Of a DNA stretch of 64,000 nt, positions 1 through 64,000 are shown piece after piece (positions within the stretch are counted from its first letter, which is position 1; the number at the start of each line of letters is the position of its first letter). A program made the translations under genes and the position numbers. The DNA is from Armatimonadota bacterium (GTDB lineage: Bacteria > Armatimonadota > Fimbriimonadia > Fimbriimonadales > Fimbriimonadaceae), in NCBI GenBank assembly GCA_018268355.1, contig JAFDWR010000001.1:477797-541796 (forward strand). The letters are read 5' to 3'. The notes below the pieces were generated by a model. It saw nothing but the letters and a program-made list of their open reading frames with translations, did no database searches and had not been told where the DNA came from.

Positions 1-2
1 GC

Positions 3-599
3 GTCCCCGTGATGGTCGCCGCGAACCGGTTGATGGTCACCCGCATGGATGAAGAGGGGATGGCCTATCCGCTCCACCTCGGCGTCACCGAGGCAGGCGA
101 CGGCGAGTACGCACGTATCAAGAGCACGGCGGGAATCGCCACGCTCCTCATGGAGGGCATCGGCGACACGATTCGGGTTTCGCTCAGCGAAGACCCCGTC
201 CACGAGATTCCCGTCTGCTACGACATCCTCCAGGCGCTCGGCTTGCGGAAGACGAAGGTCGAGTACATCGCCTGCCCGAGCTGCGGACGCACCAAGTTCA
301 ACCTCCCGATCGTGCTCAACCAAGTTCGGGACGCGACAAGGCATCTCGTCGGCCTCGACATCGCGGTCATGGGTTGCATCGTCAACGGCCCGGGCGAGAT
401 GGGCGATGCTGATTACGGCTACGTCGGCGCAGCGGGAGGGAAGATCACCCTCTATCGAAGGCGCGAAATCGTCAAGCACGGAATCCCCCAAGAGCGAGGC
501 GTGGAAGAGCTTGTTGCCCTGCTGAAGGCCGACGGCGTGTGGTCTGATCCGCCCGAAGGGGCGCCCCAACGGTCGATGACGGACCTTCGAGTCCTATAA
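3..599 (+). CDS. ispG: 4-hydroxy-3-methylbut-2-enyl-diphosphate synthase (IspG/GcpE), 3' part
   Basis: This is the C-terminal part of IspG, the 4Fe-4S enzyme that converts 2-C-methyl-D-erythritol 2,4-cyclodiphosphate to HMBPP in the MEP isoprenoid pathway. The gene is open to the left edge of the window, so the start is missing. The cluster ligands of the family are all visible: the [11 protein letters not shown] motif carries two cysteines and the [15 protein letters not shown] motif carries the third. The stretch LHLGVTEAG, typical of the substrate-binding barrel, precedes them. About 198 codons are in view. The C-terminus ends 12-15 residues after VELVALL-type helices, as expected for a short bacterial IspG. 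Identification is secure; only the length is unknown. Confidence 0.95.
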
Positions 600-746
600 T
601 CTGGCAATATTGCCTGTCGATTTTGGAAAGAACCGTTTCAGGTTGAAGTTTTCTTGACGCATACTGAGAACAGGACCGTTGCGTTCTACTGATGCGGGTT
701 CAGCCTGCGAGATTCAATCTCACATTGGAGAGGAGTTATTAATTAC

Positions 747-1919
747 ATGAAGATGAAAGCAACGATGCTGTTTGGTGCGCTCGCCATTGTCGGCGCAGCC
801 CACGCACAGCTGACCGTTTCGGCTCTTTCGACGTTTAACGGCGGAACCGGTTGGGTCCAACCTCTTGGCACCACCGCCGCCCCGCTCAGCACGGCCAGCA
901 CCGGTCGTGGAATGGCCTACAACGCCGCCACCGGCAACCTCTACGTGGTTGACCGAACGGTCGTTCAGGGTGGAACCCCGAACAACGTTTGGATTCTCAA
1001 CGGTTCGACGGGCGCAGTCCAGACTGGCATCAACAACGGCGTTTTCGCTCTCCCGAGCTCCGGCGTCACCACTCCCGTTACCGGCGGTACGTTCCTGATC
1101 AACAAGATCGGCGTTTCCGACGATGGCAAGATCTACGTGACCAACCTCAACACGGCGGTCGGCGCTGCCAACCCCGGCAAGATCTACAAGTGGAACAGCG
1201 AAGCCAGCGCGATTGCTTCGACCGGTCCTGACGCTCTGATTTCGCTCAGCACCCCGAACGCGATGCGACTCGGCGACACGATCGACGTCATCGGTTCGGG
1301 CAACAACACCCGCATCGTCACTGGCTTCAACCTCGCGGCAGGTCCTGCTGGCTACAAGGTCATCGAAGACAACGGTTCGTTCACGCAAACCGACGTCACG
1401 ATCACGGGTATCGGTAACACCGAAGGTCGACTTGGCGTTGGCTTCCTCGATGCCAACTCGGTCATCATCAAGGCTCCGAGCAACAACATGCGACTGACGA
1501 CGTTCACGCCTGGCAACACGGCAGGAACCCTCGTCGCCAGCCCGGCCGTGACCAGCGCTGGTGAGTCCGCTTCGGACTTCGCCGTGGTCAACGGTGTTCC
1601 GATCCTCGCCATGATGGACATGAACAACAGCGTTGTTCGCTTCTATGACATGACGAATGCTTCGGCTCCCGCCCTTATGACGGTCAACGGGTTGCCGCAG
1701 GGCTTCACCACGACCTCCGGCACGCTCACCGGCAACGGTAACGCAACCGGCGAAGTCAAGTGGGGCGCGATCTCGGGTTCGACCGCAACGCTCTACGCGA
1801 TGTCGTCCAACCAGGGTCTCCAGGCCTTCACGATCAACGTCGTTCCTGAGCCCACCTCGATGATCGCTCTCGGCCTCGGCGCCGTGGCCCTCATCCGACG
1901 ACGACGCTCGGCCAAGTAA
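747..1919 (+). CDS. Exported PEP-CTERM sorting-signal protein
   Basis: A 390-residue exported protein of unknown function. Residues 1-20 form a Sec signal peptide (MKMKATMLFGALAIVGAAHA). The C-terminus has the PEP-CTERM sorting signal in canonical order: the VPEP motif, a hydrophobic stretch (about residues 367-383) and the basic tail RRRRSAK. Such proteins are recognised by an exosortase and are usually linked to exopolysaccharide or surface structures; no exosortase lies in this window. The body is rich in Gly, Thr, Asn and Ser, has no cysteine, and contains short repeating strands such as NLYVVDRT and KIYVTNLN that suggest a beta-propeller-like fold. The ATG follows a GGAGAGGAG Shine-Dalgarno. 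It is a single-gene unit with its own terminator. Confidence 0.9.
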   Translation: MKMKATMLFGALAIVGAAHAQLTVSALSTFNGGTGWVQPLGTTAAPLSTASTGRGMAYNAATGNLYVVDRTVVQGGTPNNVWILNGSTGAVQTGINNGVFALPSSGVTTPVTGGTFLINKIGVSDDGKIYVTNLNTAVGAANPGKIYKWNSEASAIASTGPDALISLSTPNAMRLGDTIDVIGSGNNTRIVTGFNLAAGPAGYKVIEDNGSFTQTDVTITGIGNTEGRLGVGFLDANSVIIKAPSNNMRLTTFTPGNTAGTLVASPAVTSAGESASDFAVVNGVPILAMMDMNNSVVRFYDMTNASAPALMTVNGLPQGFTTTSGTLTGNGNATGEVKWGAISGSTATLYAMSSNQGLQAFTINVVPEPTSMIALGLGAVALIRRRRSAK

Positions 1920-1938
1920 GGCTAGGCGCGTCAACCTT

Positions 1939-1977
1939 GAGGCCCATCTCCTCCACGCGAGGCGATGGGCCTCTTTC
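1939..1977 (+). terminator. Intrinsic terminator of the PEP-CTERM gene
   Basis: GAGGCCCATC and GATGGGCCTC form a 10-bp stem with a 15-base loop, followed by TTTC. It starts 20 bases after the stop codon at 1919 and precedes radC on the same strand. Confidence 0.7.
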
Positions 1978-1996
1978 GTGGTAAACCTTTGCAACC

Positions 1997-2671
1997 ATGT
2001 CGACCAACGGGCTGAGTCCGATCACCTTACGCGTCCGGTCCCAAGGCGTCCGAACGAGTGCCATGTTTGACCTCCTCGCGGTCGGCCTTGCGCGGCGCGA
2101 TTCTGACGTCGATGCGACCGAGGCTTCGGTCCGCAAGTGGATGGAAGGGCTTGGAGGCGTCCGCCGCCTCGTCGACATGAGCCCGCAGGACGTCCAGGAA
2201 GCAGCCGGGCTCGAAGGGTTCGACGCGATCCGCGCGCTCAGCCTGATCGAAGTCGGCCGAAGAGCGAGCATGGTGGGAAAGGGGGAATCCGACGAGGTCC
2301 TGTCTCCTGCCGCGGTGTTTCGGCTCCTCGACCACCTTCGCTATGAAAAGAAGGAGCACTTCGTGGCTGTCCTGCTGGATGCGCGCGGCATGGTCCAGCG
2401 CGTCGCGACGATCCACGTGGGCACCCTCACGATGACCGTCGTCGGGGCAAGGGAAGTCTTCCGTGAGGCGATCCGCGAAGGGGCTTCCAGCATCATCGTC
2501 TCGCACAACCACCCGAGCGGCGACCCCTCGCCGAGTCCCGAAGATCTCGATATGACCGATAAGCTGGTTGAAGTGGGTCGAATGCTCGATATTCCCGTCC
2601 TTGATCATGTGATCATCGGCGAGCGGAGCTTTTTCTCAATGCAGGAGCGAGGTCTCATCCGTGGGTATTGA
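1997..2671 (+). CDS. radC: RadC-family JAB/MPN domain protein
   Basis: A 224-residue RadC homologue. It has an N-terminal helix-hairpin-helix-like segment (about residues 20-95) and a C-terminal JAB1/MPN metalloprotease-like domain (about 102-224). The JAMM zinc-binding motif is intact: H170-N-H172-PSGD-PSPSPED, with the upstream Glu supplied by FREAIREG. RadC proteins were once linked to DNA repair, but their biochemical role is still unclear. The gene overlaps the next one by 11 bases, so the two are probably translated together. The ATG at 1997 sits close behind the terminator at 1939-1977 and no strong Shine-Dalgarno is visible. Confidence 0.93.
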   Translation: MSTNGLSPITLRVRSQGVRTSAMFDLLAVGLARRDSDVDATEASVRKWMEGLGGVRRLVDMSPQDVQEAAGLEGFDAIRALSLIEVGRRASMVGKGESDEVLSPAAVFRLLDHLRYEKKEHFVAVLLDARGMVQRVATIHVGTLTMTVVGAREVFREAIREGASSIIVSHNHPSGDPSPSPEDLDMTDKLVEVGRMLDIPVLDHVIIGERSFFSMQERGLIRGY

Positions 2672-3293
2672 GTTTGATGCCCTCATCGAGGGAGTTCGGC
2701 CCGAGCTGGAGGCGATGCACGCCGCCCGCGAAAAGGGGCTCGCGACCTGTCGCCAGATCATCCAGAACGCCTCCAAGTCGATCCGTGCCGGCCACCGGCG
2801 CGAGTTTGACAAGGCACGGGAATTCCTCCAGGCAAGCGGGGAAGCGGTGGCCTCCGCGCGGGACGTCCTCGTGGGTTTTCCGTCGCTCCTCCACAAGGGC
2901 TTCTTCGATGACGCGCTGAAGGAGTACGTCGAGGCCTTCGCCTTTCTCAAGATGGTTGAGGAGCACCGACTGGTCTCTGCGGAAGAGCTGAAGGTCGGCG
3001 CGGTGCCTTACCTGCACGGGATGGCCGAGGCAGCTTCCGAGCTACGCAGGACCTGTCTCGACACGATGCGCCATGGCAGCTTCGATGAGGCCCAGGCCCT
3101 CTTCGATCTCATGGACCAGGTGTACGAGGGCTTGATCACTTGCGACTTCCCGGACGGGATGACCGACGGCTTGCGCCGAACCACCGATGCCTTGCGCGCG
3201 GTCGTCGAGCGCACCCGGAGCGACCTGACTCAATCGCTGACCCAGCATGAACTCGTGATCGAGCTTCGGCGCGCTACTCATAAGGAAGGTTAA
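2661..3293 (+). CDS. Translin-family nucleic-acid-binding protein
   Basis: A 210-residue, almost entirely helical protein starting with GTG inside the radC 3' end. Its layout matches the archaeal/bacterial branch of the translin/TRAX family: an N-terminal CRQIIQNASKSIRAGHR helix, the acidic helix DALKEYVEAFAF where TRAX-type proteins place catalytic or metal-binding acids, then ELRRTCLDTMRHG, a DQVYEGLITCDFPDGM segment and the C-terminal LRRTTDALRAVVERTRSDL helix. Eukaryotic translin and TRAX bind single-stranded nucleic acids, and TRAX is an endoribonuclease; function in bacteria is largely unknown. The 11-base overlap with radC suggests a shared role. Its last 20 bases overlap the convergent gene 3274-4317. 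Assignment rests on motif resemblance, not alignment. Confidence 0.78.
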   Translation: MGIEFDALIEGVRPELEAMHAAREKGLATCRQIIQNASKSIRAGHRREFDKAREFLQASGEAVASARDVLVGFPSLLHKGFFDDALKEYVEAFAFLKMVEEHRLVSAEELKVGAVPYLHGMAEAASELRRTCLDTMRHGSFDEAQALFDLMDQVYEGLITCDFPDGMTDGLRRTTDALRAVVERTRSDLTQSLTQHELVIELRRATHKEG

Positions 3294-4317
3294 CCGGCGG
3301 CGTGGGGGCGTCGACCTTCATCCGTGAAAGGTCGCCACGCTTCGCGAGCGCGCCGCATCCCGCCACCGCGATGAACACACAGGCAAAGGCACCGAACATC
3401 GGGATGAAGATGCTCGCATTGAACGAGGAACCTTTGCCAAAAATCGCCTTCATCATGTTCTGAAAGTCGGCGCGGCGAAGGACGATCCAAACAAAGCAGC
3501 AGAGCCACATGGCAAGCAGGGTGAAGCCAGTCACCTTTCGCCCGAGCACCAAGTGGCCAAGTCCAGGTAGGAAAAAGCTGAGCACGCCGGCGATCTTCGC
3601 GTTGGCGATCCGGTCCGACGAGTCGATGAGGAATGAGTCGGACGACATCATTGCCATCTGATCCTCAATCGACATCTTGCCTGCATCGATCCTGACCGCT
3701 ATCGCGGCTTGGAGTCGTTCGACGTTCGGGTCGTTGGGGGCGCGCCGCTTGGCTTCCTCCACACTCGCCGCCGCCTCCTTGACCTTGCCGAGCTCGAGTT
3801 GCAGCTCTGCCATCGCAGTGAGGACGATGGGGGCATCGGGGGCGATTTTGATCGCTTCGTCGAGGTAGAGCTTCCTCGCCGTGTTGTTGCCGCGAAGGCG
3901 TTCGAGGTTGGCGCGGCGAATTTTGTCTTCTGCCTCGCGGATCGCTTCGGGGGTGGCTTCGATCGGCAGGACCTCGCTCTCCGAAGCATCGGGAGCAAGG
4001 CCAAAGCCCGCGATTCGGCGGTGGATGCGCTGGATGCTCACATCGAGGGCATCGCGCATGTCTTCGTCGGTCGATTCGTCGTAGCGGACCTGGAGGCGGT
4101 AAAGCTCCTGTTCGAGGCTCTTCTTTTCATCCTCGCTCAGGGGAGGCAGAGCGGGTTTTTCCGCCTTACCGGCAGGCTTCGCTTCGCCCTGCTCGGCAGG
4201 CGATTCTGATTCCACTCGGATACTCGCGATCTTGAGCCTTAGCGCCGCCTGAATGTCGGGATCGTCGGATTCAGCGAGCTTTTGTTCGAGCCGAGCGATC
4301 TCCTCCCGATAGTCCAT
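3274..4317 (-). CDS. TPR-like membrane protein of unknown function
   Basis: A 347-residue protein when started at the ATG giving MDYREEIARLEQKL. An upstream in-frame codon at 4395 would add 26 residues but lies inside the preceding gene. The N-terminal 90 residues are highly charged coiled coil. Residues of about 135-215 contain a TPR-like helix pair (NLERLRGNNTARKLYLDEA, then LTAMAELQLELGKVKEAAA). Three hydrophobic segments follow: AKIAGVLSFFLPGLGHLVLG, FTLLAMWLCCFVWIVL and ASIFIPMFGAFACVFIAVAG. The PGLGHLVLGR stretch resembles the membrane motif of TM2/DUF6677-type proteins. It starts 5 bases after the stop of the upstream gene, so the two are probably coupled. Function is unknown. Confidence 0.8.
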   Translation of the reverse strand: MDYREEIARLEQKLAESDDPDIQAALRLKIASIRVESESPAEQGEAKPAGKAEKPALPPLSEDEKKSLEQELYRLQVRYDESTDEDMRDALDVSIQRIHRRIAGFGLAPDASESEVLPIEATPEAIREAEDKIRRANLERLRGNNTARKLYLDEAIKIAPDAPIVLTAMAELQLELGKVKEAAASVEEAKRRAPNDPNVERLQAAIAVRIDAGKMSIEDQMAMMSSDSFLIDSSDRIANAKIAGVLSFFLPGLGHLVLGRKVTGFTLLAMWLCCFVWIVLRRADFQNMMKAIFGKGSSFNASIFIPMFGAFACVFIAVAGCGALAKRGDLSRMKVDAPTPPVNLPYE

Positions 4318-4322
4318 CGAAT

Positions 4323-4772
4323 CTAGGACGGTGAATCGGGCTCGATTGGATCGGGAATCAGCATGTTTAGGCTCATGATGATGCTGCTCAGGCATTCGCC
4401 TAACTGATCGAGTGCCTCTAGCTCGGCCTCGTACGTCTTCGGCATTCGGTTGAATTCAGCCAAGTCGTGCACGAAATAGGGAAGTCCACCGATGGGTGGC
4501 GTGGGGGACCCAATCGTGTAGAAATGGTTCTTCATCCAGATGACCCATTGGAATCGGATGGAGAAGAGCCGGCGCCAGTAGACCGGGCAGGCGCAGCCGT
4601 CTTGTCGATCGCATTCGTACCGAACCCTTAGGCGCTCGACGTCGTGAAGGAGCCGCTTCAGCATGCTATCGGAGCCACCATCCTCAGGTCCATCACCGCC
4701 AAAGCTCGTTAGGGTGGGCGGCGGGGTCGGGGGCCGCTCTCCGAAAGGCTTGGTGGGGGGCGCAAGCGTCAT
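4323..4772 (-). CDS. Hypothetical protein with a Cys-rich motif
   Basis: A 149-residue protein that I do not recognise. The start chosen is the ATG giving MTLAPPTKPFGERP, preceded by an AGGTG-like Shine-Dalgarno; an in-frame start at 4826 exists but has poorer support. The N-terminal 35 residues are proline- and glycine-rich and look disordered. The middle holds a compact cysteine cluster, YECDRQDGCACPVYWRR, that could bind a metal or form disulfides. Aromatic residues dominate the next segment (WVIWMKNHFYTIG). The C-terminal helix is acidic. No signal peptide or membrane segment is evident. It is the first gene of a two-gene unit with the TPR-like membrane protein, which starts 5 bases downstream. 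Confidence 0.65.
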   Translation of the reverse strand: MTLAPPTKPFGERPPTPPPTLTSFGGDGPEDGGSDSMLKRLLHDVERLRVRYECDRQDGCACPVYWRRLFSIRFQWVIWMKNHFYTIGSPTPPIGGLPYFVHDLAEFNRMPKTYEAELEALDQLGECLSSIIMSLNMLIPDPIEPDSPS

Positions 4773-4923
4773 GGAGCACCTGAGGGAAACGAGACGAGGT
4801 CTGAAACCAGCGCCTCTACAACCCAAATCTTAGCAAAACTGTTTACGTTTTCCAAGAGAAATCTGTAAATTTGCTAAACCATTTCCGGACCGAAGCGTCA
4901 CTTACTAAAGAGGGGATCACTTT

Positions 4924-5340
4924 ATGGAAGGAACCATCGAAGAACTCATTGCTGGCCACGAGTACGAAGAAGCGGCGGTCAAGGCCCAATCCCTCATCCA
5001 GCTCCAGCCGCAGGTGGCCAAGTGGCACGCTTACCTCGGGCTCGCGAAGTTCCGACTAGAGAAGTTCGACGAGGCGGTTCCTGCCCTCAAGACAGCGGTG
5101 ACACTCGATCCTCACTTTGAGGACGCCTTGGTCAAGCTGGCTCAGTGCTTTGACCGACTTCACCTTAGTCACGAATGTGCACTCGTCGTCCACGATGCCC
5201 TCCACCAATTCCCGGCCAACCACGCCCTCCAGGGACTTTGGCAGGCTCACGGGCACAACTTCTATGCCGACAAGGAGAACTGGGAGCGTGGGGCCAACCC
5301 CTTCCGCCATCAGATTTTCATGGGCGGCGACCCTCGCTAG
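4924..5340 (+). CDS. Small TPR-repeat protein
   Basis: A 138-residue soluble protein built mostly of tetratricopeptide repeats, seen at about residues 5-35 (EELIAGHEYEEAAVKAQ), 36-69 (YLGLAKFRLEKFDEAVPAL) and 70-103 (EDALVKLAQCFDRLHLSHEC). TPRs are protein-binding scaffolds; no partner can be named. The last 30 residues (GHNFYADKENWERGANPFR) do not fit the repeat. An AGAGGGG Shine-Dalgarno lies 11 bases before the ATG. It is transcribed away from the pair of genes at 3274-4772 and lies 39 bases before a tRNA gene on the same strand. Confidence 0.85.
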   Translation: MEGTIEELIAGHEYEEAAVKAQSLIQLQPQVAKWHAYLGLAKFRLEKFDEAVPALKTAVTLDPHFEDALVKLAQCFDRLHLSHECALVVHDALHQFPANHALQGLWQAHGHNFYADKENWERGANPFRHQIFMGGDPR

Positions 5341-5379
5341 CATTCGACTTCGGCCTTGCGGTATCTTCATGGTGCGCGC

Positions 5380-5455
5380 GCGCTCGTAGCTCAGTGGATA
5401 GAGCATCAGCTTGCGGAGCTGAGGGTCGGAGGTTCGAGTCCTCTCGAGCGCGCCA
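5380..5455 (+). tRNA. tRNA-Arg (anticodon GCG)
   Basis: A complete 76-base tRNA with an encoded CCA end. The acceptor stem GCGCTCG pairs with CGAGCGC (5380-5386 with 5445-5451), followed by discriminator G and CCA. The D-arm is GCTC-AGTGGATA-GAGC and includes the A20-type base seen in arginine tRNAs. The anticodon arm is TCAGC-TTGCGGA-GCTGA, giving anticodon GCG at 5413-5415 with T33 and G37. The T-arm is GGAGG-TTCGAGT-CCTCT. GCG reads CGC (and CGU by wobble). Nearly all bacteria use ACG, deaminated to ICG, for this box, so the base at position 34 is unusual. Confidence 0.95.
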
Positions 5456-5500
5456 ATTTCTTCGCAATTCCCGGGCGACCTGGCGTATTTAGCCATACGG

Positions 5501-5950
5501 ATGAAGCAACTCCTCAGCAAGATCGACGTTGACAAGGCGGGTGCCCTCGCGGGGACGCTTTGTGCCGTTCACTGCTTGCTCACAGGCCTCTTTCTGAGCA
5601 TGGTCTCCGTCGTTGGCCTCGGCTGGCTGGGAAGCAAGACGAGTGAGGCGATCTTCATCGGCACCGCCGTGATCCTCGGAAGCTGGGCCGTTCGCCACGG
5701 AATCCGAAAGCACCACTCGTACGTGCCGTCGATCTTCTTTGTCCTCGGCCTCACGTTCATCGCGATCTCCCACTTCGTGTTTGGTCACGAGCACGCGAGC
5801 GGCGTCCACGAATGGGACCTGCACTCGGTGGGCAGCACGGCGGCCTCCGTCCTCGGCGGACTTTGCCTGGTCACCTTCCACCTGTTGAACCAGCGCATGG
5901 CCCACCGTTGTGGTTGCGACTGTCAGGCTAGCGTCGGCGACAAAGAGTGA
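5501..5950 (+). CDS. MerC-domain integral membrane protein
   Basis: A 149-residue membrane protein with the MerC signature in its first membrane segment: GTLCAVHCLLTGL, with C21 and C25 as the paired metal-binding cysteines. Four hydrophobic segments are visible (about residues 14-42, 49-64, 74-94 and 111-128). MerC proteins move Hg(II) across the inner membrane in mer operons, but stand-alone homologues are common and their cargo is usually unknown. No other mer gene is present here. The C-terminal tail adds a HEHASGVHEW histidine cluster between segments and a CGCDC motif, which could bind soft metals. The last 23 bases overlap the convergent folB gene. Confidence 0.85.
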   Translation: MKQLLSKIDVDKAGALAGTLCAVHCLLTGLFLSMVSVVGLGWLGSKTSEAIFIGTAVILGSWAVRHGIRKHHSYVPSIFFVLGLTFIAISHFVFGHEHASGVHEWDLHSVGSTAASVLGGLCLVTFHLLNQRMAHRCGCDCQASVGDKE

Positions 5951-6281
5951 CCCCCACCGCGGCGGCGATGATCGGCGCGGGCGGGAGAGGCTTTTCGATC
6001 TTCACCGTGACCGCCTCAATGCGCTGATCGAGCGCGAGAAGTGCATCGGCGACCCTCGAGGCCACATGTTCAACCGTTCGGTGTTGTTCCTTCATGACCG
6101 CTAGCGCGGCCTGGGCGAGGTCAACGTAGTTCACCGTTCCAGAGATATGGTCGTCGGCAAACGCCGTCTCTGCGACCTCCACCTCGATATCAATCAGGTA
6201 CCGATGGCCGATCACCTGCTCTTCATCGGGGACGCCGTGATAGGCGTAGCATTCGAGTCCGCGAACGTGAACCTTGGTCAT
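5928..6281 (-). CDS. folB: Dihydroneopterin aldolase FolB
   Basis: A 117-residue FolB, which cleaves 7,8-dihydroneopterin to 6-hydroxymethyl-dihydropterin and glycolaldehyde in folate synthesis. The family start is clear: VHVRGLECYAYHGVPDEEQ, where the Tyr and the following GV(P/F)..E are conserved. NYVDLAQ and TVEHVASRVADALL follow at the expected spacing, and the C-terminal TVKIEKPLPP carries the conserved Lys-Pro used at the active site. The ATG at 6281 is favoured over the one at 6290 because it gives the usual length and has GGAG just upstream. The gene is divergent from nusA; the nusA promoter region overlaps its start. Confidence 0.93.
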   Translation of the reverse strand: MTKVHVRGLECYAYHGVPDEEQVIGHRYLIDIEVEVAETAFADDHISGTVNYVDLAQAALAVMKEQHRTVEHVASRVADALLALDQRIEAVTVKIEKPLPPAPIIAAAVGVTLCRRR

Positions 6282-6309
6282 TCGCTCCATTCTACTGATG
6301 TGCTATAAT
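6281..6309 (+). promoter_or_regulatory. Probable housekeeping promoter of nusA-ylxR-infB
   Basis: TATAAT at 6304-6309 is a perfect -10 element and is preceded by TG plus one base, an extended -10. TTCGCT at 6281-6286 lies 17 bases upstream as a weak -35. The start point would be near 6316, giving a leader of about 80 bases before the nusA ATG. Confidence 0.6.
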
Positions 6310-6338
6310 TTCTTCACAACTCGAAGGGTCGCTCGCGA

Positions 6339-6361
6339 GGTGGCTAACAGCCGCCTTTTTT
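6339..6361 (+). terminator. Terminator-like hairpin in the nusA leader
   Basis: GGTGGC (6339-6344) and GCCGCC (6350-6355) pair with one G-U wobble around the loop TAACA and are followed at once by six T residues (6356-6361). It lies between the promoter and the Shine-Dalgarno AGGAGGA of nusA, the position of a transcription attenuator. Confidence 0.6.
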
Positions 6362-6395
6362 GTTACCCATCGACCCGACAAGGAGGAGCGAAGAC

Positions 6396-7454
6396 ATGGA
6401 TATTCGACAACAGTTGCAGCAGATCGCGCAGGAGCGAGACATGCCGGTGGACACCCTCGTCCACGAGATCGAGACGTCGTTGGCCGCAGCTTACAAGAAG
6501 TTCATCAACCTCTCGGAGAGCGAGAAGGGCGCCCAGATCCAAGTAGTGGTTCGACTCGACGAGGTCAAGGGTTGGACCGCGAGCGTCGGGAAGGAAGTCG
6601 TGGCCTTCGTCACCAACGATGGCTTCCAAATCAGCCTGACCGAGGCCCGCAAGCGCAAGCCCGAAGTCGAAGTCGGCGACTTCATCATGACGGAAGTCGA
6701 CCCGAACCGTTTCGGACGTATCGCCGCCCAGACCTTTAAGCAGGTTCTGAGCCAGCAGCTTCGTGAGGCCGAGACCCGCCAGATCCACGACGTCTTCAGC
6801 GAGAAGATGGGTGAAGTGGTGAGCGGAACGATCAGCCGCCGCGACGCCGGTTCGGTCTTCGTCCAGGTGAACAAGGTCGAGTGCGAACTCCCCAAGCGCG
6901 AGCAAGTGCCCACCGAGTACTACCGCCAGAACGACCGGCTGAAGGTTTATGTCTTCAAGGTCGACGACAGCACTCGTCGCCTCCGCGTCATCGTCTCGCG
7001 AACGCACCCGAACCTGCTTCGAAAGCTGTTTGAACTCGAAGTGCCGGAGATCAACGACGGCGTCGTCGTGATCAAGAGCGTGGCTCGCGAGCCAGGCCAG
7101 CGAAGCAAGCTGGCGGTGCATTCGACTGACGACCGCGTCGATCCGATCGGAGCATGCGTCGGACCTCGCGGTGTGCGCGTCCAGACGATCACCGATGAGC
7201 TGAACGGCGAGAAGATCGACGTCGTCCCTTACAGCGACGATCCCAAGACCTTCATCGAGAATGCTTTGAGCCCGGCCAAGGTGAACAAGCTGACGCTCAA
7301 CGAAGAAGAGCGATCGGCCCACGTCATCGTCCCCGATACCCAGCTCAGCCTTGCGATCGGCAAGGGTGGACAGAACGTCCGCCTCGCCGCCCGCCTCACC
7401 GAGTGGAAGATCGACATCGTCAGCGAATCGCAGTCCATCTCAGGAGGCAAGTAA
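6396..7454 (+). CDS. nusA: Transcription termination/antitermination factor NusA
   Basis: A 352-residue NusA, which binds RNA polymerase and modulates pausing, termination and antitermination. Domain order is normal: the N-terminal RNA polymerase-binding domain (about 1-125), an S1 domain (about 136-205, GTISRRDAGSVFVQVNKVE), KH1 (about 245-300, with DPIGACVGPRGVRVQ) and KH2 (about 305-350, with LSLAIGKGGQNVRLAARL). It lacks the C-terminal acidic repeats of E. coli NusA, like most non-proteobacterial forms. The ATG at 6396 lies 8 bases after AGGAGGA. It heads an operon with ylxR and infB; rimP, the usual first gene, is absent. The leader hairpin suggests attenuation. Confidence 0.96.
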   Translation: MDIRQQLQQIAQERDMPVDTLVHEIETSLAAAYKKFINLSESEKGAQIQVVVRLDEVKGWTASVGKEVVAFVTNDGFQISLTEARKRKPEVEVGDFIMTEVDPNRFGRIAAQTFKQVLSQQLREAETRQIHDVFSEKMGEVVSGTISRRDAGSVFVQVNKVECELPKREQVPTEYYRQNDRLKVYVFKVDDSTRRLRVIVSRTHPNLLRKLFELEVPEINDGVVVIKSVAREPGQRSKLAVHSTDDRVDPIGACVGPRGVRVQTITDELNGEKIDVVPYSDDPKTFIENALSPAKVNKLTLNEEERSAHVIVPDTQLSLAIGKGGQNVRLAARLTEWKIDIVSESQSISGGK

Positions 7455-7455
7455 C

Positions 7456-7710
7456 ACGAGAGCCCCTGAACGAACCTGCATCGCGTGTGGAAGCAAAGGA
7501 CCCAACCACACGATGTTCCGCTTGTTCGTTCAGGACGGCCTCCTAAAGGTCTCCCCGCCACGAGTGGGCCGCGGAGCCTATGTTTGCAAGTCCAAAGCTT
7601 GCCTTGACCAATTGACCAAGCGACACAGTGGTGCGCGAAGTCTCCGACAAAAACTCTCGCCCACCGCCTGGGCCGAGATTCAGAGCGAATTAGAATGCCA
7701 ACTGAGGTAA
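7456..7710 (+). CDS. ylxR: YlxR/RnpM-family RNA-binding protein, probable ACG start
   Basis: A YlxR (DUF448) protein of about 84 residues encoded between nusA and infB, its usual place. The family start RAPERTCIACGSK is clear, as are the later RGAYVCKSKACLDQL and the basic C-terminal helix. B. subtilis YlxR (RnpM) modulates RNase P. The start is odd: no ATG, GTG or TTG exists in frame between the nusA stop and the conserved PERTCIAC. The nearest standard starts (7351, 7366) would add 30-35 unrelated residues inside nusA. A perfect AGGAGG at 7442-7447 lies 8 bases before ACG at 7456-7458, which would give the expected N-terminus. The ACG start is an inference. The 3' end overlaps infB. Confidence 0.85.
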   Translation, partial: TRAPERTCIACGSKGPNHTMFRLFVQDGLLKVSPPRVGRGAYVCKSKACLDQLTKRHSGARSLRQKLSPTAWAEIQSELECQLR

Positions 7711-9638
7711 AGAGTAAAGGAATGAGCGCTGTCATCACAGATCTAGCCAAAGAGTTTGAGGTCGTGCCCGGAGTGGTTTTCTCCGTGCTCGACGATCTTG
7801 GACTCGAACATGACGGAGCTACAGTCGAAGCCGACGGTGACACGCTCGAACTGATCAAGGTCTCCCTTCTCGAGAAGGTCGACTCCAAAGAAATCACCCT
7901 AAAGCCGGGTGCGACGCCACGAGATGTCGCCTCCGCGCTCGACGTCCCCCAAAGCGAGATCCAAAAGGCGCTCGTCATGAAGCACAAGGTCATGGCCACC
8001 CTCACGACCGCGCTGAAGGATGACGTCGTCGAAAAGCTGCTCGACGCCTATGGGTACACGCTCCGCACGGCCTCTGCGCCGACCGCGAAGCCGGCCAAGA
8101 AGGCCCCTGCCGACGTCAAGCCGAAGGGCGTTCAAAAGCGACCGCCGGTCGTGACGATCATGGGCCACGTTGACCACGGTAAGACGTCGCTTCTCGACAA
8201 GATTCGAACCGCCAACGTCGCCGCCAAGGAGCACGGTGGTATCACCCAGCACATCGGTGCCTACCAGGTCGAACTTCCGGAAGGAACGATCACCTTCCTC
8301 GACACCCCCGGCCACGCTGCCTTCACCGCAATGCGCGCCCGTGGTGCCCAGGTTACCGACATCGCGATCCTCGTCGTCGCTGCCGATGACGGCATCATGC
8401 CGCAGACCAAGGAAGCGATCCAGCACATCCAGAACGCCGACGTTCCGATGATCGTCGCGGTCAACAAGATCGACCGACCCGACGCTCAACCCGACCGCGT
8501 GCTTCAGCAGCTCACCGAGTTCAACGTCATCCCAGAAGCCTTTGGTGGACAGGTCATCACCTGTAACGTCTCTGCGCTCACCGGCGAAGGCATCCCTCAC
8601 CTCCTCGAGATGATCCTTCTCCAAGCAGATGTGATGGAACTCAAGGCCGACCCGAAGGGCACCCTCAAGGGCACCGTGGTTGAGGCCAAGCTCGAACGAG
8701 GTCGCGGCCCCGTCGCCACCGTCCTCGTCAACGAAGGCACCCTCAAGGTGGGCGATTCGATCTGCGTGGGCCAAACCTATGGCCGAATCAAGGCGATGAC
8801 CGACTACCTCGGCGAGCGCATGGCTGAAGCCGGTCCCAGCAGCCCGGTTGAAATCCTCGGTCTCAGCAACGTTCCGATGGCGGGCGACACCGTGGAGTTC
8901 TTTGCCGACGAGCGCGAAGCACGCGCAGTCGCCGAAAAGCGGATCCAGGAGTACAACGCGAAGACGTACACCACCAAGTCTCGCGGACTTTCACTTCGCG
9001 ACCTTCGCGACCGCCTCAACAGCACCGAACTCAAGGAGCTCCGCCTTGTCGTCAAGGCCGACGTCCAAGGTTCGGTCGAAGCGGTCAAGGGCATGCTCGA
9101 GAAGGTCAAGAACGACGAGGTGGAGACCAAGATCATCCTCTCCGGCGTCGGACCGATCGCGAAGTCCGACGTTGACCTCGCTGCCGCTGCTGAAGCGATT
9201 GTCGTTGGCTTCAACGTGAAGCCGGAAGGCGAAGCGAAGAAGGAAGCCGAGAAGCGAAAGGTCGAAATACGCTCGTACACGATCATTTACGAACTCATCG
9301 AAGACATTGAGGCCGCCGTTAAGGGCATGCTCGAGCCGAAGTTCGAGGAGCAATACCTCGGCACGGTCGAAATTCGAATCCGATTCCAGTTCGGACGAAA
9401 AGGCATCATCGCCGGTTGCTATGTCACCGACGGAAAGGCCACTCGAAACGCTCAATGCCGCGTTCGCCGTGGCAAAGAGATCGTCTACGACGGTCGCATC
9501 GGCTCGCTCAAGCACCTCAAGGACGACGTCCGCGAGGTCACGAACGGTATGGAATGCGGCATCACATTTGATGACTTCGAATCGTTCCAAGAGGGCGACG
9601 TGATCGAAGTCTTCGAGATGATTCAGGTCAACGACTAA
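7695..9638 (+). CDS. infB: Translation initiation factor IF-2
   Basis: A 647-residue IF-2, the GTPase that places initiator tRNA on the 30S subunit and promotes subunit joining. The N-terminus is short (about 150 residues) with two IF2-N-like helical modules (about 10-60 and 68-122) and an Ala/Lys/Pro linker. G-domain motifs are all present: GHVDHGKT at 157-164 (G1), DTPGH at 203-207 (G3) and NKID at 257-260 (G4). Domains II, III and IV follow, ending in the fMet-tRNA-binding domain with [11 protein letters not shown]. The start at 7695 overlaps ylxR by 16 bases; the ATG at 7722 is an alternative. A convergent gene ends 13 bases away, leaving no room for a terminator. Confidence 0.96.
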
Positions 9639-9650
9639 GACCTAACGGAC

Positions 9651-9992
9651 CTAACGCACAAAGTGAACCTCGACGATGTGTCCTGCGACAAAAAGCAGGA
9701 CGCAGTTCAGTCGGGGTTTTCCTTTTGCGATTTCCCGTGCTTCTTCGAACGACTTCTTCACCAGCTCACCGTTGAGGCCCTTCAAAAGGCCGGTGTAGTG
9801 CATCGCATCGTCGGGAGTGGGGAACGTGGCGAGGCCATCGAGCACGGTGCCGTCCGACATCGTCGCGTTGTTGCAGGCGAACTTTCCGTCGCCGCAGTCG
9901 ATGAGATAAAGGTGGTCGGGAAAGCCGCCAAAGCCGCCTAACTCCTCTTCAATCAGGGTGATGCCGCTTGGGTTCGCGGTGACCGTGCTCAC
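9651..9992 (-). CDS. Small hypothetical protein coupled to carA
   Basis: A 113-residue soluble protein that I do not recognise. It begins with GTG at 9990-9992, which overlaps the carA stop codon as GTGA, so it is very likely translated together with carA. The sequence has a Gly-rich start (EEELGGFGGFPDHLYLIDCG), a short hydrophobic C-terminal strand (RLNCVLLFVAGHIVEVHFV) and two cysteines in the first half. No signal peptide or membrane span is convincing. Coupling hints at a link with carbamoyl phosphate synthesis, but operon position is the only evidence. It converges on infB with a 12-base gap. Confidence 0.7.
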   Translation of the reverse strand: MSTVTANPSGITLIEEELGGFGGFPDHLYLIDCGDGKFACNNATMSDGTVLDGLATFPTPDDAMHYTGLLKGLNGELVKKSFEEAREIAKGKPRLNCVLLFVAGHIVEVHFVR

Positions 9993-11092
9993 TTGCCGCT
10001 CCGAATCTGGGCAATGAACTCATCAAAGTAAGGCCGCGAGTCCCACGGTCCGGGGGCCGCTTCGGGGTGATACTGAATTGAGCTCGCCCGTGCGTCTGGA
10101 ATCGAGATTCCCTCAACCGTGCCATCGTTGAGGTTGAGCTGGGTGACTTCTGCTCCGGTGCCCTTCAGCGAGGCCGCATCGACGGCATAGCCGTGGTTCT
10201 GGCTCGTGATCGTCACCTTGCCCGTGCGCAGGTCTTGAACCGGGTGGTTGGAACCCCGATGGCCAAACTTGAGCTTGTAGGTTTCGCCGCCGACCGCGTG
10301 GCAAAGCAGCTGGTTGCCCAGGCAGATGCCGAAGATCGGAACTTTGCCGAGGAGGCCCTGGACGGTGGAAACGACGCCTTCGAGCCGCCTTGGGTCGCCT
10401 GGACCGGGTGAGAGCAGCACCCCATCGGGTCGCCAGGCAAGGACTTCTTCGGCCGTCACAGTGCAGGGAAGCACGATCGGCCGGCTACCGGCGCGCCAGA
10501 ACCGCCGCAGGATGTTGAACTTGAGACCACAGTCGATCACTACGAGGCGAACACGGTTTTCGGGGTCGGGCGATTCGACACTCTCTTTGCCGGTCGCGCC
10601 CCACTTGTAAGGCGCCTTCGTGGAGACTTTGCCGACGAAATCGGTCTCGTCATAGGCCTTGGCTTGTTCCAGAACGTGGTGAAGTTCGTCGAGGTCGTCG
10701 CCAATCGCGCCCATCGTCACGCCGCCGCTTCGAATACGCTTGGTCAGCGATCGGGTGTCGATGCCTTGGATTCCGGTGATCCCCATCTCGCCCATCCAGC
10801 CGTCGAGGGTGTTCACAGACCGCCAGTTGGACGGCGCATCGCAGGCTTCGCGAACCACGAAACCGGTGGGCTGGACGCGGTCGCTCTCTAGGTCGTCGTC
10901 GTTGATGCCGTAGTTGCCAACAAGCGGGTAGGTGAGGGTGACGATCTGGCCCGCGTAGCTGGGGTCGGTGAGAATCTCTTGGTAGCCGGTCATCCCGGTG
11001 TTAAAGACGACCTCTCCAACGGTCGGATGATTGGCCCCGAGGGGTCGCCCGGTTAGAACGGTTCCGTCGCCAAGAAGAAGGGAGCGCGCCAC
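9989..11092 (-). CDS. carA: Carbamoyl-phosphate synthase small (glutaminase) subunit CarA
   Basis: CarA supplies ammonia from glutamine to the large subunit for carbamoyl phosphate, used in pyrimidine and arginine synthesis. The N-terminal CPSase_sm_chain domain (about 1-130, with VFNTGMTGYQEILTDPSYAGQ) and the class I glutamine amidotransferase domain (about 180-365) are both complete. The nucleophile Cys is in GICLGNQ (about residue 257) and the His-Glu pair is in YHPEA (about 342-344). The GTG at 11092 gives 367 residues and aligns with family starts; in-frame TTG codons extend the frame to 11179 but add residues foreign to the family. No strong Shine-Dalgarno is visible. Its usual partner carB is not adjacent. 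Confidence 0.94.
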   Translation of the reverse strand: MARSLLLGDGTVLTGRPLGANHPTVGEVVFNTGMTGYQEILTDPSYAGQIVTLTYPLVGNYGINDDDLESDRVQPTGFVVREACDAPSNWRSVNTLDGWMGEMGITGIQGIDTRSLTKRIRSGGVTMGAIGDDLDELHHVLEQAKAYDETDFVGKVSTKAPYKWGATGKESVESPDPENRVRLVVIDCGLKFNILRRFWRAGSRPIVLPCTVTAEEVLAWRPDGVLLSPGPGDPRRLEGVVSTVQGLLGKVPIFGICLGNQLLCHAVGGETYKLKFGHRGSNHPVQDLRTGKVTITSQNHGYAVDAASLKGTGAEVTQLNLNDGTVEGISIPDARASSIQYHPEAAPGPWDSRPYFDEFIAQIRSGK

Positions 11093-11476
11093 GTCAAAAC
11101 GAGAGAATACCAAGCGGCGGCGTTTCACCGCCGCCTGGTCGGGGAAGTTCCTCAGCCGAGGGCCTGGGAAAGGTCGCAAGGGTTAAGTGGTTGCCGCCGA
11201 ACCCAGCTCCGCCAGCTCTGATCGAGCAAAGAAGGTGAACCAGGCGATGGAGGGAAAGTCAGGTGTGGATGGGCGTGGCTAGCTGGACGCGGCCACCCGA
11301 AAAATTTGCTGGTCCGCCACGAATTGCCATTCTTTTCGATCATTTCTCTCGTATAGTGCTATCAGCAACGCGCTTGCGCCTTGCTACTTTCTAGCCAACC
11401 TCCTGGCTTCCGTCGGCGAGACGCTCTGTCCGCCATGACGGTCCTTACCAATCTCTCATCGAGGAGAGTTTGAGCT
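11093..11476. other. Intergenic region between carA and the first pseudopilin gene
   Basis: About 385 bases hold the divergent promoters of carA and the pseudopilin gene. A TATAGT-type -10 candidate for the pseudopilin lies at about 11352-11357, with no well-spaced -35. CTCTC (11453-11457) can pair with GAGAG (11464-11468), which would bury the GAGGAGAG Shine-Dalgarno of the pseudopilin gene. No convincing gene was found. Confidence 0.4.
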
Positions 11477-12367
11477 ATGAATAGAAAGACTGCCTTTACA
11501 CTTATCGAACTGTTGGTCGTGATCGCGATCATCGCCATTCTTGCTGCCATTCTTTTCCCTGTCTTTGCCCAGGCCAAGGTCGCCGCAAAGAAGACTCAGA
11601 CGATCAGCAACCTGAAGAACATCAACACCGGCTTCCAGCTCTACCTGGGCGACTACGACGACAAGTATCCGATTGCGACGAAGGATGCGGACAACCAGGG
11701 CTTTGGCTCGTTCGACCTTCGAAACCTGTTCCCGAGCCTCGTTGACCCGTACATCAAGAACGGCGTCGTCGGTGCGACCGGTGAACTGAAGGACATTTGG
11801 GCCGACCCGCTCACCAAGCCGCTCATGTCGACCCCGATCCGAAACACCTTTGCCTACAACATCTACGGCCTCGGTGGATTCAGCTTCGCTTGCTTCAAGA
11901 CCTTCCCGACCGCGGCCGACACGACGACTTGTACGACTCGTGCAGCGGGCACGTGGGGCGTCTTTGCGGACACCAAGTACAACCAACCTGCTTTGGGCAC
12001 CGAACTCGCCGAGCCGGCACGAACCCTCGTGCTCGTCACCGGTGAGCAGTTTGCTCGCGCACCGCAGTTCGGCATCGTGAACCCGACCGGCGGCCAAAGC
12101 GTTGGCGTCTACGGCAACTCGGGCGACGGCGGAGACTTCCTCCTCCAGAACACCTTTGCCCTCAGCACGGTCGACCGACTGGTTCGCCTCAAGCTCATGG
12201 TGGGTGGAAACGCGATCGTTGCCTACGGCGACGGTCACGTTAAGCTCGTTGCCAACTCGACGCTCTGGAGCAACCGCTTCAGCAGCAACGATGGCAAGTG
12301 GCGCGGTGGAGTCGCCGATGGTCCTGCGATGAACAACGGTTGGTCGCGAGAGTGGATCACGCCTTAA
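11477..12367 (+). CDS. Prepilin-type N-terminal cleavage/methylation protein (pseudopilin)
   Basis: A 296-residue type II secretion/type IV pilus-like pseudopilin. The class III leader is very short (MNRKTA), followed by [18 protein letters not shown]: cleavage would fall before F7, with Ala rather than Gly at -1 and the conserved Glu at +5. The hydrophobic helix runs into [16 protein letters not shown]-terminal VAYGDGHVKLV motif is typical of the large Armatimonadota/Planctomycetota families of secreted pilin-like proteins (H-X9-DG class). The ATG has a GAGGAGAG Shine-Dalgarno. It shares its stop with the ATG of a tiny lipoprotein gene (TAATG) and has a paralogue at 12640. Such proteins often occur in dozens per genome, and their function is unknown. 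Confidence 0.92.
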   Translation: MNRKTAFTLIELLVVIAIIAILAAILFPVFAQAKVAAKKTQTISNLKNINTGFQLYLGDYDDKYPIATKDADNQGFGSFDLRNLFPSLVDPYIKNGVVGATGELKDIWADPLTKPLMSTPIRNTFAYNIYGLGGFSFACFKTFPTAADTTTCTTRAAGTWGVFADTKYNQPALGTELAEPARTLVLVTGEQFARAPQFGIVNPTGGQSVGVYGNSGDGGDFLLQNTFALSTVDRLVRLKLMVGGNAIVAYGDGHVKLVANSTLWSNRFSSNDGKWRGGVADGPAMNNGWSREWITP

Positions 12368-12525
12368 TGAAGCGCTGGAGTTTTCTCGTCATCGCCGCAG
12401 TGATCGTGGGGATCGTCGGATGCGGCAACTCGTCCCCCAACTCGCCCGAGGCCAAGGCCAAGGGCGAGGAAGCCAACAAGCAGTTCCAGAAAGAGCAAGA
12501 AGAACTCATGAAGAAGGGCATGTAG
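12367..12525 (+). CDS. Small lipoprotein (52 aa) downstream of pseudopilin
   Basis: A 52-residue lipoprotein. The signal peptide MKRWSFLVIAAVIVGIVGC ends in the lipobox IVGC, so the mature lipoprotein is about 34 residues, a highly charged helix (EAKAKGEEANKQFQKEQEELMKK). Its ATG overlaps the pseudopilin stop codon as TAATG, so the two are translationally coupled. A second lipoprotein gene follows the paralogous pseudopilin at 13612. The pairing suggests a helper or anchoring role for the pilin-like protein, but this is an inference from position only. Confidence 0.8.
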   Translation: MKRWSFLVIAAVIVGIVGCGNSSPNSPEAKAKGEEANKQFQKEQEELMKKGM

Positions 12526-12587
12526 CCCATTTCTTTACGAAATCTTGCCTGGAATTGACTTTTTGGTGATATAGTGTGCGCGTGGGA

Positions 12588-12609
12588 GTCTGTCCGGATT
12601 CGGACAGGC
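12588..12609 (+). promoter_or_regulatory. Leader hairpin before second pseudopilin gene
   Basis: CTGTCCG (12590-12596) and CGGACAG (12601-12607) pair perfectly around the loop GATT; a G-U and a G-C pair extend the stem to 9 bp. No T-run follows, so it is unlikely to be a terminator. It lies about 30 bases before an ATG that has no evident Shine-Dalgarno. A TATAGT element lies just upstream at about 12570-12575. Confidence 0.5.
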
Positions 12610-12639
12610 AACCGTGCAATCGTTCACTGGTAAAAATCA

Positions 12640-13596
<957 letters not shown>

Positions 13597-13611
13597 GCAT
13601 AACTTAGTTAC

Positions 13612-13842
13612 ATGAAGAAGAATCTCCTGATCATCAGCCTCGCCGCTCTTGCCTGCGTCCTCGTTGGATGCAGCAGCAGCAGCGGCACGGAAAACGAGCC
13701 CGCTCCCAAGGGTGCGGCTCCTTCGGCGACGACGGCACCCAAGGGTGCTCTCCCGCCCGAGCAGCGCGGTCAGCGACCGCCCGATGGCACCGGTGGTGCT
13801 ACCGGCGGCGCAGAGAAGACCGGCGGCGGCGAAGGTTCGTAA
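13612..13842 (+). CDS. Small Gly/Pro-rich lipoprotein downstream of second pseudopilin
   Basis: A 76-residue lipoprotein. The signal peptide MKKNLLIISLAALACVLVGC ends in the lipobox LVGC. The mature part is a disordered-looking chain rich in Ser, Gly, Pro, Ala and Thr (PKGAAPSATTAPKGALPPEQ), ending in TGGATGGAEKTGGGEGS. It is the second instance of pseudopilin plus small lipoprotein in this window, though its sequence is not similar to the 52-residue one. A strong terminator follows at 13867. Confidence 0.8.
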   Translation: MKKNLLIISLAALACVLVGCSSSSGTENEPAPKGAAPSATTAPKGALPPEQRGQRPPDGTGGATGGAEKTGGGEGS

Positions 13843-13866
13843 GCGGACCAACGCAACCGAAAAGCA

Positions 13867-13900
13867 AAATTGGGGAGTCCAGCAATGGGCTCCCCAATTT
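13867..13900. terminator. Bidirectional intrinsic terminator
   Basis: AAATTGGGGAG (13867-13877) and CTCCCCAATTT (13890-13900) form an 11-bp stem with a 12-base loop. It sits between convergent genes (13842 and 13925), and the A- and T-rich stem ends would serve both strands. Confidence 0.8.
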
Positions 13901-13924
13901 ATTGATCCTTGCGACCCTTTCGGC

Positions 13925-14383
13925 TTACCAGTAGGGCGGGAAGACGATCGAGTCCTTGTTCTTCCTGTCCCAGTTGAGGCTCTTAAAGCTCTCCGCCTTC
14001 CACTCGCCGTTCTTTTCCACGAGGTTGACCTGGATCACCGGCGTGTCGTAGCCGCCCCAGTCCTGCTTCTCCTTGCCGACCGCAAATGCCTTGGCGTGGT
14101 CGCCCTTGATCCAGATGATCTTGTAATACTGCAGAGGGCCCTCAACGCCTGCTGCGGCATAGGCTTCCTTCACCGCCTTCTCGACGAGCTTGCCCTTGGT
14201 GCGCGTGAAGTACTCAACGCCCATGTAGGGCCCAGCGAGCACGATCGTGAACACCCAGGAGAAGACAACCCAGCTCTTCGAGTCCTTCTTGTGGTGTGCT
14301 GGCTTAAAGAGCACGATGAAGAACGTGATCACAGCTGCGGTGACAAAGCCGCCCAGTAAGTAAAAAACGGTCGAAAATAGCAT
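13925..14383 (-). CDS. Hypothetical membrane protein with two TM segments
   Basis: A 152-residue protein with two N-terminal membrane segments (about 2-26, FSTVFYLLGGFVTAAVITFFIV, and about 38-56, WVVFSWVFTIVLAGPYMGV). The remaining 95 residues look like a small soluble domain with alternating strands (YYKIIWIKGDHAKAFAVG, TPVIQVNLVEKNGEWKAESF). No family is recognised. It is a single-gene unit, convergent with the lipoprotein gene and divergent from the DCC-family gene. Confidence 0.75.
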   Translation of the reverse strand: MLFSTVFYLLGGFVTAAVITFFIVLFKPAHHKKDSKSWVVFSWVFTIVLAGPYMGVEYFTRTKGKLVEKAVKEAYAAAGVEGPLQYYKIIWIKGDHAKAFAVGKEKQDWGGYDTPVIQVNLVEKNGEWKAESFKSLNWDRKNKDSIVFPPYW

Positions 14384-14459
14384 CGCCTTGGATCCCTCAA
14401 TGGGGTGATTCCATGTTTTGCCGACCTTTGGTGGCCAAAATGAACGTAGGAATGATCGG

Positions 14460-14870
14460 ATGAAGTCGGACCTGATCCTCTATGACGGTGAATGCGGACT
14501 CTGCGACCGAACGGTGCAATTTGTCCTCGCGCGTGATCGTCAGGACCGATACGTCTTTGCACCCTTGCAGAGCGCGGTCGGCCAAGAGCAGGCCACCAAG
14601 CACGGCCTCGATGCGAGCGAGCTCTCGAGCTTCATCCTGATCGAAGACTACGACGGCAATGCCCACGCATATCTGCGCGCCAAGGCTGCCCTAAGGGTCT
14701 GTCGCCACCTCGGATTGGGGTGGAAGGTCCTGAGCATCTTTGGGGTGCTCCCCGCCTGGCTCATCGACCCGTTTTACAACTTCGTCGCGCGGCGGAGGAT
14801 CAAGTGGTTCGGGCGACTGGAGTCTTGTCGACTTCCGTCGCCCGAACAGCGGGCCAAGTTTCTTGCTTAA
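14460..14870 (+). CDS. DCC-family thiol-disulfide oxidoreductase-like protein (DUF393)
   Basis: A 136-residue protein of the DCC family, named for the Asp-x-x-x-Cys-x-x-Cys motif. Here it is LYDGECGLCDRTVQFVL near the N-terminus, giving a CxxC redox pair. The family is predicted to be thioredoxin-like, but its substrates are unknown. The later segments PLQSAVGQ, FILIEDYDGNAHAYLRAKA and WLIDPFYNFVARRRIKWFGR match the usual C-terminal pattern. The ATG at 14460 has an AGGA upstream; an in-frame start at 14418 would add 14 residues not seen in the family. Its stop codon shares the palindrome TTAA with the stop of the convergent zinc-ribbon gene. Confidence 0.88.
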   Translation: MKSDLILYDGECGLCDRTVQFVLARDRQDRYVFAPLQSAVGQEQATKHGLDASELSSFILIEDYDGNAHAYLRAKAALRVCRHLGLGWKVLSIFGVLPAWLIDPFYNFVARRRIKWFGRLESCRLPSPEQRAKFLA

Positions 14871-15970
14871 TGGCCCTTGGACTTCTTCAGGAGGAAGAAG
14901 CCAGCGATGATCGCGATGCCAATCAGAACGAGCAAGAGGATCTTCCAGAAGGAGATCGGCGCGTCGCCCTTCACTTCGCCCGTTCGAGCATTCACGAGGA
15001 ACGAGAACGTCTTGTCACGGTACTTGTATGCGCCCAGCCAGAGAGGAAGCAGGATGTGCTTGAACGTGATCTGGTCGTACTGGCTGCTGTGGGTCCAGAT
15101 CCTCTGTTCGTCGCCACCGATGTCGTAGCGGATCGCTTGGAGGATCGTCGGCTCCATGAGCGTCTTCGCGCGGTTGAAGCCGTCTTCAAGGCCCGTCTTG
15201 TAGCGCTCGGTCCGGAAGCCGCTCAAGTAAGCGTCTTGGTAAGGCACGAGGTCGGGCAGGTCCCAATTCACCATCGCCGCGGCGTGCTTTTCGGGCACGG
15301 AGTTGCTGGCAGGGACAAGGACGTCATCAAACGTGTTCCAAACCACGCCGCTTGCGGGATACCAGATGGTCTCTCGGACCTCGCGCGTTTGGGTGTTTCC
15401 GTCGCCGTCGGTGTAGGTCTCGGTTCGGTAGACCCAGATGCCACGCTCACCGCTATAGGCGGTAGTGGTGTTACAGTCGTAGGTCCAGTAGGGAATGTAC
15501 ATCCCCTGCAGGCCGCCCCGTTCGCGGGCGTACTTCTTTAGGTCGTTCGGCGCGAGCCACTGCTTGGCGAGCCAGCCCGAGAACGCGTCCATCGCCGCCT
15601 TCTTGTCGAGCTTGAAGGGTAGGAGTGAGCGTGGTTTGAGGTGGGTGCCGGCGGGAACGGGCACGACGACATTGGAGCCACAGAACGGGCAGTTGTCGGA
15701 CTGGACGCCCGGTGGAGCGGTAAAGGTCGCGCCGCACGAATTGCACTTGACGTTCGCCTCGGTGTCGGGCACCGATTCACTCGCGGCAAGGACGAGGTAC
15801 TTGTTGAAGTCAAGCTCTTCAATGTCCTCGACCGACTTCGGGATGTGATTAACGAATCCGCAGTAGTCACACTTCAGCGCGTCGAGGCCCGGCTTAAACG
15901 TAAGCTGGGCCCCACACTGCGCACACGGAAAACGCTTGTTGTCCGTGATGGGTTGAGCGTTAAAATCCAT
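14867..15970 (-). CDS. Double zinc-ribbon membrane-anchored protein, partner of SPFH protein
   Basis: A 367-residue protein. Two zinc ribbons are visible: C16-x2-C19 with C34-x2-C37, and C76-x2-C79 with C94-x2-C97. A central domain of about 230 residues follows (with GMYIPYWTYDCNTTTAYSGE and HILLPLWLGAYKYRDKTFSF). The C-terminus has one membrane segment (about 343-361) and a basic tail. Homologues are often annotated as PriA helicase-like because of the ribbons, but no helicase motif is present. The gene starts 3 bases after the stop of an SPFH-domain gene. That pairing recalls YdjG/YdjI in the B. subtilis pspA-ydjGHI membrane-stress operon; no pspA is present here. Function is inferred only from that resemblance. 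Confidence 0.82.
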   Translation of the reverse strand: MDFNAQPITDNKRFPCAQCGAQLTFKPGLDALKCDYCGFVNHIPKSVEDIEELDFNKYLVLAASESVPDTEANVKCNSCGATFTAPPGVQSDNCPFCGSNVVVPVPAGTHLKPRSLLPFKLDKKAAMDAFSGWLAKQWLAPNDLKKYARERGGLQGMYIPYWTYDCNTTTAYSGERGIWVYRTETYTDGDGNTQTREVRETIWYPASGVVWNTFDDVLVPASNSVPEKHAAAMVNWDLPDLVPYQDAYLSGFRTERYKTGLEDGFNRAKTLMEPTILQAIRYDIGGDEQRIWTHSSQYDQITFKHILLPLWLGAYKYRDKTFSFLVNARTGEVKGDAPISFWKILLLVLIGIAIIAGFFLLKKSKGH

Positions 15971-15973
15971 CCC

Positions 15974-17065
15974 TTATTGCGGAGGAAGGGGTGGGGGAGT
16001 GGAGCCGAAAACGGTGCTGAGCTCAGCGACTTCGCCCGCCTTCGTCCATCCGGGCATGCCGTTCTTCCAAACAAGGGTTTCCTTGGTCAGCGCGCCGCTC
16101 GTCACGTGCGCCATCAGCTGGCTCACTGGATACGGTCCTTGCTGCTGGCCATTCACGGCCAGGAAGTAGGCCGCTTCGGCCGGGATGGGAGGAGGAGCAC
16201 CCGCTGCGCCGCCACCGGCGTTCTGGGCCATGTTCTGCGCCATCTGCTGGGCCATCGAGAATCCGAGACCCATGCCCATCGCGTCGCTCATGCCGCCACC
16301 GCCTTGGCCGATGCCTTCGGCAGCCTGATACTTCATGTAGTTGTCCAGGTTGCCAACCGCGCCCATCGACGATCGCTTGTCGATCGCGGCTTCCACTTCC
16401 GGCGGAAGCGAGATGTTCTCGATGAGCATCTGCAGAAGCTCAAGGCCGTACTCGTTGACCGACGGGCCGATCTGCTGGACGAGCATGTTGCCCATGTCCT
16501 GATATTTGCCCGCGAGGTCGAGGACGGGAATCTTCGCCTGGCCGATCACGTCGGAGAACTTCGAAACGATGACGTTTCGAATCTGTTCGGTGATCTGGTC
16601 GCTGGTGAACTCACCGCTAGTGCCGACGACGGTCTTGAGGAACGTCGGAGCATCCTTGACCTGGATGACGTAGCTACCGAAAGCGCGGACGCGGACGATC
16701 CCGAAGTCGGGGTCGCGCATCATGATCGGGTTGAGGGTGCCCCACTTGTTGTCCGTGAACCGCTTCGTGTTGATGAAGTAGACCTCGGCCACGAACGGGC
16801 TGTTGAACCCGTACTTCCAACCCTTGAGCGTGCTAAGGATCGGCAGGTTCTGCGTCTCAAGGGTGTACATGCCGGGCGTGAAGACGTCGGCAATCTGGCC
16901 CTCGTTGACGAAAACGGCGACTTGGCTCTCGCGGACGGTCAGCTTGGCCCCATTCTTAATCTGGTTGCCATATCGCTCGAAGCGATAGACCATCGTGTCT
17001 TGCGAATCATCCAGCCACTGGATGATGTCAATAAATTCGCCTTTGATCTTGTCGAAGATGCTCAT
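15974..17065 (-). CDS. SPFH-domain protein with C-terminal GYF_2 domain
   Basis: A 363-residue protein. Residues of about 25-235 are an SPFH (stomatin/prohibitin-like) domain of the virion-core/YdjI type: ESQVAVFVNEGQIADVFTPG, IMMRDPDFGIVRVRAFGSY, then a helical stretch. A Gly- and Met-rich linker (about 255-295) contains AQQMAQNMAQNAGGG. The C-terminal domain (about 300-350) is GYF_2-like (AYFLAVNGQQQGPYPVSQLM, LVWKNGMPGWTKAGE). The chain ends in PPPLPPQ. SPFH proteins assemble at membranes and act as scaffolds; GYF domains bind proline-rich peptides. The ATG chosen starts MSIFDKIKGEF; upstream frame extension is not protein-like. It forms an operon with the zinc-ribbon gene. Confidence 0.88.
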   Translation of the reverse strand: MSIFDKIKGEFIDIIQWLDDSQDTMVYRFERYGNQIKNGAKLTVRESQVAVFVNEGQIADVFTPGMYTLETQNLPILSTLKGWKYGFNSPFVAEVYFINTKRFTDNKWGTLNPIMMRDPDFGIVRVRAFGSYVIQVKDAPTFLKTVVGTSGEFTSDQITEQIRNVIVSKFSDVIGQAKIPVLDLAGKYQDMGNMLVQQIGPSVNEYGLELLQMLIENISLPPEVEAAIDKRSSMGAVGNLDNYMKYQAAEGIGQGGGGMSDAMGMGLGFSMAQQMAQNMAQNAGGGAAGAPPPIPAEAAYFLAVNGQQQGPYPVSQLMAHVTSGALTKETLVWKNGMPGWTKAGEVAELSTVFGSTPPPLPPQ

Positions 17066-17215
17066 GGTTGGTTTGTTTGGCCTGGGTGCTGGCCCAGCCA
17101 GTTGAACCCAGTATAACGGAGAACGCTCAAAGAGAACAGGCGGTTTCAGGGTCCTAGGGCAAGTTGGGACTGGGCAAGCAACGACCGGCCGGAAAGGTCT
17201 AAAATTTGCTTTGAG

Positions 17216-18718
17216 ATGAAAGTCCTCGTGATCGGCTCGGGCCCCATCGTCATCGGCCAAGCAGCGGAGTTTGATTACGCAGGCACCCAAGCTTGCAAGA
17301 GCTTGAAGGAGGAAGGCCACGAGGTCGTCCTCATCAACAGCAACCCTGCCACGATCATGACCGACCCCGGCGTGGCCGACCGGCTCTACATTGAGCCGCT
17401 CAATGTCGACTTTTGCGAGCGCGTCATCGCCCGCGAAAGGCCGGATGCGCTCCTCCCGACCCTTGGCGGACAAACCGGCCTCAACCTCGCCACCCAGCTT
17501 TCGGACGAGGGAATTCTCGAAAAATACAATGTCCGCCTCCTCGGCACGCCGCTGACCGCAATTCGCAAGGCCGAAGACCGCGAGCAGTTCCGCAGCCTGA
17601 TGCGCGAGATCAAGGAGCCCGTCCCCGAGAGCTGGATCATCCAGACCGAAGACGAACTCCAGGCCATCCTCGACATCGTCCCCTATCCCTGCATCATTCG
17701 CCCTGCCTACACCCTCGGCGGCACCGGCGGCGGCATCGCCGACAACAAGGAAACCCTTTGGGAGACCGGCCGCAAGGGCCTCAAACTCTCGATGCGGAGC
17801 CAGATCATGGTCGAGCGCTCGCTGCTGGGCTGGAAAGAGGTCGAATACGAGGTCATCCGTGACAACAAGGGCAACACGATCACGGTTTGCAACATGGAGA
17901 ACCTCGATCCGATGGGCGTTCACACCGGTGACTCCATCGTCGTCGCGCCGAGCCAAACCCTGAGCGACCTCGAGTACCACATTCTGCGCACTGCCTCCCT
18001 GAAGATCATCAATGCGCTCGGCATCGAGGGCGGCTGCAATGTCCAGCTCGCGGTCAACCCCGAGAGCTTTGACTACTACATCATCGAGGTCAATCCGCGC
18101 GTCTCGCGCTCATCCGCGCTAGCCTCAAAGGCCACCGGCTATCCCATCGCGCGCGTCGCGGCGAAGATCGCGGTCGGACTCACCCTCGACCAGATTGAAA
18201 ACCAGGTCACGGGGACGACGAAGGCCTGCTTCGAACCTGCGCTCGACTACTGCGTGGTCAAGCTCCCGCGATTCCCGTTCGACAAATTTGCCTCCGGTGA
18301 CCGCACGCTCTTCACCCAGATGAAGGCGACCGGCGAAGTCATGGCGATCGACCGATCGTTCGAAGCGGCCCTCGTGAAGGCGCTCCGCGGCCTCGAGGTG
18401 AAGACCAAGGACCTGAGCCATCCCAAGTTCCCGCCAATGGATGACGAGGAACTAGCCTTGGCGGTGAAGATTCCGACCGACGAGCGGCTCTGGGCGGTCG
18501 CCGAGGCCCTTCGCCGGGGATGGACGATCCAGCGCGTGAACGGCCTCAGCCGCATTGACCCGTGGTTCCTCCACAAGATCATGAAGATCCTCAACGGGGA
18601 AGTGGAAACGAGCCCGACCGCCTACAAGATGGTGGATACCTGCGCAGGCGAGTTCGAATCGGCAACGCCCTACTATTACGCGACCAACGAAATCGAATCC
18701 GATTTCGTCAGTTCTTAA
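17216..18718 (+). CDS. carB: Carbamoyl-phosphate synthase large subunit, N-terminal half only (split CarB)
   Basis: A 500-residue protein matching only the N-terminal half of CarB, which is normally about 1,070 residues. It begins at the first Rossmann motif ([21 protein letters not shown]), carries the carboxyphosphate-forming ATP-grasp domain ([34 protein letters not shown]) and continues through the oligomerisation domain to [17 protein letters not shown], where the linker to the second half normally starts. It then stops at a clean TAA, and an unrelated gene begins 25 bases later. No second-half motifs occur in any frame downstream. The carbamate kinase-like half and allosteric domain must lie elsewhere. 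Split CarB is known from some archaea and Aquifex. carA is 6 kb away on the other strand. Confidence 0.93.
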
Positions 18719-18743
18719 CCGTTTTCGCGGGTACCTTTTGGGC

Positions 18744-20264
18744 ATGCGCAAGCTCGCTTTCGCCGGTGCTTTTCTTTCGCTTGGGGCCTGCCTCGCGGTA
18801 GCCAAGCCGATCTCGATCACGTTCGTCCACTCGAACGACCTCCACGCTCACATCGAGCCCACGATCATCCGAAAGAAGGCCTATGGCGGCTACGCGCGGA
18901 TGATGACCGCGATCAAGCAGGTCAAGGAAAAGGAAAAGAACGTCGTCCTCCTCAACGCAGGCGACACCTTCCAGGGCACCCTGTACTTCAACGTCTATGA
19001 AGGCCTGGCCGATGTCGCCATGCTCAATGCGATGGGCTATCAGGCAATGACCCTTGGCAATCACGAATTCGACCGCGGTCCCGCCCCGCTGAGCGTCTTT
19101 GCCCAGAACGCTCAGTTCCCGGTGCTCAGCTCAAACATCGACTTCTCGGGCGAACCGCTCCTCAAAGACCTCGTGAAGCCGTCCACCGTCCTCACCGTCG
19201 ACGGTGAGAAGATCGGCGTCGTCGGTTGCACGGTGGAAGACACGCCAAACATCTCGAACCCGGGTCCCACGCTCAAGTTCTTCATGGCGCGCGACCGAGT
19301 CCAGGCCGAAGTTGACCGACTCACCCGTCAGGGAATCAACAAGATCATCGTCCTCAGCCACATCGGCTACGGCGAGGACAAAGACCTCGCCAAGCAGTTG
19401 CGCGATGTGGACCTCATCATCGGCGGCCACACCCACACGCCGCTGGGTACGCCCGATCTCGACGGTTGGCCGAAGGCAGGCGGCGCTTATCCCACCATCG
19501 TCCGGAACCCGCAGAATGTTGACGTCCCGGTGGTGCAGAGCTGGGAATGGGGCAAGGTCCTCGGCAAGATTCGCCTGGAATTTGATGCCGCCGGTCGCGT
19601 TCGGCGCATTGCCGAGGCCAAGGCGATGGTCCTTGATGAGTCGATTCCTGAAGATCCGTCGCTCAAGGCGATGGTCGCGGGCTACAAGAAACCGCTGGAG
19701 GCGATGCAGAATGCGCCGATTGGCGAAGCGGGCGCGGCGATGGAACGCGGATCGAACGCCAAGGTCACGAGCCCGATGGGTTGCTTCATTTCGGACGCGA
19801 TGCTCGACGCCACCTCCGCGATGGGCGCGCAGGTCGCCCTGATGAACCATGGCGGCGTTCGCAGCGCACTCGAGCCGGGCAAGATCACCTACGGCATTGC
19901 GATCAGCGTCCAGCCGTTCAATAACACCCTCCACCTCATCGACCTCACGGGCAAGGAGCTGATGACGGCGTTCGAGCAGGCAGTCGCGAAGGGCGGCCTC
20001 ATCCCCTCGCGCGGCGTGAAGATTGAGATGCGCGAGGGCAAAGTAGTGAGCGCAACGCTCAACGGCGAAGCAATTGATCCGTCGAAGACCTACCGCGTGT
20101 GCGTCCCGAGCTTCCTCGCCGGTGGAGGCGACGGCGTGTTCGCCCTTCGCGATGCCAAGGGTCGGCGCGTCGACACCGGCCTGATGGACATTGATGTCCT
20201 CGTCGAGCAGATCAAGAAGAAGAGCCCGATCAAGCCCGCAAACGAGCTCCGCGTGAAGAACTAA
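18744..20264 (+). CDS. Exported 5'-nucleotidase / 2',3'-cyclic phosphodiesterase family protein
   Basis: A 506-residue exported metallophosphatase of the UshA/5'-nucleotidase family. A signal peptide (MRKLAFAGAFLSLGACLAVA) precedes the calcineurin-like domain (about 22-290) with its metal-binding blocks in order: NDLHAHI, NAGDTFQG, LGNHEFD, LSHIGYGED and GGHTHTP. The C-terminal 5_nucleotid_C domain (about 330-480) has MNHGGVRS and QPFNNTLH, which bind the nucleoside. Likely role: dephosphorylation of extracellular nucleotides for salvage and phosphate. LGAC in the signal is close to a lipobox, so membrane anchoring is possible. The ATG at 18744 is preferred to a TTG two codons upstream. Confidence 0.93.
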   Translation: MRKLAFAGAFLSLGACLAVAKPISITFVHSNDLHAHIEPTIIRKKAYGGYARMMTAIKQVKEKEKNVVLLNAGDTFQGTLYFNVYEGLADVAMLNAMGYQAMTLGNHEFDRGPAPLSVFAQNAQFPVLSSNIDFSGEPLLKDLVKPSTVLTVDGEKIGVVGCTVEDTPNISNPGPTLKFFMARDRVQAEVDRLTRQGINKIIVLSHIGYGEDKDLAKQLRDVDLIIGGHTHTPLGTPDLDGWPKAGGAYPTIVRNPQNVDVPVVQSWEWGKVLGKIRLEFDAAGRVRRIAEAKAMVLDESIPEDPSLKAMVAGYKKPLEAMQNAPIGEAGAAMERGSNAKVTSPMGCFISDAMLDATSAMGAQVALMNHGGVRSALEPGKITYGIAISVQPFNNTLHLIDLTGKELMTAFEQAVAKGGLIPSRGVKIEMREGKVVSATLNGEAIDPSKTYRVCVPSFLAGGGDGVFALRDAKGRRVDTGLMDIDVLVEQIKKKSPIKPANELRVKN

Positions 20265-20273
20265 GAAGCTCTG

Positions 20274-20312
20274 AATCCCGGTCTGCGAAACCACGCAGGC
20301 CGGGATTTTTTC
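20274..20312 (+). terminator. Intrinsic terminator after the 5'-nucleotidase gene
   Basis: AATCCCGGTCTGCG (20274-20287) pairs with CGCAGGCCGGGATT (20294-20307) with one G-U pair, followed by TTTTTTC. It starts 10 bases after the stop codon and abuts the convergent rpiB. Confidence 0.85.
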
Positions 20313-20315
20313 GTG

Positions 20316-20747
20316 TCAGGGCTTGTCAATCAGCTCAATGCGCCGCTCGTGGCGGCCACCTTCGAATGGCGTGGTGAGGAAGATCTCGACCATCTTCTTC
20401 GCGAGGTCAAGGCTGACCATCCGCTCGCCAATCGAGATGCAATTCGCGTTGTTGTGGGTGCGACCCAGGGTCGCGGTCTCCTCAGACCACACGAGCGCGC
20501 AGCGAACGCCCTTCACACGGTTCGCGACGATCGCCTCGCCGTTCCCCGAGCCACCGAGGACGATGCCACGCTCAACCTGGCCCGAGGCCACCGCAACGGC
20601 GGTCGGTCGAATGAAAACGGGATAGTCGCAAGGATCTGCCGAATGGGTGCCGAAGTCGAGCACCTGGTGACCGAGTTCGGTCAGGTGGACGATAAGCGCC
20701 TGCTTGTAAGCAAATCCTGCGTGGTCAGACCCGATTCCTATCTTCAT
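20316..20747 (-). CDS. rpiB: Ribose-5-phosphate isomerase B
   Basis: A 143-residue RpiB/LacAB-family sugar-phosphate isomerase that interconverts ribose 5-phosphate and ribulose 5-phosphate in the pentose phosphate pathway. The start is MKIGIGSDHAGF, with the conserved DHAG. YPVFIRPTAVAVASGQVERGIVLGGSGNG carries the family's anion-binding GGSGNGE, although the usual Cys of GxCGTG is replaced by Gly (LGGSGNG), the form seen in allose- or Mycobacterium-type enzymes. RTHNNANCISIGER is the conserved active-site stretch. The gene starts 5 bases after the stop of the PLP enzyme gene at 20753, so they are co-transcribed. Confidence 0.92.
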   Translation of the reverse strand: MKIGIGSDHAGFAYKQALIVHLTELGHQVLDFGTHSADPCDYPVFIRPTAVAVASGQVERGIVLGGSGNGEAIVANRVKGVRCALVWSEETATLGRTHNNANCISIGERMVSLDLAKKMVEIFLTTPFEGGRHERRIELIDKP

Positions 20748-20752
20748 GGACG

Positions 20753-21712
<960 letters not shown>

Positions 21713-21820
21713 GCTGAAGCACCTGTCGGAGGTGCAACACGAACCCAGCGCAAAGAGCGGTGATGAACGACGTTGTTCGCCCCCGAAAGAAGGTGCTTGA
21801 AGTATACCGACGGCCCCCAA

Positions 21821-22300
21821 TTAGTCGCGGAGGGGGATCTTGGTCGTGTGCTTGGTCGTACCGAGCACAAACGACGTGCGAATGCTCTCGATTCCCTTGA
21901 TCTTGCTGAGCTTTTCGCGAACGAACGCCTCGTAGGCGCGGATGTCGCGGACAAGAATCTTGAGAATGAAGTCAAACTCGCCGCTGACGTGGTGGCACTC
22001 GACAACCTCTTCGATTGAGATCACCGCGCGGCGGAATCGCTCAATTGGCTGCTCTTGGTGGAGGCTCAACCGAATCATCGCGAGCGCGGTCACCTTGAGG
22101 CCAAGCCGCTCACCATCGAGGAGTGCGGTGTATCCTTTGATGAGACCGGCACGTTCGAGCGTACGAACCCGCTGCAAGACCGACGGTGGAGAAAGCTCCA
22201 CCGCCTTTGCGAGATCGGCGTTCGTGATTCGGCCGTCGTTTTGGAGGATCGACAGAATCTTCACGTCGATCTCGTCAAGATGACTTTTCGAAGGAGGCAC
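21821..22300 (-). CDS. Lrp/AsnC-family transcriptional regulator
   Basis: A 159-residue Lrp/AsnC regulator. The N-terminal winged helix-turn-helix is typical (LDEIDVKILSILQNDGRITNADLAKAVELSPPSVLQRVRTLERAGLIKGY). The C-terminal RAM/ligand-binding domain spans about 65-145, with VVECHHVSGEFDFILKILVRD. The GTG at 22300 (VPPSKSHLDEID) is chosen because further upstream extension runs into the divergent pepF gene. An 18-bp palindrome overlaps this start codon and lies between the two divergent genes, so autoregulation and control of pepF are plausible. The neighbouring PLP sulfur-amino-acid gene, 108 bases downstream, may be another target. Confidence 0.92.
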   Translation of the reverse strand: MPPSKSHLDEIDVKILSILQNDGRITNADLAKAVELSPPSVLQRVRTLERAGLIKGYTALLDGERLGLKVTALAMIRLSLHQEQPIERFRRAVISIEEVVECHHVSGEFDFILKILVRDIRAYEAFVREKLSKIKGIESIRTSFVLGTTKHTTKIPLRD

Positions 22301-22316
22301 GTCAGTATTCTGACGT
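22299..22316. promoter_or_regulatory. 18-bp palindrome, candidate Lrp operator
   Basis: ACGTCAG-TATT-CTGACGT is a perfect inverted repeat with 7-base arms. It overlaps the proposed GTG start of the Lrp-type gene and lies 27 bases before the pepF ATG. Lrp-family dimers bind such short palindromes, often at their own promoters. Binding is an inference. Confidence 0.5.
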
Positions 22317-22343
22317 TTTCTTCGGCAGGGTAGGGCAAATTGT

Positions 22344-24059
22344 ATGAATTCTACGAATAATATTAGGACATGGGACTTAGCCTCAATCTTTCCTGATGTC
22401 AAATCGGAGCAACTTCAATCGGCGATCGATCGTCTCGTGGCCGGATCAGAGCGTCTTGAGGCCATGCTCGCCGGTGGTGACGATGCGGTCGCTATCCTGA
22501 ACCTCACCAACGAGCTTGGCGACGTTTACGAAGAGATTTCGACCTTTCTTGGCTGTTCGATGACCGCGAACACGGCGGACGCCGAGGCCCAAGCCGCCCT
22601 CAGCGCATTCGAAAACCGGGCGATCCACTTCCACAAGGTGCGCCAGCTCGTCACGCGATGGATGGCGCAGACCGATTCGCCCGACAAGGGGCACGATTTC
22701 CACTTCAAGAAGGCCAAAGTTGCCGCCGAGCACCTCATGACCGAGCCGGAAGAGGCCCTTGCCGCCGACCTTTCGCCGTCGAGCACCAAGGCTTGGGAGA
22801 AGCTCTACGAATCAGTGAGTAGCCAGGTCATGGTGACCGTCGATGGCGAAGAAATGAGCATCGTCGCCGCTCGCTCGATGGCCACCGACCCCGACCGTGC
22901 CAAGCGCAAGGCGGCCTACGAAGCCGAGCTCGCGGGCTGGAAGACAGTGGAAACGCCTCTTGCCGCCTCGATGAACGGCATCAAGGGCGCGGTGCTCACC
23001 CTCAGCGAGCGCCGAGGATGGGGTCACCCGCTTGATCAAGCTTGCTTCCACGCGAACCAGGACCGCGCCACCCTCGATGCGATGATTAGCGCGGCTCGCA
23101 AGGCGTTCCCCGATTTCCGCCGCTATTGGCATGCCAAGGCAAAGCTCCTCGGCGTCTCGAAGCTCGCGTTCTACGATCTTTTTGCACCGGTCGGATCGCT
23201 GCAGCCCTGGTCGTTTGAGGATGGAGCAGCGTTCGTCGAAGAGAAGTTCGGCGAATTCGCTCCCCACATGCGCGAGCTTGCCGCACGGTCGGTTCGCGAG
23301 CGCTGGATCGACATCGACCCGCGGCCAGGCAAGGTCGGCGGTGCGTTCTGCGCCCCGCTACCGAACGGCGACAGCCGTATCTTGCTCAACTTCAAGCCGT
23401 CGTTCTCGTGGGTGAACACCCACGCCCACGAACTCGGCCACGCCTACCACAACCTTTGCCTCCGGGGTCGGACCGCGCTCCAGCGCGACATCCCGATGAC
23501 GCTCGCGGAGACCGCAAGCATTTTCTGCGAGACCTACGTACGGCGCGCAGCGATGGCGAAGCTGGAGGGCAGGGAAGACCGGCTCGCTATGCTCGACGCC
23601 ACCCTCACTGGCGCGGGTCAAACCGTCGTGGACATCACCTCTCGGTTCGACTTCGAGTCGGCGGTCTTTGCCCAGCGGCGCGAGCGCGACCTGAGTGCCG
23701 GTGAGCTTTGCGAGGCGATGCGCCAGGCCCAGCTTGGCACCTACGGCGAAGGGCTCGACACTGAGCAACTGCACCCCTACATGTGGGCCGCCAAGCCGCA
23801 CTACTACTCGTCGGAAAGTTACTACAACTTCCCGTACATGTTCGGCCTGCTCTTTGCGCTCGGACTCTACAACCTGTACACCGTCCAGCCCGAAGGCTTT
23901 GTTGCCAAGTACGACGATCTCCTCAGCCGAACCGGCATGAGCGATGCAGCGACGCTTGCCGCTGAGTTCGGAATGGACATTCGCCAGGAGGCGTTCTGGA
24001 ACGGCTCGCTCGATCAGCTCCGCGCTGACATCGACGAGTTCGTTGCCTTAGTCGGATGA
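22344..24059 (+). CDS. pepF: M3-family oligoendopeptidase (PepF type)
   Basis: A 571-residue zinc oligopeptidase of family M3, likely cytoplasmic, degrading short peptides. The zinc motif is H362-E-L-G-H366 in THAHELGHAYHN; the third ligand is the Glu in LAETASIFCET about 25 residues on. The N-terminal helical PepF domain (about 10-200) and the C-terminal HPYMWAAKPHYYSSESYYNFPYMFG stretch, with substrate-binding His and Tyr residues, are complete. The ATG has no clear Shine-Dalgarno. The stop overlaps the rqcH start as ATGA. It is divergent from an Lrp-type regulator and may be regulated by it. Confidence 0.94.
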   Translation: MNSTNNIRTWDLASIFPDVKSEQLQSAIDRLVAGSERLEAMLAGGDDAVAILNLTNELGDVYEEISTFLGCSMTANTADAEAQAALSAFENRAIHFHKVRQLVTRWMAQTDSPDKGHDFHFKKAKVAAEHLMTEPEEALAADLSPSSTKAWEKLYESVSSQVMVTVDGEEMSIVAARSMATDPDRAKRKAAYEAELAGWKTVETPLAASMNGIKGAVLTLSERRGWGHPLDQACFHANQDRATLDAMISAARKAFPDFRRYWHAKAKLLGVSKLAFYDLFAPVGSLQPWSFEDGAAFVEEKFGEFAPHMRELAARSVRERWIDIDPRPGKVGGAFCAPLPNGDSRILLNFKPSFSWVNTHAHELGHAYHNLCLRGRTALQRDIPMTLAETASIFCETYVRRAAMAKLEGREDRLAMLDATLTGAGQTVVDITSRFDFESAVFAQRRERDLSAGELCEAMRQAQLGTYGEGLDTEQLHPYMWAAKPHYYSSESYYNFPYMFGLLFALGLYNLYTVQPEGFVAKYDDLLSRTGMSDAATLAAEFGMDIRQEAFWNGSLDQLRADIDEFVALVG

Positions 24060-25624
24060 TCAAGAAGATTCCCTTCGACTCGGTGGTGCTTGCTGCCGTC
24101 GTCGATGAACTTCAAGAGCTTGTGGGGGGCCGGGTGCAGCAAATGGTGCAACCCGACCCCCTCGTCTTCTGCTTCTCGGTCTACACGAAGGGCGTGGAGG
24201 CGATGCTTCTCTGCAGCGCAGAGGCGAGCTGGTTCCGGGTCCACGAGACCTCGCGGCGACCACGCAATCGACCCGTCCCGAGCGGATTCCTCTCGGCCTT
24301 GCGGTCGAGGCTCGATGGTGCCCGGCTGGAGTCGGTGACGATGCACGGGTGCGAGCGCATCATCACGTTTGCCTTCGAGACCGCGCAAGGCCCCCACCGC
24401 CTCATCGGCGAGCTGATGGGCAAGCACTCGAATTGGCTCCTAGTCGGCCCCGACGACCGGGTGATCCAGCCGCTCAAGGCGGTCGGTCGGTCCAAGTCGA
24501 TGCGGCCGATGATCTCGGGGGTGACCTACACGCTTCCGCCGAACGTCAGCGAGGAGGCCGTCGCCTGGTCGGAGGCATCGCCATCCGATCTCAGCCAATT
24601 TGCCGCCGACCTGCCAGGGCCGGTCATGCGAAAGGTCGTTGCCCGCGAGTTTGGGGCGTTCTTCAGCCCAGGGATCGGTGCCTATCCCGTCGATCTGAGC
24701 GAACTCGGCATCCCAACCCACTCGCGGTCGTCAATCTCGACCGCCCTTGAGCAGCATTTCGCGCTCGTTATCCCCGCGGCTCAACTTGATGCGGAGCGAA
24801 AGAGCCTCCAGGGTCGGCTGCGGCGGGTCATCGATGCCCGCGACCACGCGATCCGTGAACTCAAGGACGTCGAAGCCCAGGGTGGCAAGGCCCCAACTTG
24901 GCAACGCTACGGCGAGTTGCTGATGGCCTACCATGCCCACGCCAAGGAGGGCCACGACGCCCTCGATGCCTTCGACTATGACGGCCAGCCGGTGACGATC
25001 CCGGTTCGGCCTGACCTCGATGGGATGCAGAACGCCCAGCGCTACTTTGACCGCGCAAAACGGGCGAAATCACGCCTCGGGTTGGTGCGTGACCAGGCCG
25101 AGCGGCTGTCCAATGACCGGGCCCAGCTTGCCGACCTTCTCGCCCGAGTGGATGCGGCAGGTTCGCTTGATGCTCTCAGAGACCTTCAGCGAATCGCCCA
25201 AGAACGCCGATGGGTGATCCAGCAGCTCGGCTCCACGAGCAAGAAGGAGGACAAGCCCTTTGAGGGTAACCGAATCCGCGAGTTGATCGCCCCGGGCGGG
25301 TGGACGGTGCTCTTCGGCGAGAATGCAGAGGCAAACGACTACCTGACGACGCGCGTGGCCCGGTCGAACGACATTTGGCTCCACGTTCGGGGCGACACGA
25401 GTGCCCACGTCGTCATCCTCACCCGAAACAACCCGGAAAAGGTGAGCAGGGAAGTCCTCCTCTTCGCCGCCCAGGTCGCGGTGGACCACTCAAACCAGAA
25501 GCACTCGAAGTTTGTCCCCGTCGATTACACGCTCAAGAAGCACGTCCGCAAGCAACGGCGAGGGGCGGTGGGATCTGTCTTCTACACCCACGAGAAGACG
25601 CTCCACGTTGACGGCGGTCGCTAG
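24056..25624 (+). CDS. rqcH: RqcH/NEMF-type ribosome quality control protein (NFACT family)
   Basis: A 522-residue NFACT protein (older name FbpA/fibronectin-binding). In bacteria RqcH binds obstructed 50S subunits and adds C-terminal alanine tails to stalled nascent chains. The NFACT-N domain (about 1-170) has GGRVQQMVQPDPL and IGELMGKHSNWLLV. A coiled coil lies at about 245-400. The NFACT-R (DUF814) domain at about 415-520 has IWLHVRGDTSAHVVI and VDYTLKKHVRKQRRG. The start overlaps the pepF stop by 4 bases, suggesting that peptide tagging and peptide degradation are expressed together. Its TAG shares the palindrome CTAG with the stop of the convergent gene. Confidence 0.92.
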   Translation: MIKKIPFDSVVLAAVVDELQELVGGRVQQMVQPDPLVFCFSVYTKGVEAMLLCSAEASWFRVHETSRRPRNRPVPSGFLSALRSRLDGARLESVTMHGCERIITFAFETAQGPHRLIGELMGKHSNWLLVGPDDRVIQPLKAVGRSKSMRPMISGVTYTLPPNVSEEAVAWSEASPSDLSQFAADLPGPVMRKVVAREFGAFFSPGIGAYPVDLSELGIPTHSRSSISTALEQHFALVIPAAQLDAERKSLQGRLRRVIDARDHAIRELKDVEAQGGKAPTWQRYGELLMAYHAHAKEGHDALDAFDYDGQPVTIPVRPDLDGMQNAQRYFDRAKRAKSRLGLVRDQAERLSNDRAQLADLLARVDAAGSLDALRDLQRIAQERRWVIQQLGSTSKKEDKPFEGNRIRELIAPGGWTVLFGENAEANDYLTTRVARSNDIWLHVRGDTSAHVVILTRNNPEKVSREVLLFAAQVAVDHSNQKHSKFVPVDYTLKKHVRKQRRGAVGSVFYTHEKTLHVDGGR

Positions 25625-26193
25625 GGAAGGGTGATCAACTTCTGCTGGTTGAGCCAGGCGGAGAAGTCCTTCAGCGTTGGATCAAGTCCGAAGAGCGACG
25701 CGGGATCGAGCGCGACCACGCTCTCGTCGCTTGGAACGCCAGCGGCCGCGAGCCATCCGGCATAGGTTTGTCCCGCCAAGAGTGCATCCCTGAGCGGTTC
25801 AATCCGGAGGCCAAAGTGTTTGACCTGGGTTCCGCCTTGCCCGGGGCCACAGGTGAATTTCACCCAGTCGGGGAGTTCGAGGAATTCAGATCGGGTCAAA
25901 CCCGCGCCGGTGGGCTGGACCCCGTTTTCCAGGAACGCCTCAAGCACCTCGTCGGTGGCTTCGTCGCCGTCGGCGAGCCAATCAAGCACGTGACCTTCGG
26001 TGAGGATCGCCTCTGCGCTCATCGGGAAGGCGCGCAGGGAAGCGGCGGTACTGAAGAAGTGGAATCGGTGCCCCGACCGGCGGCCAAGTTCAAGCAGCCG
26101 GAGGAGCATCGTGATCTCGTGGGTCGCATCGATGCCACCGTCAAGTCCTGTCCACGGAAGGGCGGCGAGATCGATGCGAACCACAGTGGGCAT
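25621..26193 (-). CDS. Hypothetical protein, possibly a degenerate polysaccharide-deacetylase-like fold
   Basis: A 190-residue soluble protein whose ATG directly follows the pgk stop (TAAATG), so it is coupled to pgk. Parts recall NodB-type deacetylases: VRIDLAALPWTGLDGG at the start, a TMLLRLLELGRRSGHRFHFF segment in the place of the FF strand, and ILTEGHVLDWLADGD in the place of the GHEI..H motif. The catalytic Asp-Asp and the second His are not convincingly present, so it may be inactive or belong to another family. The C-terminal half is unfamiliar. Its stop shares CTAG with rqcH. Confidence 0.6.
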   Translation of the reverse strand: MPTVVRIDLAALPWTGLDGGIDATHEITMLLRLLELGRRSGHRFHFFSTAASLRAFPMSAEAILTEGHVLDWLADGDEATDEVLEAFLENGVQPTGAGLTRSEFLELPDWVKFTCGPGQGGTQVKHFGLRIEPLRDALLAGQTYAGWLAAAGVPSDESVVALDPASLFGLDPTLKDFSAWLNQQKLITLP

Positions 26194-27369
26194 TTAGCGA
26201 TCCAAGAGCGCGCTGATTCCGGGAAGCTCTTTGCCCTCCAGGAACTCGAGGCTCGCGCCGCCGCCCGTGCTGACGTGGGTCATCTTCTCGGCGACCCCAA
26301 AGTGCTCAACCGCAGCAGCCGAGTCGCCACCGCCGACGATAGTGACCGCCTCCGAGGTTGCGAGGGCATCCGCCACCGCGCGCGTGCCCTTTTCAAAGGC
26401 CTTCATTTCGAAAACGCCCATCGGCCCGTTCCAAACCACGGTGCCCGCGGTTTCGATCAGGGTGCTAAACGCAGCCGAGGTTGCGGGTCCAATGTCGAGC
26501 CCCATTTGGTCGCTCGGGATCTGGCTGACCGAAACGATCGTCGCGGGGCTGTCGGCGTTGAACTCGGGGGCGACGACAACATCGGTAGGGAGGTGGACCT
26601 TGTTGCTGTGGTCGCGAAGGACGGTTGCGGCGAACTCGACGTTCGTCTCATCGACGAGCGACTTGCCGATTTCATAGCCCTTGGCCTTCAGGAAGGTGAA
26701 TGCCATGCCGCCGCCGATGATGAGGTGGTCAACCTTCGGCAGGAGCGATTCGATGACCGCGATCTTGTCCTTCACCTTCGCGCCGCCTAGGATCGCAACA
26801 AACGGTCGTCGCGGCTCGTCGAGGGCATTGCCGAGGTATTCGATCTCCTTTTCGATCAGGAGTCCGGCGTAGGCAGGGAGAAGGTGAGCGACGCCCTCGG
26901 TGCTCGCGTGGGCGCGGTGGGCGGTGCCGAAAGCGTCGTTGACGTAGACATCGGCGAGGGAAGCCAGCTGCTCGACGAACACAGGGTCGTTCTTCTCCTC
27001 TTCGGCATGGAATCGAAGGTTTTCGAGGAGGAGAACGCTACCCGGGGCGGCTTCATTCACGGCGGCGGCGACCGCTGCGCCGACGCAATCCGGGAGAAGC
27101 TGAACGCGGCGACCGAGGAGTTGGGTGAGTTCCTCGGCAACGGGCGCGAGGGTGAGTTCGGGAGTCACGCCCTTCGGGCGTCCGAGGTGCGAGCAAAGGA
27201 TGACGGTCGCGCCTTGCTCCAGCAGGAGCTTGATCGTCGGCAGGGCCTCAACGATGCGGCGGTTGTCCGTGATCGCGCCGCCTTCGAGGGGGACATTGAA
27301 GTCACAGCGAACAAGGACGCGCTTGTTGCGGACGTCGGCATCGCGAACCGTCAATTTAGCTAGGGGCAT
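26194..27369 (-). CDS. pgk: Phosphoglycerate kinase
   Basis: A 391-residue Pgk, the glycolytic enzyme that transfers phosphate from 1,3-bisphosphoglycerate to ADP. Conserved blocks: VLVRCDFNVPLEGG near the N-terminus, VILCSHLGRPKG, the substrate-binding ENLRFHAEE region, AILGGAKVKDKI, DHLIIGGGMAFTF, VVWNGPMGVFE and the C-terminal VGGGDSAAAVE nucleotide-binding loop. Length and start (MPLAKLTVRDADVRNKRV) are as expected. gap is not adjacent. A small coupled gene follows immediately. Confidence 0.97.
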   Translation of the reverse strand: MPLAKLTVRDADVRNKRVLVRCDFNVPLEGGAITDNRRIVEALPTIKLLLEQGATVILCSHLGRPKGVTPELTLAPVAEELTQLLGRRVQLLPDCVGAAVAAAVNEAAPGSVLLLENLRFHAEEEKNDPVFVEQLASLADVYVNDAFGTAHRAHASTEGVAHLLPAYAGLLIEKEIEYLGNALDEPRRPFVAILGGAKVKDKIAVIESLLPKVDHLIIGGGMAFTFLKAKGYEIGKSLVDETNVEFAATVLRDHSNKVHLPTDVVVAPEFNADSPATIVSVSQIPSDQMGLDIGPATSAAFSTLIETAGTVVWNGPMGVFEMKAFEKGTRAVADALATSEAVTIVGGGDSAAAVEHFGVAEKMTHVSTGGGASLEFLEGKELPGISALLDR

Positions 27370-27392
27370 GTCCCTAGTTTACTTGGCCGGCC

Positions 27393-28649
27393 TCAGACGA
27401 GGGCGGCCAAGATCTCGCTGGTTTCTTGAACGGATTCGTAGAACATGTCGACCGCAAAGTCCACCTGGTTCTCGTCGATGACGAGCGGCGGCTCGAAGCG
27501 CATGATTCGCGGGTTGCCGAGCGTGTAGGCAGCGACGAGGCCACGCTTAAGCTGCTGGGCAACGACCAGCTCGCCGACTTCGTCCATCGCAAACTCAACG
27601 CCGATCATGAGTCCTCGTCCACGAGCTTCCGTGATGAGGTCCGGGAAGTTCTTGCTGGCTTCCTGGAGTCCCTTCAGGAGCCGGTTGCCCATCGTCACCG
27701 ATCGCTGGCGAAGCCCTTCTTCCTCGATCACTTGGAGGGTGGCGAGGCCAGCAGCGCAGGCGACCGAGTTGCCGCCGAACGTGCTCGTGTGAGCAAGGGG
27801 GTTCTTCTCGTAGAGCGCGTCGAAGGCGTCCTTCGTGCCCATCATGACGCCGAGCGGCATGATTCCGCCGCCAATCGCCTTCGCGAGGGGCATGAGGTCA
27901 CCGGAAATGCCGTCATGCTCGCTTGCAAACCAAGGTCCGGTGCGGGCCATGCCGGTTTGAACCTCGTCAACGATCAGCATCGCGCCGTGGCGGGTGCAGG
28001 CCTCGCGAAGCGCCTTCAGGTAGCCATCGGGCGGGAGGTTGATACCGCCCTCGCCCTGGACGGGCTCGACGATGAACGCGGCAGTGTCGCCGTCAATCGC
28101 GGCCACGCCCGCTTCGGCGTCGCCAAAGGGAACCAGGCTCACGCCGGGCATGAGGGGCTCAAACGCGGTGCGGTACTTGTCGCGGCCAATCGTGGCGAGC
28201 GCGCCCAGGGTCTTGCCGTGATAGCTGCCGTCGGTGCTGATGATCTTTGAGCGCTTGGTCGCGCCCTTCGCAAACTTGAGCGCGGCTTCCACCGCCTCGG
28301 TGCCCGAGTTACAGAAGAACGAATACTCAAGGCCAGGCGGGGCGATCTCAGCGAGCTTGTCGGCGAGGTCGGCGGCTTGCTTGTTGAAGAATGCCTTGCC
28401 GCTCAGGCCAAAGGAGTCGAGCTGATTCTTGACCGCTTCGATGATCTTGGGATGGCGATGGCCGAGAGCAAACGTGCCATAACCGCCAAGGCAGTCGAGG
28501 AATTGCCGCCCTTCGTGGTCCCAGATGTAGCAGCCCTCGCTGCGCATCTCAACGCCGAACCCGGCAAAGGCCATCAGGCGGCCGAGGTACGGGTTGATGT
28601 GGTCGGAATACTTGTCAACGACGTCGGCGAACAAGGCATCAGCGTCCAT
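27393..28649 (-). CDS. Class III PLP aminotransferase (putrescine/acetylornithine type)
   Basis: A 418-residue class III aminotransferase. Residues 21-37 (YLGRLMAFAGFGVEMRS) and the overall pattern look most like putrescine aminotransferase (PatA/YgjG), with ornithine or acetylornithine aminotransferase as alternatives. FFCNSGTEAVEAALKFA binds PLP phosphate, IVDEVQTGMARTG holds the PLP ring Asp, and the PLP lysine is in PLAKAIGGGIMPLG. HTSTFGGNSVACAAG completes the active site. Likely role: omega-amino group transfer in polyamine or arginine metabolism. Substrate cannot be fixed from sequence. It ends 23 bases before pgk and may be co-transcribed. Confidence 0.88.
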   Translation of the reverse strand: MDADALFADVVDKYSDHINPYLGRLMAFAGFGVEMRSEGCYIWDHEGRQFLDCLGGYGTFALGHRHPKIIEAVKNQLDSFGLSGKAFFNKQAADLADKLAEIAPPGLEYSFFCNSGTEAVEAALKFAKGATKRSKIISTDGSYHGKTLGALATIGRDKYRTAFEPLMPGVSLVPFGDAEAGVAAIDGDTAAFIVEPVQGEGGINLPPDGYLKALREACTRHGAMLIVDEVQTGMARTGPWFASEHDGISGDLMPLAKAIGGGIMPLGVMMGTKDAFDALYEKNPLAHTSTFGGNSVACAAGLATLQVIEEEGLRQRSVTMGNRLLKGLQEASKNFPDLITEARGRGLMIGVEFAMDEVGELVVAQQLKRGLVAAYTLGNPRIMRFEPPLVIDENQVDFAVDMFYESVQETSEILAALV

Positions 28650-28662
28650 GCCCGGATTATAG

Positions 28663-29130
28663 CTATTTGCGCATTCCGACGATGACCTTGGCCCGAATCA
28701 CGGTCTCTTCGCCTTTCTTCTCGAACATCATTTGGACAAATAGACCGCTCGCCGACTGCCCCATAAAGATCTTTCCCTCATTTCCTGAGGGTTGGAGGTC
28801 CAGCTTCTTCACGTACATCGCCTTGATCGGCTCAATCGGGTCGGTCGTCGTCTGGGTGAATTCGTAGCGCTTCTCGTTGTCGCCGACCTTCTTCATCGTT
28901 GCGATCGGCGGCTTGCTGGGGTGGTCGATGAGCGGGAAGCCGATCTCCTTCGCCGAGGCGACCGCGTCAACATTTTCCGCCTTGATTTCCGCGGGGTTTG
29001 GCGGAGTCGTCGAGGAGCCCGACGAGCCAGGAGTGGAGGTCGAACTCTCCGAGCTATCGCCGCTGCAGCCAACCAAAACCATGGGTAGCAGGGTCGTCAA
29101 AACAAGAACTCCGAACCACGCTCGTCGCAT
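28663..29130 (-). CDS. Hypothetical lipoprotein
   Basis: A 155-residue lipoprotein. The signal peptide MRRAWFGVLVLTTLLPMVLVGC has the lipobox LVGC. A Ser/Thr/Gly/Pro-rich linker of about 25 residues leads to a compact domain of about 100 residues (GFPLIDHPSKPPIATMKKVG, IKAMYVKKLDLQPSGNEGKI, SGLFVQMMFEKKGEETVIRAKV) with alternating strands. The pattern, a pair of terms compared with a residual, resembles small DUF-type lipoproteins, but I do not recognise the family. It lies between the 870-residue exported protein and the aminotransferase on the same strand. Confidence 0.75.
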   Translation of the reverse strand: MRRAWFGVLVLTTLLPMVLVGCSGDSSESSTSTPGSSGSSTTPPNPAEIKAENVDAVASAKEIGFPLIDHPSKPPIATMKKVGDNEKRYEFTQTTTDPIEPIKAMYVKKLDLQPSGNEGKIFMGQSASGLFVQMMFEKKGEETVIRAKVIVGMRK

Positions 29131-29163
29131 GGCCCGGAGTTTACTTGGTCGATTGAGTGGGAT

Positions 29164-31776
29164 TTAGCGAGCAGGAGGAGGAGCGCCCTGGCCACCGCGA
29201 CGGCCACCCTGACCGCCGCCGCCGCCTCGTTGACCGCCTTGAATCATCCGGGTTGCCATCGAGTCCACTTGCGAACGGAATTGCGCCGGAAGCTCGTTGT
29301 AGGTCAGACCGCCATTGCCCACCGCGACCATCTCACTGACGTCGGCATCGAGCCGCGCGTTCGGAAGGAGCTGAGCGTTGAGATTGTAGCTCGTCGTCTT
29401 CGCCTCACGGAAAGAGACCGGCTTAGGCGGCAGGAATCCCATGTTGCCTGCCATCGCCGGGTTCTGCTCGAGGGCCTTTTGGAAGGCGAGTTCGCCCGCG
29501 CCGATCGGTCGCTTCGACTTGTCATCCATGGTGGCAATCCAGGTTTGTTGAGACGTGATCTGGAGCTTGATTACCGTCGCTCGCGGCACGCCATTTGGCA
29601 TCGCGATCGTGCGCTCGGTCTGGTAGCCGCCCATGCCGCCAAAGTTGAACCTCATCGGTCCGCCACCTTGTCCGGCAATGTTGGCTGACATAAACATGCC
29701 TCCGAGGAGCTGCTGGGCCGGCAATTGACCGTTCGCCTGTCCATTCTGCTGACCAGCAGGCTGGGGCGGGGTGATGTTCGGACCCTGACGGAAGTCGTAG
29801 GTCATGCGTCGGAACTCTTCGGACGCGCCCGAGCTCAGCTGCCCGGCGGTGATCGAGCCACCTCGGGTGAGCGTCTGCAGCTCAGTCGGTTGGAGCTTTC
29901 CAAGCATTCGATTGAAGGCCCAGTCGCTGGCGCTGAAGAACGATCCCACCTTGGCATAGCGCAGGAACGCACCGTCGATGCCCTGGAACGCGGGCGGCGA
30001 GATCTGGGCAAGAGCGTAATTCACTTGAGCCTGGATCGTCGGCGAGCCATCGTTGGCGTTGGCCGAAGCGATGAACTGGGCAAGCCCCTTTCGATCGACC
30101 TTGGCCGCGCGCGCGGTGCCCATTCTCGTCGGCTCATAGAGCGTCCATCCACCGTTCGTCTTCTTCGTGTAGCTGGTCGTGACCAGGTTACTGAGACTTT
30201 CCAGTGTCGGCCTCGCCGAGTTGATGACGCCGCTGAATGGCTGCCACATCGAATCGGGCACGTAGGCAATCGTGTTCTCGCTCGTGACCACCTTCTTCAG
30301 AAGGTCGGGAATTCCGTAGGTCATCGGGTCGAACTTGTCGGGGTTCATGATCCGCTCGATCTGCTCGGCGGTCAGCTTGGTCTCGACGTTTCCACCCATG
30401 TTCGGCCTGCTCATCGGTCCGCCGGCAACGACGATCACCTCGACCGCACCGCGACCGCCTCCACCGCCTCCTCGGCGACCGAAGAAGTTGCCTTGGCTGA
30501 GCTCGGAAAAGAATTGCTTAACCGAACCATCGATCTCCAACGGTGTGCCAGTGGTGGGACTCTTCGCGGTGTCGGCACCCTGTGCTCCGCCGCCCATGCC
30601 AGCGAAGATGGCACCGTTGCCTGAGAAGGGAAGGTTAATGTTTCGCGAGTAAAGGTTCTTGCCCTCTCGGTCCGCGATCACAAGCTCAAAGTCGGGCTCG
30701 TCGCCGAATCGATCCTGATTCGCAATGAGAAGGACCGCGCCGACGCCCTTGTCCCAGCTACCCTGGTTCTGCGCCATTCCGCCGAAGCCCGGGAAGCCTT
30801 GTCCGCCGAGTCGCTGAACGCCTTGACCGGGGACTCCCTGGGCAGGGGCTGCCTGAGCAGGAGCCACGTCGATGATGATCGGACCACCCTGCTGATCGGG
30901 AGCCGCCTCGCTCATCGAGGGAGGAGGACCACCTTGGCCACCGCCGTTTCCGCCCCCATTGCCGCCACGGCCGCTTCGACCACCACCGGGTCCACCGCCG
31001 CCGGGGCGACCACCAGGCCCGCCGCTACCCGGACGACCGCCGGGACCGCCTCGACCAGGCCCCATCATGCCGCCGCCGTTCTCGCGCATCTGCTTCTCTT
31101 CCACCCCGAGGGCAACGGCGATTTCCATCGCTCGGCCGCCGAGCGGAAGTTGTAGGGCGTTCGGCGACGTGGAGAACACCACCCGCTTGCCTTGGAAGGC
31201 GCGCGCCAAATCTTGGGGAGACATCGACGAAAGAATCTTCACGAGTGCGCGCGTGCCCGGATCGCGGAGCTGGTTGGCTCGAATCTGGCTGGCATCGATT
31301 CGGAAGGCGTCGGGGCTGATCTGGCCGCCGCCTTGGACCATCTGCTCCACCCTCTGGCGCATCTGCTCCTGCTCCTTCTTCATCGCGTCAAAGTCGATGC
31401 GCTTGTTGGCGTCGTTCAAATGGGTCTTCGCCGTCGTGATCATCTCGTTGGCGCGCACGATCGCTTCATCCTTCTGATCCTTCAAGATCGTCGGTGCGGT
31501 GATCGTGAGGTTAAAACCCTGGCTCGTCTTGTCCCACTGGGCGTGCAAAACGCCTGCGACCTGGTTAAGCACCTCGGCGACCGGCTTGCCGTTTACGGAG
31601 ATGAAGATGGCGTCGCCGCGCAGCTTGGCATCGCACGTGTAGGTCTGACCGCTCGACTCGCCGAGCTTCGCCAAAAGCTGCTCAACGGGCATCACGGTGG
31701 GCGCGATGGTGACGTCGGCGTCAACCCGGGCCTTGGACAGGGTGGCTGTTGCCAGAAGTGCAAATACTGTGACCAT
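29164..31776 (-). CDS. Large Gly-rich exported protein with an STN/N0-like N-terminal domain
   Basis: An 870-residue protein of unknown function. A short hydrophobic segment (MVTVFALLATATLSKARVDA) is a probable signal peptide. Residues of about 21-95 look like a secretin/TonB short N-terminal (STN) domain (PVEQLLAKLGESSGQTYTCD, IFISVNGKPVAEVLNQVAGV). A coiled-coil stretch (about 102-150) follows, then a Gly/Pro/Arg tract at about 233-285 (GRGGPGGRPGSGGPGG). The rest has many Gly, Gln and Pro residues and beta-like segments with no family that I recognise. The C-terminus ends in another Gly/Arg tract. No secretin pore motif is seen, so it is probably not itself a channel. Comparable proteins with STN domains and low-complexity tracts occur in Armatimonadota and Planctomycetota. 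Confidence 0.75.
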   Translation of the reverse strand: MVTVFALLATATLSKARVDADVTIAPTVMPVEQLLAKLGESSGQTYTCDAKLRGDAIFISVNGKPVAEVLNQVAGVLHAQWDKTSQGFNLTITAPTILKDQKDEAIVRANEMITTAKTHLNDANKRIDFDAMKKEQEQMRQRVEQMVQGGGQISPDAFRIDASQIRANQLRDPGTRALVKILSSMSPQDLARAFQGKRVVFSTSPNALQLPLGGRAMEIAVALGVEEKQMRENGGGMMGPGRGGPGGRPGSGGPGGRPGGGGPGGGRSGRGGNGGGNGGGQGGPPPSMSEAAPDQQGGPIIIDVAPAQAAPAQGVPGQGVQRLGGQGFPGFGGMAQNQGSWDKGVGAVLLIANQDRFGDEPDFELVIADREGKNLYSRNINLPFSGNGAIFAGMGGGAQGADTAKSPTTGTPLEIDGSVKQFFSELSQGNFFGRRGGGGGGRGAVEVIVVAGGPMSRPNMGGNVETKLTAEQIERIMNPDKFDPMTYGIPDLLKKVVTSENTIAYVPDSMWQPFSGVINSARPTLESLSNLVTTSYTKKTNGGWTLYEPTRMGTARAAKVDRKGLAQFIASANANDGSPTIQAQVNYALAQISPPAFQGIDGAFLRYAKVGSFFSASDWAFNRMLGKLQPTELQTLTRGGSITAGQLSSGASEEFRRMTYDFRQGPNITPPQPAGQQNGQANGQLPAQQLLGGMFMSANIAGQGGGPMRFNFGGMGGYQTERTIAMPNGVPRATVIKLQITSQQTWIATMDDKSKRPIGAGELAFQKALEQNPAMAGNMGFLPPKPVSFREAKTTSYNLNAQLLPNARLDADVSEMVAVGNGGLTYNELPAQFRSQVDSMATRMIQGGQRGGGGGQGGRRGGQGAPPPAR

Positions 31777-31890
31777 GTCGTCTTAACGGGGAACGCCAGC
31801 ACGCAAGTTCCGCTGAAACAATTCCCGCCTCTACGTTTCTGGACGAACAAGGTACAGCGAAGTTCAGCAGTAAAGCAACAAAATGGAAGC

Positions 31891-32790
31891 GTGAGTTGGA
31901 CCGTAAGCGAAAGACAGCGACTGGATCACTTCTTGGTTCAGAGCTGCGAAGGGGTGAGCCGAACCAAGATTGCACGGGCAATTGAGGCGGGCCACGCCTC
32001 GATCAATGGCAAGGCGGTCACCAAGTCCGGCTCGTTTGTCGAACCTGGCGATGTGGTTGCGTTCGATCTGCCCGGCGAACCGTTGCCGCACCAACTTGAG
32101 CCGGTCCAGATGAACCTCGTCATCGCCTATGAAGACGACGATCTTCTCGTGGTCCTCAAGCCACGCGGCCTCGCGACCCACCCCGCGCCGACCCTGAGCG
32201 AGCCCTCACTGGTGGAGGCACTCCTCGGCCAAAACATCAAGCTCAGCCAATCGGCAGGGACCTACCGGCCGGGGATTGTCCACCGGCTCGACAAGGAAAC
32301 CACTGGCCTCCTTGCGGTGGCCAAGAATGACCTTGTTCACGAAAAGCTCTCCCGCCAGTTCGCCGCGAAGTCGGCAGAACGTCGCTATGTGGCTTGGCTC
32401 GAGGGCCAAATCGCCTCCGAGAAGTTCATCATCGACGCCCCAATTGGACGCGACACCCTGGATCGCCAGAAGATGACTGCCACTCCCAAGGGCAAGCCCG
32501 CGCGGACCCACGTGAAGAAGCTCGGCACCGGAAATCTCGGTACGCTCGTCGCCCTGCGGCTCGAAACCGGCCGGACCCACCAGATCAGGGTTCATTGCAG
32601 CCAGATCGGCCATGGCGTTCGCGGGGACTCGAAGTACCACCCTGACAAGGGCCTCCCGCTCCAGCTCCACGCCGCCTACCTGGCCTTTGAGCACCCGATT
32701 TCGGGAGCGTGGATCGAAACCTATGCCGACCCGCCCGAAGACTTCGTAGAAAGTGAAAAGGTCCAGCGTGAAGACGTGGTCCAGTTCTAA
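31891..32790 (+). CDS. RluA/RluD-family rRNA pseudouridine synthase
   Basis: A 299-residue pseudouridine synthase. An S4 RNA-binding domain (about 5-65, RLDHFLVQSCEGVSRTKIARAI) is followed by the catalytic domain with YRPGIVHRLDKETTGLLAVAKN, where the Asp of HRLD is the nucleophile, then RRYVAWLEGQ and LETGRTHQIRVH. Likely target is 23S rRNA (RluD-type sites). The start is taken as GTG at 31891 (VSWTVSERQRLDHF); an in-frame upstream extension is antisense to the divergent exported-protein gene and not protein-like. dlh-like and purB genes follow on the same strand with short gaps. Confidence 0.92.
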   Translation: MSWTVSERQRLDHFLVQSCEGVSRTKIARAIEAGHASINGKAVTKSGSFVEPGDVVAFDLPGEPLPHQLEPVQMNLVIAYEDDDLLVVLKPRGLATHPAPTLSEPSLVEALLGQNIKLSQSAGTYRPGIVHRLDKETTGLLAVAKNDLVHEKLSRQFAAKSAERRYVAWLEGQIASEKFIIDAPIGRDTLDRQKMTATPKGKPARTHVKKLGTGNLGTLVALRLETGRTHQIRVHCSQIGHGVRGDSKYHPDKGLPLQLHAAYLAFEHPISGAWIETYADPPEDFVESEKVQREDVVQF

Positions 32791-32807
32791 ACTTGCAATA
32801 AGAAGCC

Positions 32808-33473
32808 ATGGGTGAACGACTCCAACTCGAAACATGTGAAGCCTATCTCGCCTTGCCCGAATCCGGAAAGGGCCCCGGCGTGATCGTCCTCCAAGAATGG
32901 TGGGGCCTCGTGCCGCACATTGAGTCGATCTGCGATCGGCTCGCCGCGGAAGGGTTTGTCGCCCTCGCCCCTGACCTCTACGGCGGACAATCAACCAAGG
33001 AGCCGGATGAGGCTGGCGAGTTGATGATGTCGCTGCGCGTTGAAGAGACCGCAACGAAGCTGGATTCGGTGGTTGCGTTCCTCGCTGGGCACGAAGCGGT
33101 GACGAGCGCGAAGGTGGGGATCATGGGCTTCTGCATGGGCGGCAAGCTCGCGATGTACGAAGCGTGCCGGTCGACGCAAATCGGGGCCTGCATCAACTTC
33201 TATGGCGTCCACCCCAACTTCGAGCCGGACTATGCTTCGCTCCAGGCTCCGCTCCAAGGCCACTTTGCCGAGCACGACGACTACTCTTCGCCGAAGGTCG
33301 TCGACGAGCTGGATGTCCTCCTTACCGGGCTAGGGAAGTCGTTTGAGTTCCACCGCTACGCCGGGGCCCACCACGCCTTCTTCAACGACACCCGGCCGGC
33401 GGTTTACCAGCCGGAATTCGCCAAGCTCGCCCATGACCGCATGGTGAGCTTCCTGCGAACGCATCTCGATTAG
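32808..33473 (+). CDS. Dienelactone hydrolase-family alpha/beta hydrolase
   Basis: A 221-residue alpha/beta hydrolase of the dienelactone hydrolase family. The nucleophile elbow is GFCMGGK with Cys in place of Ser, the family hallmark. The Asp is in GHFAEHDDYSSP and the catalytic His is in GAHHAFFND. VIVLQEWWGLVPHIESICDRL near the N-terminus is conserved and carries the Glu that primes the Cys. Substrates other than dienelactone are common in this family, so the physiological role is open. It lies 17 bases after the pseudouridine synthase gene and 25 bases before purB. Confidence 0.9.
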   Translation: MGERLQLETCEAYLALPESGKGPGVIVLQEWWGLVPHIESICDRLAAEGFVALAPDLYGGQSTKEPDEAGELMMSLRVEETATKLDSVVAFLAGHEAVTSAKVGIMGFCMGGKLAMYEACRSTQIGACINFYGVHPNFEPDYASLQAPLQGHFAEHDDYSSPKVVDELDVLLTGLGKSFEFHRYAGAHHAFFNDTRPAVYQPEFAKLAHDRMVSFLRTHLD

Positions 33474-33498
33474 GTCGGCTGGTACCCTTTAGGGCGCG

Positions 33499-34815
33499 AT
33501 GATCGACCGCTATTGCACGCCCGCGATGTCCGCGATTTGGGACCGAGAAGCCAAAACTCAGGTTTGGCTTGATGTCGAGGTGGCGATTTGCCGCGCTCAT
33601 GCCGCTCTCGGCACGATTCCTTCCGGCGCCGTCGAAGAGATCGCCAGCCACGCGGGCTTTACGCTCGTGCGTTGCGACGAACTGGAACGTGAGACCCGCC
33701 ACGACCTCATGGCGTTCGTCCGTTGCATGTCCGAGAGCGTCGACAAGGGGCTCGGGAATCCGGCGGTTTCGCCCAGCCGATTCATCCACATGGGAGTGAC
33801 GAGCTATGACGTAATCGACACGTCGCTGGGCATCATGCTGCGCAACTCGGCGGACGTCCTCCTTTCCTCCGGCGAGGCTCTGCTCAAGCGTATCGGCGAA
33901 ATGGCGCGGACCTACGCGGATACGCCCCAAATCGGTCGGACCCACGGCATCCATGCCGAGCCGATCACCTTTGGCTTCAAGCTGGCGGGCTGGTACGGCG
34001 AACTCGCGAGGAACCTGGACCGACTCCGCGCGGCCCGCGCCGAAGTCGCAGTCGGAAAGGTCAGCGGCGCGGTCGGTGTCCATGCGATCGCTACCCCTGA
34101 GCTTGAAAAGCTGGTCTGTGAGGGCCTGGGCCTGACGCCCGACCCGGCCACCACTCAGATCATCAGCCGTGACCGCCACGCGAACTTCCTCAACGTGCTC
34201 GCTCTGCTGGGCGCAGGGCTCGAGCGCATCGCCACTGAACTCCGCAACCTCCAGCGCACCGAAATCCTTGAGGTCCAAGAGGCATTTGCCGCCGGTCAAA
34301 CCGGAAGTAGCGCGATGCCCCACAAGCGAAACCCGTGGAACAGCGAGACGGTCTGCGGCCTTGCTCGGCTCCTGCGCGCGAACGCCCACGCCATGCTAGA
34401 GAGCGTGGCCACGTGGCACGAGCGCGACCTCACGAACAGCTCGCTCGAGCGAGTCGTCTTCCCGGATTCCTGCCAACTCGCCGACTTCATGCTCAACCGG
34501 CTGCTGAACATCCTGAACGGCCTCCAGGTCTTCCCCGAGCGGATGAGGCAGAACCTTGAGATGATGGGCGACCTTGTTTTCAGCGAGCACGTCATGATCG
34601 CGCTCGTCGCGAAGGGGATGAAGCGAGAGGACGCCTATAAGGTGGCCCAGCGCAATGCAGCTCTTGCTTGGGATGGCGCCGACTTTAAGACCAGCGTCGC
34701 CAACGACCCGGATGTCACCTCCCGGCTATCGCCCGAGGAAGTGGCCGAGCTGTTTAGCCTCGACCACCACCTGCGGCATGCCCGCGCGAGCATCGACGGT
34801 GTCGGAATTCCCTAG
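33499..34815 (+). CDS. purB: Adenylosuccinate lyase
   Basis: A 438-residue PurB of the fumarase/aspartase superfamily. It acts twice in purine synthesis: on SAICAR and on adenylosuccinate. Signature stretch is GSSAMPHKRNPWNSE, the flexible catalytic loop. QIGRTHGIHAEPITFG carries the general acid His. MGVTSYDVIDTSLG and HERDLTNSSLERV are also conserved. Length is normal for the bacterial short form. The stop TAG shares the palindrome CTAG with the stop of the convergent epimerase-like gene. Confidence 0.96.
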   Translation: MIDRYCTPAMSAIWDREAKTQVWLDVEVAICRAHAALGTIPSGAVEEIASHAGFTLVRCDELERETRHDLMAFVRCMSESVDKGLGNPAVSPSRFIHMGVTSYDVIDTSLGIMLRNSADVLLSSGEALLKRIGEMARTYADTPQIGRTHGIHAEPITFGFKLAGWYGELARNLDRLRAARAEVAVGKVSGAVGVHAIATPELEKLVCEGLGLTPDPATTQIISRDRHANFLNVLALLGAGLERIATELRNLQRTEILEVQEAFAAGQTGSSAMPHKRNPWNSETVCGLARLLRANAHAMLESVATWHERDLTNSSLERVVFPDSCQLADFMLNRLLNILNGLQVFPERMRQNLEMMGDLVFSEHVMIALVAKGMKREDAYKVAQRNAALAWDGADFKTSVANDPDVTSRLSPEEVAELFSLDHHLRHARASIDGVGIP

Positions 34816-35684
34816 ACGCCCAGCTCGGCGCGAACGTCAGCGATGGTTTCCGCATAGGGCCGTCGCTTGAGGCCTCGCTTGAGGGCTTCTGTGTCCGAGC
34901 ATTGGAAAATCAGGTCGCGAGAGCCGTCGGCGGGGAGCAACATCGGCCGTTCGGAAGTGCCTTCGGTGATCGATTCCGAACGTCCTGCCTGACGGCGGGC
35001 CTCGCGCAGGATCTCGCCAAGCGTCGTCTGATCTCCAACCACGTTCGCGGTGCCCGAGGTGCCTTGTTCAACCTGCGAAAGGCAAAAAGCGCCAAGATCG
35101 CGGCCGTCGATGCCTTGGAACGGCTGGTCCAGCCGGGGCGGACCGGCAAGTTCCTCTTCCTCTGCGCACGCCTTGATCCACTGGTGGAAGCGGTTCGTAT
35201 GGTCGTAGGGTCCGATGACGATTCCAGGGCGGATCACCATGAGCCGGTCACCGTAGTGGTCGCGAGCAATGCGCTCGATCGCCGCTTTGAGGCCGCCATA
35301 GGTCTCCGCATTGATCTCCTCCACCGACTCGTCGGGAAGCTGAATCACCGCGCTGCTCTCATTGGGCCGGTCCTGAATCTGGTCGAGGTCGTAGACCGAG
35401 ATCGTTGAGATCAGCACGTAGTGGGGAATATCGGGCAGCCTTTCGATGACCTTCGTCACATCTTTGACGAGATAAGCGGAGAAGTCGACGACCGCATCCC
35501 AGCCTTCTGTCGGAATCGAATCGAGCGACTCGCGGCGGTTCAGCAGGATCCGAGGGACGCTAGGGAATAGGTCCGCGCCCGTCTGTCCCCGCTGGACAAG
35601 GGTGAGGGTGTGGCCCTTTTGGAGGGCGAGTTCGACGAAGTGGCGGCCCAAAAACTGGGTTCCGCCGAAGACAAGGATGTTCAT
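34812..35684 (-). CDS. NAD(P)-dependent sugar epimerase/dehydratase-like protein (extended SDR)
   Basis: A 290-residue extended short-chain dehydrogenase/reductase. The Rossmann motif is ILVFGGTQFLGRHFVELALQ. LISTISVYDLD supplies the Ser, and ETYGGLKAAIER supplies the Tyr-x3-Lys pair (Y-G-G-L-K). VIRPGIVIGPYDHTNRF is the conserved substrate-lid region. The GGTQFLG form is close to isoflavone-reductase/mRNA-binding CSP41-like SDRs. Substrate is unknown. The start overlaps the stop of the flavin reductase-like gene by 4 bases (ATGA), so the two are coupled. Confidence 0.87.
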   Translation of the reverse strand: MNILVFGGTQFLGRHFVELALQKGHTLTLVQRGQTGADLFPSVPRILLNRRESLDSIPTEGWDAVVDFSAYLVKDVTKVIERLPDIPHYVLISTISVYDLDQIQDRPNESSAVIQLPDESVEEINAETYGGLKAAIERIARDHYGDRLMVIRPGIVIGPYDHTNRFHQWIKACAEEEELAGPPRLDQPFQGIDGRDLGAFCLSQVEQGTSGTANVVGDQTTLGEILREARRQAGRSESITEGTSERPMLLPADGSRDLIFQCSDTEALKRGLKRRPYAETIADVRAELGV

Positions 35685-36271
35685 TCAGGTCGTCCAAGCT
35701 CGAAAATCTCGAGCGCATCAAGGTCAAGGTAGTCGCGCCCACCGAGACGGGCGGAGGGAAGAGAAGTGGGCGAGGCCACATGAACGCGAAGAATCTCGCA
35801 GACGACGTATCGAGCCGCACCTGGCGCGGTGCCATGCCGCAAAACGTCGACGAGTTTGCACTCAAAAGAGAAAGGGCTCTGGAGCACGCGCCAGGGCTTG
35901 ATCAGGTCGCAGGGAACTGGCGACAGTTCGCCAAGGTCCCATTCGGAGGTCGAAGAATCGACCGGCGCACTTGCCTGATTCGCACCGTGAACCACCGAGC
36001 GATGGACGCCGTTGATGCACACCTCACCGGTTTGCTCGGCGTTGCGCAGGCTGTCTTTTTCACCCTGTGGACCCACGACGGGAGAGAAACAAACGCTCGG
36101 CGGATTGGTCCCGCCAAGCATGAAGAAAGAGAAGGGAGCGAGGTTCTGAATTCCCTCCCGGGAGACGGTCGAAACAAGGGCGATCGGCCGCGGGACCACG
36201 AGGCTGGAAAGGGTGTCGTAAAGCTCTGCGCCGGTCACTTCCGAAACATCCCACGACCCGCTCCTGACCAT
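35681..36271 (-). CDS. Flavin reductase-like FMN-binding split-barrel protein
   Basis: A 196-residue protein of the flavin reductase/DIM6-NTAB family. The N-terminal YDTLSSLVVPRPIALVSTVS is the typical start of the FMN-binding split barrel. NLAPFSFFMLGGTNPPSVCFSP and KDSLRNAEQTGEVCINGVH follow in the usual order. Proteins like this bind FMN and may reduce free flavin or act as small-molecule reductases; the substrate is unknown. It is the first gene of a two-gene unit with the epimerase-like gene and is divergent from the ppk2 gene. Confidence 0.9.
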   Translation of the reverse strand: MVRSGSWDVSEVTGAELYDTLSSLVVPRPIALVSTVSREGIQNLAPFSFFMLGGTNPPSVCFSPVVGPQGEKDSLRNAEQTGEVCINGVHRSVVHGANQASAPVDSSTSEWDLGELSPVPCDLIKPWRVLQSPFSFECKLVDVLRHGTAPGAARYVVCEILRVHVASPTSLPSARLGGRDYLDLDALEIFELGRPE

Positions 36272-36329
36272 GCCTGAATTCTACGCGCGACCGGCAAACT
36301 TTCGCTCCCTTTTCGTAGACTGTCAGCTG

Positions 36330-37175
36330 ATGAAGTACGCGAAGCGCATCGACCCCGGCTCAAAGGTGAAGCTGAAAAACGAAGACCCCTCAGAATCCGC
36401 GGGCCTGAGCAAAGAAGAGGGCAGTGCGAAGCTCGCCGAGCTCGCCGCCAAGATTGCCGAACTCCAGGAGTTGATGTCGGCCACCTCCGACCATGCCTTT
36501 CTCGTCGCGTTCCAAGGCATGGACACCGCCGGCAAGGACGGCGCGATCAACAAGATCCTCAGCTATGTGAACGTCCAGAGCGCGCGCGTTCAAGCGTTCA
36601 AAGTCCCCACGCCGATTGAGCTCGCCCACGACTTTCTCTGGCGCGTCCACGCGGTGACGCCAGCCTGTGGCGGCATGACGATCTTCAACCGCTCGCACTA
36701 CGAAGACGTTCTCGTGGTCCGCGTCCACAACATTGTCCCCGAAGAGGTCTGGAAGCGACGTTACGACCACATCAACAACTTTGAGGCGCTCATCGCCGAT
36801 TCTCGCACCACGATCATCAAATTCTTCCTCCACATCTCAAAGGACGAGCAAGAGCAGCGCCTTCTGGACCGCGAAAAGGACCCGACGAAGAGCTGGAAGC
36901 TCTCGGTTGGCGACTGGAAGGAACGCGAATTCTGGGACGACTATCAAGAAGCCTATCAGGACGCCCTCGAGCGTTGCTCAACGGACCAAGCCCCGTGGCA
37001 CATCATTCCGGCCAACCACAAATGGTTCCGCGACCTTGCCGTCGCCGAGGTGATCTACGAAGCGATGAAGCCGTTTGAAAAGGGCTGGCGCGACAAGCTG
37101 GCTGCGCTGGGAGCGACCGCGAAGGCCGACATCCAAGCCTTTAAGGCAGGGGAGACCGCCAAGCCCACGTCTTAG
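36330..37175 (+). CDS. Polyphosphate kinase 2 family protein
   Basis: A 281-residue PPK2 that transfers phosphate from polyphosphate to nucleoside mono- or diphosphates. The Walker A-like loop is FQGMDTAGKDGAI (about 61-73), with K69 and D70. Walker B/lid motifs are FNRSHYEDVLVVRVH and LDREKDPTKSWKLS. DQAPWHIIPANHKWFRDLAVAE is the family C-terminal signature. The single domain, with about 50 charged N-terminal residues, fits class III or class I one-domain enzymes; class cannot be fixed by eye. The ATG at 36330 (MKYAKRIDPGSKV) is preferred over one 20 codons upstream. A strong terminator follows. Confidence 0.93.
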   Translation: MKYAKRIDPGSKVKLKNEDPSESAGLSKEEGSAKLAELAAKIAELQELMSATSDHAFLVAFQGMDTAGKDGAINKILSYVNVQSARVQAFKVPTPIELAHDFLWRVHAVTPACGGMTIFNRSHYEDVLVVRVHNIVPEEVWKRRYDHINNFEALIADSRTTIIKFFLHISKDEQEQRLLDREKDPTKSWKLSVGDWKEREFWDDYQEAYQDALERCSTDQAPWHIIPANHKWFRDLAVAEVIYEAMKPFEKGWRDKLAALGATAKADIQAFKAGETAKPTS

Positions 37176-37217
37176 TCGATAACTTCATAATATTGATTAT
37201 CAGAAAGGCGCAAGAAT

Positions 37218-37256
37218 AATGGAGAAGGGCCGTTGGGCACTTCTCCATTCTCTTTT
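37218..37256 (+). terminator. Intrinsic terminator after ppk2
   Basis: AATGGAGAAG (37218-37227) and CTTCTCCATT (37240-37249) form a 10-bp stem with a 12-base loop, followed by CTCTTTTC. It lies between convergent genes. Confidence 0.8.
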
Positions 37257-37261
37257 CTGGC

Positions 37262-38080
37262 TTAGGGTTGGACCGCGATGTCGCGGTACGAAACGCTGCT
37301 GAGGAGCGTCGTCGAGCCGGTGGATGCGTTCCAGGAATACAGGCCCTGGGCGGTGCCGCCCGAGATGACCATGTAGATCGTGTTAGTCTGCGACGAAACG
37401 TCGAGGCCGCTGGGCGACGCCACCGCGCCGGGCGCGCTGAACAAGGTTGCCACCGTGCCCGCGATGGCCGCGCTCGGGGAGCCGCCTGCCGCGCCGATCC
37501 GCGCCAGAGAGGGTCCTGCGTTGTCGAGCGCATAACACGTCGTCGTGCCCGTGCCGTTGAAGTTGTTGTCGTAGGCGATGTCGGTGATGATCGGTGCCGC
37601 GCCGTTCGGGTCGCCTGCTGCGCGAGTGAGCGACGTGTCAGTGGCGATCACGGTATTCGTGGCCGCGTTCACGCGGATATTCGAGCCGCCGTCCGTCACC
37701 ACGCGGAGCTGGCCGTTGCTCGGGATGAAGTCCATTCCCGAAATATTGCCCGTGAGGGCGGGAAGCTGGGCCGAACCCACCTGCGTGGCCACGCCGGTCG
37801 CGACATTGAAGGTGTAGAGCCGCCGATTGTTCGAAAGGCCATAGAGAAGGCCGCTGGAGGGGTCGAAGTCGATCGCGACGACCGAATCGCCGGAAACAAG
37901 GCCAGAAATCGTCGCCGGAGTGCCAATCGGAGCTCCGTTAACAAGGTTCAGCTTCACCAGCGAGGTGCCCGCCGAATCAAGGGCATATCCCGTGAATCCG
38001 AGGTTGGTCAGGCTTGTGTTCTGGTTGCAACCCACGAGCAGAAGGGAGCAGAAGAGGGGCAGGGCGGCAAGGCGTCGCAT
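37262..38080 (-). CDS. DUF4394-domain lipoprotein
   Basis: A 272-residue lipoprotein. The signal MRRLAALPLFCSLLLVGC ends in the lipobox LVGC. The mature protein matches the DUF4394 pattern: GYALDSAGTSLVKLNLVNG, VAIDFDPSSGLLYGLSNNRRLYTFNV, GMDFIPSNGQLRVVTDGGSNIRVNA and ITDIAYDNNF. This is a beta-propeller-like fold of unknown function, often found with PEP-CTERM or surface proteins. The C-terminus (SYRDIAVQP) completes a blade. It is convergent with ppk2. Confidence 0.88.
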   Translation of the reverse strand: MRRLAALPLFCSLLLVGCNQNTSLTNLGFTGYALDSAGTSLVKLNLVNGAPIGTPATISGLVSGDSVVAIDFDPSSGLLYGLSNNRRLYTFNVATGVATQVGSAQLPALTGNISGMDFIPSNGQLRVVTDGGSNIRVNAATNTVIATDTSLTRAAGDPNGAAPIITDIAYDNNFNGTGTTTCYALDNAGPSLARIGAAGGSPSAAIAGTVATLFSAPGAVASPSGLDVSSQTNTIYMVISGGTAQGLYSWNASTGSTTLLSSVSYRDIAVQP

Positions 38081-38120
38081 GCCCCTAGAATAGGTGAGGA
38101 CCCCTTCCCTTGTCTACTCG

Positions 38121-39446
38121 CTACTTCCGTACCGACCATCGGTCAAGCACGGAACCGTCTTCGGCGGAAACACACTCCACGTCGGCCCGGTCGGCGCTGA
38201 CCTTCAGCCGCGTGTAAGAGAACTTGCCCGAATACATCGCGGTCCAGGGCTTCCACTTCTCCGGCTGAGTTTCGAGTTCAGGAGAATAGAGCCGCGCGCC
38301 GCCACCACCGGTGACGACATAGATCACGCCGTCGGTTTGGGTGGTCTTGGAGCCGTCATAGGCGTTGTCCACCGCGACCTCGGTACCCGCCGACACAATG
38401 GGCTTCGACCGTTGATAGTTGTGTACGTGGCCGCAGAACACGATTTTCACCCCGTGCTTGCGGAAGATGTCGTGCAAAGCGCGCATCTGTTGGTCGCCCT
38501 GGTGCTCGGGGCTGGAGTGGAAGGGCGGGTGGTGGAACGCCACAAATCGCCACGCCATCCCCTTCGCCTTGGCGAGGTCAGCTTCGACCCACGCTTGGAG
38601 TCGAGGGTTCTTCCAATCCACGTAGGGGTTGGAATCAAGGATCGTCCAATGGGAGTTTCCGAAGTCGAAGGAGTAGTTCGCCGCGCGCGGATAACGGTCG
38701 GCGGGGATGCCGCTCAAGGCCCGACTGATGTTCGTCGCACTTCCCTTCAGCTTCGGCGCGCTGGCGTCCGAGGCGTCGGTGACCGGACCGTTCAGCGGCA
38801 CCCGCCAATAGCGGAAGTAGGCAAAGAGGTCACCGTCGGTGTCCGCATCGTTGTAGAGCAGGTCGTGGTTGCCCGGCGCGGGCATGAAGAGGATCGAAGC
38901 CATCAGGGGTGAACCGGTGGCCTCGCCGGGGAGGGCGTTATAGACCGGGAACCACTTCTTCTGATACTCGCTCACCCGTCCGCGGTCATAGACAAGGTCG
39001 CCGGTGATGACGACGCCATCGGGCTGGTCGGCCATCACGCGCTTGGCGACTTTGACCTGGGGTGGAAGTCCCGAGCCCGAATCGCCCCAAAGAATCAGCG
39101 AATATCCGCTCCCGGCGGCGGGTCTTGCCTTGCCGCTGGATTCAAACGCCAACTCATTGCCGTTCCAGACTCGGTAGCTGAAGGTGCGTCCATTCCGGAC
39201 CCCATCGAGGCTCGCCGTGTAAACGTAGTGGGAGTTCTCGCCTTTGACGAAGACCTCTTCCCTCTTCAGCTCGCCCGCAGAGCGCCAAACGCCGTCTCCG
39301 GTATTCACCTCGACGCGAAACGGTCGAACATTGAGCGATTGGAAGACGACATCCACCCCGGCCTGGGAGGAACTCGGCCGATTCCCTAACTGCAGGTAGG
39401 GGTTGACGAAGAAGGCAGAGGCGAGCAGCTTGAGGCCGAGAAGCAT
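38121..39446 (-). CDS. Exported purple-acid-phosphatase-like metallophosphoesterase
   Basis: A 441-residue exported phosphoesterase. The N-terminus (MLLGLKLLASAFFVNPYLQLG) is a short signal followed by PYLQLG, the start of a fibronectin-III-like PAP N-domain (about 20-110). The metallophosphoesterase domain (about 117-370) has its blocks in order: LWGDSGSG, ITGDLVYDRG, APGNHD, FHHPPFH and GHVHNYQRS. The GNHD and GHVHNYQR pair are characteristic of purple acid phosphatases. Likely role: release of phosphate outside the cytoplasm. It is transcribed upstream of the DUF4394 gene with a 40-base gap. Confidence 0.9.
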   Translation of the reverse strand: MLLGLKLLASAFFVNPYLQLGNRPSSSQAGVDVVFQSLNVRPFRVEVNTGDGVWRSAGELKREEVFVKGENSHYVYTASLDGVRNGRTFSYRVWNGNELAFESSGKARPAAGSGYSLILWGDSGSGLPPQVKVAKRVMADQPDGVVITGDLVYDRGRVSEYQKKWFPVYNALPGEATGSPLMASILFMPAPGNHDLLYNDADTDGDLFAYFRYWRVPLNGPVTDASDASAPKLKGSATNISRALSGIPADRYPRAANYSFDFGNSHWTILDSNPYVDWKNPRLQAWVEADLAKAKGMAWRFVAFHHPPFHSSPEHQGDQQMRALHDIFRKHGVKIVFCGHVHNYQRSKPIVSAGTEVAVDNAYDGSKTTQTDGVIYVVTGGGGARLYSPELETQPEKWKPWTAMYSGKFSYTRLKVSADRADVECVSAEDGSVLDRWSVRK

Positions 39447-39540
39447 GCGTCAACGCTACCCCGAAAATCGAATCGTTTCAGCTTTGGATTAAGGTCCCGT
39501 GAAGTCCTTGGGCACGCCTCTGTGAACGAGCCGCTCGAAA

Positions 39541-41766
39541 CTAACGAGCGGCCGCTCGGCCAAACAGCCTTAGCAAGCTGATGACGTCCGAATAGTTCGA
39601 AATCTTCGTCATCACAAGCTGAAGCTGGTCAGTATCCGCGACGTCTATCGTCACTTCGATCTCTGCGGTGTGGTTCGGCATGGTCTGAATCTTCGCCGCA
39701 GAGACGTTTGCTTTCATCTCCCCGAAAACGGCCGAAATGTCCATCAGGAGACCCTGGCGGTTCACGGTGACGATCTTCAGGTTCACCGCATAGAGCGAGC
39801 CGTCCGAAGGCCATGAGTACGGGAGCATCCGCCCCGGTTCGGCCTCCATCGAGTGTTGGGCGTTCGGGCAGATGCGGCGGTGGATCATGATCCCGCGTCC
39901 GCGCGTCACGTAGCCAACCACCTCATCTCCGGGAATTGGAGAACAACACTTGGCCCGGCTGACGAGGATGTTGTCGTTCGTCGTGAGGGCGGACTTCCCT
40001 TCCCTCGTCGTCCGAACGAGGATGCCAGAGGCGGGTTGGGCCCCCGGCTGAATCCCCCGTATCTTGTTGATGACGCCTTGGACGCTGATCAATCCTGCGC
40101 CAAGGTGGCTGAGGAGCTCTTCTGCGCCGGAGACGCCGTGCATGGACTTGGTGAGCGCCTGGAGCTTCGCCTCGCCGAGGAACTTCTTGGGATCAAGCCC
40201 GAGCGAGCGGAGCTCCTTTTCCAAGAGGGCGCGGCCGCGGACCGCATCATCGACGCGGTTGAGCTTTCGGAAGTGGGCCCGGATCTTGTTGCGCGCGTGC
40301 TGCGAACGGACAAATTTGAGCCAGTCCAGGCTTGGCTGGGCGTTCTTCCGCGTTTCGCACTCGATGATGTCGCCGTTCTTGATCTGGGTGTTGAGCGGGA
40401 CGATGACTCCGTTCACCTTCGCGCCGATCAGCTGAAGACCGATGTCGGTATGGACGCGGAAGGCGTAGTCGACGACGGTGGAGCCGGCAGGAAGGTCAAA
40501 GACGTCGCCCTTTGGCGTGAAGACGAAGACTTGCTCGGCAAAGAGGTCGGTGGAAAGCGAGCGCAGGAAGTCCGAGCTGTTGTTCTCGGCGGTCCAGTCG
40601 AAAAGCTGCTCGCGAAGGACGCGAAACCGCTCCGAATCCTCGGCGGGCGCTTCGTTGCCCTCCTTGTAGCTCCAGTGGGCGGCGACGCCGAACTCGGCAA
40701 CCTCGTGCATCTCGCGAGTTCGGATTTGGACTTCGATCGGGTTGCCGTCGGGGCCGAGCACCTTGGTATGGATCGAGCGGTAGCCGTTGGGCTTGGGTTT
40801 GGCGATGTAGTCGCCGAACAGGCTTTGGATCGGCGGAAACAGTTGGTGGACGATGCCGAGGGTGAGATAACACTGGGCGACGGTGTCGACGATCACGCGG
40901 ACCGCAAGGAGGTCGAGGATGTCTTCGAACCGGAAATTGCTCTTCACCATCTTGTTGAAGATGGAATAGAGGTGTTTCGGTCGCCCACGGACGTCGGCCT
41001 TGATCCCGTTTTTGAGGCAGAGGTCTTTGGTTTCGACGATGATCTTCTGGAGCGCCTCTTCCCTTTCGCGCCTCGTTCGTCCGACGAGCTCGGTCATCCG
41101 GTCGAACTCATTCGGGTGGAGGTTCTTGAAGGCGAGGTCCTCGAGTTGCCACTTGATCTGCCAGATTCCCAGCCTTGCGGCGAGGGGAGCGTAGACGTTC
41201 AGGGTCTCATTCGCGATCCGCGTGCGTTTTTCGGGGCGGAGCGAGCCCAGGGTCTGCATGTTATGCAGCCGATCAGCGAGTTTGATGACCATGACTCGAA
41301 AGTCCTTGGCCATCGCGAGGAGCATTTTACGCAGGCTTTCTGCTGCCGCCGTGGTGTCTGCTGCTGCCTTTTGACCGTCGGACTGGGCCTCGATGGACTT
41401 CGATTTGAGCTTGGTGACGCCGTCGACAAGGCGGGCGACCTCAGCGCCGAAGTGCTCCTGGACAAGTTCGAGGCTCACCTGGTTGCAGTCCTCCACCGTG
41501 TCATGGAGGAGCGCGGCGATGATCGTGGGATCGTCCATGTGGAGGTCCGCGAGAATGCGCGCGACGGCCACCGGGTGGGTGATGTAAGGGACGCCCGATT
41601 CCCGTGTTTGGCTGCGATGAGCTTGCTCAGCAAAGAAGTAAGCCTTGCGAATCGCTCGGATGTCGGCGGACGGCCGCAGCTCGCGGAGACGTTCAAAGAG
41701 GTCGTGCAGGCCTTCGGGGTCCTCCCAATCGGGAGGTACATCTAAGGAGAAGGTGGGCTCGGGCAT
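39541..41766 (-). CDS. rel: Bifunctional (p)ppGpp synthase/hydrolase Rel/SpoT
   Basis: A 741-residue long RSH enzyme that makes and degrades (p)ppGpp. The HD hydrolase domain (about 40-190) keeps all metal ligands: THPVAVA with H64, LLHDTVED with H88, D89, E92 and D93, and KLADRLHNM further on. The synthetase domain (about 240-370) has KPKPNGYRSIHTKVLG and EVQIRTREMHEVAEFG. A TGS domain (about 410-470), helical and zinc-finger regions (AKCCSPIPGDEVVGYVTRG) and a C-terminal ACT domain follow. Both catalytic halves look active. The start chosen is MPEPTFSLDV; upstream extension runs into the divergent gene. It is a single-gene unit. Confidence 0.95.
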   Translation of the reverse strand: MPEPTFSLDVPPDWEDPEGLHDLFERLRELRPSADIRAIRKAYFFAEQAHRSQTRESGVPYITHPVAVARILADLHMDDPTIIAALLHDTVEDCNQVSLELVQEHFGAEVARLVDGVTKLKSKSIEAQSDGQKAAADTTAAAESLRKMLLAMAKDFRVMVIKLADRLHNMQTLGSLRPEKRTRIANETLNVYAPLAARLGIWQIKWQLEDLAFKNLHPNEFDRMTELVGRTRREREEALQKIIVETKDLCLKNGIKADVRGRPKHLYSIFNKMVKSNFRFEDILDLLAVRVIVDTVAQCYLTLGIVHQLFPPIQSLFGDYIAKPKPNGYRSIHTKVLGPDGNPIEVQIRTREMHEVAEFGVAAHWSYKEGNEAPAEDSERFRVLREQLFDWTAENNSSDFLRSLSTDLFAEQVFVFTPKGDVFDLPAGSTVVDYAFRVHTDIGLQLIGAKVNGVIVPLNTQIKNGDIIECETRKNAQPSLDWLKFVRSQHARNKIRAHFRKLNRVDDAVRGRALLEKELRSLGLDPKKFLGEAKLQALTKSMHGVSGAEELLSHLGAGLISVQGVINKIRGIQPGAQPASGILVRTTREGKSALTTNDNILVSRAKCCSPIPGDEVVGYVTRGRGIMIHRRICPNAQHSMEAEPGRMLPYSWPSDGSLYAVNLKIVTVNRQGLLMDISAVFGEMKANVSAAKIQTMPNHTAEIEVTIDVADTDQLQLVMTKISNYSDVISLLRLFGRAAAR

Positions 41767-41820
41767 GTACGACAATGTCTCGCAGGCTTTGCGGGGGTAG
41801 GAGTAGTATACGCCTCGTTG

Positions 41821-42405
41821 ATGAATTCGTTTGTGCCCGCTGTTGTTCTCGAGAATCCGTGGGTTCGATTGGAGCCGTTGAGCCTGGATCACGTGCCCGA
41901 TCTCGCCAAGCTCTATGAACCGGAGACCTGGCAGTTTTTCGTCACGTTTCAACCCAGCGGTCCCGGCGAGGAAGGAATGCGATCCTTTGTCCAGGCTCTT
42001 CTCGACAGTCCGGCCGTGCAAGCCTGGGTGGTGATTGATAAGTCGGACGGCAGGATCGTCGGATGCACGACCTACCTCGACATCCGCCCCGCCCACAAAG
42101 CGGTCGAGATCGGGATGACTTGGTATCACTCGTCGGTGCGCGGGACCAAGGTGAACCCCGCCTGCAAGCTCGCCTTACTGGAGTTTGGCTTCGAGAAGCT
42201 GGGCTGCGTCCGCATCCAGCTCAAGACCGATGGCCGTAACCTCCACAGCCAAGCCGCGATTCGCAAGCTCGGCGCAAAGGAAGAAGGCACCTTGCGCAAG
42301 CACGGGATCATGCCCGACGGCTTCATCCGCGACACCGTGTTCTTCTCGATCCTGCCCGAGGAGTGGCCCGAAGTGCGGGCAAACCTCCTCGCTCGGCTGG
42401 GATAA
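41821..42405 (+). CDS. GNAT-family N-acetyltransferase
   Basis: A 194-residue GNAT protein of the RimJ/RimL-like (Acetyltransf_3) type. VRLEPLSLDHVPDLAKLY is the typical N-terminal strand-helix. The acetyl-CoA region is modified: GMTWYHSSVRGTKVNPACKLALLEFGFEKLG, where RGTKVNPACK stands in for the Q/RxxGxG/A loop. LKTDGRNLHSQAAIRKLGAKEEGTLRKH is the conserved C-terminal block. Such enzymes acetylate amino acids, protein N-termini or small molecules; the substrate is unknown. The ATG at 41821 follows a TTG codon. The next gene starts 9 bases downstream. Confidence 0.9.
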   Translation: MNSFVPAVVLENPWVRLEPLSLDHVPDLAKLYEPETWQFFVTFQPSGPGEEGMRSFVQALLDSPAVQAWVVIDKSDGRIVGCTTYLDIRPAHKAVEIGMTWYHSSVRGTKVNPACKLALLEFGFEKLGCVRIQLKTDGRNLHSQAAIRKLGAKEEGTLRKHGIMPDGFIRDTVFFSILPEEWPEVRANLLARLG

Positions 42406-42413
42406 TCGAGTCG

Positions 42414-43901
42414 ATGTCTGCCTACGACCGACTTCTCGAACTGTACTTGGACCTGAGGGCCCTGGGTGTCGCCCAAAGCATGCTTGGCTGGGATCGCCAG
42501 GTCATGATGCCGACGGGTGGCTCGCAGAGTCGCGGCGAACATCAAGCGCGGCTTGGAAGTCTGGAGCATCGCCTACTCACCTCGGACGAGTTCCGGACCA
42601 CGCTGGAAATGGCAGAGGCTGAAGGCGCGGCAGACGAGGTCCAGGCCGCTAACCTACGAATTCTGCGGCGACGACTCGACATCCAGTCGAAGCTCCCCGC
42701 CTCGCTCATCGAGCGCAAAGCCAAGATCGGTAATGCCACCTACGCGACCTGGCGCACTGCCTGCCCGGCAGGCGACTTTGCGGCAATGGTCCCCGGATTG
42801 ACCGAGCTCTTCGACATTGCCCGCGAGACCTCAGAATTCCTCGGCGGGGGACAGCACGTCTACGATCCGCTCATCAACCAATTTGAAGAGGGCTGCACCT
42901 TTGCCGATGCGGACAACATGTTCCGAACCCTCAAGCCGCGGCTCGTCGAACTCATCCAGCGCATCGCCGCCACCGACCCCATCGACGACCAGCCGATCGC
43001 CAAGGACTTCGACCGGCCCACCTTGCTCGAACTCATGCGACGCACTGTCGCCCAGGTTGGCTTTGACATGAACGCAGGTCGCCTCGACCTTGCGCCGAAC
43101 GCCTTTTGCACGAACATCGGTCACGGCGACACCCGAATGACCACCCGGGCGAGCAACCATCTGCGTGGCATCTTCAGCAGCTCGCTCCACGAGATGGGCC
43201 ACGCGCTCTATGACCAGGGGTCACCCAAGGAGTGGGCACTCATGCCGCTCGACGGGCAGACTTCCCTCGCTCTCCACGAGAGCCAATCCCGCTTCTGGGA
43301 GAACATCGTGGGTCGCTCGCGTGGCTTCTGGACGTGGTTCACGCCGCATCTCCACGCGGCTTTCCCCGAGACTTCGTCGTTCAACGCCGAACAGCTCTGG
43401 CGATTGATCAACAAGGTCGAGCCGGGCTTTATCCGCGTCGGTTCCGACGAGCTGACTTACAACCTCCACATCCTCATCCGGTTTGAGATCGAGGTTGAGA
43501 TCCTTTCACGAAAGCTGGAAGTGAAGGACATGCCCGAAGCCTGGAACGAGAAGATGCGCTCGTATCTCGGCATTGTGCCGCCCCACGCGGGCCTCGGCTG
43601 CATCCAGGACGTCCATTGGACGCGCGGCTCGATCGGCTACTTCCCCACCTATTCGATGGGCAACATGATCGGCGGGCGAATCCTGCGAAGGCTTCAAGCC
43701 GAGTTCCCGAACATGGACGACGACTTTGCGCGCGGCAACTTCGCCGGTGTGCTCGGCTGGCTCCAAACGAACCTGTACCAGAAGGCCCAGCTCAAGGTGC
43801 CGAAGGAGCAGATCCTCGAAGTTTCGGGCAGCCCGCTCGAAACGTCGGCGTGGCTCGATTACGCCGAGGCCAAATTCAGCGACGTCTACGCGCTGGCTTA
43901 G
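42414..43901 (+). CDS. M32-family thermostable carboxypeptidase
   Basis: A 495-residue metallocarboxypeptidase of family M32 (Taq type), probably cytoplasmic. The zinc motif is H259-E-M-G-H263 in SSLHEMGHALYDQG, with the third ligand Glu in LALHESQSRFWEN. Family motifs DTRMTT (D-x-R-x-T) and GCIQDVHW are present. The first residues (MSAYDRLLELYLDLRALGVAQSMLGWDRQV) match the family start, so the ATG at 42414 is preferred to an in-frame upstream start in the GNAT gene. The last 26 bases overlap the convergent hypothetical gene. Confidence 0.95.
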   Translation: MSAYDRLLELYLDLRALGVAQSMLGWDRQVMMPTGGSQSRGEHQARLGSLEHRLLTSDEFRTTLEMAEAEGAADEVQAANLRILRRRLDIQSKLPASLIERKAKIGNATYATWRTACPAGDFAAMVPGLTELFDIARETSEFLGGGQHVYDPLINQFEEGCTFADADNMFRTLKPRLVELIQRIAATDPIDDQPIAKDFDRPTLLELMRRTVAQVGFDMNAGRLDLAPNAFCTNIGHGDTRMTTRASNHLRGIFSSSLHEMGHALYDQGSPKEWALMPLDGQTSLALHESQSRFWENIVGRSRGFWTWFTPHLHAAFPETSSFNAEQLWRLINKVEPGFIRVGSDELTYNLHILIRFEIEVEILSRKLEVKDMPEAWNEKMRSYLGIVPPHAGLGCIQDVHWTRGSIGYFPTYSMGNMIGGRILRRLQAEFPNMDDDFARGNFAGVLGWLQTNLYQKAQLKVPKEQILEVSGSPLETSAWLDYAEAKFSDVYALA

Positions 43902-44595
43902 GCAAGAACGAGATTTCCGCCCGCGTGATGCCGCCCTTCTTGCGGATCATCAGGCTGTACTTCGGTGCATCGGTGATGATAAGCGCGTACCGAGTGCCGT
44001 ATCGACCGACGCGAAAGTCGTATTCGGTGGGGGACTTGGTGCCCGTCCCCGGGTTCAAGGCGAGGAAGCGAGGATCGCTGATCCAGATGTCGTCACCTTC
44101 GAATCCGGGTTCGCCGCCCCATAGAGGCCGCGTCAGCCAAACCACTTGGCTTGGCGTGCCGGGCGTGCCGATAGTGACGTCGTCAAGGTCAGAAAGGCGC
44201 GTTTCGCGAGTCGCGCTGAGTTCGAAGTAGTCCTCGGAAGGGTAGGCGGTGAGCCGAACGACGGTGAAGTACTTGCCTCCTGTGATTCGGGCGAAGGACG
44301 ACCATCGGCTGTCGACCTCTTCCTTCGTCCAACCGAGGCACTCGCTCCAATAGCCGAGCCAGCGGGCGACCGTCATCGGGCTGAGGGTGATCGCTAGGTC
44401 GGTCGCCTGCCGGTTGAGGCCCTCCCAGCGGTGATGCAACGCGACCGAGCCGGACATGAGCGGCTCGCCAGATCGCTTCCCTTTTCGCGCCATGGAGCGG
44501 CCTTCGGCCATGATCGCTGCGCTCGGCTGCTCGAGAAACGAGACATCCGAGAACAGATTGCGCTGCAACAGGCTCCACCAGGCAAGAGCGAGCAT
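43876..44595 (-). CDS. Hypothetical protein
   Basis: A 239-residue protein that I do not recognise. The N-terminus (MLALAWWSLLQRNLFSDVSFLE) is hydrophobic but has no clear signal cleavage site. Mid-protein strands such as YFTVVRLTAYPSEDYFELS, SQVVWLTRPLWGG and TRYALIITDAPKYSLMIRKKGG suggest a beta-rich domain of about 150 residues. The C-terminus is strongly basic (RRRR). Its 3' end overlaps the convergent M32 peptidase gene by 26 bases, and it starts 27 bases away from the divergent pyrC. Confidence 0.65.
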   Translation of the reverse strand: MLALAWWSLLQRNLFSDVSFLEQPSAAIMAEGRSMARKGKRSGEPLMSGSVALHHRWEGLNRQATDLAITLSPMTVARWLGYWSECLGWTKEEVDSRWSSFARITGGKYFTVVRLTAYPSEDYFELSATRETRLSDLDDVTIGTPGTPSQVVWLTRPLWGGEPGFEGDDIWISDPRFLALNPGTGTKSPTEYDFRVGRYGTRYALIITDAPKYSLMIRKKGGITRAEISFLPKPARRRR

Positions 44596-44622
44596 GATCT
44601 CAATTGTCGGAAAATAGAGAGG

Positions 44623-45987
44623 ATGAAATTCGACTTGGTCGTCAAAAAAGCGAAGGTTTTTCTCCCCACCGGCCCTGAAATCACCGACGTTGGGGTCGCG
44701 GATGGTCGAATTGTCGAAATCGGCGACCTAGCCACCGCGAGCGCAGCTGAGGTCGTGGATGGCGAGGGAAAGTGGCTCCTCCCCGGTGTGATCGACACCC
44801 AGGTTCACTTTCGCGAACCGGGGCTCGAGCATAAGGAGGACCTCCGAACCGGCGCGATGGCCGCGGTCGCGGGCGGCACGACCACCGTGTTCGAGATGCC
44901 GAACACGAACCCGCTGACGATCAACCCGGAAGCCCTCGCCGATAAGCTCAACCGCGCCAGCGGCCGAATGGCCTCGAATTTCGCCTTCTTTGTCGGCGCA
45001 TCACCGGAAAACCTCGACGACCTCGCCTCGTTGGAGACGTTGCCCGGCACCCCGGGAATCAAGGTCTTCATGGGCAGCTCGACCGGCAGCTTGCTCGTCG
45101 AGGACGATGCCTCGCTTCGCAAGGTGCTCGCCAACGGCCACCGGCCCGTCGCCGTCCATAGTGAGGACGAGCCCCGGAATCGCGCGCGGCGAGCGGCGTA
45201 CGGCGAGGGGACCTTGGAGCCCGATCCCACCCTCGACTACCCGCTCAACGGGACCGCCTCCGACCACCCGCACGTTCGCGACGCCGAATCGGCACGCCTC
45301 TCCACAGAACGCCTGCTCAAGCTCAGCGAGGAGACCGGTCGAACCGTCCATATCCTCCACCTCTCCACCGCAGACGAAATCGACCTCATCGCCAGCTTCC
45401 GAAAGCGCATCCGCGTCTCCGTCGAGATCACACCCCAACACCTCTTCTTCGCGGGAGCGGAGTGTTACGACCGGCTCGGCACCCATGCCCAAATGAACCC
45501 GCCAATGCGGTCCCGGCACCACCGCGATGCTCTGCGCGAAGCGTTTCGCGCCGGATTTTTCAACGTGATCGGCAGCGACCACGCCCCCCACACCTTGGAG
45601 GAAAAGGCGGCGGCCTATCCCGCGACGCCGAGCGGCATGCCCGGCGTCCAGACCCTTCTACCCGTGATGCTACGCTTCGCCAAAGAAGGGCTGACGACTT
45701 TCGAGGAAGTCGTCCGGTTGACCAGCGTAGCCCCCGCCGAGCTTTATGGCATCAAGGATCGCGGCAACCTTCAAGTGGGCAGCTTTGCCGACTTGGTCCT
45801 TATCGACCCGCGCGAGTTCACCGTCGAAGCCGATTGGCTACGATCCAAATGCGGCTGGAGCCCGTACCTTTCCGAATCGTTGTTCGGATGGCCGCTGATG
45901 ACATGGGTTGGCGGAAAGTTGGCCTATTCTGCAGGTGGCGAACTCGACATCACCGCTGGTCGGCAAGTAGAGTTCAATTGGAAATGA
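44623..45987 (+). CDS. pyrC: Dihydroorotase (class I, PyrC type)
   Basis: A 454-residue class I dihydroorotase of the amidohydrolase superfamily, which closes carbamoyl aspartate to dihydroorotate in pyrimidine synthesis. The first metal motif is GVIDTQVHFREPGLEHKEDL. MPNTNPLT, GIKVFMGSS, ILHLSTADE and NVIGSDHAPHTLEEK carry the remaining His and Asp ligands and substrate contacts. The C-terminal GSFADLVLIDP and WSPY motifs complete the fold. An allantoinase is the main alternative because the two families are close; the neighbours give no purine-catabolism context. AGAGAGG precedes the ATG. The DinB-like gene overlaps its stop by 4 bases. Confidence 0.9.
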   Translation: MKFDLVVKKAKVFLPTGPEITDVGVADGRIVEIGDLATASAAEVVDGEGKWLLPGVIDTQVHFREPGLEHKEDLRTGAMAAVAGGTTTVFEMPNTNPLTINPEALADKLNRASGRMASNFAFFVGASPENLDDLASLETLPGTPGIKVFMGSSTGSLLVEDDASLRKVLANGHRPVAVHSEDEPRNRARRAAYGEGTLEPDPTLDYPLNGTASDHPHVRDAESARLSTERLLKLSEETGRTVHILHLSTADEIDLIASFRKRIRVSVEITPQHLFFAGAECYDRLGTHAQMNPPMRSRHHRDALREAFRAGFFNVIGSDHAPHTLEEKAAAYPATPSGMPGVQTLLPVMLRFAKEGLTTFEEVVRLTSVAPAELYGIKDRGNLQVGSFADLVLIDPREFTVEADWLRSKCGWSPYLSESLFGWPLMTWVGGKLAYSAGGELDITAGRQVEFNWK

Positions 45988-46400
45988 ATCGCGAATGGTT
46001 GATTGAAACGTGGTCCTATAACACCTGGGCCAACCTGCGCTGGCTTCCGGTGGCACCGACGTGTGGCGGTGACGACGTCATGCGGCACATCCTCCAGGTC
46101 GAGGCACGCTGGCTGCAACGCCTCAAGGGCGAAAAGCCGACCCGCAACCAGACCATTAACGAAGCCCAGATCCGAAAGAATGAGGCCGATTGGGCCGAGT
46201 TTCTTGCTACCTGCGACTTTGACCGCGTGCTCGAAATCGTCGGCGTCTTTGACCGAGGCACCGTCCACATGTCGTGCAAGGAGATCGCCCTCCACACGCT
46301 CAACCACAGCACTTACCACCGGGGCCACTTGCGCCGGCTTGCCGAAGAAGCGGGGATCGACTGGCCAGAGTCTGATCGCTGCTACTGGACGATTCGTTAA
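45984..46400 (+). CDS. DinB-superfamily protein
   Basis: A 138-residue four-helix-bundle protein of the DinB/YfiT superfamily. The three conserved histidine positions are visible: MRHILQVEARWL near residue 35 and LHTLNHSTYHRGHLRRL near the C-terminus, which give a metal site. Members are often thiol-dependent S-transferases or nickel/zinc-binding proteins; the role here is unknown. The start overlaps the pyrC stop as ATGA, so translation is coupled to pyrC. It ends 48 bases before the superoxide dismutase gene. Confidence 0.86.
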   Translation: MNREWLIETWSYNTWANLRWLPVAPTCGGDDVMRHILQVEARWLQRLKGEKPTRNQTINEAQIRKNEADWAEFLATCDFDRVLEIVGVFDRGTVHMSCKEIALHTLNHSTYHRGHLRRLAEEAGIDWPESDRCYWTIR

Positions 46401-46448
46401 CCACGGCCGAACTCCCCTCCGGTAAAGTGACGTAGAACCGAGGGCAGG

Positions 46449-47180
46449 ATGGACAACGACGGCATTTCACGCAGAGACGCACTCCTTGCAGGAGCAGGCC
46501 TCGCTGCGTTTGCAGGCCTTGGGCTGCCGTCCAACCTCCTCCAAACGAAGGAAAAGAAGATGGAAGTCAAACTGGTACGCGTTCCGGAACACGCAGATAT
46601 TGAAAAGGCGATCGCAGGCACCGCAGGTGTGGGCATGTCGGCCAAGACCCACGAGGAGCACCTCAAGCTCTGGCAGGGCTATGCCAACAAGACCAACGAG
46701 ATTCGAAAGGCCCTTGCTGAGCTCGACACCGATCCCGCCAAGGCAAACCAAATCTACTCGCCGATGCGCGCGCTCAAGGTGAACTACGCCTTCGCTTACG
46801 GAGGCTACGTGAACCACAACGTGTACTTCCAGACGCTGGGTGGCAAGGGTGGTCCCGCCACCGGTGAGGCCGCTCGGCTGATCAACGCTGCTTATGGCTC
46901 GTTCGAGCACTGGGCCGCCGATTGGAAGGCCACCGGCATCGCAGGCCGCGGTTGGGTCTACCTTGGTTACGATTCAGAGCTCGACGAGGTCCGAACTTTC
47001 ATCGGTGACGCCCAGGACACGTTCCCGACGTGGAACAACCACCTCGTCCTCGCGATGGATGTCTATGAGCACGCTTACTACCTGGACTTCCAGACTGCCC
47101 GCGCCAAGTACATCGACGCCTATATGCAGGTGATCGATTGGGATGCGGTCAACGCTCGCATCGCCGCCGCCAAGCGCTAA
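46449..47180 (+). CDS. Exported Fe/Mn superoxide dismutase
   Basis: A 243-residue Fe/Mn superoxide dismutase with a Tat-like signal: ISRRDALLAGAGLAAFAGLGLP at the N-terminus, so it probably acts outside the cytoplasm. Metal ligands by family pattern: His in AKTHEEHLKLWQGY, His in GGYVNHNVYFQTLGG, and Asp and His in AMDVYEHAYYLDFQT. FGSFEHW-like SFEHWAADWKATG and RGWVYLGYD are conserved second-shell regions. Family length is about 200 residues; the extra length is the signal. It removes superoxide; the metal cannot be decided from sequence. A terminator follows. Confidence 0.92.
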   Translation: MDNDGISRRDALLAGAGLAAFAGLGLPSNLLQTKEKKMEVKLVRVPEHADIEKAIAGTAGVGMSAKTHEEHLKLWQGYANKTNEIRKALAELDTDPAKANQIYSPMRALKVNYAFAYGGYVNHNVYFQTLGGKGGPATGEAARLINAAYGSFEHWAADWKATGIAGRGWVYLGYDSELDEVRTFIGDAQDTFPTWNNHLVLAMDVYEHAYYLDFQTARAKYIDAYMQVIDWDAVNARIAAAKR

Positions 47181-47196
47181 GCTGAATCTGAGCAAC

Positions 47197-47239
47197 GCGC
47201 CTCTCTTGTCCTTCCGGGCGAGAGGGGCGCTTTTCTTTT
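47197..47239 (+). terminator. Intrinsic terminator after superoxide dismutase gene
   Basis: GCGCCTCTC (47197-47205) pairs with GAGAGGGGCGC (47220-47230), with a two-base bulge, followed by TTTTCTTTT. It overlaps the stop of the convergent CNNM gene at 47238. Confidence 0.75.
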
Positions 47240-48668
47240 ACTCGACGAAGTCGAAGGAGGTCGGGACGACCGCTCGCTCAACCTTGAGGCGCGAAATGCG
47301 CCGTCCGTCGGTTTCGATGACGCTGAAGCGGAACCCCTCGCCTTCGATCGATTCGCCGAGCTTGGGCTGACGGCCAAAGAGGCCAAAAACGTAGCCGCCG
47401 AGGGTATCGAACTCTTCGCTTTCGAACTCGGCGCCCAGGGTCCGGGCGACGTCGTCGATGTTCGTCTTGCCATCAACGAGCCAGCCGTCGTTTTCTTGGA
47501 CAATCGCGGGGGCTTCGTCGTCGTATTCGTCGACGATCTCGCCGACCAGCTCTTCGATGATGTCCTCGATGGTGACGATGCCGGCGGTGCCGCCAAATTC
47601 ATCCTGAACAACCGCGAGGTGCGTTTTGCTCTGCCGCATCTCGGTGAGCAATTCGTGGAGCTCCCGGTTCTCGGTGACGAACATCGGTGGTCGCATCAGG
47701 CGGCGAAGGCTCACCGGCTGGTTCTCTTGGTTGAGGATCGCGAGGAACAGGTCCTTCGCGTGGATGACGCCGACGATCTGGTCGTCGGTGCCTTCAAAGA
47801 GCGGTATGCGCGTGTGACCCGACTCCTGAATGAGCTTGAGGACATCGTGAGGGTCGCTGTTGACCGGCGCGGCATCGAGTTCGGTGCGCGGGGTCATGAC
47901 TTCCCGAGCGACTGTGTCGCCGAACTCAAAAACGCTGTGGAGCAGCTCGCGCTCTTCGCTCTCGATCTCGCCCATCTCCTCGGCGGATTCGACGAGGGTC
48001 TTGATCTCTTCCTCCGTTTGGTTGGCGATCGAGTACTGCGCCTTTCCACCAAATCGCCGTGTGACAAGGTTGGCGAGGCCGCTGACAAGGTTGGCGGGAA
48101 TGGTAAAAATCGCCCCAACCGCAAGGATCATCGGTCGAAGGAAGGCGGCCACTCGGTGGGGATAAAGTGCGGCGTAGCTGCTCGGGATAAGTTCAAAAAC
48201 GATGCTCAGCACGAGGACAGGGATCGCGATGACCACCATCGACAGGACAAACGAAGTCCCCAGCCAGTCCGAGACCCTCGGCGCAAGCAAGAACGAGCAC
48301 AGCACCATGCCGATGCGCACCGCCTGGAGGGCAAAGACGTGGGCACTGACCAGCTTCTGGCGACGGTCGTACAGGTCTTGAAGCCGGTTGCCGCGTGCCT
48401 CGTCGTTCTCGCGAACGTGGCGGATGTGGTGGCCCTTGATCGAGTCGAGCGCTTTCTGACTCGCAACCAGGATCGCGGACAGCATCAGCAAGCTGAAAAG
48501 TCCACCGAGCACGGCAAAGCCATTAGCGATGAACCCGAGTCCGAGGGCATCCAGTTCTTCCGAAGCGCCGTGCGATTGCCCCGCGAAGGCAATAAGCCCC
48601 AGAATGCTCGCCACCAGGATGAAGGTGACGCCGAATTCAAATCTGCGGTTGCGTTGACGCGGACTCAT
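47238..48668 (-). CDS. CNNM/CorC-family membrane protein with CBS domains
   Basis: A 476-residue hemolysin-C/CNNM-type protein, probably a Mg2+ (or Co2+) efflux or transport factor. Four membrane segments lie at about 14-30, 44-68, 113-135 and 140-200 (DUF21/CNNM domain). A pair of CBS domains (about 245-365) includes MTPRTELDAAPVNSD and HTRIPLFEGTDDQIVGVIHAKDL; they usually bind ATP-Mg. HLAVVQDEFGGTAGIVTIEDIIEELVGEI is the strongest family signature. The C-terminal CorC_HlyC domain spans about 385-465. It overlaps the dgkA-PAP2 gene by 4 bases and is the last gene of the rpsU-ybeY cluster. Confidence 0.92.
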   Translation of the reverse strand: MSPRQRNRRFEFGVTFILVASILGLIAFAGQSHGASEELDALGLGFIANGFAVLGGLFSLLMLSAILVASQKALDSIKGHHIRHVRENDEARGNRLQDLYDRRQKLVSAHVFALQAVRIGMVLCSFLLAPRVSDWLGTSFVLSMVVIAIPVLVLSIVFELIPSSYAALYPHRVAAFLRPMILAVGAIFTIPANLVSGLANLVTRRFGGKAQYSIANQTEEEIKTLVESAEEMGEIESEERELLHSVFEFGDTVAREVMTPRTELDAAPVNSDPHDVLKLIQESGHTRIPLFEGTDDQIVGVIHAKDLFLAILNQENQPVSLRRLMRPPMFVTENRELHELLTEMRQSKTHLAVVQDEFGGTAGIVTIEDIIEELVGEIVDEYDDEAPAIVQENDGWLVDGKTNIDDVARTLGAEFESEEFDTLGGYVFGLFGRQPKLGESIEGEGFRFSVIETDGRRISRLKVERAVVPTSFDFVE

Positions 48669-49384
48669 TTCGGTGCCAACCCAAACATCAGCAGCCCCAT
48701 GACAACGCCGACGCCGGCGCCAAGGCTGACCTCATAGATCGAGTGAATCTTCGCCTCATAGCGCGATTGAGCGATGATCGCAGCAAGGAGCAGCGCAATT
48801 GCGGAGACCAGGAACTTGTCGGTCATGAACATGACCGATGTCGCGAAGAAGAAGCCGAACGCGGCATGCCCCGAGACAAGCCCGCCCTTGAGGACCTGGC
48901 CACGCTTTCCGAGGCCCTTGCCGATGACGACGATGATGAAGCAGAGGAATCCACCTGCGATCATCCGGACCGGAATCGAAGTCCCCAGGCCGTCGGTGCT
49001 GAGGTTGATCTTGATCGTTTCCCAGCGGTTCTCACCGAGGATGAGCAGTCCACCGACGACGAGCGCGATGATGGTTGTGATGAGGACCGCGCCCGCCGCA
49101 ATGTCCTTGGCGAACTTGGCCAGCGGCGAGTAGTTAGGGGAGACAAGGTCGACGGTGGCCTCAATCGCCGAGTTGAACATTTCGGCGATGACGACGAGCG
49201 AAATCGTGAAGAGAAGCACGAGCATCTCGCGAAGACCAAGGTTCACGAAGATGCCAAGCAGCATAACGACCAGCACAACGTAGAGGTGGAATCGCATGTG
49301 CCGCTGGGTGCGGAAGGTGTGGACGACGCCGTTGAAGGCGACCTTAAACGGCCCAAAGAGGTCTCGCTTCTTATCGCTGCTCAA
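48665..49384 (-). CDS. DgkA-type lipid kinase fused to a PAP2 phosphatase domain
   Basis: A 239-residue membrane protein joining two families. Residues of about 10-120 are a diacylglycerol/undecaprenol kinase: FNGVVHTFRTQRHMRFHLY, EMFNSAIEATVDL and AKFAKDIAAGAVL, the catalytic motifs. Residues of about 135-239 are PAP2-like: GGLVSGHAAFGFFFATS (motif C2, SGH) and QSRYEAKIHSIYE (motif C3, SR-x5-H-x3-E with Glu in place of the usual Asp). Seven or eight hydrophobic segments are visible. One polypeptide could thus both phosphorylate and dephosphorylate polyprenols or lipids. The start overlaps ybeY by 14 bases and the stop overlaps the CNNM gene. Confidence 0.88.
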   Translation of the reverse strand: MSSDKKRDLFGPFKVAFNGVVHTFRTQRHMRFHLYVVLVVMLLGIFVNLGLREMLVLLFTISLVVIAEMFNSAIEATVDLVSPNYSPLAKFAKDIAAGAVLITTIIALVVGGLLILGENRWETIKINLSTDGLGTSIPVRMIAGGFLCFIIVVIGKGLGKRGQVLKGGLVSGHAAFGFFFATSVMFMTDKFLVSAIALLLAAIIAQSRYEAKIHSIYEVSLGAGVGVVMGLLMFGLAPK

Positions 49385-49871
49385 GGCTGACCTCCTCTTG
49401 ACGATAGATCGAGAACCAATCCTCTTCTAGCTCGATATTCATGCGGCGGAGGACTTCCCTCGTCGCCGCCATCATCCGGCGAAGCTCCTCAGGCGACTCA
49501 TCGTCGTAGCCGAGAAGGTGCAGGATGCCGTGGATGGTGAGAAAAGCGCACTCCTGGGCAAAGCTGACCCGCCGAAGCTTGGCCTGGGCCGAGGCAACCT
49601 CCGCGCAAATCGCGATGTCGCCGAGGGGCCAGTCGGCCTGATCCTCCATGCCCGAAGGGAACGTGAGAACGTCGGTCGCGGCGTCAATGCCCCGATAGGT
49701 CCGGTTCAAGTCGCGGATCGCATCGGCAGAGCAAAGCTCAATCGAGATCTTCGTGTTTTGTCGGCCTGCCCAAGCGAGCACCTCAAGGCCGGCGTTTCGG
49801 ATGGCCTTTCTTGGCGTTCGAAAGGCACTTCGATTACTGATCAGGATGGAGTTGCTACTAGGAGGTTCCAT
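49371..49871 (-). CDS. ybeY: Endoribonuclease YbeY (rRNA maturation factor)
   Basis: A 166-residue YbeY, a metalloenzyme linked to 16S rRNA 3' end maturation and ribosome quality control. The family blocks are RTYRGIDAATDVLTFP, GDIAICAE and the zinc motif HGILHLLGYDDES. Two zinc ligands are present (H114, H118), but the third, normally His in HGxLHLxGYDH, is Asp124 here (codon at 49500-49502). The ATG giving MEPPSSNSIL is chosen; an in-frame TTG at 49904 would add 11 residues. It lies between rpsU and the dgkA-PAP2 gene, a common ybeY-dgkA neighbourhood. Confidence 0.92.
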   Translation of the reverse strand: MEPPSSNSILISNRSAFRTPRKAIRNAGLEVLAWAGRQNTKISIELCSADAIRDLNRTYRGIDAATDVLTFPSGMEDQADWPLGDIAICAEVASAQAKLRRVSFAQECAFLTIHGILHLLGYDDESPEELRRMMAATREVLRRMNIELEEDWFSIYRQEEVSLEQR

Positions 49872-49931
49872 AAGGAATGCCGACAAGGTGCGCTCAGCGC
49901 ACAAGAAGGGTCGGCGTGGATTGCCCAGAGA

Positions 49932-49952
49932 CCGTCCCTAGAGTAGGGACGG
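49932..49952. other. Stable hairpin between rpsU and ybeY
   Basis: CCGTCCCTA (49932-49940) and TAGGGACGG (49944-49952) form a perfect 9-bp stem around GAG. No T-run follows on either strand, so it may be a processing, stability or attenuation element rather than a terminator. Confidence 0.5.
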
Positions 49953-50020
49953 CGCAAGTCGCAAATGCGTCGTGCCGAAGAATGCTGGACATCAACTTTT
50001 CGGCGTTCATGGTCGAATGG

Positions 50021-50044
50021 GGTCGACCCATTTGCGGGTCGACC
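50021..50044 (-). other. Stable hairpin just downstream of rpsU
   Basis: GGTCGACCC (50021-50029) and GGGTCGACC (50036-50044) form a perfect 9-bp stem around a 6-base loop, 8 bases after the rpsU stop. There is no U-tract after it, so termination would have to be factor-dependent or partial. Confidence 0.5.
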
Positions 50045-50052
50045 ACTTCAAA

Positions 50053-50223
50053 CTATTGGCGAGAACCTCGTCGACGCTTAGCCCGTCGTCGCTTTTCGCT
50101 CGGCTTTTCGTAGTGAGCGTGCTCCTTCAGGGTGCGCAAAACACCGCTCTGCTGCATCTTCATGTTGAAGCGCTTCAGCGCGGAGTCGATCGATTCATTC
50201 GGCTGGACGTGGACGTAAATCAA
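50053..50223 (-). CDS. rpsU: 30S ribosomal protein S21
   Basis: A 56-residue S21. Starting at TTG (50221-50223) it reads IYVHVQPNESIDSALKRFNM, then KMQQSGVLRTLKEHAHYEKP and a very basic tail with KRRRAKRRRGSRQ. The NESIDSALKRF, SGVLRTLK and HYEKPS blocks are diagnostic. No ATG exists upstream in frame. A GGAG lies about 10 bases before the TTG (and AAGAAGG closer). The gene is short and easily missed. Four of its nine arginine codons are CGA, unusual for a ribosomal protein gene. It heads the rpsU-ybeY-dgkA/PAP2-CNNM cluster. S21 contacts the 16S 3' end, which YbeY matures, so the pairing makes sense. Confidence 0.92.
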   Translation of the reverse strand: MIYVHVQPNESIDSALKRFNMKMQQSGVLRTLKEHAHYEKPSEKRRRAKRRRGSRQ

Positions 50224-50267
50224 ACCTTCTTATCTCCGTGAAGGGCAATTATGGCACAAACCGCACA

Positions 50268-50987
50268 CTATTTGAGCGCGGGGCCTTGCAGGGCGATCAG
50301 CTTGTCCTTGTTCGCCTTACTGAGCAGGGCGACCATCGCGGCCTGGGTCTTCTTGGTGACCTCTTGGACCTTGGGGCCTGCGATCTTGCCGACCTTCTCC
50401 ATGAACTGCTGCTGCAGCTTCTGGGCTTCTTCTTGCGACTTCGGCTTCTTGTCCTTGAATTCGGGGCTGACCTGCTTCGCCGCCGCCTCTTGGATCGCGG
50501 CCGCCTTCTTCAGGCCGTCCTGGTAGAGGTTGCGCAGCTTGGTCACCGTCGCTGGGGCAACGCCCACTTCCTTCGCAACCTTTGGATCCATCAGGCAGGT
50601 GATGCCGGCGTTCTGGAGCGTGAGTTCGCGGAGCCGCTTGGTTTGGGTGGGGGTGAGGACCTTGATGACGTTGTCCTTCAGCGCGACATTGAGGGCAATC
50701 ACCTTGCTCTCTTGAGGTCGGTACTGCTTCCCTGCCTTTTGGGCCGCCTCGGCTTCCTTCTGGAACTGCTTCATCAGGGCTTCGCGCTTCTTTCGGTCCG
50801 CCTCGGCAAACGAGTTCATCTTTGACCGCTGAGCGTCAGTGACGCCGATCTCTTTCTGGATCATCCGGTCTTGCAGGATCACGATGTCGGCCACGTAGCG
50901 ATCAAAGGCAAGGTCGGCCCGGACCAGGGCCACGCTACCGACGAGGGCAAGGCCGGCAATAAGACGAGCAAAAACGCGATTCACCAC
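50268..50987 (-). CDS. Exported helical protein of unknown function (LTPTQ-type)
   Basis: A 239-residue protein with a signal peptide (MVNRVFARLIAGLALVGSVALVRA) and an otherwise helical, Lys/Gln/Ala-rich body. It has repeats of the kind seen in CpxP/Spy-like periplasmic proteins: VTDAQRSKMNSFAEADRKKRE and LTPTQTKRLRELTLQNAGITCLMDPKVAKEVGVAPATVTKL. The latter pattern (LTPxQ..RL..I.LQ..G...L.DP.VAK.LGVT) is very common in secreted proteins of Planctomycetota and Armatimonadota. Function is unknown. It starts with GTG 33 bases downstream of dnaE on the same strand. Confidence 0.8.
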   Translation of the reverse strand: MVNRVFARLIAGLALVGSVALVRADLAFDRYVADIVILQDRMIQKEIGVTDAQRSKMNSFAEADRKKREALMKQFQKEAEAAQKAGKQYRPQESKVIALNVALKDNVIKVLTPTQTKRLRELTLQNAGITCLMDPKVAKEVGVAPATVTKLRNLYQDGLKKAAAIQEAAAKQVSPEFKDKKPKSQEEAQKLQQQFMEKVGKIAGPKVQEVTKKTQAAMVALLSKANKDKLIALQGPALK

Positions 50988-51020
50988 AACATTATGAAAC
51001 GTATTTCTCGCTTCCTCAGT

Positions 51021-54000
51021 TCACCCCGACATTCCAATAAGGACTTCGGCCCCCGGAAGAACGCTCTTCACTTCGGCGATGAGCTGTTCTGTGGGGTTCA
51101 CCGCCATGTCGGTGAGGAGGGGCGGGTGGTCGGTCGTCGGCAACAGTTGGATCTGGACGATGTGGTCACCGGCGAACTTCTTCAACACGTCGCGCAGCGC
51201 TCGGAGCTGCGATTGGGTCGCTGATCGGAGCTTGAGCGTGGTGGTTCGTTCGGGTTCAGCAAGGCCATAGGCCTCCAACGTGCCTTCGATGGTGCGAACA
51301 TCCTCGACCCGGATCTCAGGCGGGCGCTCGTCGCGCGCATCCTTCATCACGTAGCCCGAGATTTGGACCACCGCATCCTTCTGGAGCTCTTCGCGCAGCT
51401 TCGCGTAGTTCTTCGCAAAGACCATGCCGCCCACTTGGCCGGAAAAGTCTTCCAGCACGAGGCTCGCCATCTTTTCGCCGCTTCGCTTGCTCACCATCGT
51501 GCGAAGCGCGGCGATGACGCCGGCAACCTTCACGTAGCTGCCATCTTCTTGCTCAAGGACCTCGGCCGCGCGGTGAGTTGATTGCTGAAGGAGGAGCTTT
51601 TCGAGGCCGCGCAGCGGGTGGTCGGAGACATAGATGCCCATGACCTCCTTCTCACTCGCGAGCTTCGCCGTGCGTCCGAGTTCGGTGCTTTCGGGGATGG
51701 CCGGATACTGCGTGGGGCCACCGCCGGTCCCTGATCCTTCGCCAAAGAGTGAATCCTGACCCGCGAGCTTGTTCTTGAGCGCATTGTCCGCAAATTGCAG
51801 CGCGCCCTCCATGTGATCCAGCAGGGTTTGACGATTCGGGTTGATGCCATCAAGGGCACCCGCCCGGATCAAGCCTTCCAGCGCGGTCTTATTAAGGCCC
51901 GCCGGGCGCATCCGCTCGCAGAACTCGAAGAGGTGGGTGAAGGGGCCGGACTCCGCGCGTTCGCGCTTGATCGCCTCGACAACGCCCTCTCCCACACCCT
52001 TGATCGCGACGAGGCCGAAGCGGATCGCGGGCGTCTTGCCTTGGGCCTCGACCTTAAAGTCGGCATCGGACGAATTGACGTCGGGCTGAAGCACCGGGAT
52101 CTTCATCCGGCGACAGTCTTCAATGAACGCGCTGACGCGGTCTGTGCTCGAAAGGTACGCGCTGAGCAGCGCAGACATGTATTCGACCGGATAGTTCGCC
52201 TTCAGGTACGCGGTTTGGTAGGCGAGGATGCTGTAGCAGACCGCGTGGGCCTTGTTGAAGGCATAGCCGGCGAACGGCAACAGCAGCTCCCAAATCTCTT
52301 CGGCAGCGGCCTCCGCGACTCCCGCTGCCGCCGCGCCCTGCATGAACTCGATCTTCATCGCCTTCATCGCCTGGACGTCCTTCTTTCCCATCGCGCGGCG
52401 AAGGATGTCGGCCTTGCCGAGGCTGAAACCGGCAATCACCTGGACGAGCTTAAGAACCTGGTCCTGGTAGACGATGACGCCATAGGTCTCGTCGAGAATC
52501 TTGTCCATCCGCGGGTCGATGGACTTGGGTTCAATGCGGCCGAACTTGGTGTCGATGAAGCGCGGGATGTGCTCCATCGGTCCCGGACGGTAGAGGGCGA
52601 TCATCGCCGCGAGTTCACGGATGGAGTTCGGCTTAAGCTGGGTCACCCAGCGCGTCATGCCGCCACCTTCAAGCTGGAACACGCCGATCGTCTCGCCGTT
52701 CGCGAGCATCGCAAAGGTCTTTGCGTCGTCCTCGGGGATCGCCTGTATGTTGAACTCGGGATCCTTGTGCTCGCGGATCAACTTCACCGCTCGGGAAAGG
52801 ACGGTGAGGTTGCTCAGCCCCAGGAAGTCCATCTTGAGCAGACCGATCTTCTCGAGGATGCCCATCTCGTAGGCCGTCACCGGCTGGCCGTCGTTGCCGC
52901 GATAAAGCGGAACGTATTCGACGAGCGGATCGCGCGAGATGACGACGCCTGCGGCGTGAACGCCGGTATGGCGCGAGAGGCCCTCGACCGACTCCGCCGT
53001 CTTCACCAGCTCTTCGAGCCGGCGGTCGGACTGGACAAGGTCGCGAAACTCGGCAATCTCCTTTCGCGCCCGGGCGATGGACCAACCCGGCAAGGTTGGG
53101 ATGGTCTTACAGAGGCGGTCGGTCTCTTGCGGAGAGTAGCCCATGACCCGGCCCGCGTCCTTGATCGCGGCCTTCGCGCCCAGGGTCCCGAAGGTGACGA
53201 TCTGGGCGACGCGGTCGCTGCCAAAGCGCTCATTGACGTACTGGATGACCTCGTCACGCCGGGCGTCCTCAAAGTCCATGTCGATATCGGGCATGGAGAT
53301 TCGCTCGGGGTTGAGGAATCGCTCGAAGGTGAGGTCGTATTCAACCGGGTCGACGTCGGTGATGCCGATGCAATAGGACACCAACGAGCCCGCCGCCGAG
53401 CCGCGGACGCCAAAGTAGATGCCCTTCTGTCGGCTGTATTCGGCGAACTCGCGCACGAGCAGGAAGTAGTCACCAAAGCCGGTCTTTTCGATAACATCGA
53501 GCTCGTAGTTGAGGCGGTCGAGGCAGAGCTCGGGGTTCTTCGTGCGGTCGTTGAGACCGTTCTCGGCGAGCTGCCGCAGGTACCGGAAGGAGTCGGTTTC
53601 GCCCTCGGGCAGGGTCGGCTCGGGCATCGGAGCGCGCTGCTTGTCCAGCTCGACGTTGCACATCTCCGCGATCATCTGGGTGTTCGCGAGGGCCTCCGGA
53701 TTCTCCGGGAAAATCGCGGCCATCTCCTCTTGCGATTTCAGATAGAACTCGTCGGTTTCGAATCGGAACCTGCGCTCATCGGAGACGTTGGCACCCGTTT
53801 GGATGCAGAGCAAGACGTCGTGGGGCTCACTGTCGCTCTTGCAAAGGTAGTGGGCGTCGTTCGTCGCGACGAGCGGCAGCTTCAGCTCCTTTGAAATCTT
53901 GATGAGCGAATCCTTAATCGCGGCCTGCTGCGGGAGTCGGTGGTCCTGAAGCTCGATAAAAAACCCATCGGGGCCAAACATCTCGCTGTACATCCCGGCG

Positions 54001-54473
54001 ATGTATTGGGCTCGCTCGTAGTCGCCCTTCAGGAGCTCTTGGCAGACCTCGGACCCAAGGCAGGCCGAGGTCGCGATGACGCCCTTCGAGTGGGCGCGAA
54101 GGATCTCGTGGTCCACGCGAGGCTTGTAGTAATAGCCCTCCAGCGAAGCGATGGAGCTGAGCTTGCAAAGGTTGCGATAACCTTCGAGGTCCTTGGCAAG
54201 GAGCAGGAGGTGATAGGCGTTCTTCTCGCCGTCGCCCTTCTTTTCCTTGATCCCCTGGGGGGCAACGTAGGCCTCGACGCCGAGCAAGGGCTTGATCCCC
54301 TGGCTCTTGCACTCGAGATAGAACTTCATGACGCCAAACATGACGCCGTGATCGGAGATCGCGAGGGAGTTCATCCCGAGCTCTTTCGCTCGGCGGACCA
54401 TGTCTGGGATTCGGTTGGCACCGTCAAGGAGCGAGTATTCCGTGTGGTTGTGGATGTGGACAAACTCGCGCAT
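51021..54473 (-). CDS. dnaE: DNA polymerase III alpha subunit DnaE
   Basis: A 1,150-residue replicative polymerase. The N-terminal PHP domain (about 1-210) starts FVHIHNHTEYSLLDGANRI and keeps the metal-binding histidines, so proofreading-type activity is possible. The polymerase core has FGVRGSAAGSLVSYCIGI, the catalytic PDIDMDFEDARRDE with its acidic pair, and IALYRPGPMEHIPRFI. AGYAFNKAHAVCYSILAYQTAYLK and the helix-hairpin-helix region follow, then an OB fold (about 995-1080) and a short C-terminal domain with the clamp region. The ATG at 54473 is chosen; a TTG three codons upstream is in frame. It is divergent from the liv operon. Confidence 0.96.
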   Translation of the reverse strand: MREFVHIHNHTEYSLLDGANRIPDMVRRAKELGMNSLAISDHGVMFGVMKFYLECKSQGIKPLLGVEAYVAPQGIKEKKGDGEKNAYHLLLLAKDLEGYRNLCKLSSIASLEGYYYKPRVDHEILRAHSKGVIATSACLGSEVCQELLKGDYERAQYIAGMYSEMFGPDGFFIELQDHRLPQQAAIKDSLIKISKELKLPLVATNDAHYLCKSDSEPHDVLLCIQTGANVSDERRFRFETDEFYLKSQEEMAAIFPENPEALANTQMIAEMCNVELDKQRAPMPEPTLPEGETDSFRYLRQLAENGLNDRTKNPELCLDRLNYELDVIEKTGFGDYFLLVREFAEYSRQKGIYFGVRGSAAGSLVSYCIGITDVDPVEYDLTFERFLNPERISMPDIDMDFEDARRDEVIQYVNERFGSDRVAQIVTFGTLGAKAAIKDAGRVMGYSPQETDRLCKTIPTLPGWSIARARKEIAEFRDLVQSDRRLEELVKTAESVEGLSRHTGVHAAGVVISRDPLVEYVPLYRGNDGQPVTAYEMGILEKIGLLKMDFLGLSNLTVLSRAVKLIREHKDPEFNIQAIPEDDAKTFAMLANGETIGVFQLEGGGMTRWVTQLKPNSIRELAAMIALYRPGPMEHIPRFIDTKFGRIEPKSIDPRMDKILDETYGVIVYQDQVLKLVQVIAGFSLGKADILRRAMGKKDVQAMKAMKIEFMQGAAAAGVAEAAAEEIWELLLPFAGYAFNKAHAVCYSILAYQTAYLKANYPVEYMSALLSAYLSSTDRVSAFIEDCRRMKIPVLQPDVNSSDADFKVEAQGKTPAIRFGLVAIKGVGEGVVEAIKRERAESGPFTHLFEFCERMRPAGLNKTALEGLIRAGALDGINPNRQTLLDHMEGALQFADNALKNKLAGQDSLFGEGSGTGGGPTQYPAIPESTELGRTAKLASEKEVMGIYVSDHPLRGLEKLLLQQSTHRAAEVLEQEDGSYVKVAGVIAALRTMVSKRSGEKMASLVLEDFSGQVGGMVFAKNYAKLREELQKDAVVQISGYVMKDARDERPPEIRVEDVRTIEGTLEAYGLAEPERTTTLKLRSATQSQLRALRDVLKKFAGDHIVQIQLLPTTDHPPLLTDMAVNPTEQLIAEVKSVLPGAEVLIGMSG

Positions 54474-54576
54474 GGATAACAAGATTGTGGACGGAAATCG
54501 GGGCTTCTTGGTCGCGCGTTGGGCGGCGATTTTCGACCTTTGCGGTGTGCCCCGTGCAATGCCCTCCGAGTCTATG

Positions 54577-54582
54577 TATAAT
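54577..54582 (+). promoter_or_regulatory. Candidate -10 element for the liv operon
   Basis: TATAAT at 54577-54582 is preceded by TATG, but no -35 with correct spacing was found. It lies about 47 bases before the livK ATG, within the short gap between divergent dnaE and livK. Confidence 0.5.
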
Positions 54583-54628
54583 CACGGCACTTACGGGGGA
54601 TGATCGTGCCCCTTGGGAGGTGCAAATC

Positions 54629-55927
54629 ATGATGCAGATGCGAAAGCTATGGATCCTTTCTTCGCTCGTCGTGACCGTGGGTGCCCTTGCAGGATGCAAC
54701 GGCGGCGGTAGCGACACGGGAGCCACGACGACGGGTGGAGCAAAACCCTCAGGAACCGGCGGTCCTGCCCCTGAAGGCGGCGGTAGCGCAGGTGGCCGAA
54801 AGATGCCCAGCGCAGCTCCGGTGGAAGCGAGCGGCGACAAGATCAAGATCGGCGTGGTTGCCAGCTTGACCGGTGACCAAAAGCCTTGGGGCGACGACCA
54901 GCTCGCTGGCGCCCAGATCGCGGTTGACGAGTTCAACGCCGCAGGTGGCCTGAACGGCAAGATGGTTGAGATCGTCAAGGGCGACTCGGCCTCCAAGCCG
55001 GAATCGGCCCGAAGCGCAGCCGAAAAGGTGATGTCGGAAGGCGTCATCGGCATTGTTGGCGAGGTCAGCAGCGGCAACACGATTCAGATTGCTAAAGCAG
55101 CCTTTGACAAGGGCATTCCGGTGGTCGCGGTGGGTGCAACCCGAACCGACCTCACCGATGTCGGTGGCCACGTCTTCCGCGTTTGCTACACCGACGACTT
55201 CCAGGGCCCGCTCATGGCGAAGTTCGCCTATGACAAGCTCGGTCTTCGCAACGTTGCCGTCATGACGGACAACAAGCTTCCCTACTCCCAGGGCCTCAGC
55301 GAAAGCTTCAAGGCACAGTTCGAGAAGCTCGGAGGCAAGATCGTGAAGGAATCGTTCTATGAGAGCGGCACGACCCAGTTCAGCGCTCAGCTGACCGAGT
55401 TGAAGAGTGCCAACCCTGAGGGCGTGTTCCTTAGTGGCTACTTCACCGAAGTCGGTCCGATTGCTCAGCAGGCTCGCGCAGCGGGCATCAACGTCCCCAT
55501 GTTTGGTGGAGACGGTTGGGACTCGGAGCAGATCCTCACCAGCGGCGGCGAAGCGATCACCAACAACGGCTACTTCTGCAACCACTACAACAACCAGGAC
55601 AACCGACCGCAGGTCATTGACTTCCTGAAGAAGTGGCGCGCGAAGTACGGCGGCAAGGACCCCGGCACCACGATGGGTGCGCTTGGCTACGATGCCATGG
55701 CGCTCACCCTCGACGCTCTGAAGCGAGCCAAGGGTGCCAACAGCACCGCGCTCCTCAATGCGATCGAAGACACCGTGGGCTTCAAGGGCGTTTCCGGCGA
55801 CATCACCCTTAAGGGAATGAACGGTAACCCTCCGAAGCGCGCCATCGTCGTTCAGGTGACCAAGCTCGGCCCGACCGGCTGGCAGAAGTTCGCCAAGGAC
55901 TACACCCCCGAAGACCTGAAGAAGTAA
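54629..55927 (+). CDS. livK: ABC transporter substrate-binding lipoprotein, branched-chain amino acid type
   Basis: A 432-residue periplasmic-binding protein of the LivJ/LivK (Peripla_BP_6) type. The signal MMQMRKLWILSSLVVTVGALAGC ends in the lipobox ALAGC, so it is lipid-anchored. A Gly/Ser/Pro-rich linker of about 45 residues precedes the two-lobe binding domain (IKIGVVASLTGDQKPWGDDQ, GIVGEVSSGNTIQIAKAAFD, VVAVGATRTDLTDVGGHVFR, FGGDGWDSEQILTSGGEAI). Ligands in this family include branched-chain amino acids, urea, amides and aromatic acids, so the substrate is not fixed. GGGAGG lies 8 bases before the ATG. It heads livKHMG. Confidence 0.92.
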   Translation: MMQMRKLWILSSLVVTVGALAGCNGGGSDTGATTTGGAKPSGTGGPAPEGGGSAGGRKMPSAAPVEASGDKIKIGVVASLTGDQKPWGDDQLAGAQIAVDEFNAAGGLNGKMVEIVKGDSASKPESARSAAEKVMSEGVIGIVGEVSSGNTIQIAKAAFDKGIPVVAVGATRTDLTDVGGHVFRVCYTDDFQGPLMAKFAYDKLGLRNVAVMTDNKLPYSQGLSESFKAQFEKLGGKIVKESFYESGTTQFSAQLTELKSANPEGVFLSGYFTEVGPIAQQARAAGINVPMFGGDGWDSEQILTSGGEAITNNGYFCNHYNNQDNRPQVIDFLKKWRAKYGGKDPGTTMGALGYDAMALTLDALKRAKGANSTALLNAIEDTVGFKGVSGDITLKGMNGNPPKRAIVVQVTKLGPTGWQKFAKDYTPEDLKK

Positions 55928-55928
55928 A

Positions 55929-57107
55929 TTGATCCACTCCTTCACCGACCTACTTGCGGGAGCGTCACTCACGACGCTCCCGCAACAGTTAGCCAGCGGC
56001 ATCTTGCTTGGTGCGATCTATGCCTTGATCGCGCTCGGTTACACGATGGTCTATGGCGTCCTCAAGCTCATCAACTTCGCCCACGGCGAGGTCTATATGC
56101 TTGGGGCTTACACCGCTTTGTTTGTCACCTGGGCTCTCGGCTTCACCCCGAATGCGCCCAACCCACCCGAGGCAAGGGTCTGGATGCTCCTCATCATGCT
56201 GCTCGCCAGCATGACGGTCTGCGCGATCGTTGGCATCCTCATTGAACGCTTCGCCTACCGACCGCTGCGAAACCAACCCCGAATTGCCTCGCTGATCACC
56301 GCGATTGGACTCTCCCTCCTTCTCCAATACGGTGGACAGCTCGTTCTCCCGGTTTCGCCTCCTCCGAGCATCGACTCGAAGGTCAACCCGTTTTCCGATA
56401 ACGTCAAGTTCGTTCTGAAGCAGGGCGATTCGGCCCTTCTGACCCAGGCCGCTGGATTCCAACCCAAGGTGGACCAGGCCCAAGCCGCTTTTGATGCCCA
56501 GCTGAAGAGCGAGAAGAGTCAGTTCGACCTTTCTCCCCGCGGCGAAGAGCTCAAGAAGGCGCTCGAAGACGTCAAGCGCGAGCAAAAGGTGGTTACCGAC
56601 TCGGCAAACGCCTCGAAGGTCGAAATCACGCTTCCCAAGGGCCAGCTGATCATGCTCGGCATGGTGGTGGCGCTGATGGCCGCGCTCACCTACTTGGTCA
56701 TGTTCACCAAGCGCGGACGGGCGATGCGAGCGGTCTCGCTTGACTTCAATGCGTCGTCCCTCATGGGCATCAACGTCGACTCGATTGTCACATTCACCTT
56801 CATCGTGGGTTCGTCGCTCGCTGGTGCGGGCGCAATGATGACGGCGACCTTCTTGCCGGGAACCCAGATCAACACCTATTTTGGCGTTCTCCCCGGAACC
56901 AAGGCCTTCGTAGCGGCGGTTCTTGGCGGTATCGGCAACATCCCCGGCGCGGTGCTTGGCGGCATGCTGATGGGCATTGCCGAGGTCATCGTGATTTGGC
57001 TCGGCTATGACGCCTACAAGGACGCCCTTGCATTTGTCGTCCTCATCGCCGTGCTCATCTTCCGACCTGGTGGACTTCTCGGCTCGGCCAAGGTGGAAAA
57101 GGTCTAA
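55929..57107 (+). CDS. livH: Branched-chain amino acid ABC transporter permease LivH with large insertion
   Basis: A 392-residue LivH-type permease, about 90 residues longer than usual. It starts with TTG at 55929, one base after the livK stop. The core is typical: ASGILLGAIYALIALGYTMVYGVLKLINFAHGE, RNQPRIASLITAIGLSLLLQY and LGGIGNIPGAVLGGMLMGIAEV. Between the third and fourth core membrane segments (about residues 155-232) there is a charged, helix-forming insertion with many Lys, Gln, Glu and Asp residues (KVDQAQAAFDAQLKSEKSQF, EELKKALEDVKREQKVV) that could form a coiled coil. Such a segment is not normally present in LivH. The permease pairs with LivM. Confidence 0.9.
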   Translation: MIHSFTDLLAGASLTTLPQQLASGILLGAIYALIALGYTMVYGVLKLINFAHGEVYMLGAYTALFVTWALGFTPNAPNPPEARVWMLLIMLLASMTVCAIVGILIERFAYRPLRNQPRIASLITAIGLSLLLQYGGQLVLPVSPPPSIDSKVNPFSDNVKFVLKQGDSALLTQAAGFQPKVDQAQAAFDAQLKSEKSQFDLSPRGEELKKALEDVKREQKVVTDSANASKVEITLPKGQLIMLGMVVALMAALTYLVMFTKRGRAMRAVSLDFNASSLMGINVDSIVTFTFIVGSSLAGAGAMMTATFLPGTQINTYFGVLPGTKAFVAAVLGGIGNIPGAVLGGMLMGIAEVIVIWLGYDAYKDALAFVVLIAVLIFRPGGLLGSAKVEKV

Positions 57108-57110
57108 TCC

Positions 57111-58331
57111 ATGGATTCGGTTGCCCTTCGTCGCCTAGGTTTTCGCCTGCTCTGGATTGCGCTTGGCGTTGCCTTCGCCTTCCTCGTCCAGTGGGTCGCG
57201 CTTAGCAGCGGCCAGTTCAACAGCAACGGCCAGCGCCTTTTCTTCCTTGCCGGTCTGTACGTCACGCTGGCGGTCAGCCTTAACCTGATCAATGGCATCA
57301 CGGGCCAGTTCTCGATGGGCCACGCCGCCTTCTATCAGGTCGGCGCCTACACCACCGGTGTCCTTGCTGCGAAGTTCTATAGTGACGGCGCGGGACTTGC
57401 CTCGAAGTACCCGTTGCCCTGGCTGATCGGCATGATGTTCGCGGGCGGTCTGGTTGCCGCTCTCGCGGGATTCATCGTCGGACTTCCCTCCTTGCGACTC
57501 AAGGGCGACTACCTCGCAATTGTCACGCTGGGATTCGGTGAGATCATCCGCATCATCGTCCAGAACCAAAAGTCGCTCGGCGGCTCCTACGGCATGGACG
57601 TGAAGCCAAAGATCGACTTTATCTGGCTCTCAACCCTGCTGGCGATTGCGACGATTGCGATCTCGCGCAACCTCCTGAAGAACGTCCACGGCCTCGCCTT
57701 CCTGGCTGTCCGTGAGGATGAGGTGGCGAGCTCCGCGATGGGTGTTCGGGTCACGCGGATCAAGATTGCCGCCTTCCTGCTCGGTTCCGCGCTCGCGGGT
57801 GCGGCTGGTGCGCTCCTTGCCCACCACGAGACGTTCATCTCGAAGGACACCTTCCCGATGGACCTGAGCTTCATCATCGTCACCATGGTCGTCCTCGGTG
57901 GAACGGGCTCAATCACGGGTTCGACGCTCGCCGCGATCACGCTCTATCTCATTCCCGAGCGAATGCGCGACCTTAAGGACGTCCCCGTGAGCTACGCCGC
58001 CCTCGGCGTCATCATGCTCATCGTCACGGTAGCGTTTGTTCGTCGCACGATGGAAAAGGACTTCTCGAAGCTGCGAACGGTGAAGCTGGTTGCCCCTTGG
58101 TTTGTTAGCATCGTCGTCGTCGCTGTCGGCGGTGCTGCGCTGAAGAACGTTGGCCCCTTGTCGAAGGTCATTGATGGCCAGCAGCTGCGTTTCGTCATCT
58201 TCGCGTTGACCCTGATCACCCTCATGTTGCTGCGACCGCAAGGCATCTTTGCTCACCACGAGTTCAGCCTCCAATGGTTGAAGAAGGTGCTAGCCAGGTT
58301 CACGAAGCGCTCGGGCGAGGTGGCATCATGA
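57111..58331 (+). CDS. livM: Branched-chain amino acid ABC transporter permease LivM
   Basis: A 406-residue LivM-type permease, the second membrane subunit of the transporter. Typical stretches: YVTLAVSLNLINGITGQFSMGHAAFYQVGAY, ADDY-equivalent LRLKGDYLAIVTLGFGEIIRI, GLAFLAVREDEVASSAMGV (the EAA-type loop that docks the ATPase) and VVLGGTGSITGSTLAAI. Ten or so hydrophobic segments are visible. It starts 3 bases after the livH stop and overlaps livG by 4 bases (ATGA). Confidence 0.93.
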   Translation: MDSVALRRLGFRLLWIALGVAFAFLVQWVALSSGQFNSNGQRLFFLAGLYVTLAVSLNLINGITGQFSMGHAAFYQVGAYTTGVLAAKFYSDGAGLASKYPLPWLIGMMFAGGLVAALAGFIVGLPSLRLKGDYLAIVTLGFGEIIRIIVQNQKSLGGSYGMDVKPKIDFIWLSTLLAIATIAISRNLLKNVHGLAFLAVREDEVASSAMGVRVTRIKIAAFLLGSALAGAAGALLAHHETFISKDTFPMDLSFIIVTMVVLGGTGSITGSTLAAITLYLIPERMRDLKDVPVSYAALGVIMLIVTVAFVRRTMEKDFSKLRTVKLVAPWFVSIVVVAVGGAALKNVGPLSKVIDGQQLRFVIFALTLITLMLLRPQGIFAHHEFSLQWLKKVLARFTKRSGEVAS

Positions 58332-59104
58332 GCCTACTCTCGCTCGACAAGGCGACGATTCAGTTCGGTGGTCTCATCGCGGTCAACCAGGTCAGCTTCT
58401 CGCTCGATAAGGGCGACATCTTCGGCCTGATCGGCCCGAACGGTGCCGGGAAGACGACCTGCTTCAACCTCATCACCGGCATCTATGAACCGACCGGTGG
58501 GTCGGTCACGTTCGACGGCAAGGTCATCGCGAAGGCCGGAAAGTCGGCTGGACCCGAGTCCATCGCCAAGATGGGCATCTGCCGCACCTTCCAGAACATC
58601 CGTCTTTACGGTTCGCTCTCCGCGATTGAGAATGTCATGGTGGGCGGCTTCCTCCGTCACCGGACCGGTCTCTTCTCTGCCCTGTTTGACCTCAAGCGTG
58701 CGGCCGATGAGACGGTGGAGCTCCGTGAGGCAGGCATGAAGCTGCTCCAAGCGGTCGGCCTCGACGATGTCGCCGACGTACGAAGCCGCGACCTACCCTA
58801 CGGCAGTCAGCGACGCCTGGAAATCGCCCGCGCGATGGCCACGCAGCCGAAATTGCTCCTTCTCGACGAACCCGCCGCCGGCATGAACCCTCAGGAGAAA
58901 ATGGACCTGATGGAAGTGGTCAGAAGCATTCGCGATCAGTTCGGCATGACCGTTCTCCTCATCGAGCACGACATGCGCTTCGTCATGGGACTCTGCGAGA
59001 AGATCTTTGTGCTCGACCACGGCGAGGAGATCGCCTTTGGACTTCCGGAAGAAGTGCGCGCGAACCCGAAGGTCATCGCCGCCTACCTCGGCGAGGCCCA
59101 TTAG
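58328..59104 (+). CDS. livG: Branched-chain amino acid ABC transporter ATPase LivG
   Basis: A 258-residue ABC ATPase of the LivG type. Walker A is [12 protein letters not shown], the Q-loop is [22 protein letters not shown], the signature is [14 protein letters not shown], Walker B is [15 protein letters not shown], and the H-loop is [22 protein letters not shown]. The C-terminal [22 protein letters not shown] is a LivG hallmark. The start overlaps the livM stop by 4 bases. LivF, the second ATPase normally encoded next, is not present; the next gene is a serpin. Confidence 0.95.
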
Positions 59105-59148
59105 ACCCACCACCGTAGCGCGACTCCTTTTCACACGTCAAGAAGGCC

Positions 59149-60291
59149 ATGGGATTGATCACACCGCTCTTGCTGAATCTGACCATGGCCTCCACCACGT
59201 TGCCGGCGTCGATGAACGAATACACGCACCGTCTGACCAGTGCCGTTCTTGACGAGGTGAAGAAAGGGGACAACGTCGTCATCGCCCCGATCAGCGTCTA
59301 CCTCTGCACGTCGATCATGCTTCAGGGTGCGCGTGGCCAGTCGGTCCAGGACCTGAATCAGATCCTCGGCCTGGGCAAGATGAAGGCGTCCGATTCGGCA
59401 TCCGCGATCGGCGAATTCCTGCGCGACCTTCGGGGAGCCAAGGGAGCAAGTTTTCAGTTCACCAACGCGCTTTGGATCAATTCCAAGTACGGCGTGAAGA
59501 CGCCCAGCCCGGAAATGGAAGCCAGTGTTTTCCCGTTCACCAAGGCCGACGGAGCCCTCGTGAAGCGCGTGAACAGCTGGTGCTCGAAGTCGACGAAGGG
59601 CCGCATTCCGAAGCTGATCGAATCGGTGGAAAAGGACACAAACATGATCCTGACCAACGCGATCACGTTTGATGGCGATTGGGAAGATCCGTTTGAGAAG
59701 CAGTGGACGAAGAAGGAGAACTTCAAGGGCACGCGCGGCGACACCAAGGTCGACATGATGCTCAAGCGGGCGCACTTTGACTATGCCAAGCTGGCGGATG
59801 GCACCCAGGTCCTGAACATGCCGTATGTCGGCAATCGCTACGCGGGGCTCTTCGTGCTGCCTAAGGCCGGAAAGAACACGAACGGCGTCCTCGGCGCATT
59901 GACCACCCCCACCTGGAACAGCTGGCTCGATAAGCTCCAGCACCAGGAGGTCATCGTGCGCGTTCCCAAGGTGAAGCTCGAATCTGAGTTCCGCCTCGAT
60001 CGCGCGCTCGGCCAGGTCGGCTATGGGCCGCTCTATCGCCGCGTGGACCTCTCTGGCTTTGCGAAGGGCCTGGAGCAGCAGCAGATCACCTCGGCGATCC
60101 ACAAGACCTTCCTGAAGATCGATGAGAAGGGCACCGAAGCGGCCGCTGCGACTGCGATGATGATGCGAGCGGGTTCCGCGATGAACCCGGTGGAGCCGCC
60201 GAGCTTCACCGCTGACCGGCCTTACCTGTTCTTCATCTATGACACGAAGACCAAGCTGATCCTCTTCTCGGCGTCCGTCCAGAACCCCTAA
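59149..60291 (+). CDS. Serpin-family protease inhibitor, copy 1
   Basis: A 380-residue serpin. The N-terminal MGLITPLLLNLTMASTTLP is weakly hydrophobic, so export is possible but unclear. The core matches the family: NVVIAPISVYLCTSIMLQGARG (helix B region), FQFTNALWIN, NMILTNAITFDGDWEDPFEK, DTKVDMMLKRAHF, and RPYLFFIYDTKTKLILFSASV at the C-terminus. The reactive-centre loop has the inhibitory hinge KGTEAAAATA, with small residues at P12-P9, so it should insert into sheet A. By normal counting the P1-P1' bond falls near Gly-Ser in MMMRAGSAM, with Arg at P3. AAGAAGG precedes the ATG. A paralogue of the same length follows. Confidence 0.93.
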   Translation: MGLITPLLLNLTMASTTLPASMNEYTHRLTSAVLDEVKKGDNVVIAPISVYLCTSIMLQGARGQSVQDLNQILGLGKMKASDSASAIGEFLRDLRGAKGASFQFTNALWINSKYGVKTPSPEMEASVFPFTKADGALVKRVNSWCSKSTKGRIPKLIESVEKDTNMILTNAITFDGDWEDPFEKQWTKKENFKGTRGDTKVDMMLKRAHFDYAKLADGTQVLNMPYVGNRYAGLFVLPKAGKNTNGVLGALTTPTWNSWLDKLQHQEVIVRVPKVKLESEFRLDRALGQVGYGPLYRRVDLSGFAKGLEQQQITSAIHKTFLKIDEKGTEAAAATAMMMRAGSAMNPVEPPSFTADRPYLFFIYDTKTKLILFSASVQNP

Positions 60292-60300
60292 CGCTTACAT

Positions 60301-60353
60301 GGCCTACCTCCCCCTATGGTGTTCTCATCATCTGGAGAGGTAGGCCTCTCCTT
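60301..60353 (+). terminator. Terminator between the two serpin genes
   Basis: GGCCTACCTC (60301-60310) pairs with GAGGTAGGCC (60337-60346), followed by TCTCCTTTTG. The loop is long (26 bases) and could hold smaller structure. It lies just after the stop of serpin 1, so serpin 2 probably has its own promoter in the 150 bases that follow. Confidence 0.65.
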
Positions 60354-60505
60354 TTGTCATCTGCAACACCGTTCGAGTGCGTGAAGAGGGTGGGCTAAGC
60401 TAACCCCGAACACAGGGCTGATGATTTTGACCGGCTCAAACGACGATACAGGACAAGATGACAACAGGGCCGTACCGGAATTAGCGTTCATGCGTTAGTG
60501 GCAAT

Positions 60506-61648
60506 ATGGGATTGATCACACCGCTACTACTAAACCTCACCATGGCCTCGACAACGCTTCCGTTGTCCATTAATGAATACTCGCACCGTCTGACGGGAGC
60601 CGTTCTCAACGAAGCAAAAAAGGGCGACAACGTGGTGATTGCCCCGATCAGCGTCTACCTTGGTACGTCGCTCATGCTTCAAGGTGCTCGCGGCCAGTCG
60701 GTCCAAGACCTCAACGAGGTTCTCGGCCTCGGAAAATTGAGAGCCTCAGATTCGGCCTCGGTCATCGGCGACCTGCTTCGGGACCTCCGAGAGGCAAAGG
60801 GTGCAAGCTTCCAATTCACGAACGCACTTTGGATTCAATCCAAGTACGACGTAAAGACTCCCAGCCCCGAACTTGAAGCCAGTGTCTTCCCGTTCGCCAA
60901 GCCCGACGGAGCACTCGTCAAGCGCGTCAACGATTGGTGTTCGCTCTCCACCAAGGGGCGAATTCAAAAGCTACTCGACAAGGTCGAGGACGACACGAAC
61001 ATGATCCTGACCAACGCGATCACGTTTGACGGTGATTGGGAGAGCCCCTTCCAAAAAGAGTGGACGAAAAAGGAAACCTTCAAGGGCACGCGAGGCGATA
61101 GCCAGGTCGACATGATGCTCAAGCGCTCGCAATTCGAGTATGCGCAGCTCGTCGACGGGACTCAGGTTCTCAACATGCCCTATGTGGGTAACCGCTACGC
61201 CGGTCTTTTCGTCTTGCCACAGGCTGGAAAGAACCCAAGCGCCGTTCTCGCCAAGCTGGATACACCCACTTGGAACAACTGGCTTGATCGGATGGAACCC
61301 CAGGACCTACTCGTCCGGATCCCGAAGGTCAAGCTGGAATCCGATCTCCAGCTCGACCGGGCACTCGTCCGAATCGGCTACAAGCCCCTCTTCAAGCAAG
61401 TGGATCTCTCCGGATTTGGTCGTGGGCTCGAACAGCAACAAATCACGCACGCCATCCACAAGACGTTCTTGAAGATCGACGAGAAGGGTACCGAGGCCGC
61501 CGCCGCAACGGCAATCAGGATGGTTTCGGGTTCGCCGGGTCCGCGGCAGGAGCCGATTCTCTTCACCGCTGATCGGCCCTACTTGTTCTTCATCTATGAC
61601 ACGAAGACCAAGCTGATCCTCTTCTCGGCTTCGGTCCAGAACCCCTGA
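60506..61648 (+). CDS. Serpin-family protease inhibitor, copy 2
   Basis: A 380-residue serpin, the same length as copy 1 and alike throughout (identical MGLITPLLLNLTMASTTLP start, NMILTNAITFDGDWE, QVDMMLKR, RPYLFFIYDTKTKLILFSASVQNP end). The hinge is again KGTEAAAATA. The loop after it is quite different: IRMVSGSPGPRQEPILFTAD instead of MMMRAGSAMNPVEPPSFTAD, so the target protease is likely different. Codon choice also differs from copy 1 in many places, so the duplication is not recent. No Shine-Dalgarno is seen before the ATG. A bidirectional terminator follows. Confidence 0.93.
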   Translation: MGLITPLLLNLTMASTTLPLSINEYSHRLTGAVLNEAKKGDNVVIAPISVYLGTSLMLQGARGQSVQDLNEVLGLGKLRASDSASVIGDLLRDLREAKGASFQFTNALWIQSKYDVKTPSPELEASVFPFAKPDGALVKRVNDWCSLSTKGRIQKLLDKVEDDTNMILTNAITFDGDWESPFQKEWTKKETFKGTRGDSQVDMMLKRSQFEYAQLVDGTQVLNMPYVGNRYAGLFVLPQAGKNPSAVLAKLDTPTWNNWLDRMEPQDLLVRIPKVKLESDLQLDRALVRIGYKPLFKQVDLSGFGRGLEQQQITHAIHKTFLKIDEKGTEAAAATAIRMVSGSPGPRQEPILFTADRPYLFFIYDTKTKLILFSASVQNP

Positions 61649-61667
61649 CAAGCCCCTTCGAACAGAA

Positions 61668-61704
61668 AAAACTCCCTCGGTCCTGAACGGAACGAGGGAG
61701 TTTT
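61668..61704. terminator. Bidirectional intrinsic terminator
   Basis: AAAACTCCCTCG (61668-61679) and CGAGGGAGTTTT (61693-61704) form a 12-bp stem flanked by A- and T-rich ends on both strands. It lies between convergent serpin 2 and the E1 beta gene. Confidence 0.85.
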
Positions 61705-61725
61705 GCTTTGTCCAAGCGTCGCAGC

Positions 61726-62745
61726 TTAGAACTTGGCGACGCGGAGACCAGCGTTGACGATGTCATCCACGCTCGGGAGGACGTAGCGCTCAAGCGGCTC
61801 CACCCACGGCACCGGAGTGTCGAGGCGGGTCACGCGGACGGGAGGAGCGTCGAGGTACTCGAACGCCAGGTCGCTCATGCGGGCGACGACCTCACCGGCA
61901 AAGCCGCAGGTCATCGGTGCTTCGTTGACCACGACAAGGCGGTTGGTCCGCTTGATCGACTCGAGGATCGTGGCCTCGTCGAGCGGGACCAGGGTGCGAA
62001 GGTCGATGACTTCGGCCTCGATTCCCTGTCCGGCGAGCGTCTCCGCCGCCTGAAGGCAGTGATAGACGTTCTGACCGTAGGTCACGTAGGTGAGGTCCTT
62101 TCCGGGGCGACGAATCGCGGCCTTTCCGAGGGGGACAAGGTAGTCACCTTCAGGCAGGTCTTCGGCGATCTTGGAGTCGCGGTAAAGGTTCTTCACCTCA
62201 TAGAAGATGGTCGGGTTGCCGCTTCGAATCGCCGCCTTGAGCAGGCCCTTGGCGTCCGAAGGGGTCGACGGGCAAACGATCTGGAGTCCGGGCGAGTTCG
62301 CGAACCAAGCCTCGTTCATCTGGCTGTGGTAGAGCGCGCCACCCGAGTAGCCACCGGCGGGACCACGGACGACGATCGGCATGTTGACCTCGCCGGCGGT
62401 TCGGTAGTGGTAGGTCGCCATGTTGTTGACGATCTGGTCGAATCCGCACGAGATGAAGTCGATGAACTGCATTTCGCAGACGACGGTCATGCCGTTGAGC
62501 GCCATACCGACCGCCGAGCCAATGATGGCGGCCTCGCTGATCGGCATATCGACCACGCGGTGGGTGCCGAACTGCTCTTGCAGGCCTTCCGTCACACCAA
62601 ATGCTCCACCCAGGAGACCGACGTCTTCACCCTGGATGATCATCATCGGGTTGCGTTCCATCTCCTCGGTCAGCGCCTCTTTGAGGGCATTGAGGAAGTT
62701 CTTCTTCGTGGCTTTCGCCGTATCGGGAGTTACCGTCGCGCTCAT
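61726..62745 (-). CDS. pdhB: 2-oxoacid (pyruvate-type) dehydrogenase E1 component, beta subunit
   Basis: A 339-residue E1 beta subunit of a pyruvate or branched-chain 2-oxoacid dehydrogenase. Conserved blocks: FLNALKEALTEEMERNPMMIIQGEDVG, FGTHRVVDMPISEAAIIGSAVGMALNG, VCEMQFIDFISCGFDQIVN and RGPAGGYSGGALYHSQ. The C-terminal domain has TYVTYGQNVYHCLQAAETL and IDLRTLVPLDEATI. The ATG at 62745 overlaps the stop of the E1 alpha gene (ATGA). Substrate choice (pyruvate, branched chain or acetoin) cannot be decided from this subunit alone. E2 and E3 are not in view. Confidence 0.92.
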   Translation of the reverse strand: MSATVTPDTAKATKKNFLNALKEALTEEMERNPMMIIQGEDVGLLGGAFGVTEGLQEQFGTHRVVDMPISEAAIIGSAVGMALNGMTVVCEMQFIDFISCGFDQIVNNMATYHYRTAGEVNMPIVVRGPAGGYSGGALYHSQMNEAWFANSPGLQIVCPSTPSDAKGLLKAAIRSGNPTIFYEVKNLYRDSKIAEDLPEGDYLVPLGKAAIRRPGKDLTYVTYGQNVYHCLQAAETLAGQGIEAEVIDLRTLVPLDEATILESIKRTNRLVVVNEAPMTCGFAGEVVARMSDLAFEYLDAPPVRVTRLDTPVPWVEPLERYVLPSVDDIVNAGLRVAKF

Positions 62746-63848
62746 GAAATCTCCTTGAAAACCCACTTGCCGCCTTCTTCGGCGGGGGGCACGGGCGAGG
62801 CGAGAGCAAACTCGATGCCCTCGTTCAAGTATTCGACGACTTCCGGCGGGAAGTCCTCGTTCGTGGTTTGGGCCGAACCCTTACCCTCGGCCATGTAAAG
62901 ACCGGCTTCTTCCTTGCTCAGGTAGCCCCAATCAAGGAGCTTGGCTCGGCAGATCGCAATCGGGTCTCGCTTGCGGCCTTCTTCAACGCCCTGCGTCGGT
63001 CGGTACTTCGCCGCTCGATCGTCGTCGTGGTCGCCGTGGCCATAGGCTCGGAAGGTCTTGCACTCGACAATGCTGGGGCCGTTACCGGCGCGGGAGAAGG
63101 ACACCGCCTCCATCACCTTGTCGTAGACGTCGAAGACATCTTGACCGTCGGCGACGAGGCCGGGGATGCCATAGCCATCGGCTCGGCGAGCGAAGTCTTC
63201 AAGCGAGTACTCCAGGTGGGTCGGCGTTCCGTAAGCCCATTGGTTGTTCTCGATGATCGTGACGACGGGCAGCTTGTGGACCGCGGCATAGTTGATCGCT
63301 TCGTGGAAGACGCCCTGGGCGGTCGAGCCCTCACCATTGTAGGTGACGACGACCGCGTTGCCGCCCTTCATTCGGTCGGCATAGGCCACACCAGCAGCGA
63401 CCGGAATCGTTCCTGCGAGCATCGAGGTCGAGTGGATGATGTTCGCGCTACGGCGGCCGATGTGCGACCAGTTGTCGCGTGCTCGTCCGGGCGAATCCGA
63501 TCGACCCCACACCTGGCTACAGACTTCCTTGATCGACATGCCGATGCGATTCTCATCGCGCCATCGGAACTTCGCGTCCTTCAGGAAGAAGCCAGGCATG
63601 TCGCGGTGGATCGGCGAGATCCAGTCCGTCGATTCAAGGCCATACAAGGAGCCGACAATGACGGCTTCCTGGTTGTGGGAAGAGTAGAGGGTGCCCTTCA
63701 GTCGTCCGCGCTTCTTCTCTTTGATCAGGCGGACGTCGAAGTAACGGGCGAGGAAGAGTTGCTTGAAGATCTCAAGACAATCTTCCTTCGAAAGCAGTTG
63801 GTGCGGTGGTTTATGACCTTCCTTGGCCGAGACCGTCGTTGCGCTCAA
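62742..63848 (-). CDS. pdhA: 2-oxoacid (pyruvate-type) dehydrogenase E1 component, alpha subunit
   Basis: A 368-residue E1 alpha subunit that binds thiamine diphosphate. The TPP motif is VVVTYNGEGSTAQGVFHEAINYAAVHKLPVV, where NGEGST replaces the common GDGxxN start and IENNQWAYGTP ends the region. TLYSSHNQEAVIVGSLYGL and FRAYGHGDHDDD (with the phospho-loop-like His) follow family order. The start is TTG at 63848, preceded by AGGAG. It is co-transcribed with E1 beta by a 4-base overlap. Confidence 0.92.
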   Translation of the reverse strand: MSATTVSAKEGHKPPHQLLSKEDCLEIFKQLFLARYFDVRLIKEKKRGRLKGTLYSSHNQEAVIVGSLYGLESTDWISPIHRDMPGFFLKDAKFRWRDENRIGMSIKEVCSQVWGRSDSPGRARDNWSHIGRRSANIIHSTSMLAGTIPVAAGVAYADRMKGGNAVVVTYNGEGSTAQGVFHEAINYAAVHKLPVVTIIENNQWAYGTPTHLEYSLEDFARRADGYGIPGLVADGQDVFDVYDKVMEAVSFSRAGNGPSIVECKTFRAYGHGDHDDDRAAKYRPTQGVEEGRKRDPIAICRAKLLDWGYLSKEEAGLYMAEGKGSAQTTNEDFPPEVVEYLNEGIEFALASPVPPAEEGGKWVFKEIS

Positions 63849-63936
63849 AACGTGAATTCTCCTAGGCGTGTGCCCACTTGTAAGGGTACCCCCTTTTGAT
63901 TACGGTCTTTCCCCCCACGTTCATTAGCCAAAATGA

Positions 63937-63971
63937 CATCGACCCAGACTCCAAAAGAGTCTGGGTCGATG
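63937..63971 (-). terminator. Long hairpin, probably the terminator of a gene off the right edge
   Basis: CATCGACCCAGACTC (63937-63951) and GAGTCTGGGTCGATG (63957-63971) form a perfect 15-bp stem with a 5-base loop. On the minus strand TCATTTTGG follows. It sits 17 bases beyond a possible minus-strand stop codon at 63989-63991. Confidence 0.6.
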
Positions 63972-63988
63972 CGAGTTGGTCCGGCGAA

Positions 63989-64000
63989 TTAGTTGCCGTA
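63989..64000 (-). CDS. Possible last codons of a minus-strand gene beyond the window
   Basis: The minus strand reads Tyr-Gly-Asn-stop (TAC GGC AAC TAA) up to the window edge, just upstream of the long hairpin. Four codons cannot prove a gene; the terminator position is the only support. Confidence 0.25.
   Translation of the reverse strand, partial: YGN

What the first reader, a model, noticed from the sequence alone, without database searches (positions are those of the whole stretch)
59149..61648. Tandem serpins of equal length with divergent reactive loops
Both have the inhibitory hinge KGTEAAAATA and near-identical frameworks, but the residues after it differ (MMMRAGSAM versus IRMVSGSPGPRQ). 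This is the pattern of duplicated inhibitors tuned to different proteases. Serpins are patchy in bacteria. The window also has exported proteins that might need protection, but no target is evident.
Basis: partly seen in the sequence, partly recalled or inferred. Interest (0 to 1): 0.6.

Follow-up and report, generated by a model that had tools for sequence, protein, structure and literature searches.

The report
Twin bacterial serpins, diverged bait loops
A Fimbriimonadaceae bacterium carries two side-by-side copies of a protease-inhibitor (serpin) gene whose bait loops have diverged much faster than the rest, and both descend from a single serpin gene long kept next to an amino-acid transporter; it is a well-supported but fairly ordinary case of duplicate-and-specialise.

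Summary
Two 380-aa serpins lie head-to-tail at 59149-60291 and 60506-61648 and are the genome's only serpins. They are 79% identical in protein and 76% in DNA, so "near-identical" is too strong. Both have the exact inhibitory hinge EKGTEAAAA. The loop after it differs at 11 of 16 residues against 68 of 364 elsewhere (P=3e-5), and its replacement:silent ratio far exceeds the framework's (P=9e-5). Among 54 serpin pairs of similar framework identity this pair has the least similar loops. Loop acceleration therefore holds. "Different proteases" is only inferred: at canonical spacing both copies keep the same P1-P1' bond (Gly342-Ser343), and no biochemistry exists.

All 17 linked serpins fall in one supported clade. 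Most linked relatives carry a lipobox or anchor, and 11 of 17 have lost a canonical hinge. This genus instead kept the hinge, lacks the lipobox and duplicated the gene. Best reading: exported suicide inhibitors with diverging specificity; targets unknown. New member of a known kind.

The parts
59149..60291 (+). serpin A, 380 aa
   Evidence: PF00079 264 bits; ORF
60506..61648 (+). serpin B, 380 aa, tandem paralog of A (79% aa identity)
   Evidence: PF00079 264 bits; alignment
59149..59205 (+). A leader MGLITPLLLNLTMASTTLP: uncharged, hydrophobic, no lipobox; probable export signal
   Evidence: 19/19 residues identical to B despite about 9 silent changes; similar uncharged leaders on this genome's subtilase L083 and trypsin-like L170
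60506..60562 (+). B leader, same 19 residues
60124..60156 (+). A hinge, P17-P7 EKGTEAAAATA
   Evidence: exact match to published inhibitory hinge ExGTEAAAA (PMC8233489)
61481..61513 (+). B hinge, identical peptide
60157..60204 (+). A variable reactive loop MMMRAGSAMNPVEPPS (P6 onward; canonical P1-P1' Gly342-Ser343)
61514..61561 (+). B variable reactive loop IRMVSGSPGPRQEPIL (same Gly342-Ser343)
60301..60346 (+). strong hairpin after A, probable terminator, so B probably has its own promoter
   Evidence: -30 kcal/mol, z -5.0
61668..61704 (.). hairpin flanked by A- and T-tracts between convergent B and pdhB, probable two-way terminator
   Evidence: z -3.8
54485..59104 (+). livJ-livH-livM-livG branched-chain amino-acid ABC transporter; livG stop is 44 bp before serpin A
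   Evidence: Pfam; NCBIfam best matches LivG and LivK-type binding protein, below the curated cut-offs
61726..63848 (-). pdhB/pdhA-like genes (named from sequence by me), convergent with serpin B; conserved flank in relatives
   Evidence: ORFs; synteny

Best explanation
A and B are in-paralogs, duplicated within this lineage, of a serpin that has long sat between livG and pdhB in Fimbriimonadaceae. Both are kept by purifying selection and have an intact inhibitory hinge, so they most likely act as exported suicide inhibitors: a protease cuts the exposed loop, the loop inserts into sheet A and traps the enzyme. After duplication the scaffold, hinge and leader were conserved while the loop changed rapidly, most likely to widen or split the range of proteases bound; subsite and prime-side preferences change while the canonical P1-P1' Gly-Ser stays. 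A is probably transcribed with the liv operon and B from its own promoter. Shown: the genes, hinge, selection pattern, synteny and clade. Inferred: export, inhibition, different targets, transcription units. Likely targets are subtilisin- or trypsin-like serine proteases from neighbours or from the cell itself.
For: Full-length PF00079 and exact hinge. Framework dN/dS about 0.08 in the pair, hence both functional. Loop N:S against body N:S P=9e-5. Lowest loop identity (5/16) of 54 pairs at framework identity of about 0.70 or more; next lowest 6/14. A+B sisters at 100/100. Serpin within 5 kb of livM in 16 of 45 serpin-bearing family genomes, commonly with a 34-46 nt gap to livG. Own genome has two subtilases and at least four trypsin-like (HtrA-type) proteases but no papain-family match.
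Against: Within the loop alone pN>pS is not significant (0.50 against 0.31, P=0.25), so positive selection is not separated from relaxed constraint. P1-P1' is the same in both copies at canonical spacing. The leader is not a textbook signal peptide (no basic residue, contains Pro and Asn). 9-10 of 45 strongly conserved family positions are changed in A/B, e.g. S46A and G375A. The structure prediction failed (pLDDT 44). No expression or biochemical data.
Confidence: 0.6

Rival explanations
1. Both copies inhibit the same protease(s) as a dose-increasing duplication; the loop drifts because only the hinge and the Gly-Ser bond are constrained.
For: P1-P1' Gly342-Ser343 identical in both; pN>pS inside the loop not significant.
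Against: Serpin orthologs of similar framework divergence keep 57-100% of the loop in most pairs, so loops are normally constrained; old duplicates kept for dosage alone are uncommon (general knowledge).
Confidence: 0.2
2. A and B are non-inhibitory or becoming so, as in most liv-linked relatives, and serve another role such as binding a ligand.
For: 11 of 17 liv-linked serpins have a degenerate hinge, against 3 of 26 unlinked ones in the family (P=6e-4, not corrected for relatedness); A/B have several unusual framework residues.
Against: A and B retain the perfect hinge with silent changes in it, i.e. purifying selection on the hinge.
Confidence: 0.1
3. A and B are cytosolic regulators or protectors against the cell's own proteases.
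For: No classical signal peptide or lipobox; own subtilases and HtrA-type enzymes exist.
Against: Hydrophobic 19-residue leader conserved without a single replacement; most relatives carry a lipobox or anchor.
Confidence: 0.1

Closest known systems
Lipoprotein/exported serpins of other Fimbriimonadales, e.g. G006 (L027), G100 (L061), G013 (L023)
   Same: Serpin by profile, inhibitory-type hinge; G006 also lies between livG and pdhB and in the same clade
   Different: Only 30-34% identical, single copy, mostly with lipobox, usually a shorter loop
Chloropin (Chlorobium limicola; PMC10090351) and miropin/siropins (Group T of PMC8233489)
   Same: Bacterial inhibitory serpins with the ExGTEAAAA-type hinge
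   Different: Chloropin has an Arg-Ser P1-P1' (PMC10090351), here Gly-Ser; no close sequence kinship shown, group placement not tested
Tandem serpins with differing loops elsewhere: triple array in G250 (L174), pairs in G066 (L085) and G083 (L086)
   Same: Adjacent paralogs whose loops differ
   Different: 28-59% identical, older or independent events; one partner in G083 and one in G066 has a broken hinge

Membership tests
Serpin superfamily (PF00079) | Full-length profile match | tested here: met
   A 3-370/370, B 6-370/370, about 264 bits against cut-off 27; phmmer of A to conserpin 2.6e-45
Inhibitory serpin | Hinge P17-P9 ExGTEAAAA (x = E/K/R) | tested here: met
   EKGTEAAAA in both; consensus from PMC8233489
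Inhibitory serpin | Native fold with exposed loop | tested here: inconclusive
   AlphaFold2 with only 10 rows gave pLDDT 44
Inhibitory serpin | Covalent, SDS-stable protease complex; stressed-to-relaxed change | not testable with these tools
   needs biochemistry
liv-linked serpin lineage of Fimbriimonadaceae | Position directly after livG and before pdhB | tested here: met
   same order in G006 (one extra reversed gene), G091, G081, G082, G004, G025 (gaps)
liv-linked serpin lineage of Fimbriimonadaceae | Falls in the clade of liv-linked serpins | tested here: met
   26-row fork holding all 17 linked rows, 98/97; exact place inside it unresolved
Surface lipoprotein serpin | Lipobox cysteine after signal peptide | tested here: not met
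   no Cys in the leader of A or B; lipobox read by eye in most relatives
Serpin groups S/T/U of PMC8233489 | Placement in the superfamily tree | not tested
   reference alignment not available

The most novel reading that the evidence does not exclude
Fimbriimonadaceae have a serpin lineage functionally tied to the liv amino-acid transporter (encoded as its last operon gene), which in most genera has turned into a non-inhibitory, serpin-derived lipoprotein aiding amino-acid or peptide capture, while this genus kept soluble inhibitors and split them into two specificities.
Probability: 0.13. Interest if true: 0.65.

Novelty: new member of a known kind. Interest (0 to 1): 0.4.

Why it matters
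Why free-living bacteria keep serpins is an open question (stated in PMC8233489). This pair is a natural experiment: one scaffold, two loops, in a family where the same positional gene ranges from intact inhibitor to hinge-less relic. Loop-swap and protease-profiling assays could say whether bacterial serpin duplicates diversify target range as animal ones do, and the conserved liv linkage suggests a link to amino-acid scavenging that can be tested.

Tried and rejected
Gene conversion at the 3' end (low silent divergence in codons 353-380; Fisher P=0.001 for the chosen stretch) was kept only as a hint, because a scan permutation gives P=0.066. Horizontal gain was not favoured: conserved locus and clade. 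Assembly artefact rejected: the copies are 24% diverged in DNA on one 1.24 Mb contig. NCBIfam gives no serpin subfamily. An unequal-rate claim for B was dropped: the quick tree gave end branches of 0.08 and 0.17, but the careful tree 0.13 and 0.12, and site counts are even. The genome-contig scan found only distant serpins. A few calls failed on wrong coordinates or terms.

Full report
OBSERVATION. ORFs 59149-60291 and 60506-61648 (+) each encode 380 aa, and both match Pfam Serpin over its full length. They are the genome's only serpins. Identity is 79% in protein and 76% in DNA; NG86 dN 0.13, dS 1.24. The hinge EKGTEAAAATA is identical in protein although its codons differ at 7 of 11 positions, so selection holds it at the protein level. 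It equals the published consensus of inhibitory serpins, ExGTEAAAA (PMC8233489).

LOOP. Residues 337-352 read MMMRAGSAMNPVEPPS in A and IRMVSGSPGPRQEPIL in B. They differ at 11/16, against 68/364 elsewhere (Fisher 3e-5), and this is the most diverged 16-residue window in the protein. Loop dN 0.84 and dS 0.41; body dN 0.13 and dS 1.54. The replacement:silent contrast between loop and body has P=9e-5, but pN>pS inside the loop alone is not significant (P=0.25). As a control I compared all serpin pairs in hand: at framework identity of about 0.70 or more (54 pairs, A/B included) the A/B loop identity, 5/16, is the lowest, the next being 6/14 and 7/16, and most pairs lie at 57-100%. The control pairs come mostly from two genera and are not independent. 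So orthologous loops are usually conserved, and the paralogs' loops are exceptional. Counting from P15 = Gly328, the canonical scissile bond is Gly342-Ser343 in both copies. What differs is P6-P2 (apart from Met339) and P2'-P10' (apart from Glu349 and Pro350). A changed target range is therefore plausible but not demonstrated, and primary specificity may be shared. Many relatives read Thr-Ser or Thr-Ala at the same place.

SURROUNDINGS. Upstream is livJHMG, with 44 bp between the livG stop and the A start. Downstream and convergent are pdhB and pdhA. A strong hairpin follows A (z -5.0) and another lies between B and pdhB (z -3.8). I infer that A is read with the liv operon and B separately; no sigma-70 consensus was found in the region, so B's promoter is not located.

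RELATIVES. The assembly lies in a family that contains a genome of exactly 5,231,762 bp in one contig (G062). That is the published length of Fimbriimonas ginsengisoli Gsoil 348 (PMC4072686), so I place the window in Fimbriimonadaceae, Armatimonadota (inference). The nearest serpins in 291 genomes of the phylum are about 34% identical. Comparing livM and serpin positions over 113 genomes of the order, the serpin lies within 5 kb of livM in 16 genomes (12 genera) of 45 serpin-bearing members of the family; a further, diverged one in G003 was found on inspection. The tree holds 17 linked rows: the window gives two, and G103 was not fetched. The usual order is livJ-livH-livM-livG-serpin-<pdhB-<pdhA, with a livG-serpin gap commonly of 34-46 nt (worked out). 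In G107 and G102 the serpin lies between pdhB and livJ instead. Under a random-placement guess this is negligible by chance, although shared ancestry means the cases are not independent. In the careful tree A and B are sisters (100/100) and all 17 linked rows lie in one 26-row group (98/97), with most unlinked family serpins outside it. So: one ancestral linked serpin, some later relocations, and a duplication in this lineage.

FATE OF THE LINKED SERPIN. 11 of 17 linked serpins lack a proper hinge, and some lack most of the loop (G032, G003, G001, G090, G102, G029), against 3 of 26 unlinked family serpins (P=6e-4, not corrected for relatedness; the counts were made by hand from the table, requiring at least 5 of 7 key hinge residues). 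Most carry a lipobox or N-terminal anchor. A and B are exceptions: the leader MGLITPLLLNLTMASTTLP has no Cys and no basic residue. It is identical in both copies despite about 9 silent changes, so it is translated and constrained. Similar uncharged leaders start this genome's subtilase L083 (MLLFGLVALAQ...), the trypsin-like L170 (MPLLATLTCLVALRGG...) and the G077 serpin, so I read it as an export signal; this is not proven.

TARGETS. The genome has two subtilases and at least four trypsin-like (HtrA-type) proteases and no papain-family match. No target can be named.

MECHANISM AND NOVELTY. Best reading: exported suicide inhibitors that have begun to split their target range. Tandem serpins with different loops occur elsewhere in the phylum (a triple array in L174, pairs in L085 and L086), and loop divergence after duplication is well known in animal serpins (general knowledge). 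The pair is a new member of a known kind. The liv-linked lineage and its repeated loss of the hinge is the less expected part; literature searches found no paper on it in the library used, which is not proof of absence.

Noticed in passing
window 54485-59104; L081: The liv operon here, and in the relatives examined, lacks an adjacent livF; the best LivF match in this genome is on another contig (C2:78716-79408). In many relatives the serpin follows livG where livF might be expected.
   Followed up: partly
L055, L158, L145, L143, L053, L056: Serpin-derived proteins at the liv/pdhB locus in which the hinge and most of the reactive loop are missing while the N-terminal part still matches the serpin profile: possible non-inhibitory descendants.
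   Followed up: partly
L174 (G250), approx. 331-4260: Three serpin genes in a row, 43-59% identical, with different loops, elsewhere in the phylum.
   Followed up: partly
window 60205-60291 and 61562-61648: The last 28 codons of the two serpins have unusually few silent differences (5 of 28 degenerate codons against about half elsewhere): possible local gene conversion, not significant by a scan test (P=0.066).
   Followed up: yes
L083, L170, window 59149, L072: Several apparently exported proteins of this family begin with short hydrophobic leaders with no basic residue, which standard signal-peptide rules might miss.
   Followed up: no
window 22344-24059 and 42363-43901: Two metallopeptidase genes (M3 and M32 families) in the same window; not expected serpin targets.
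   Followed up: no
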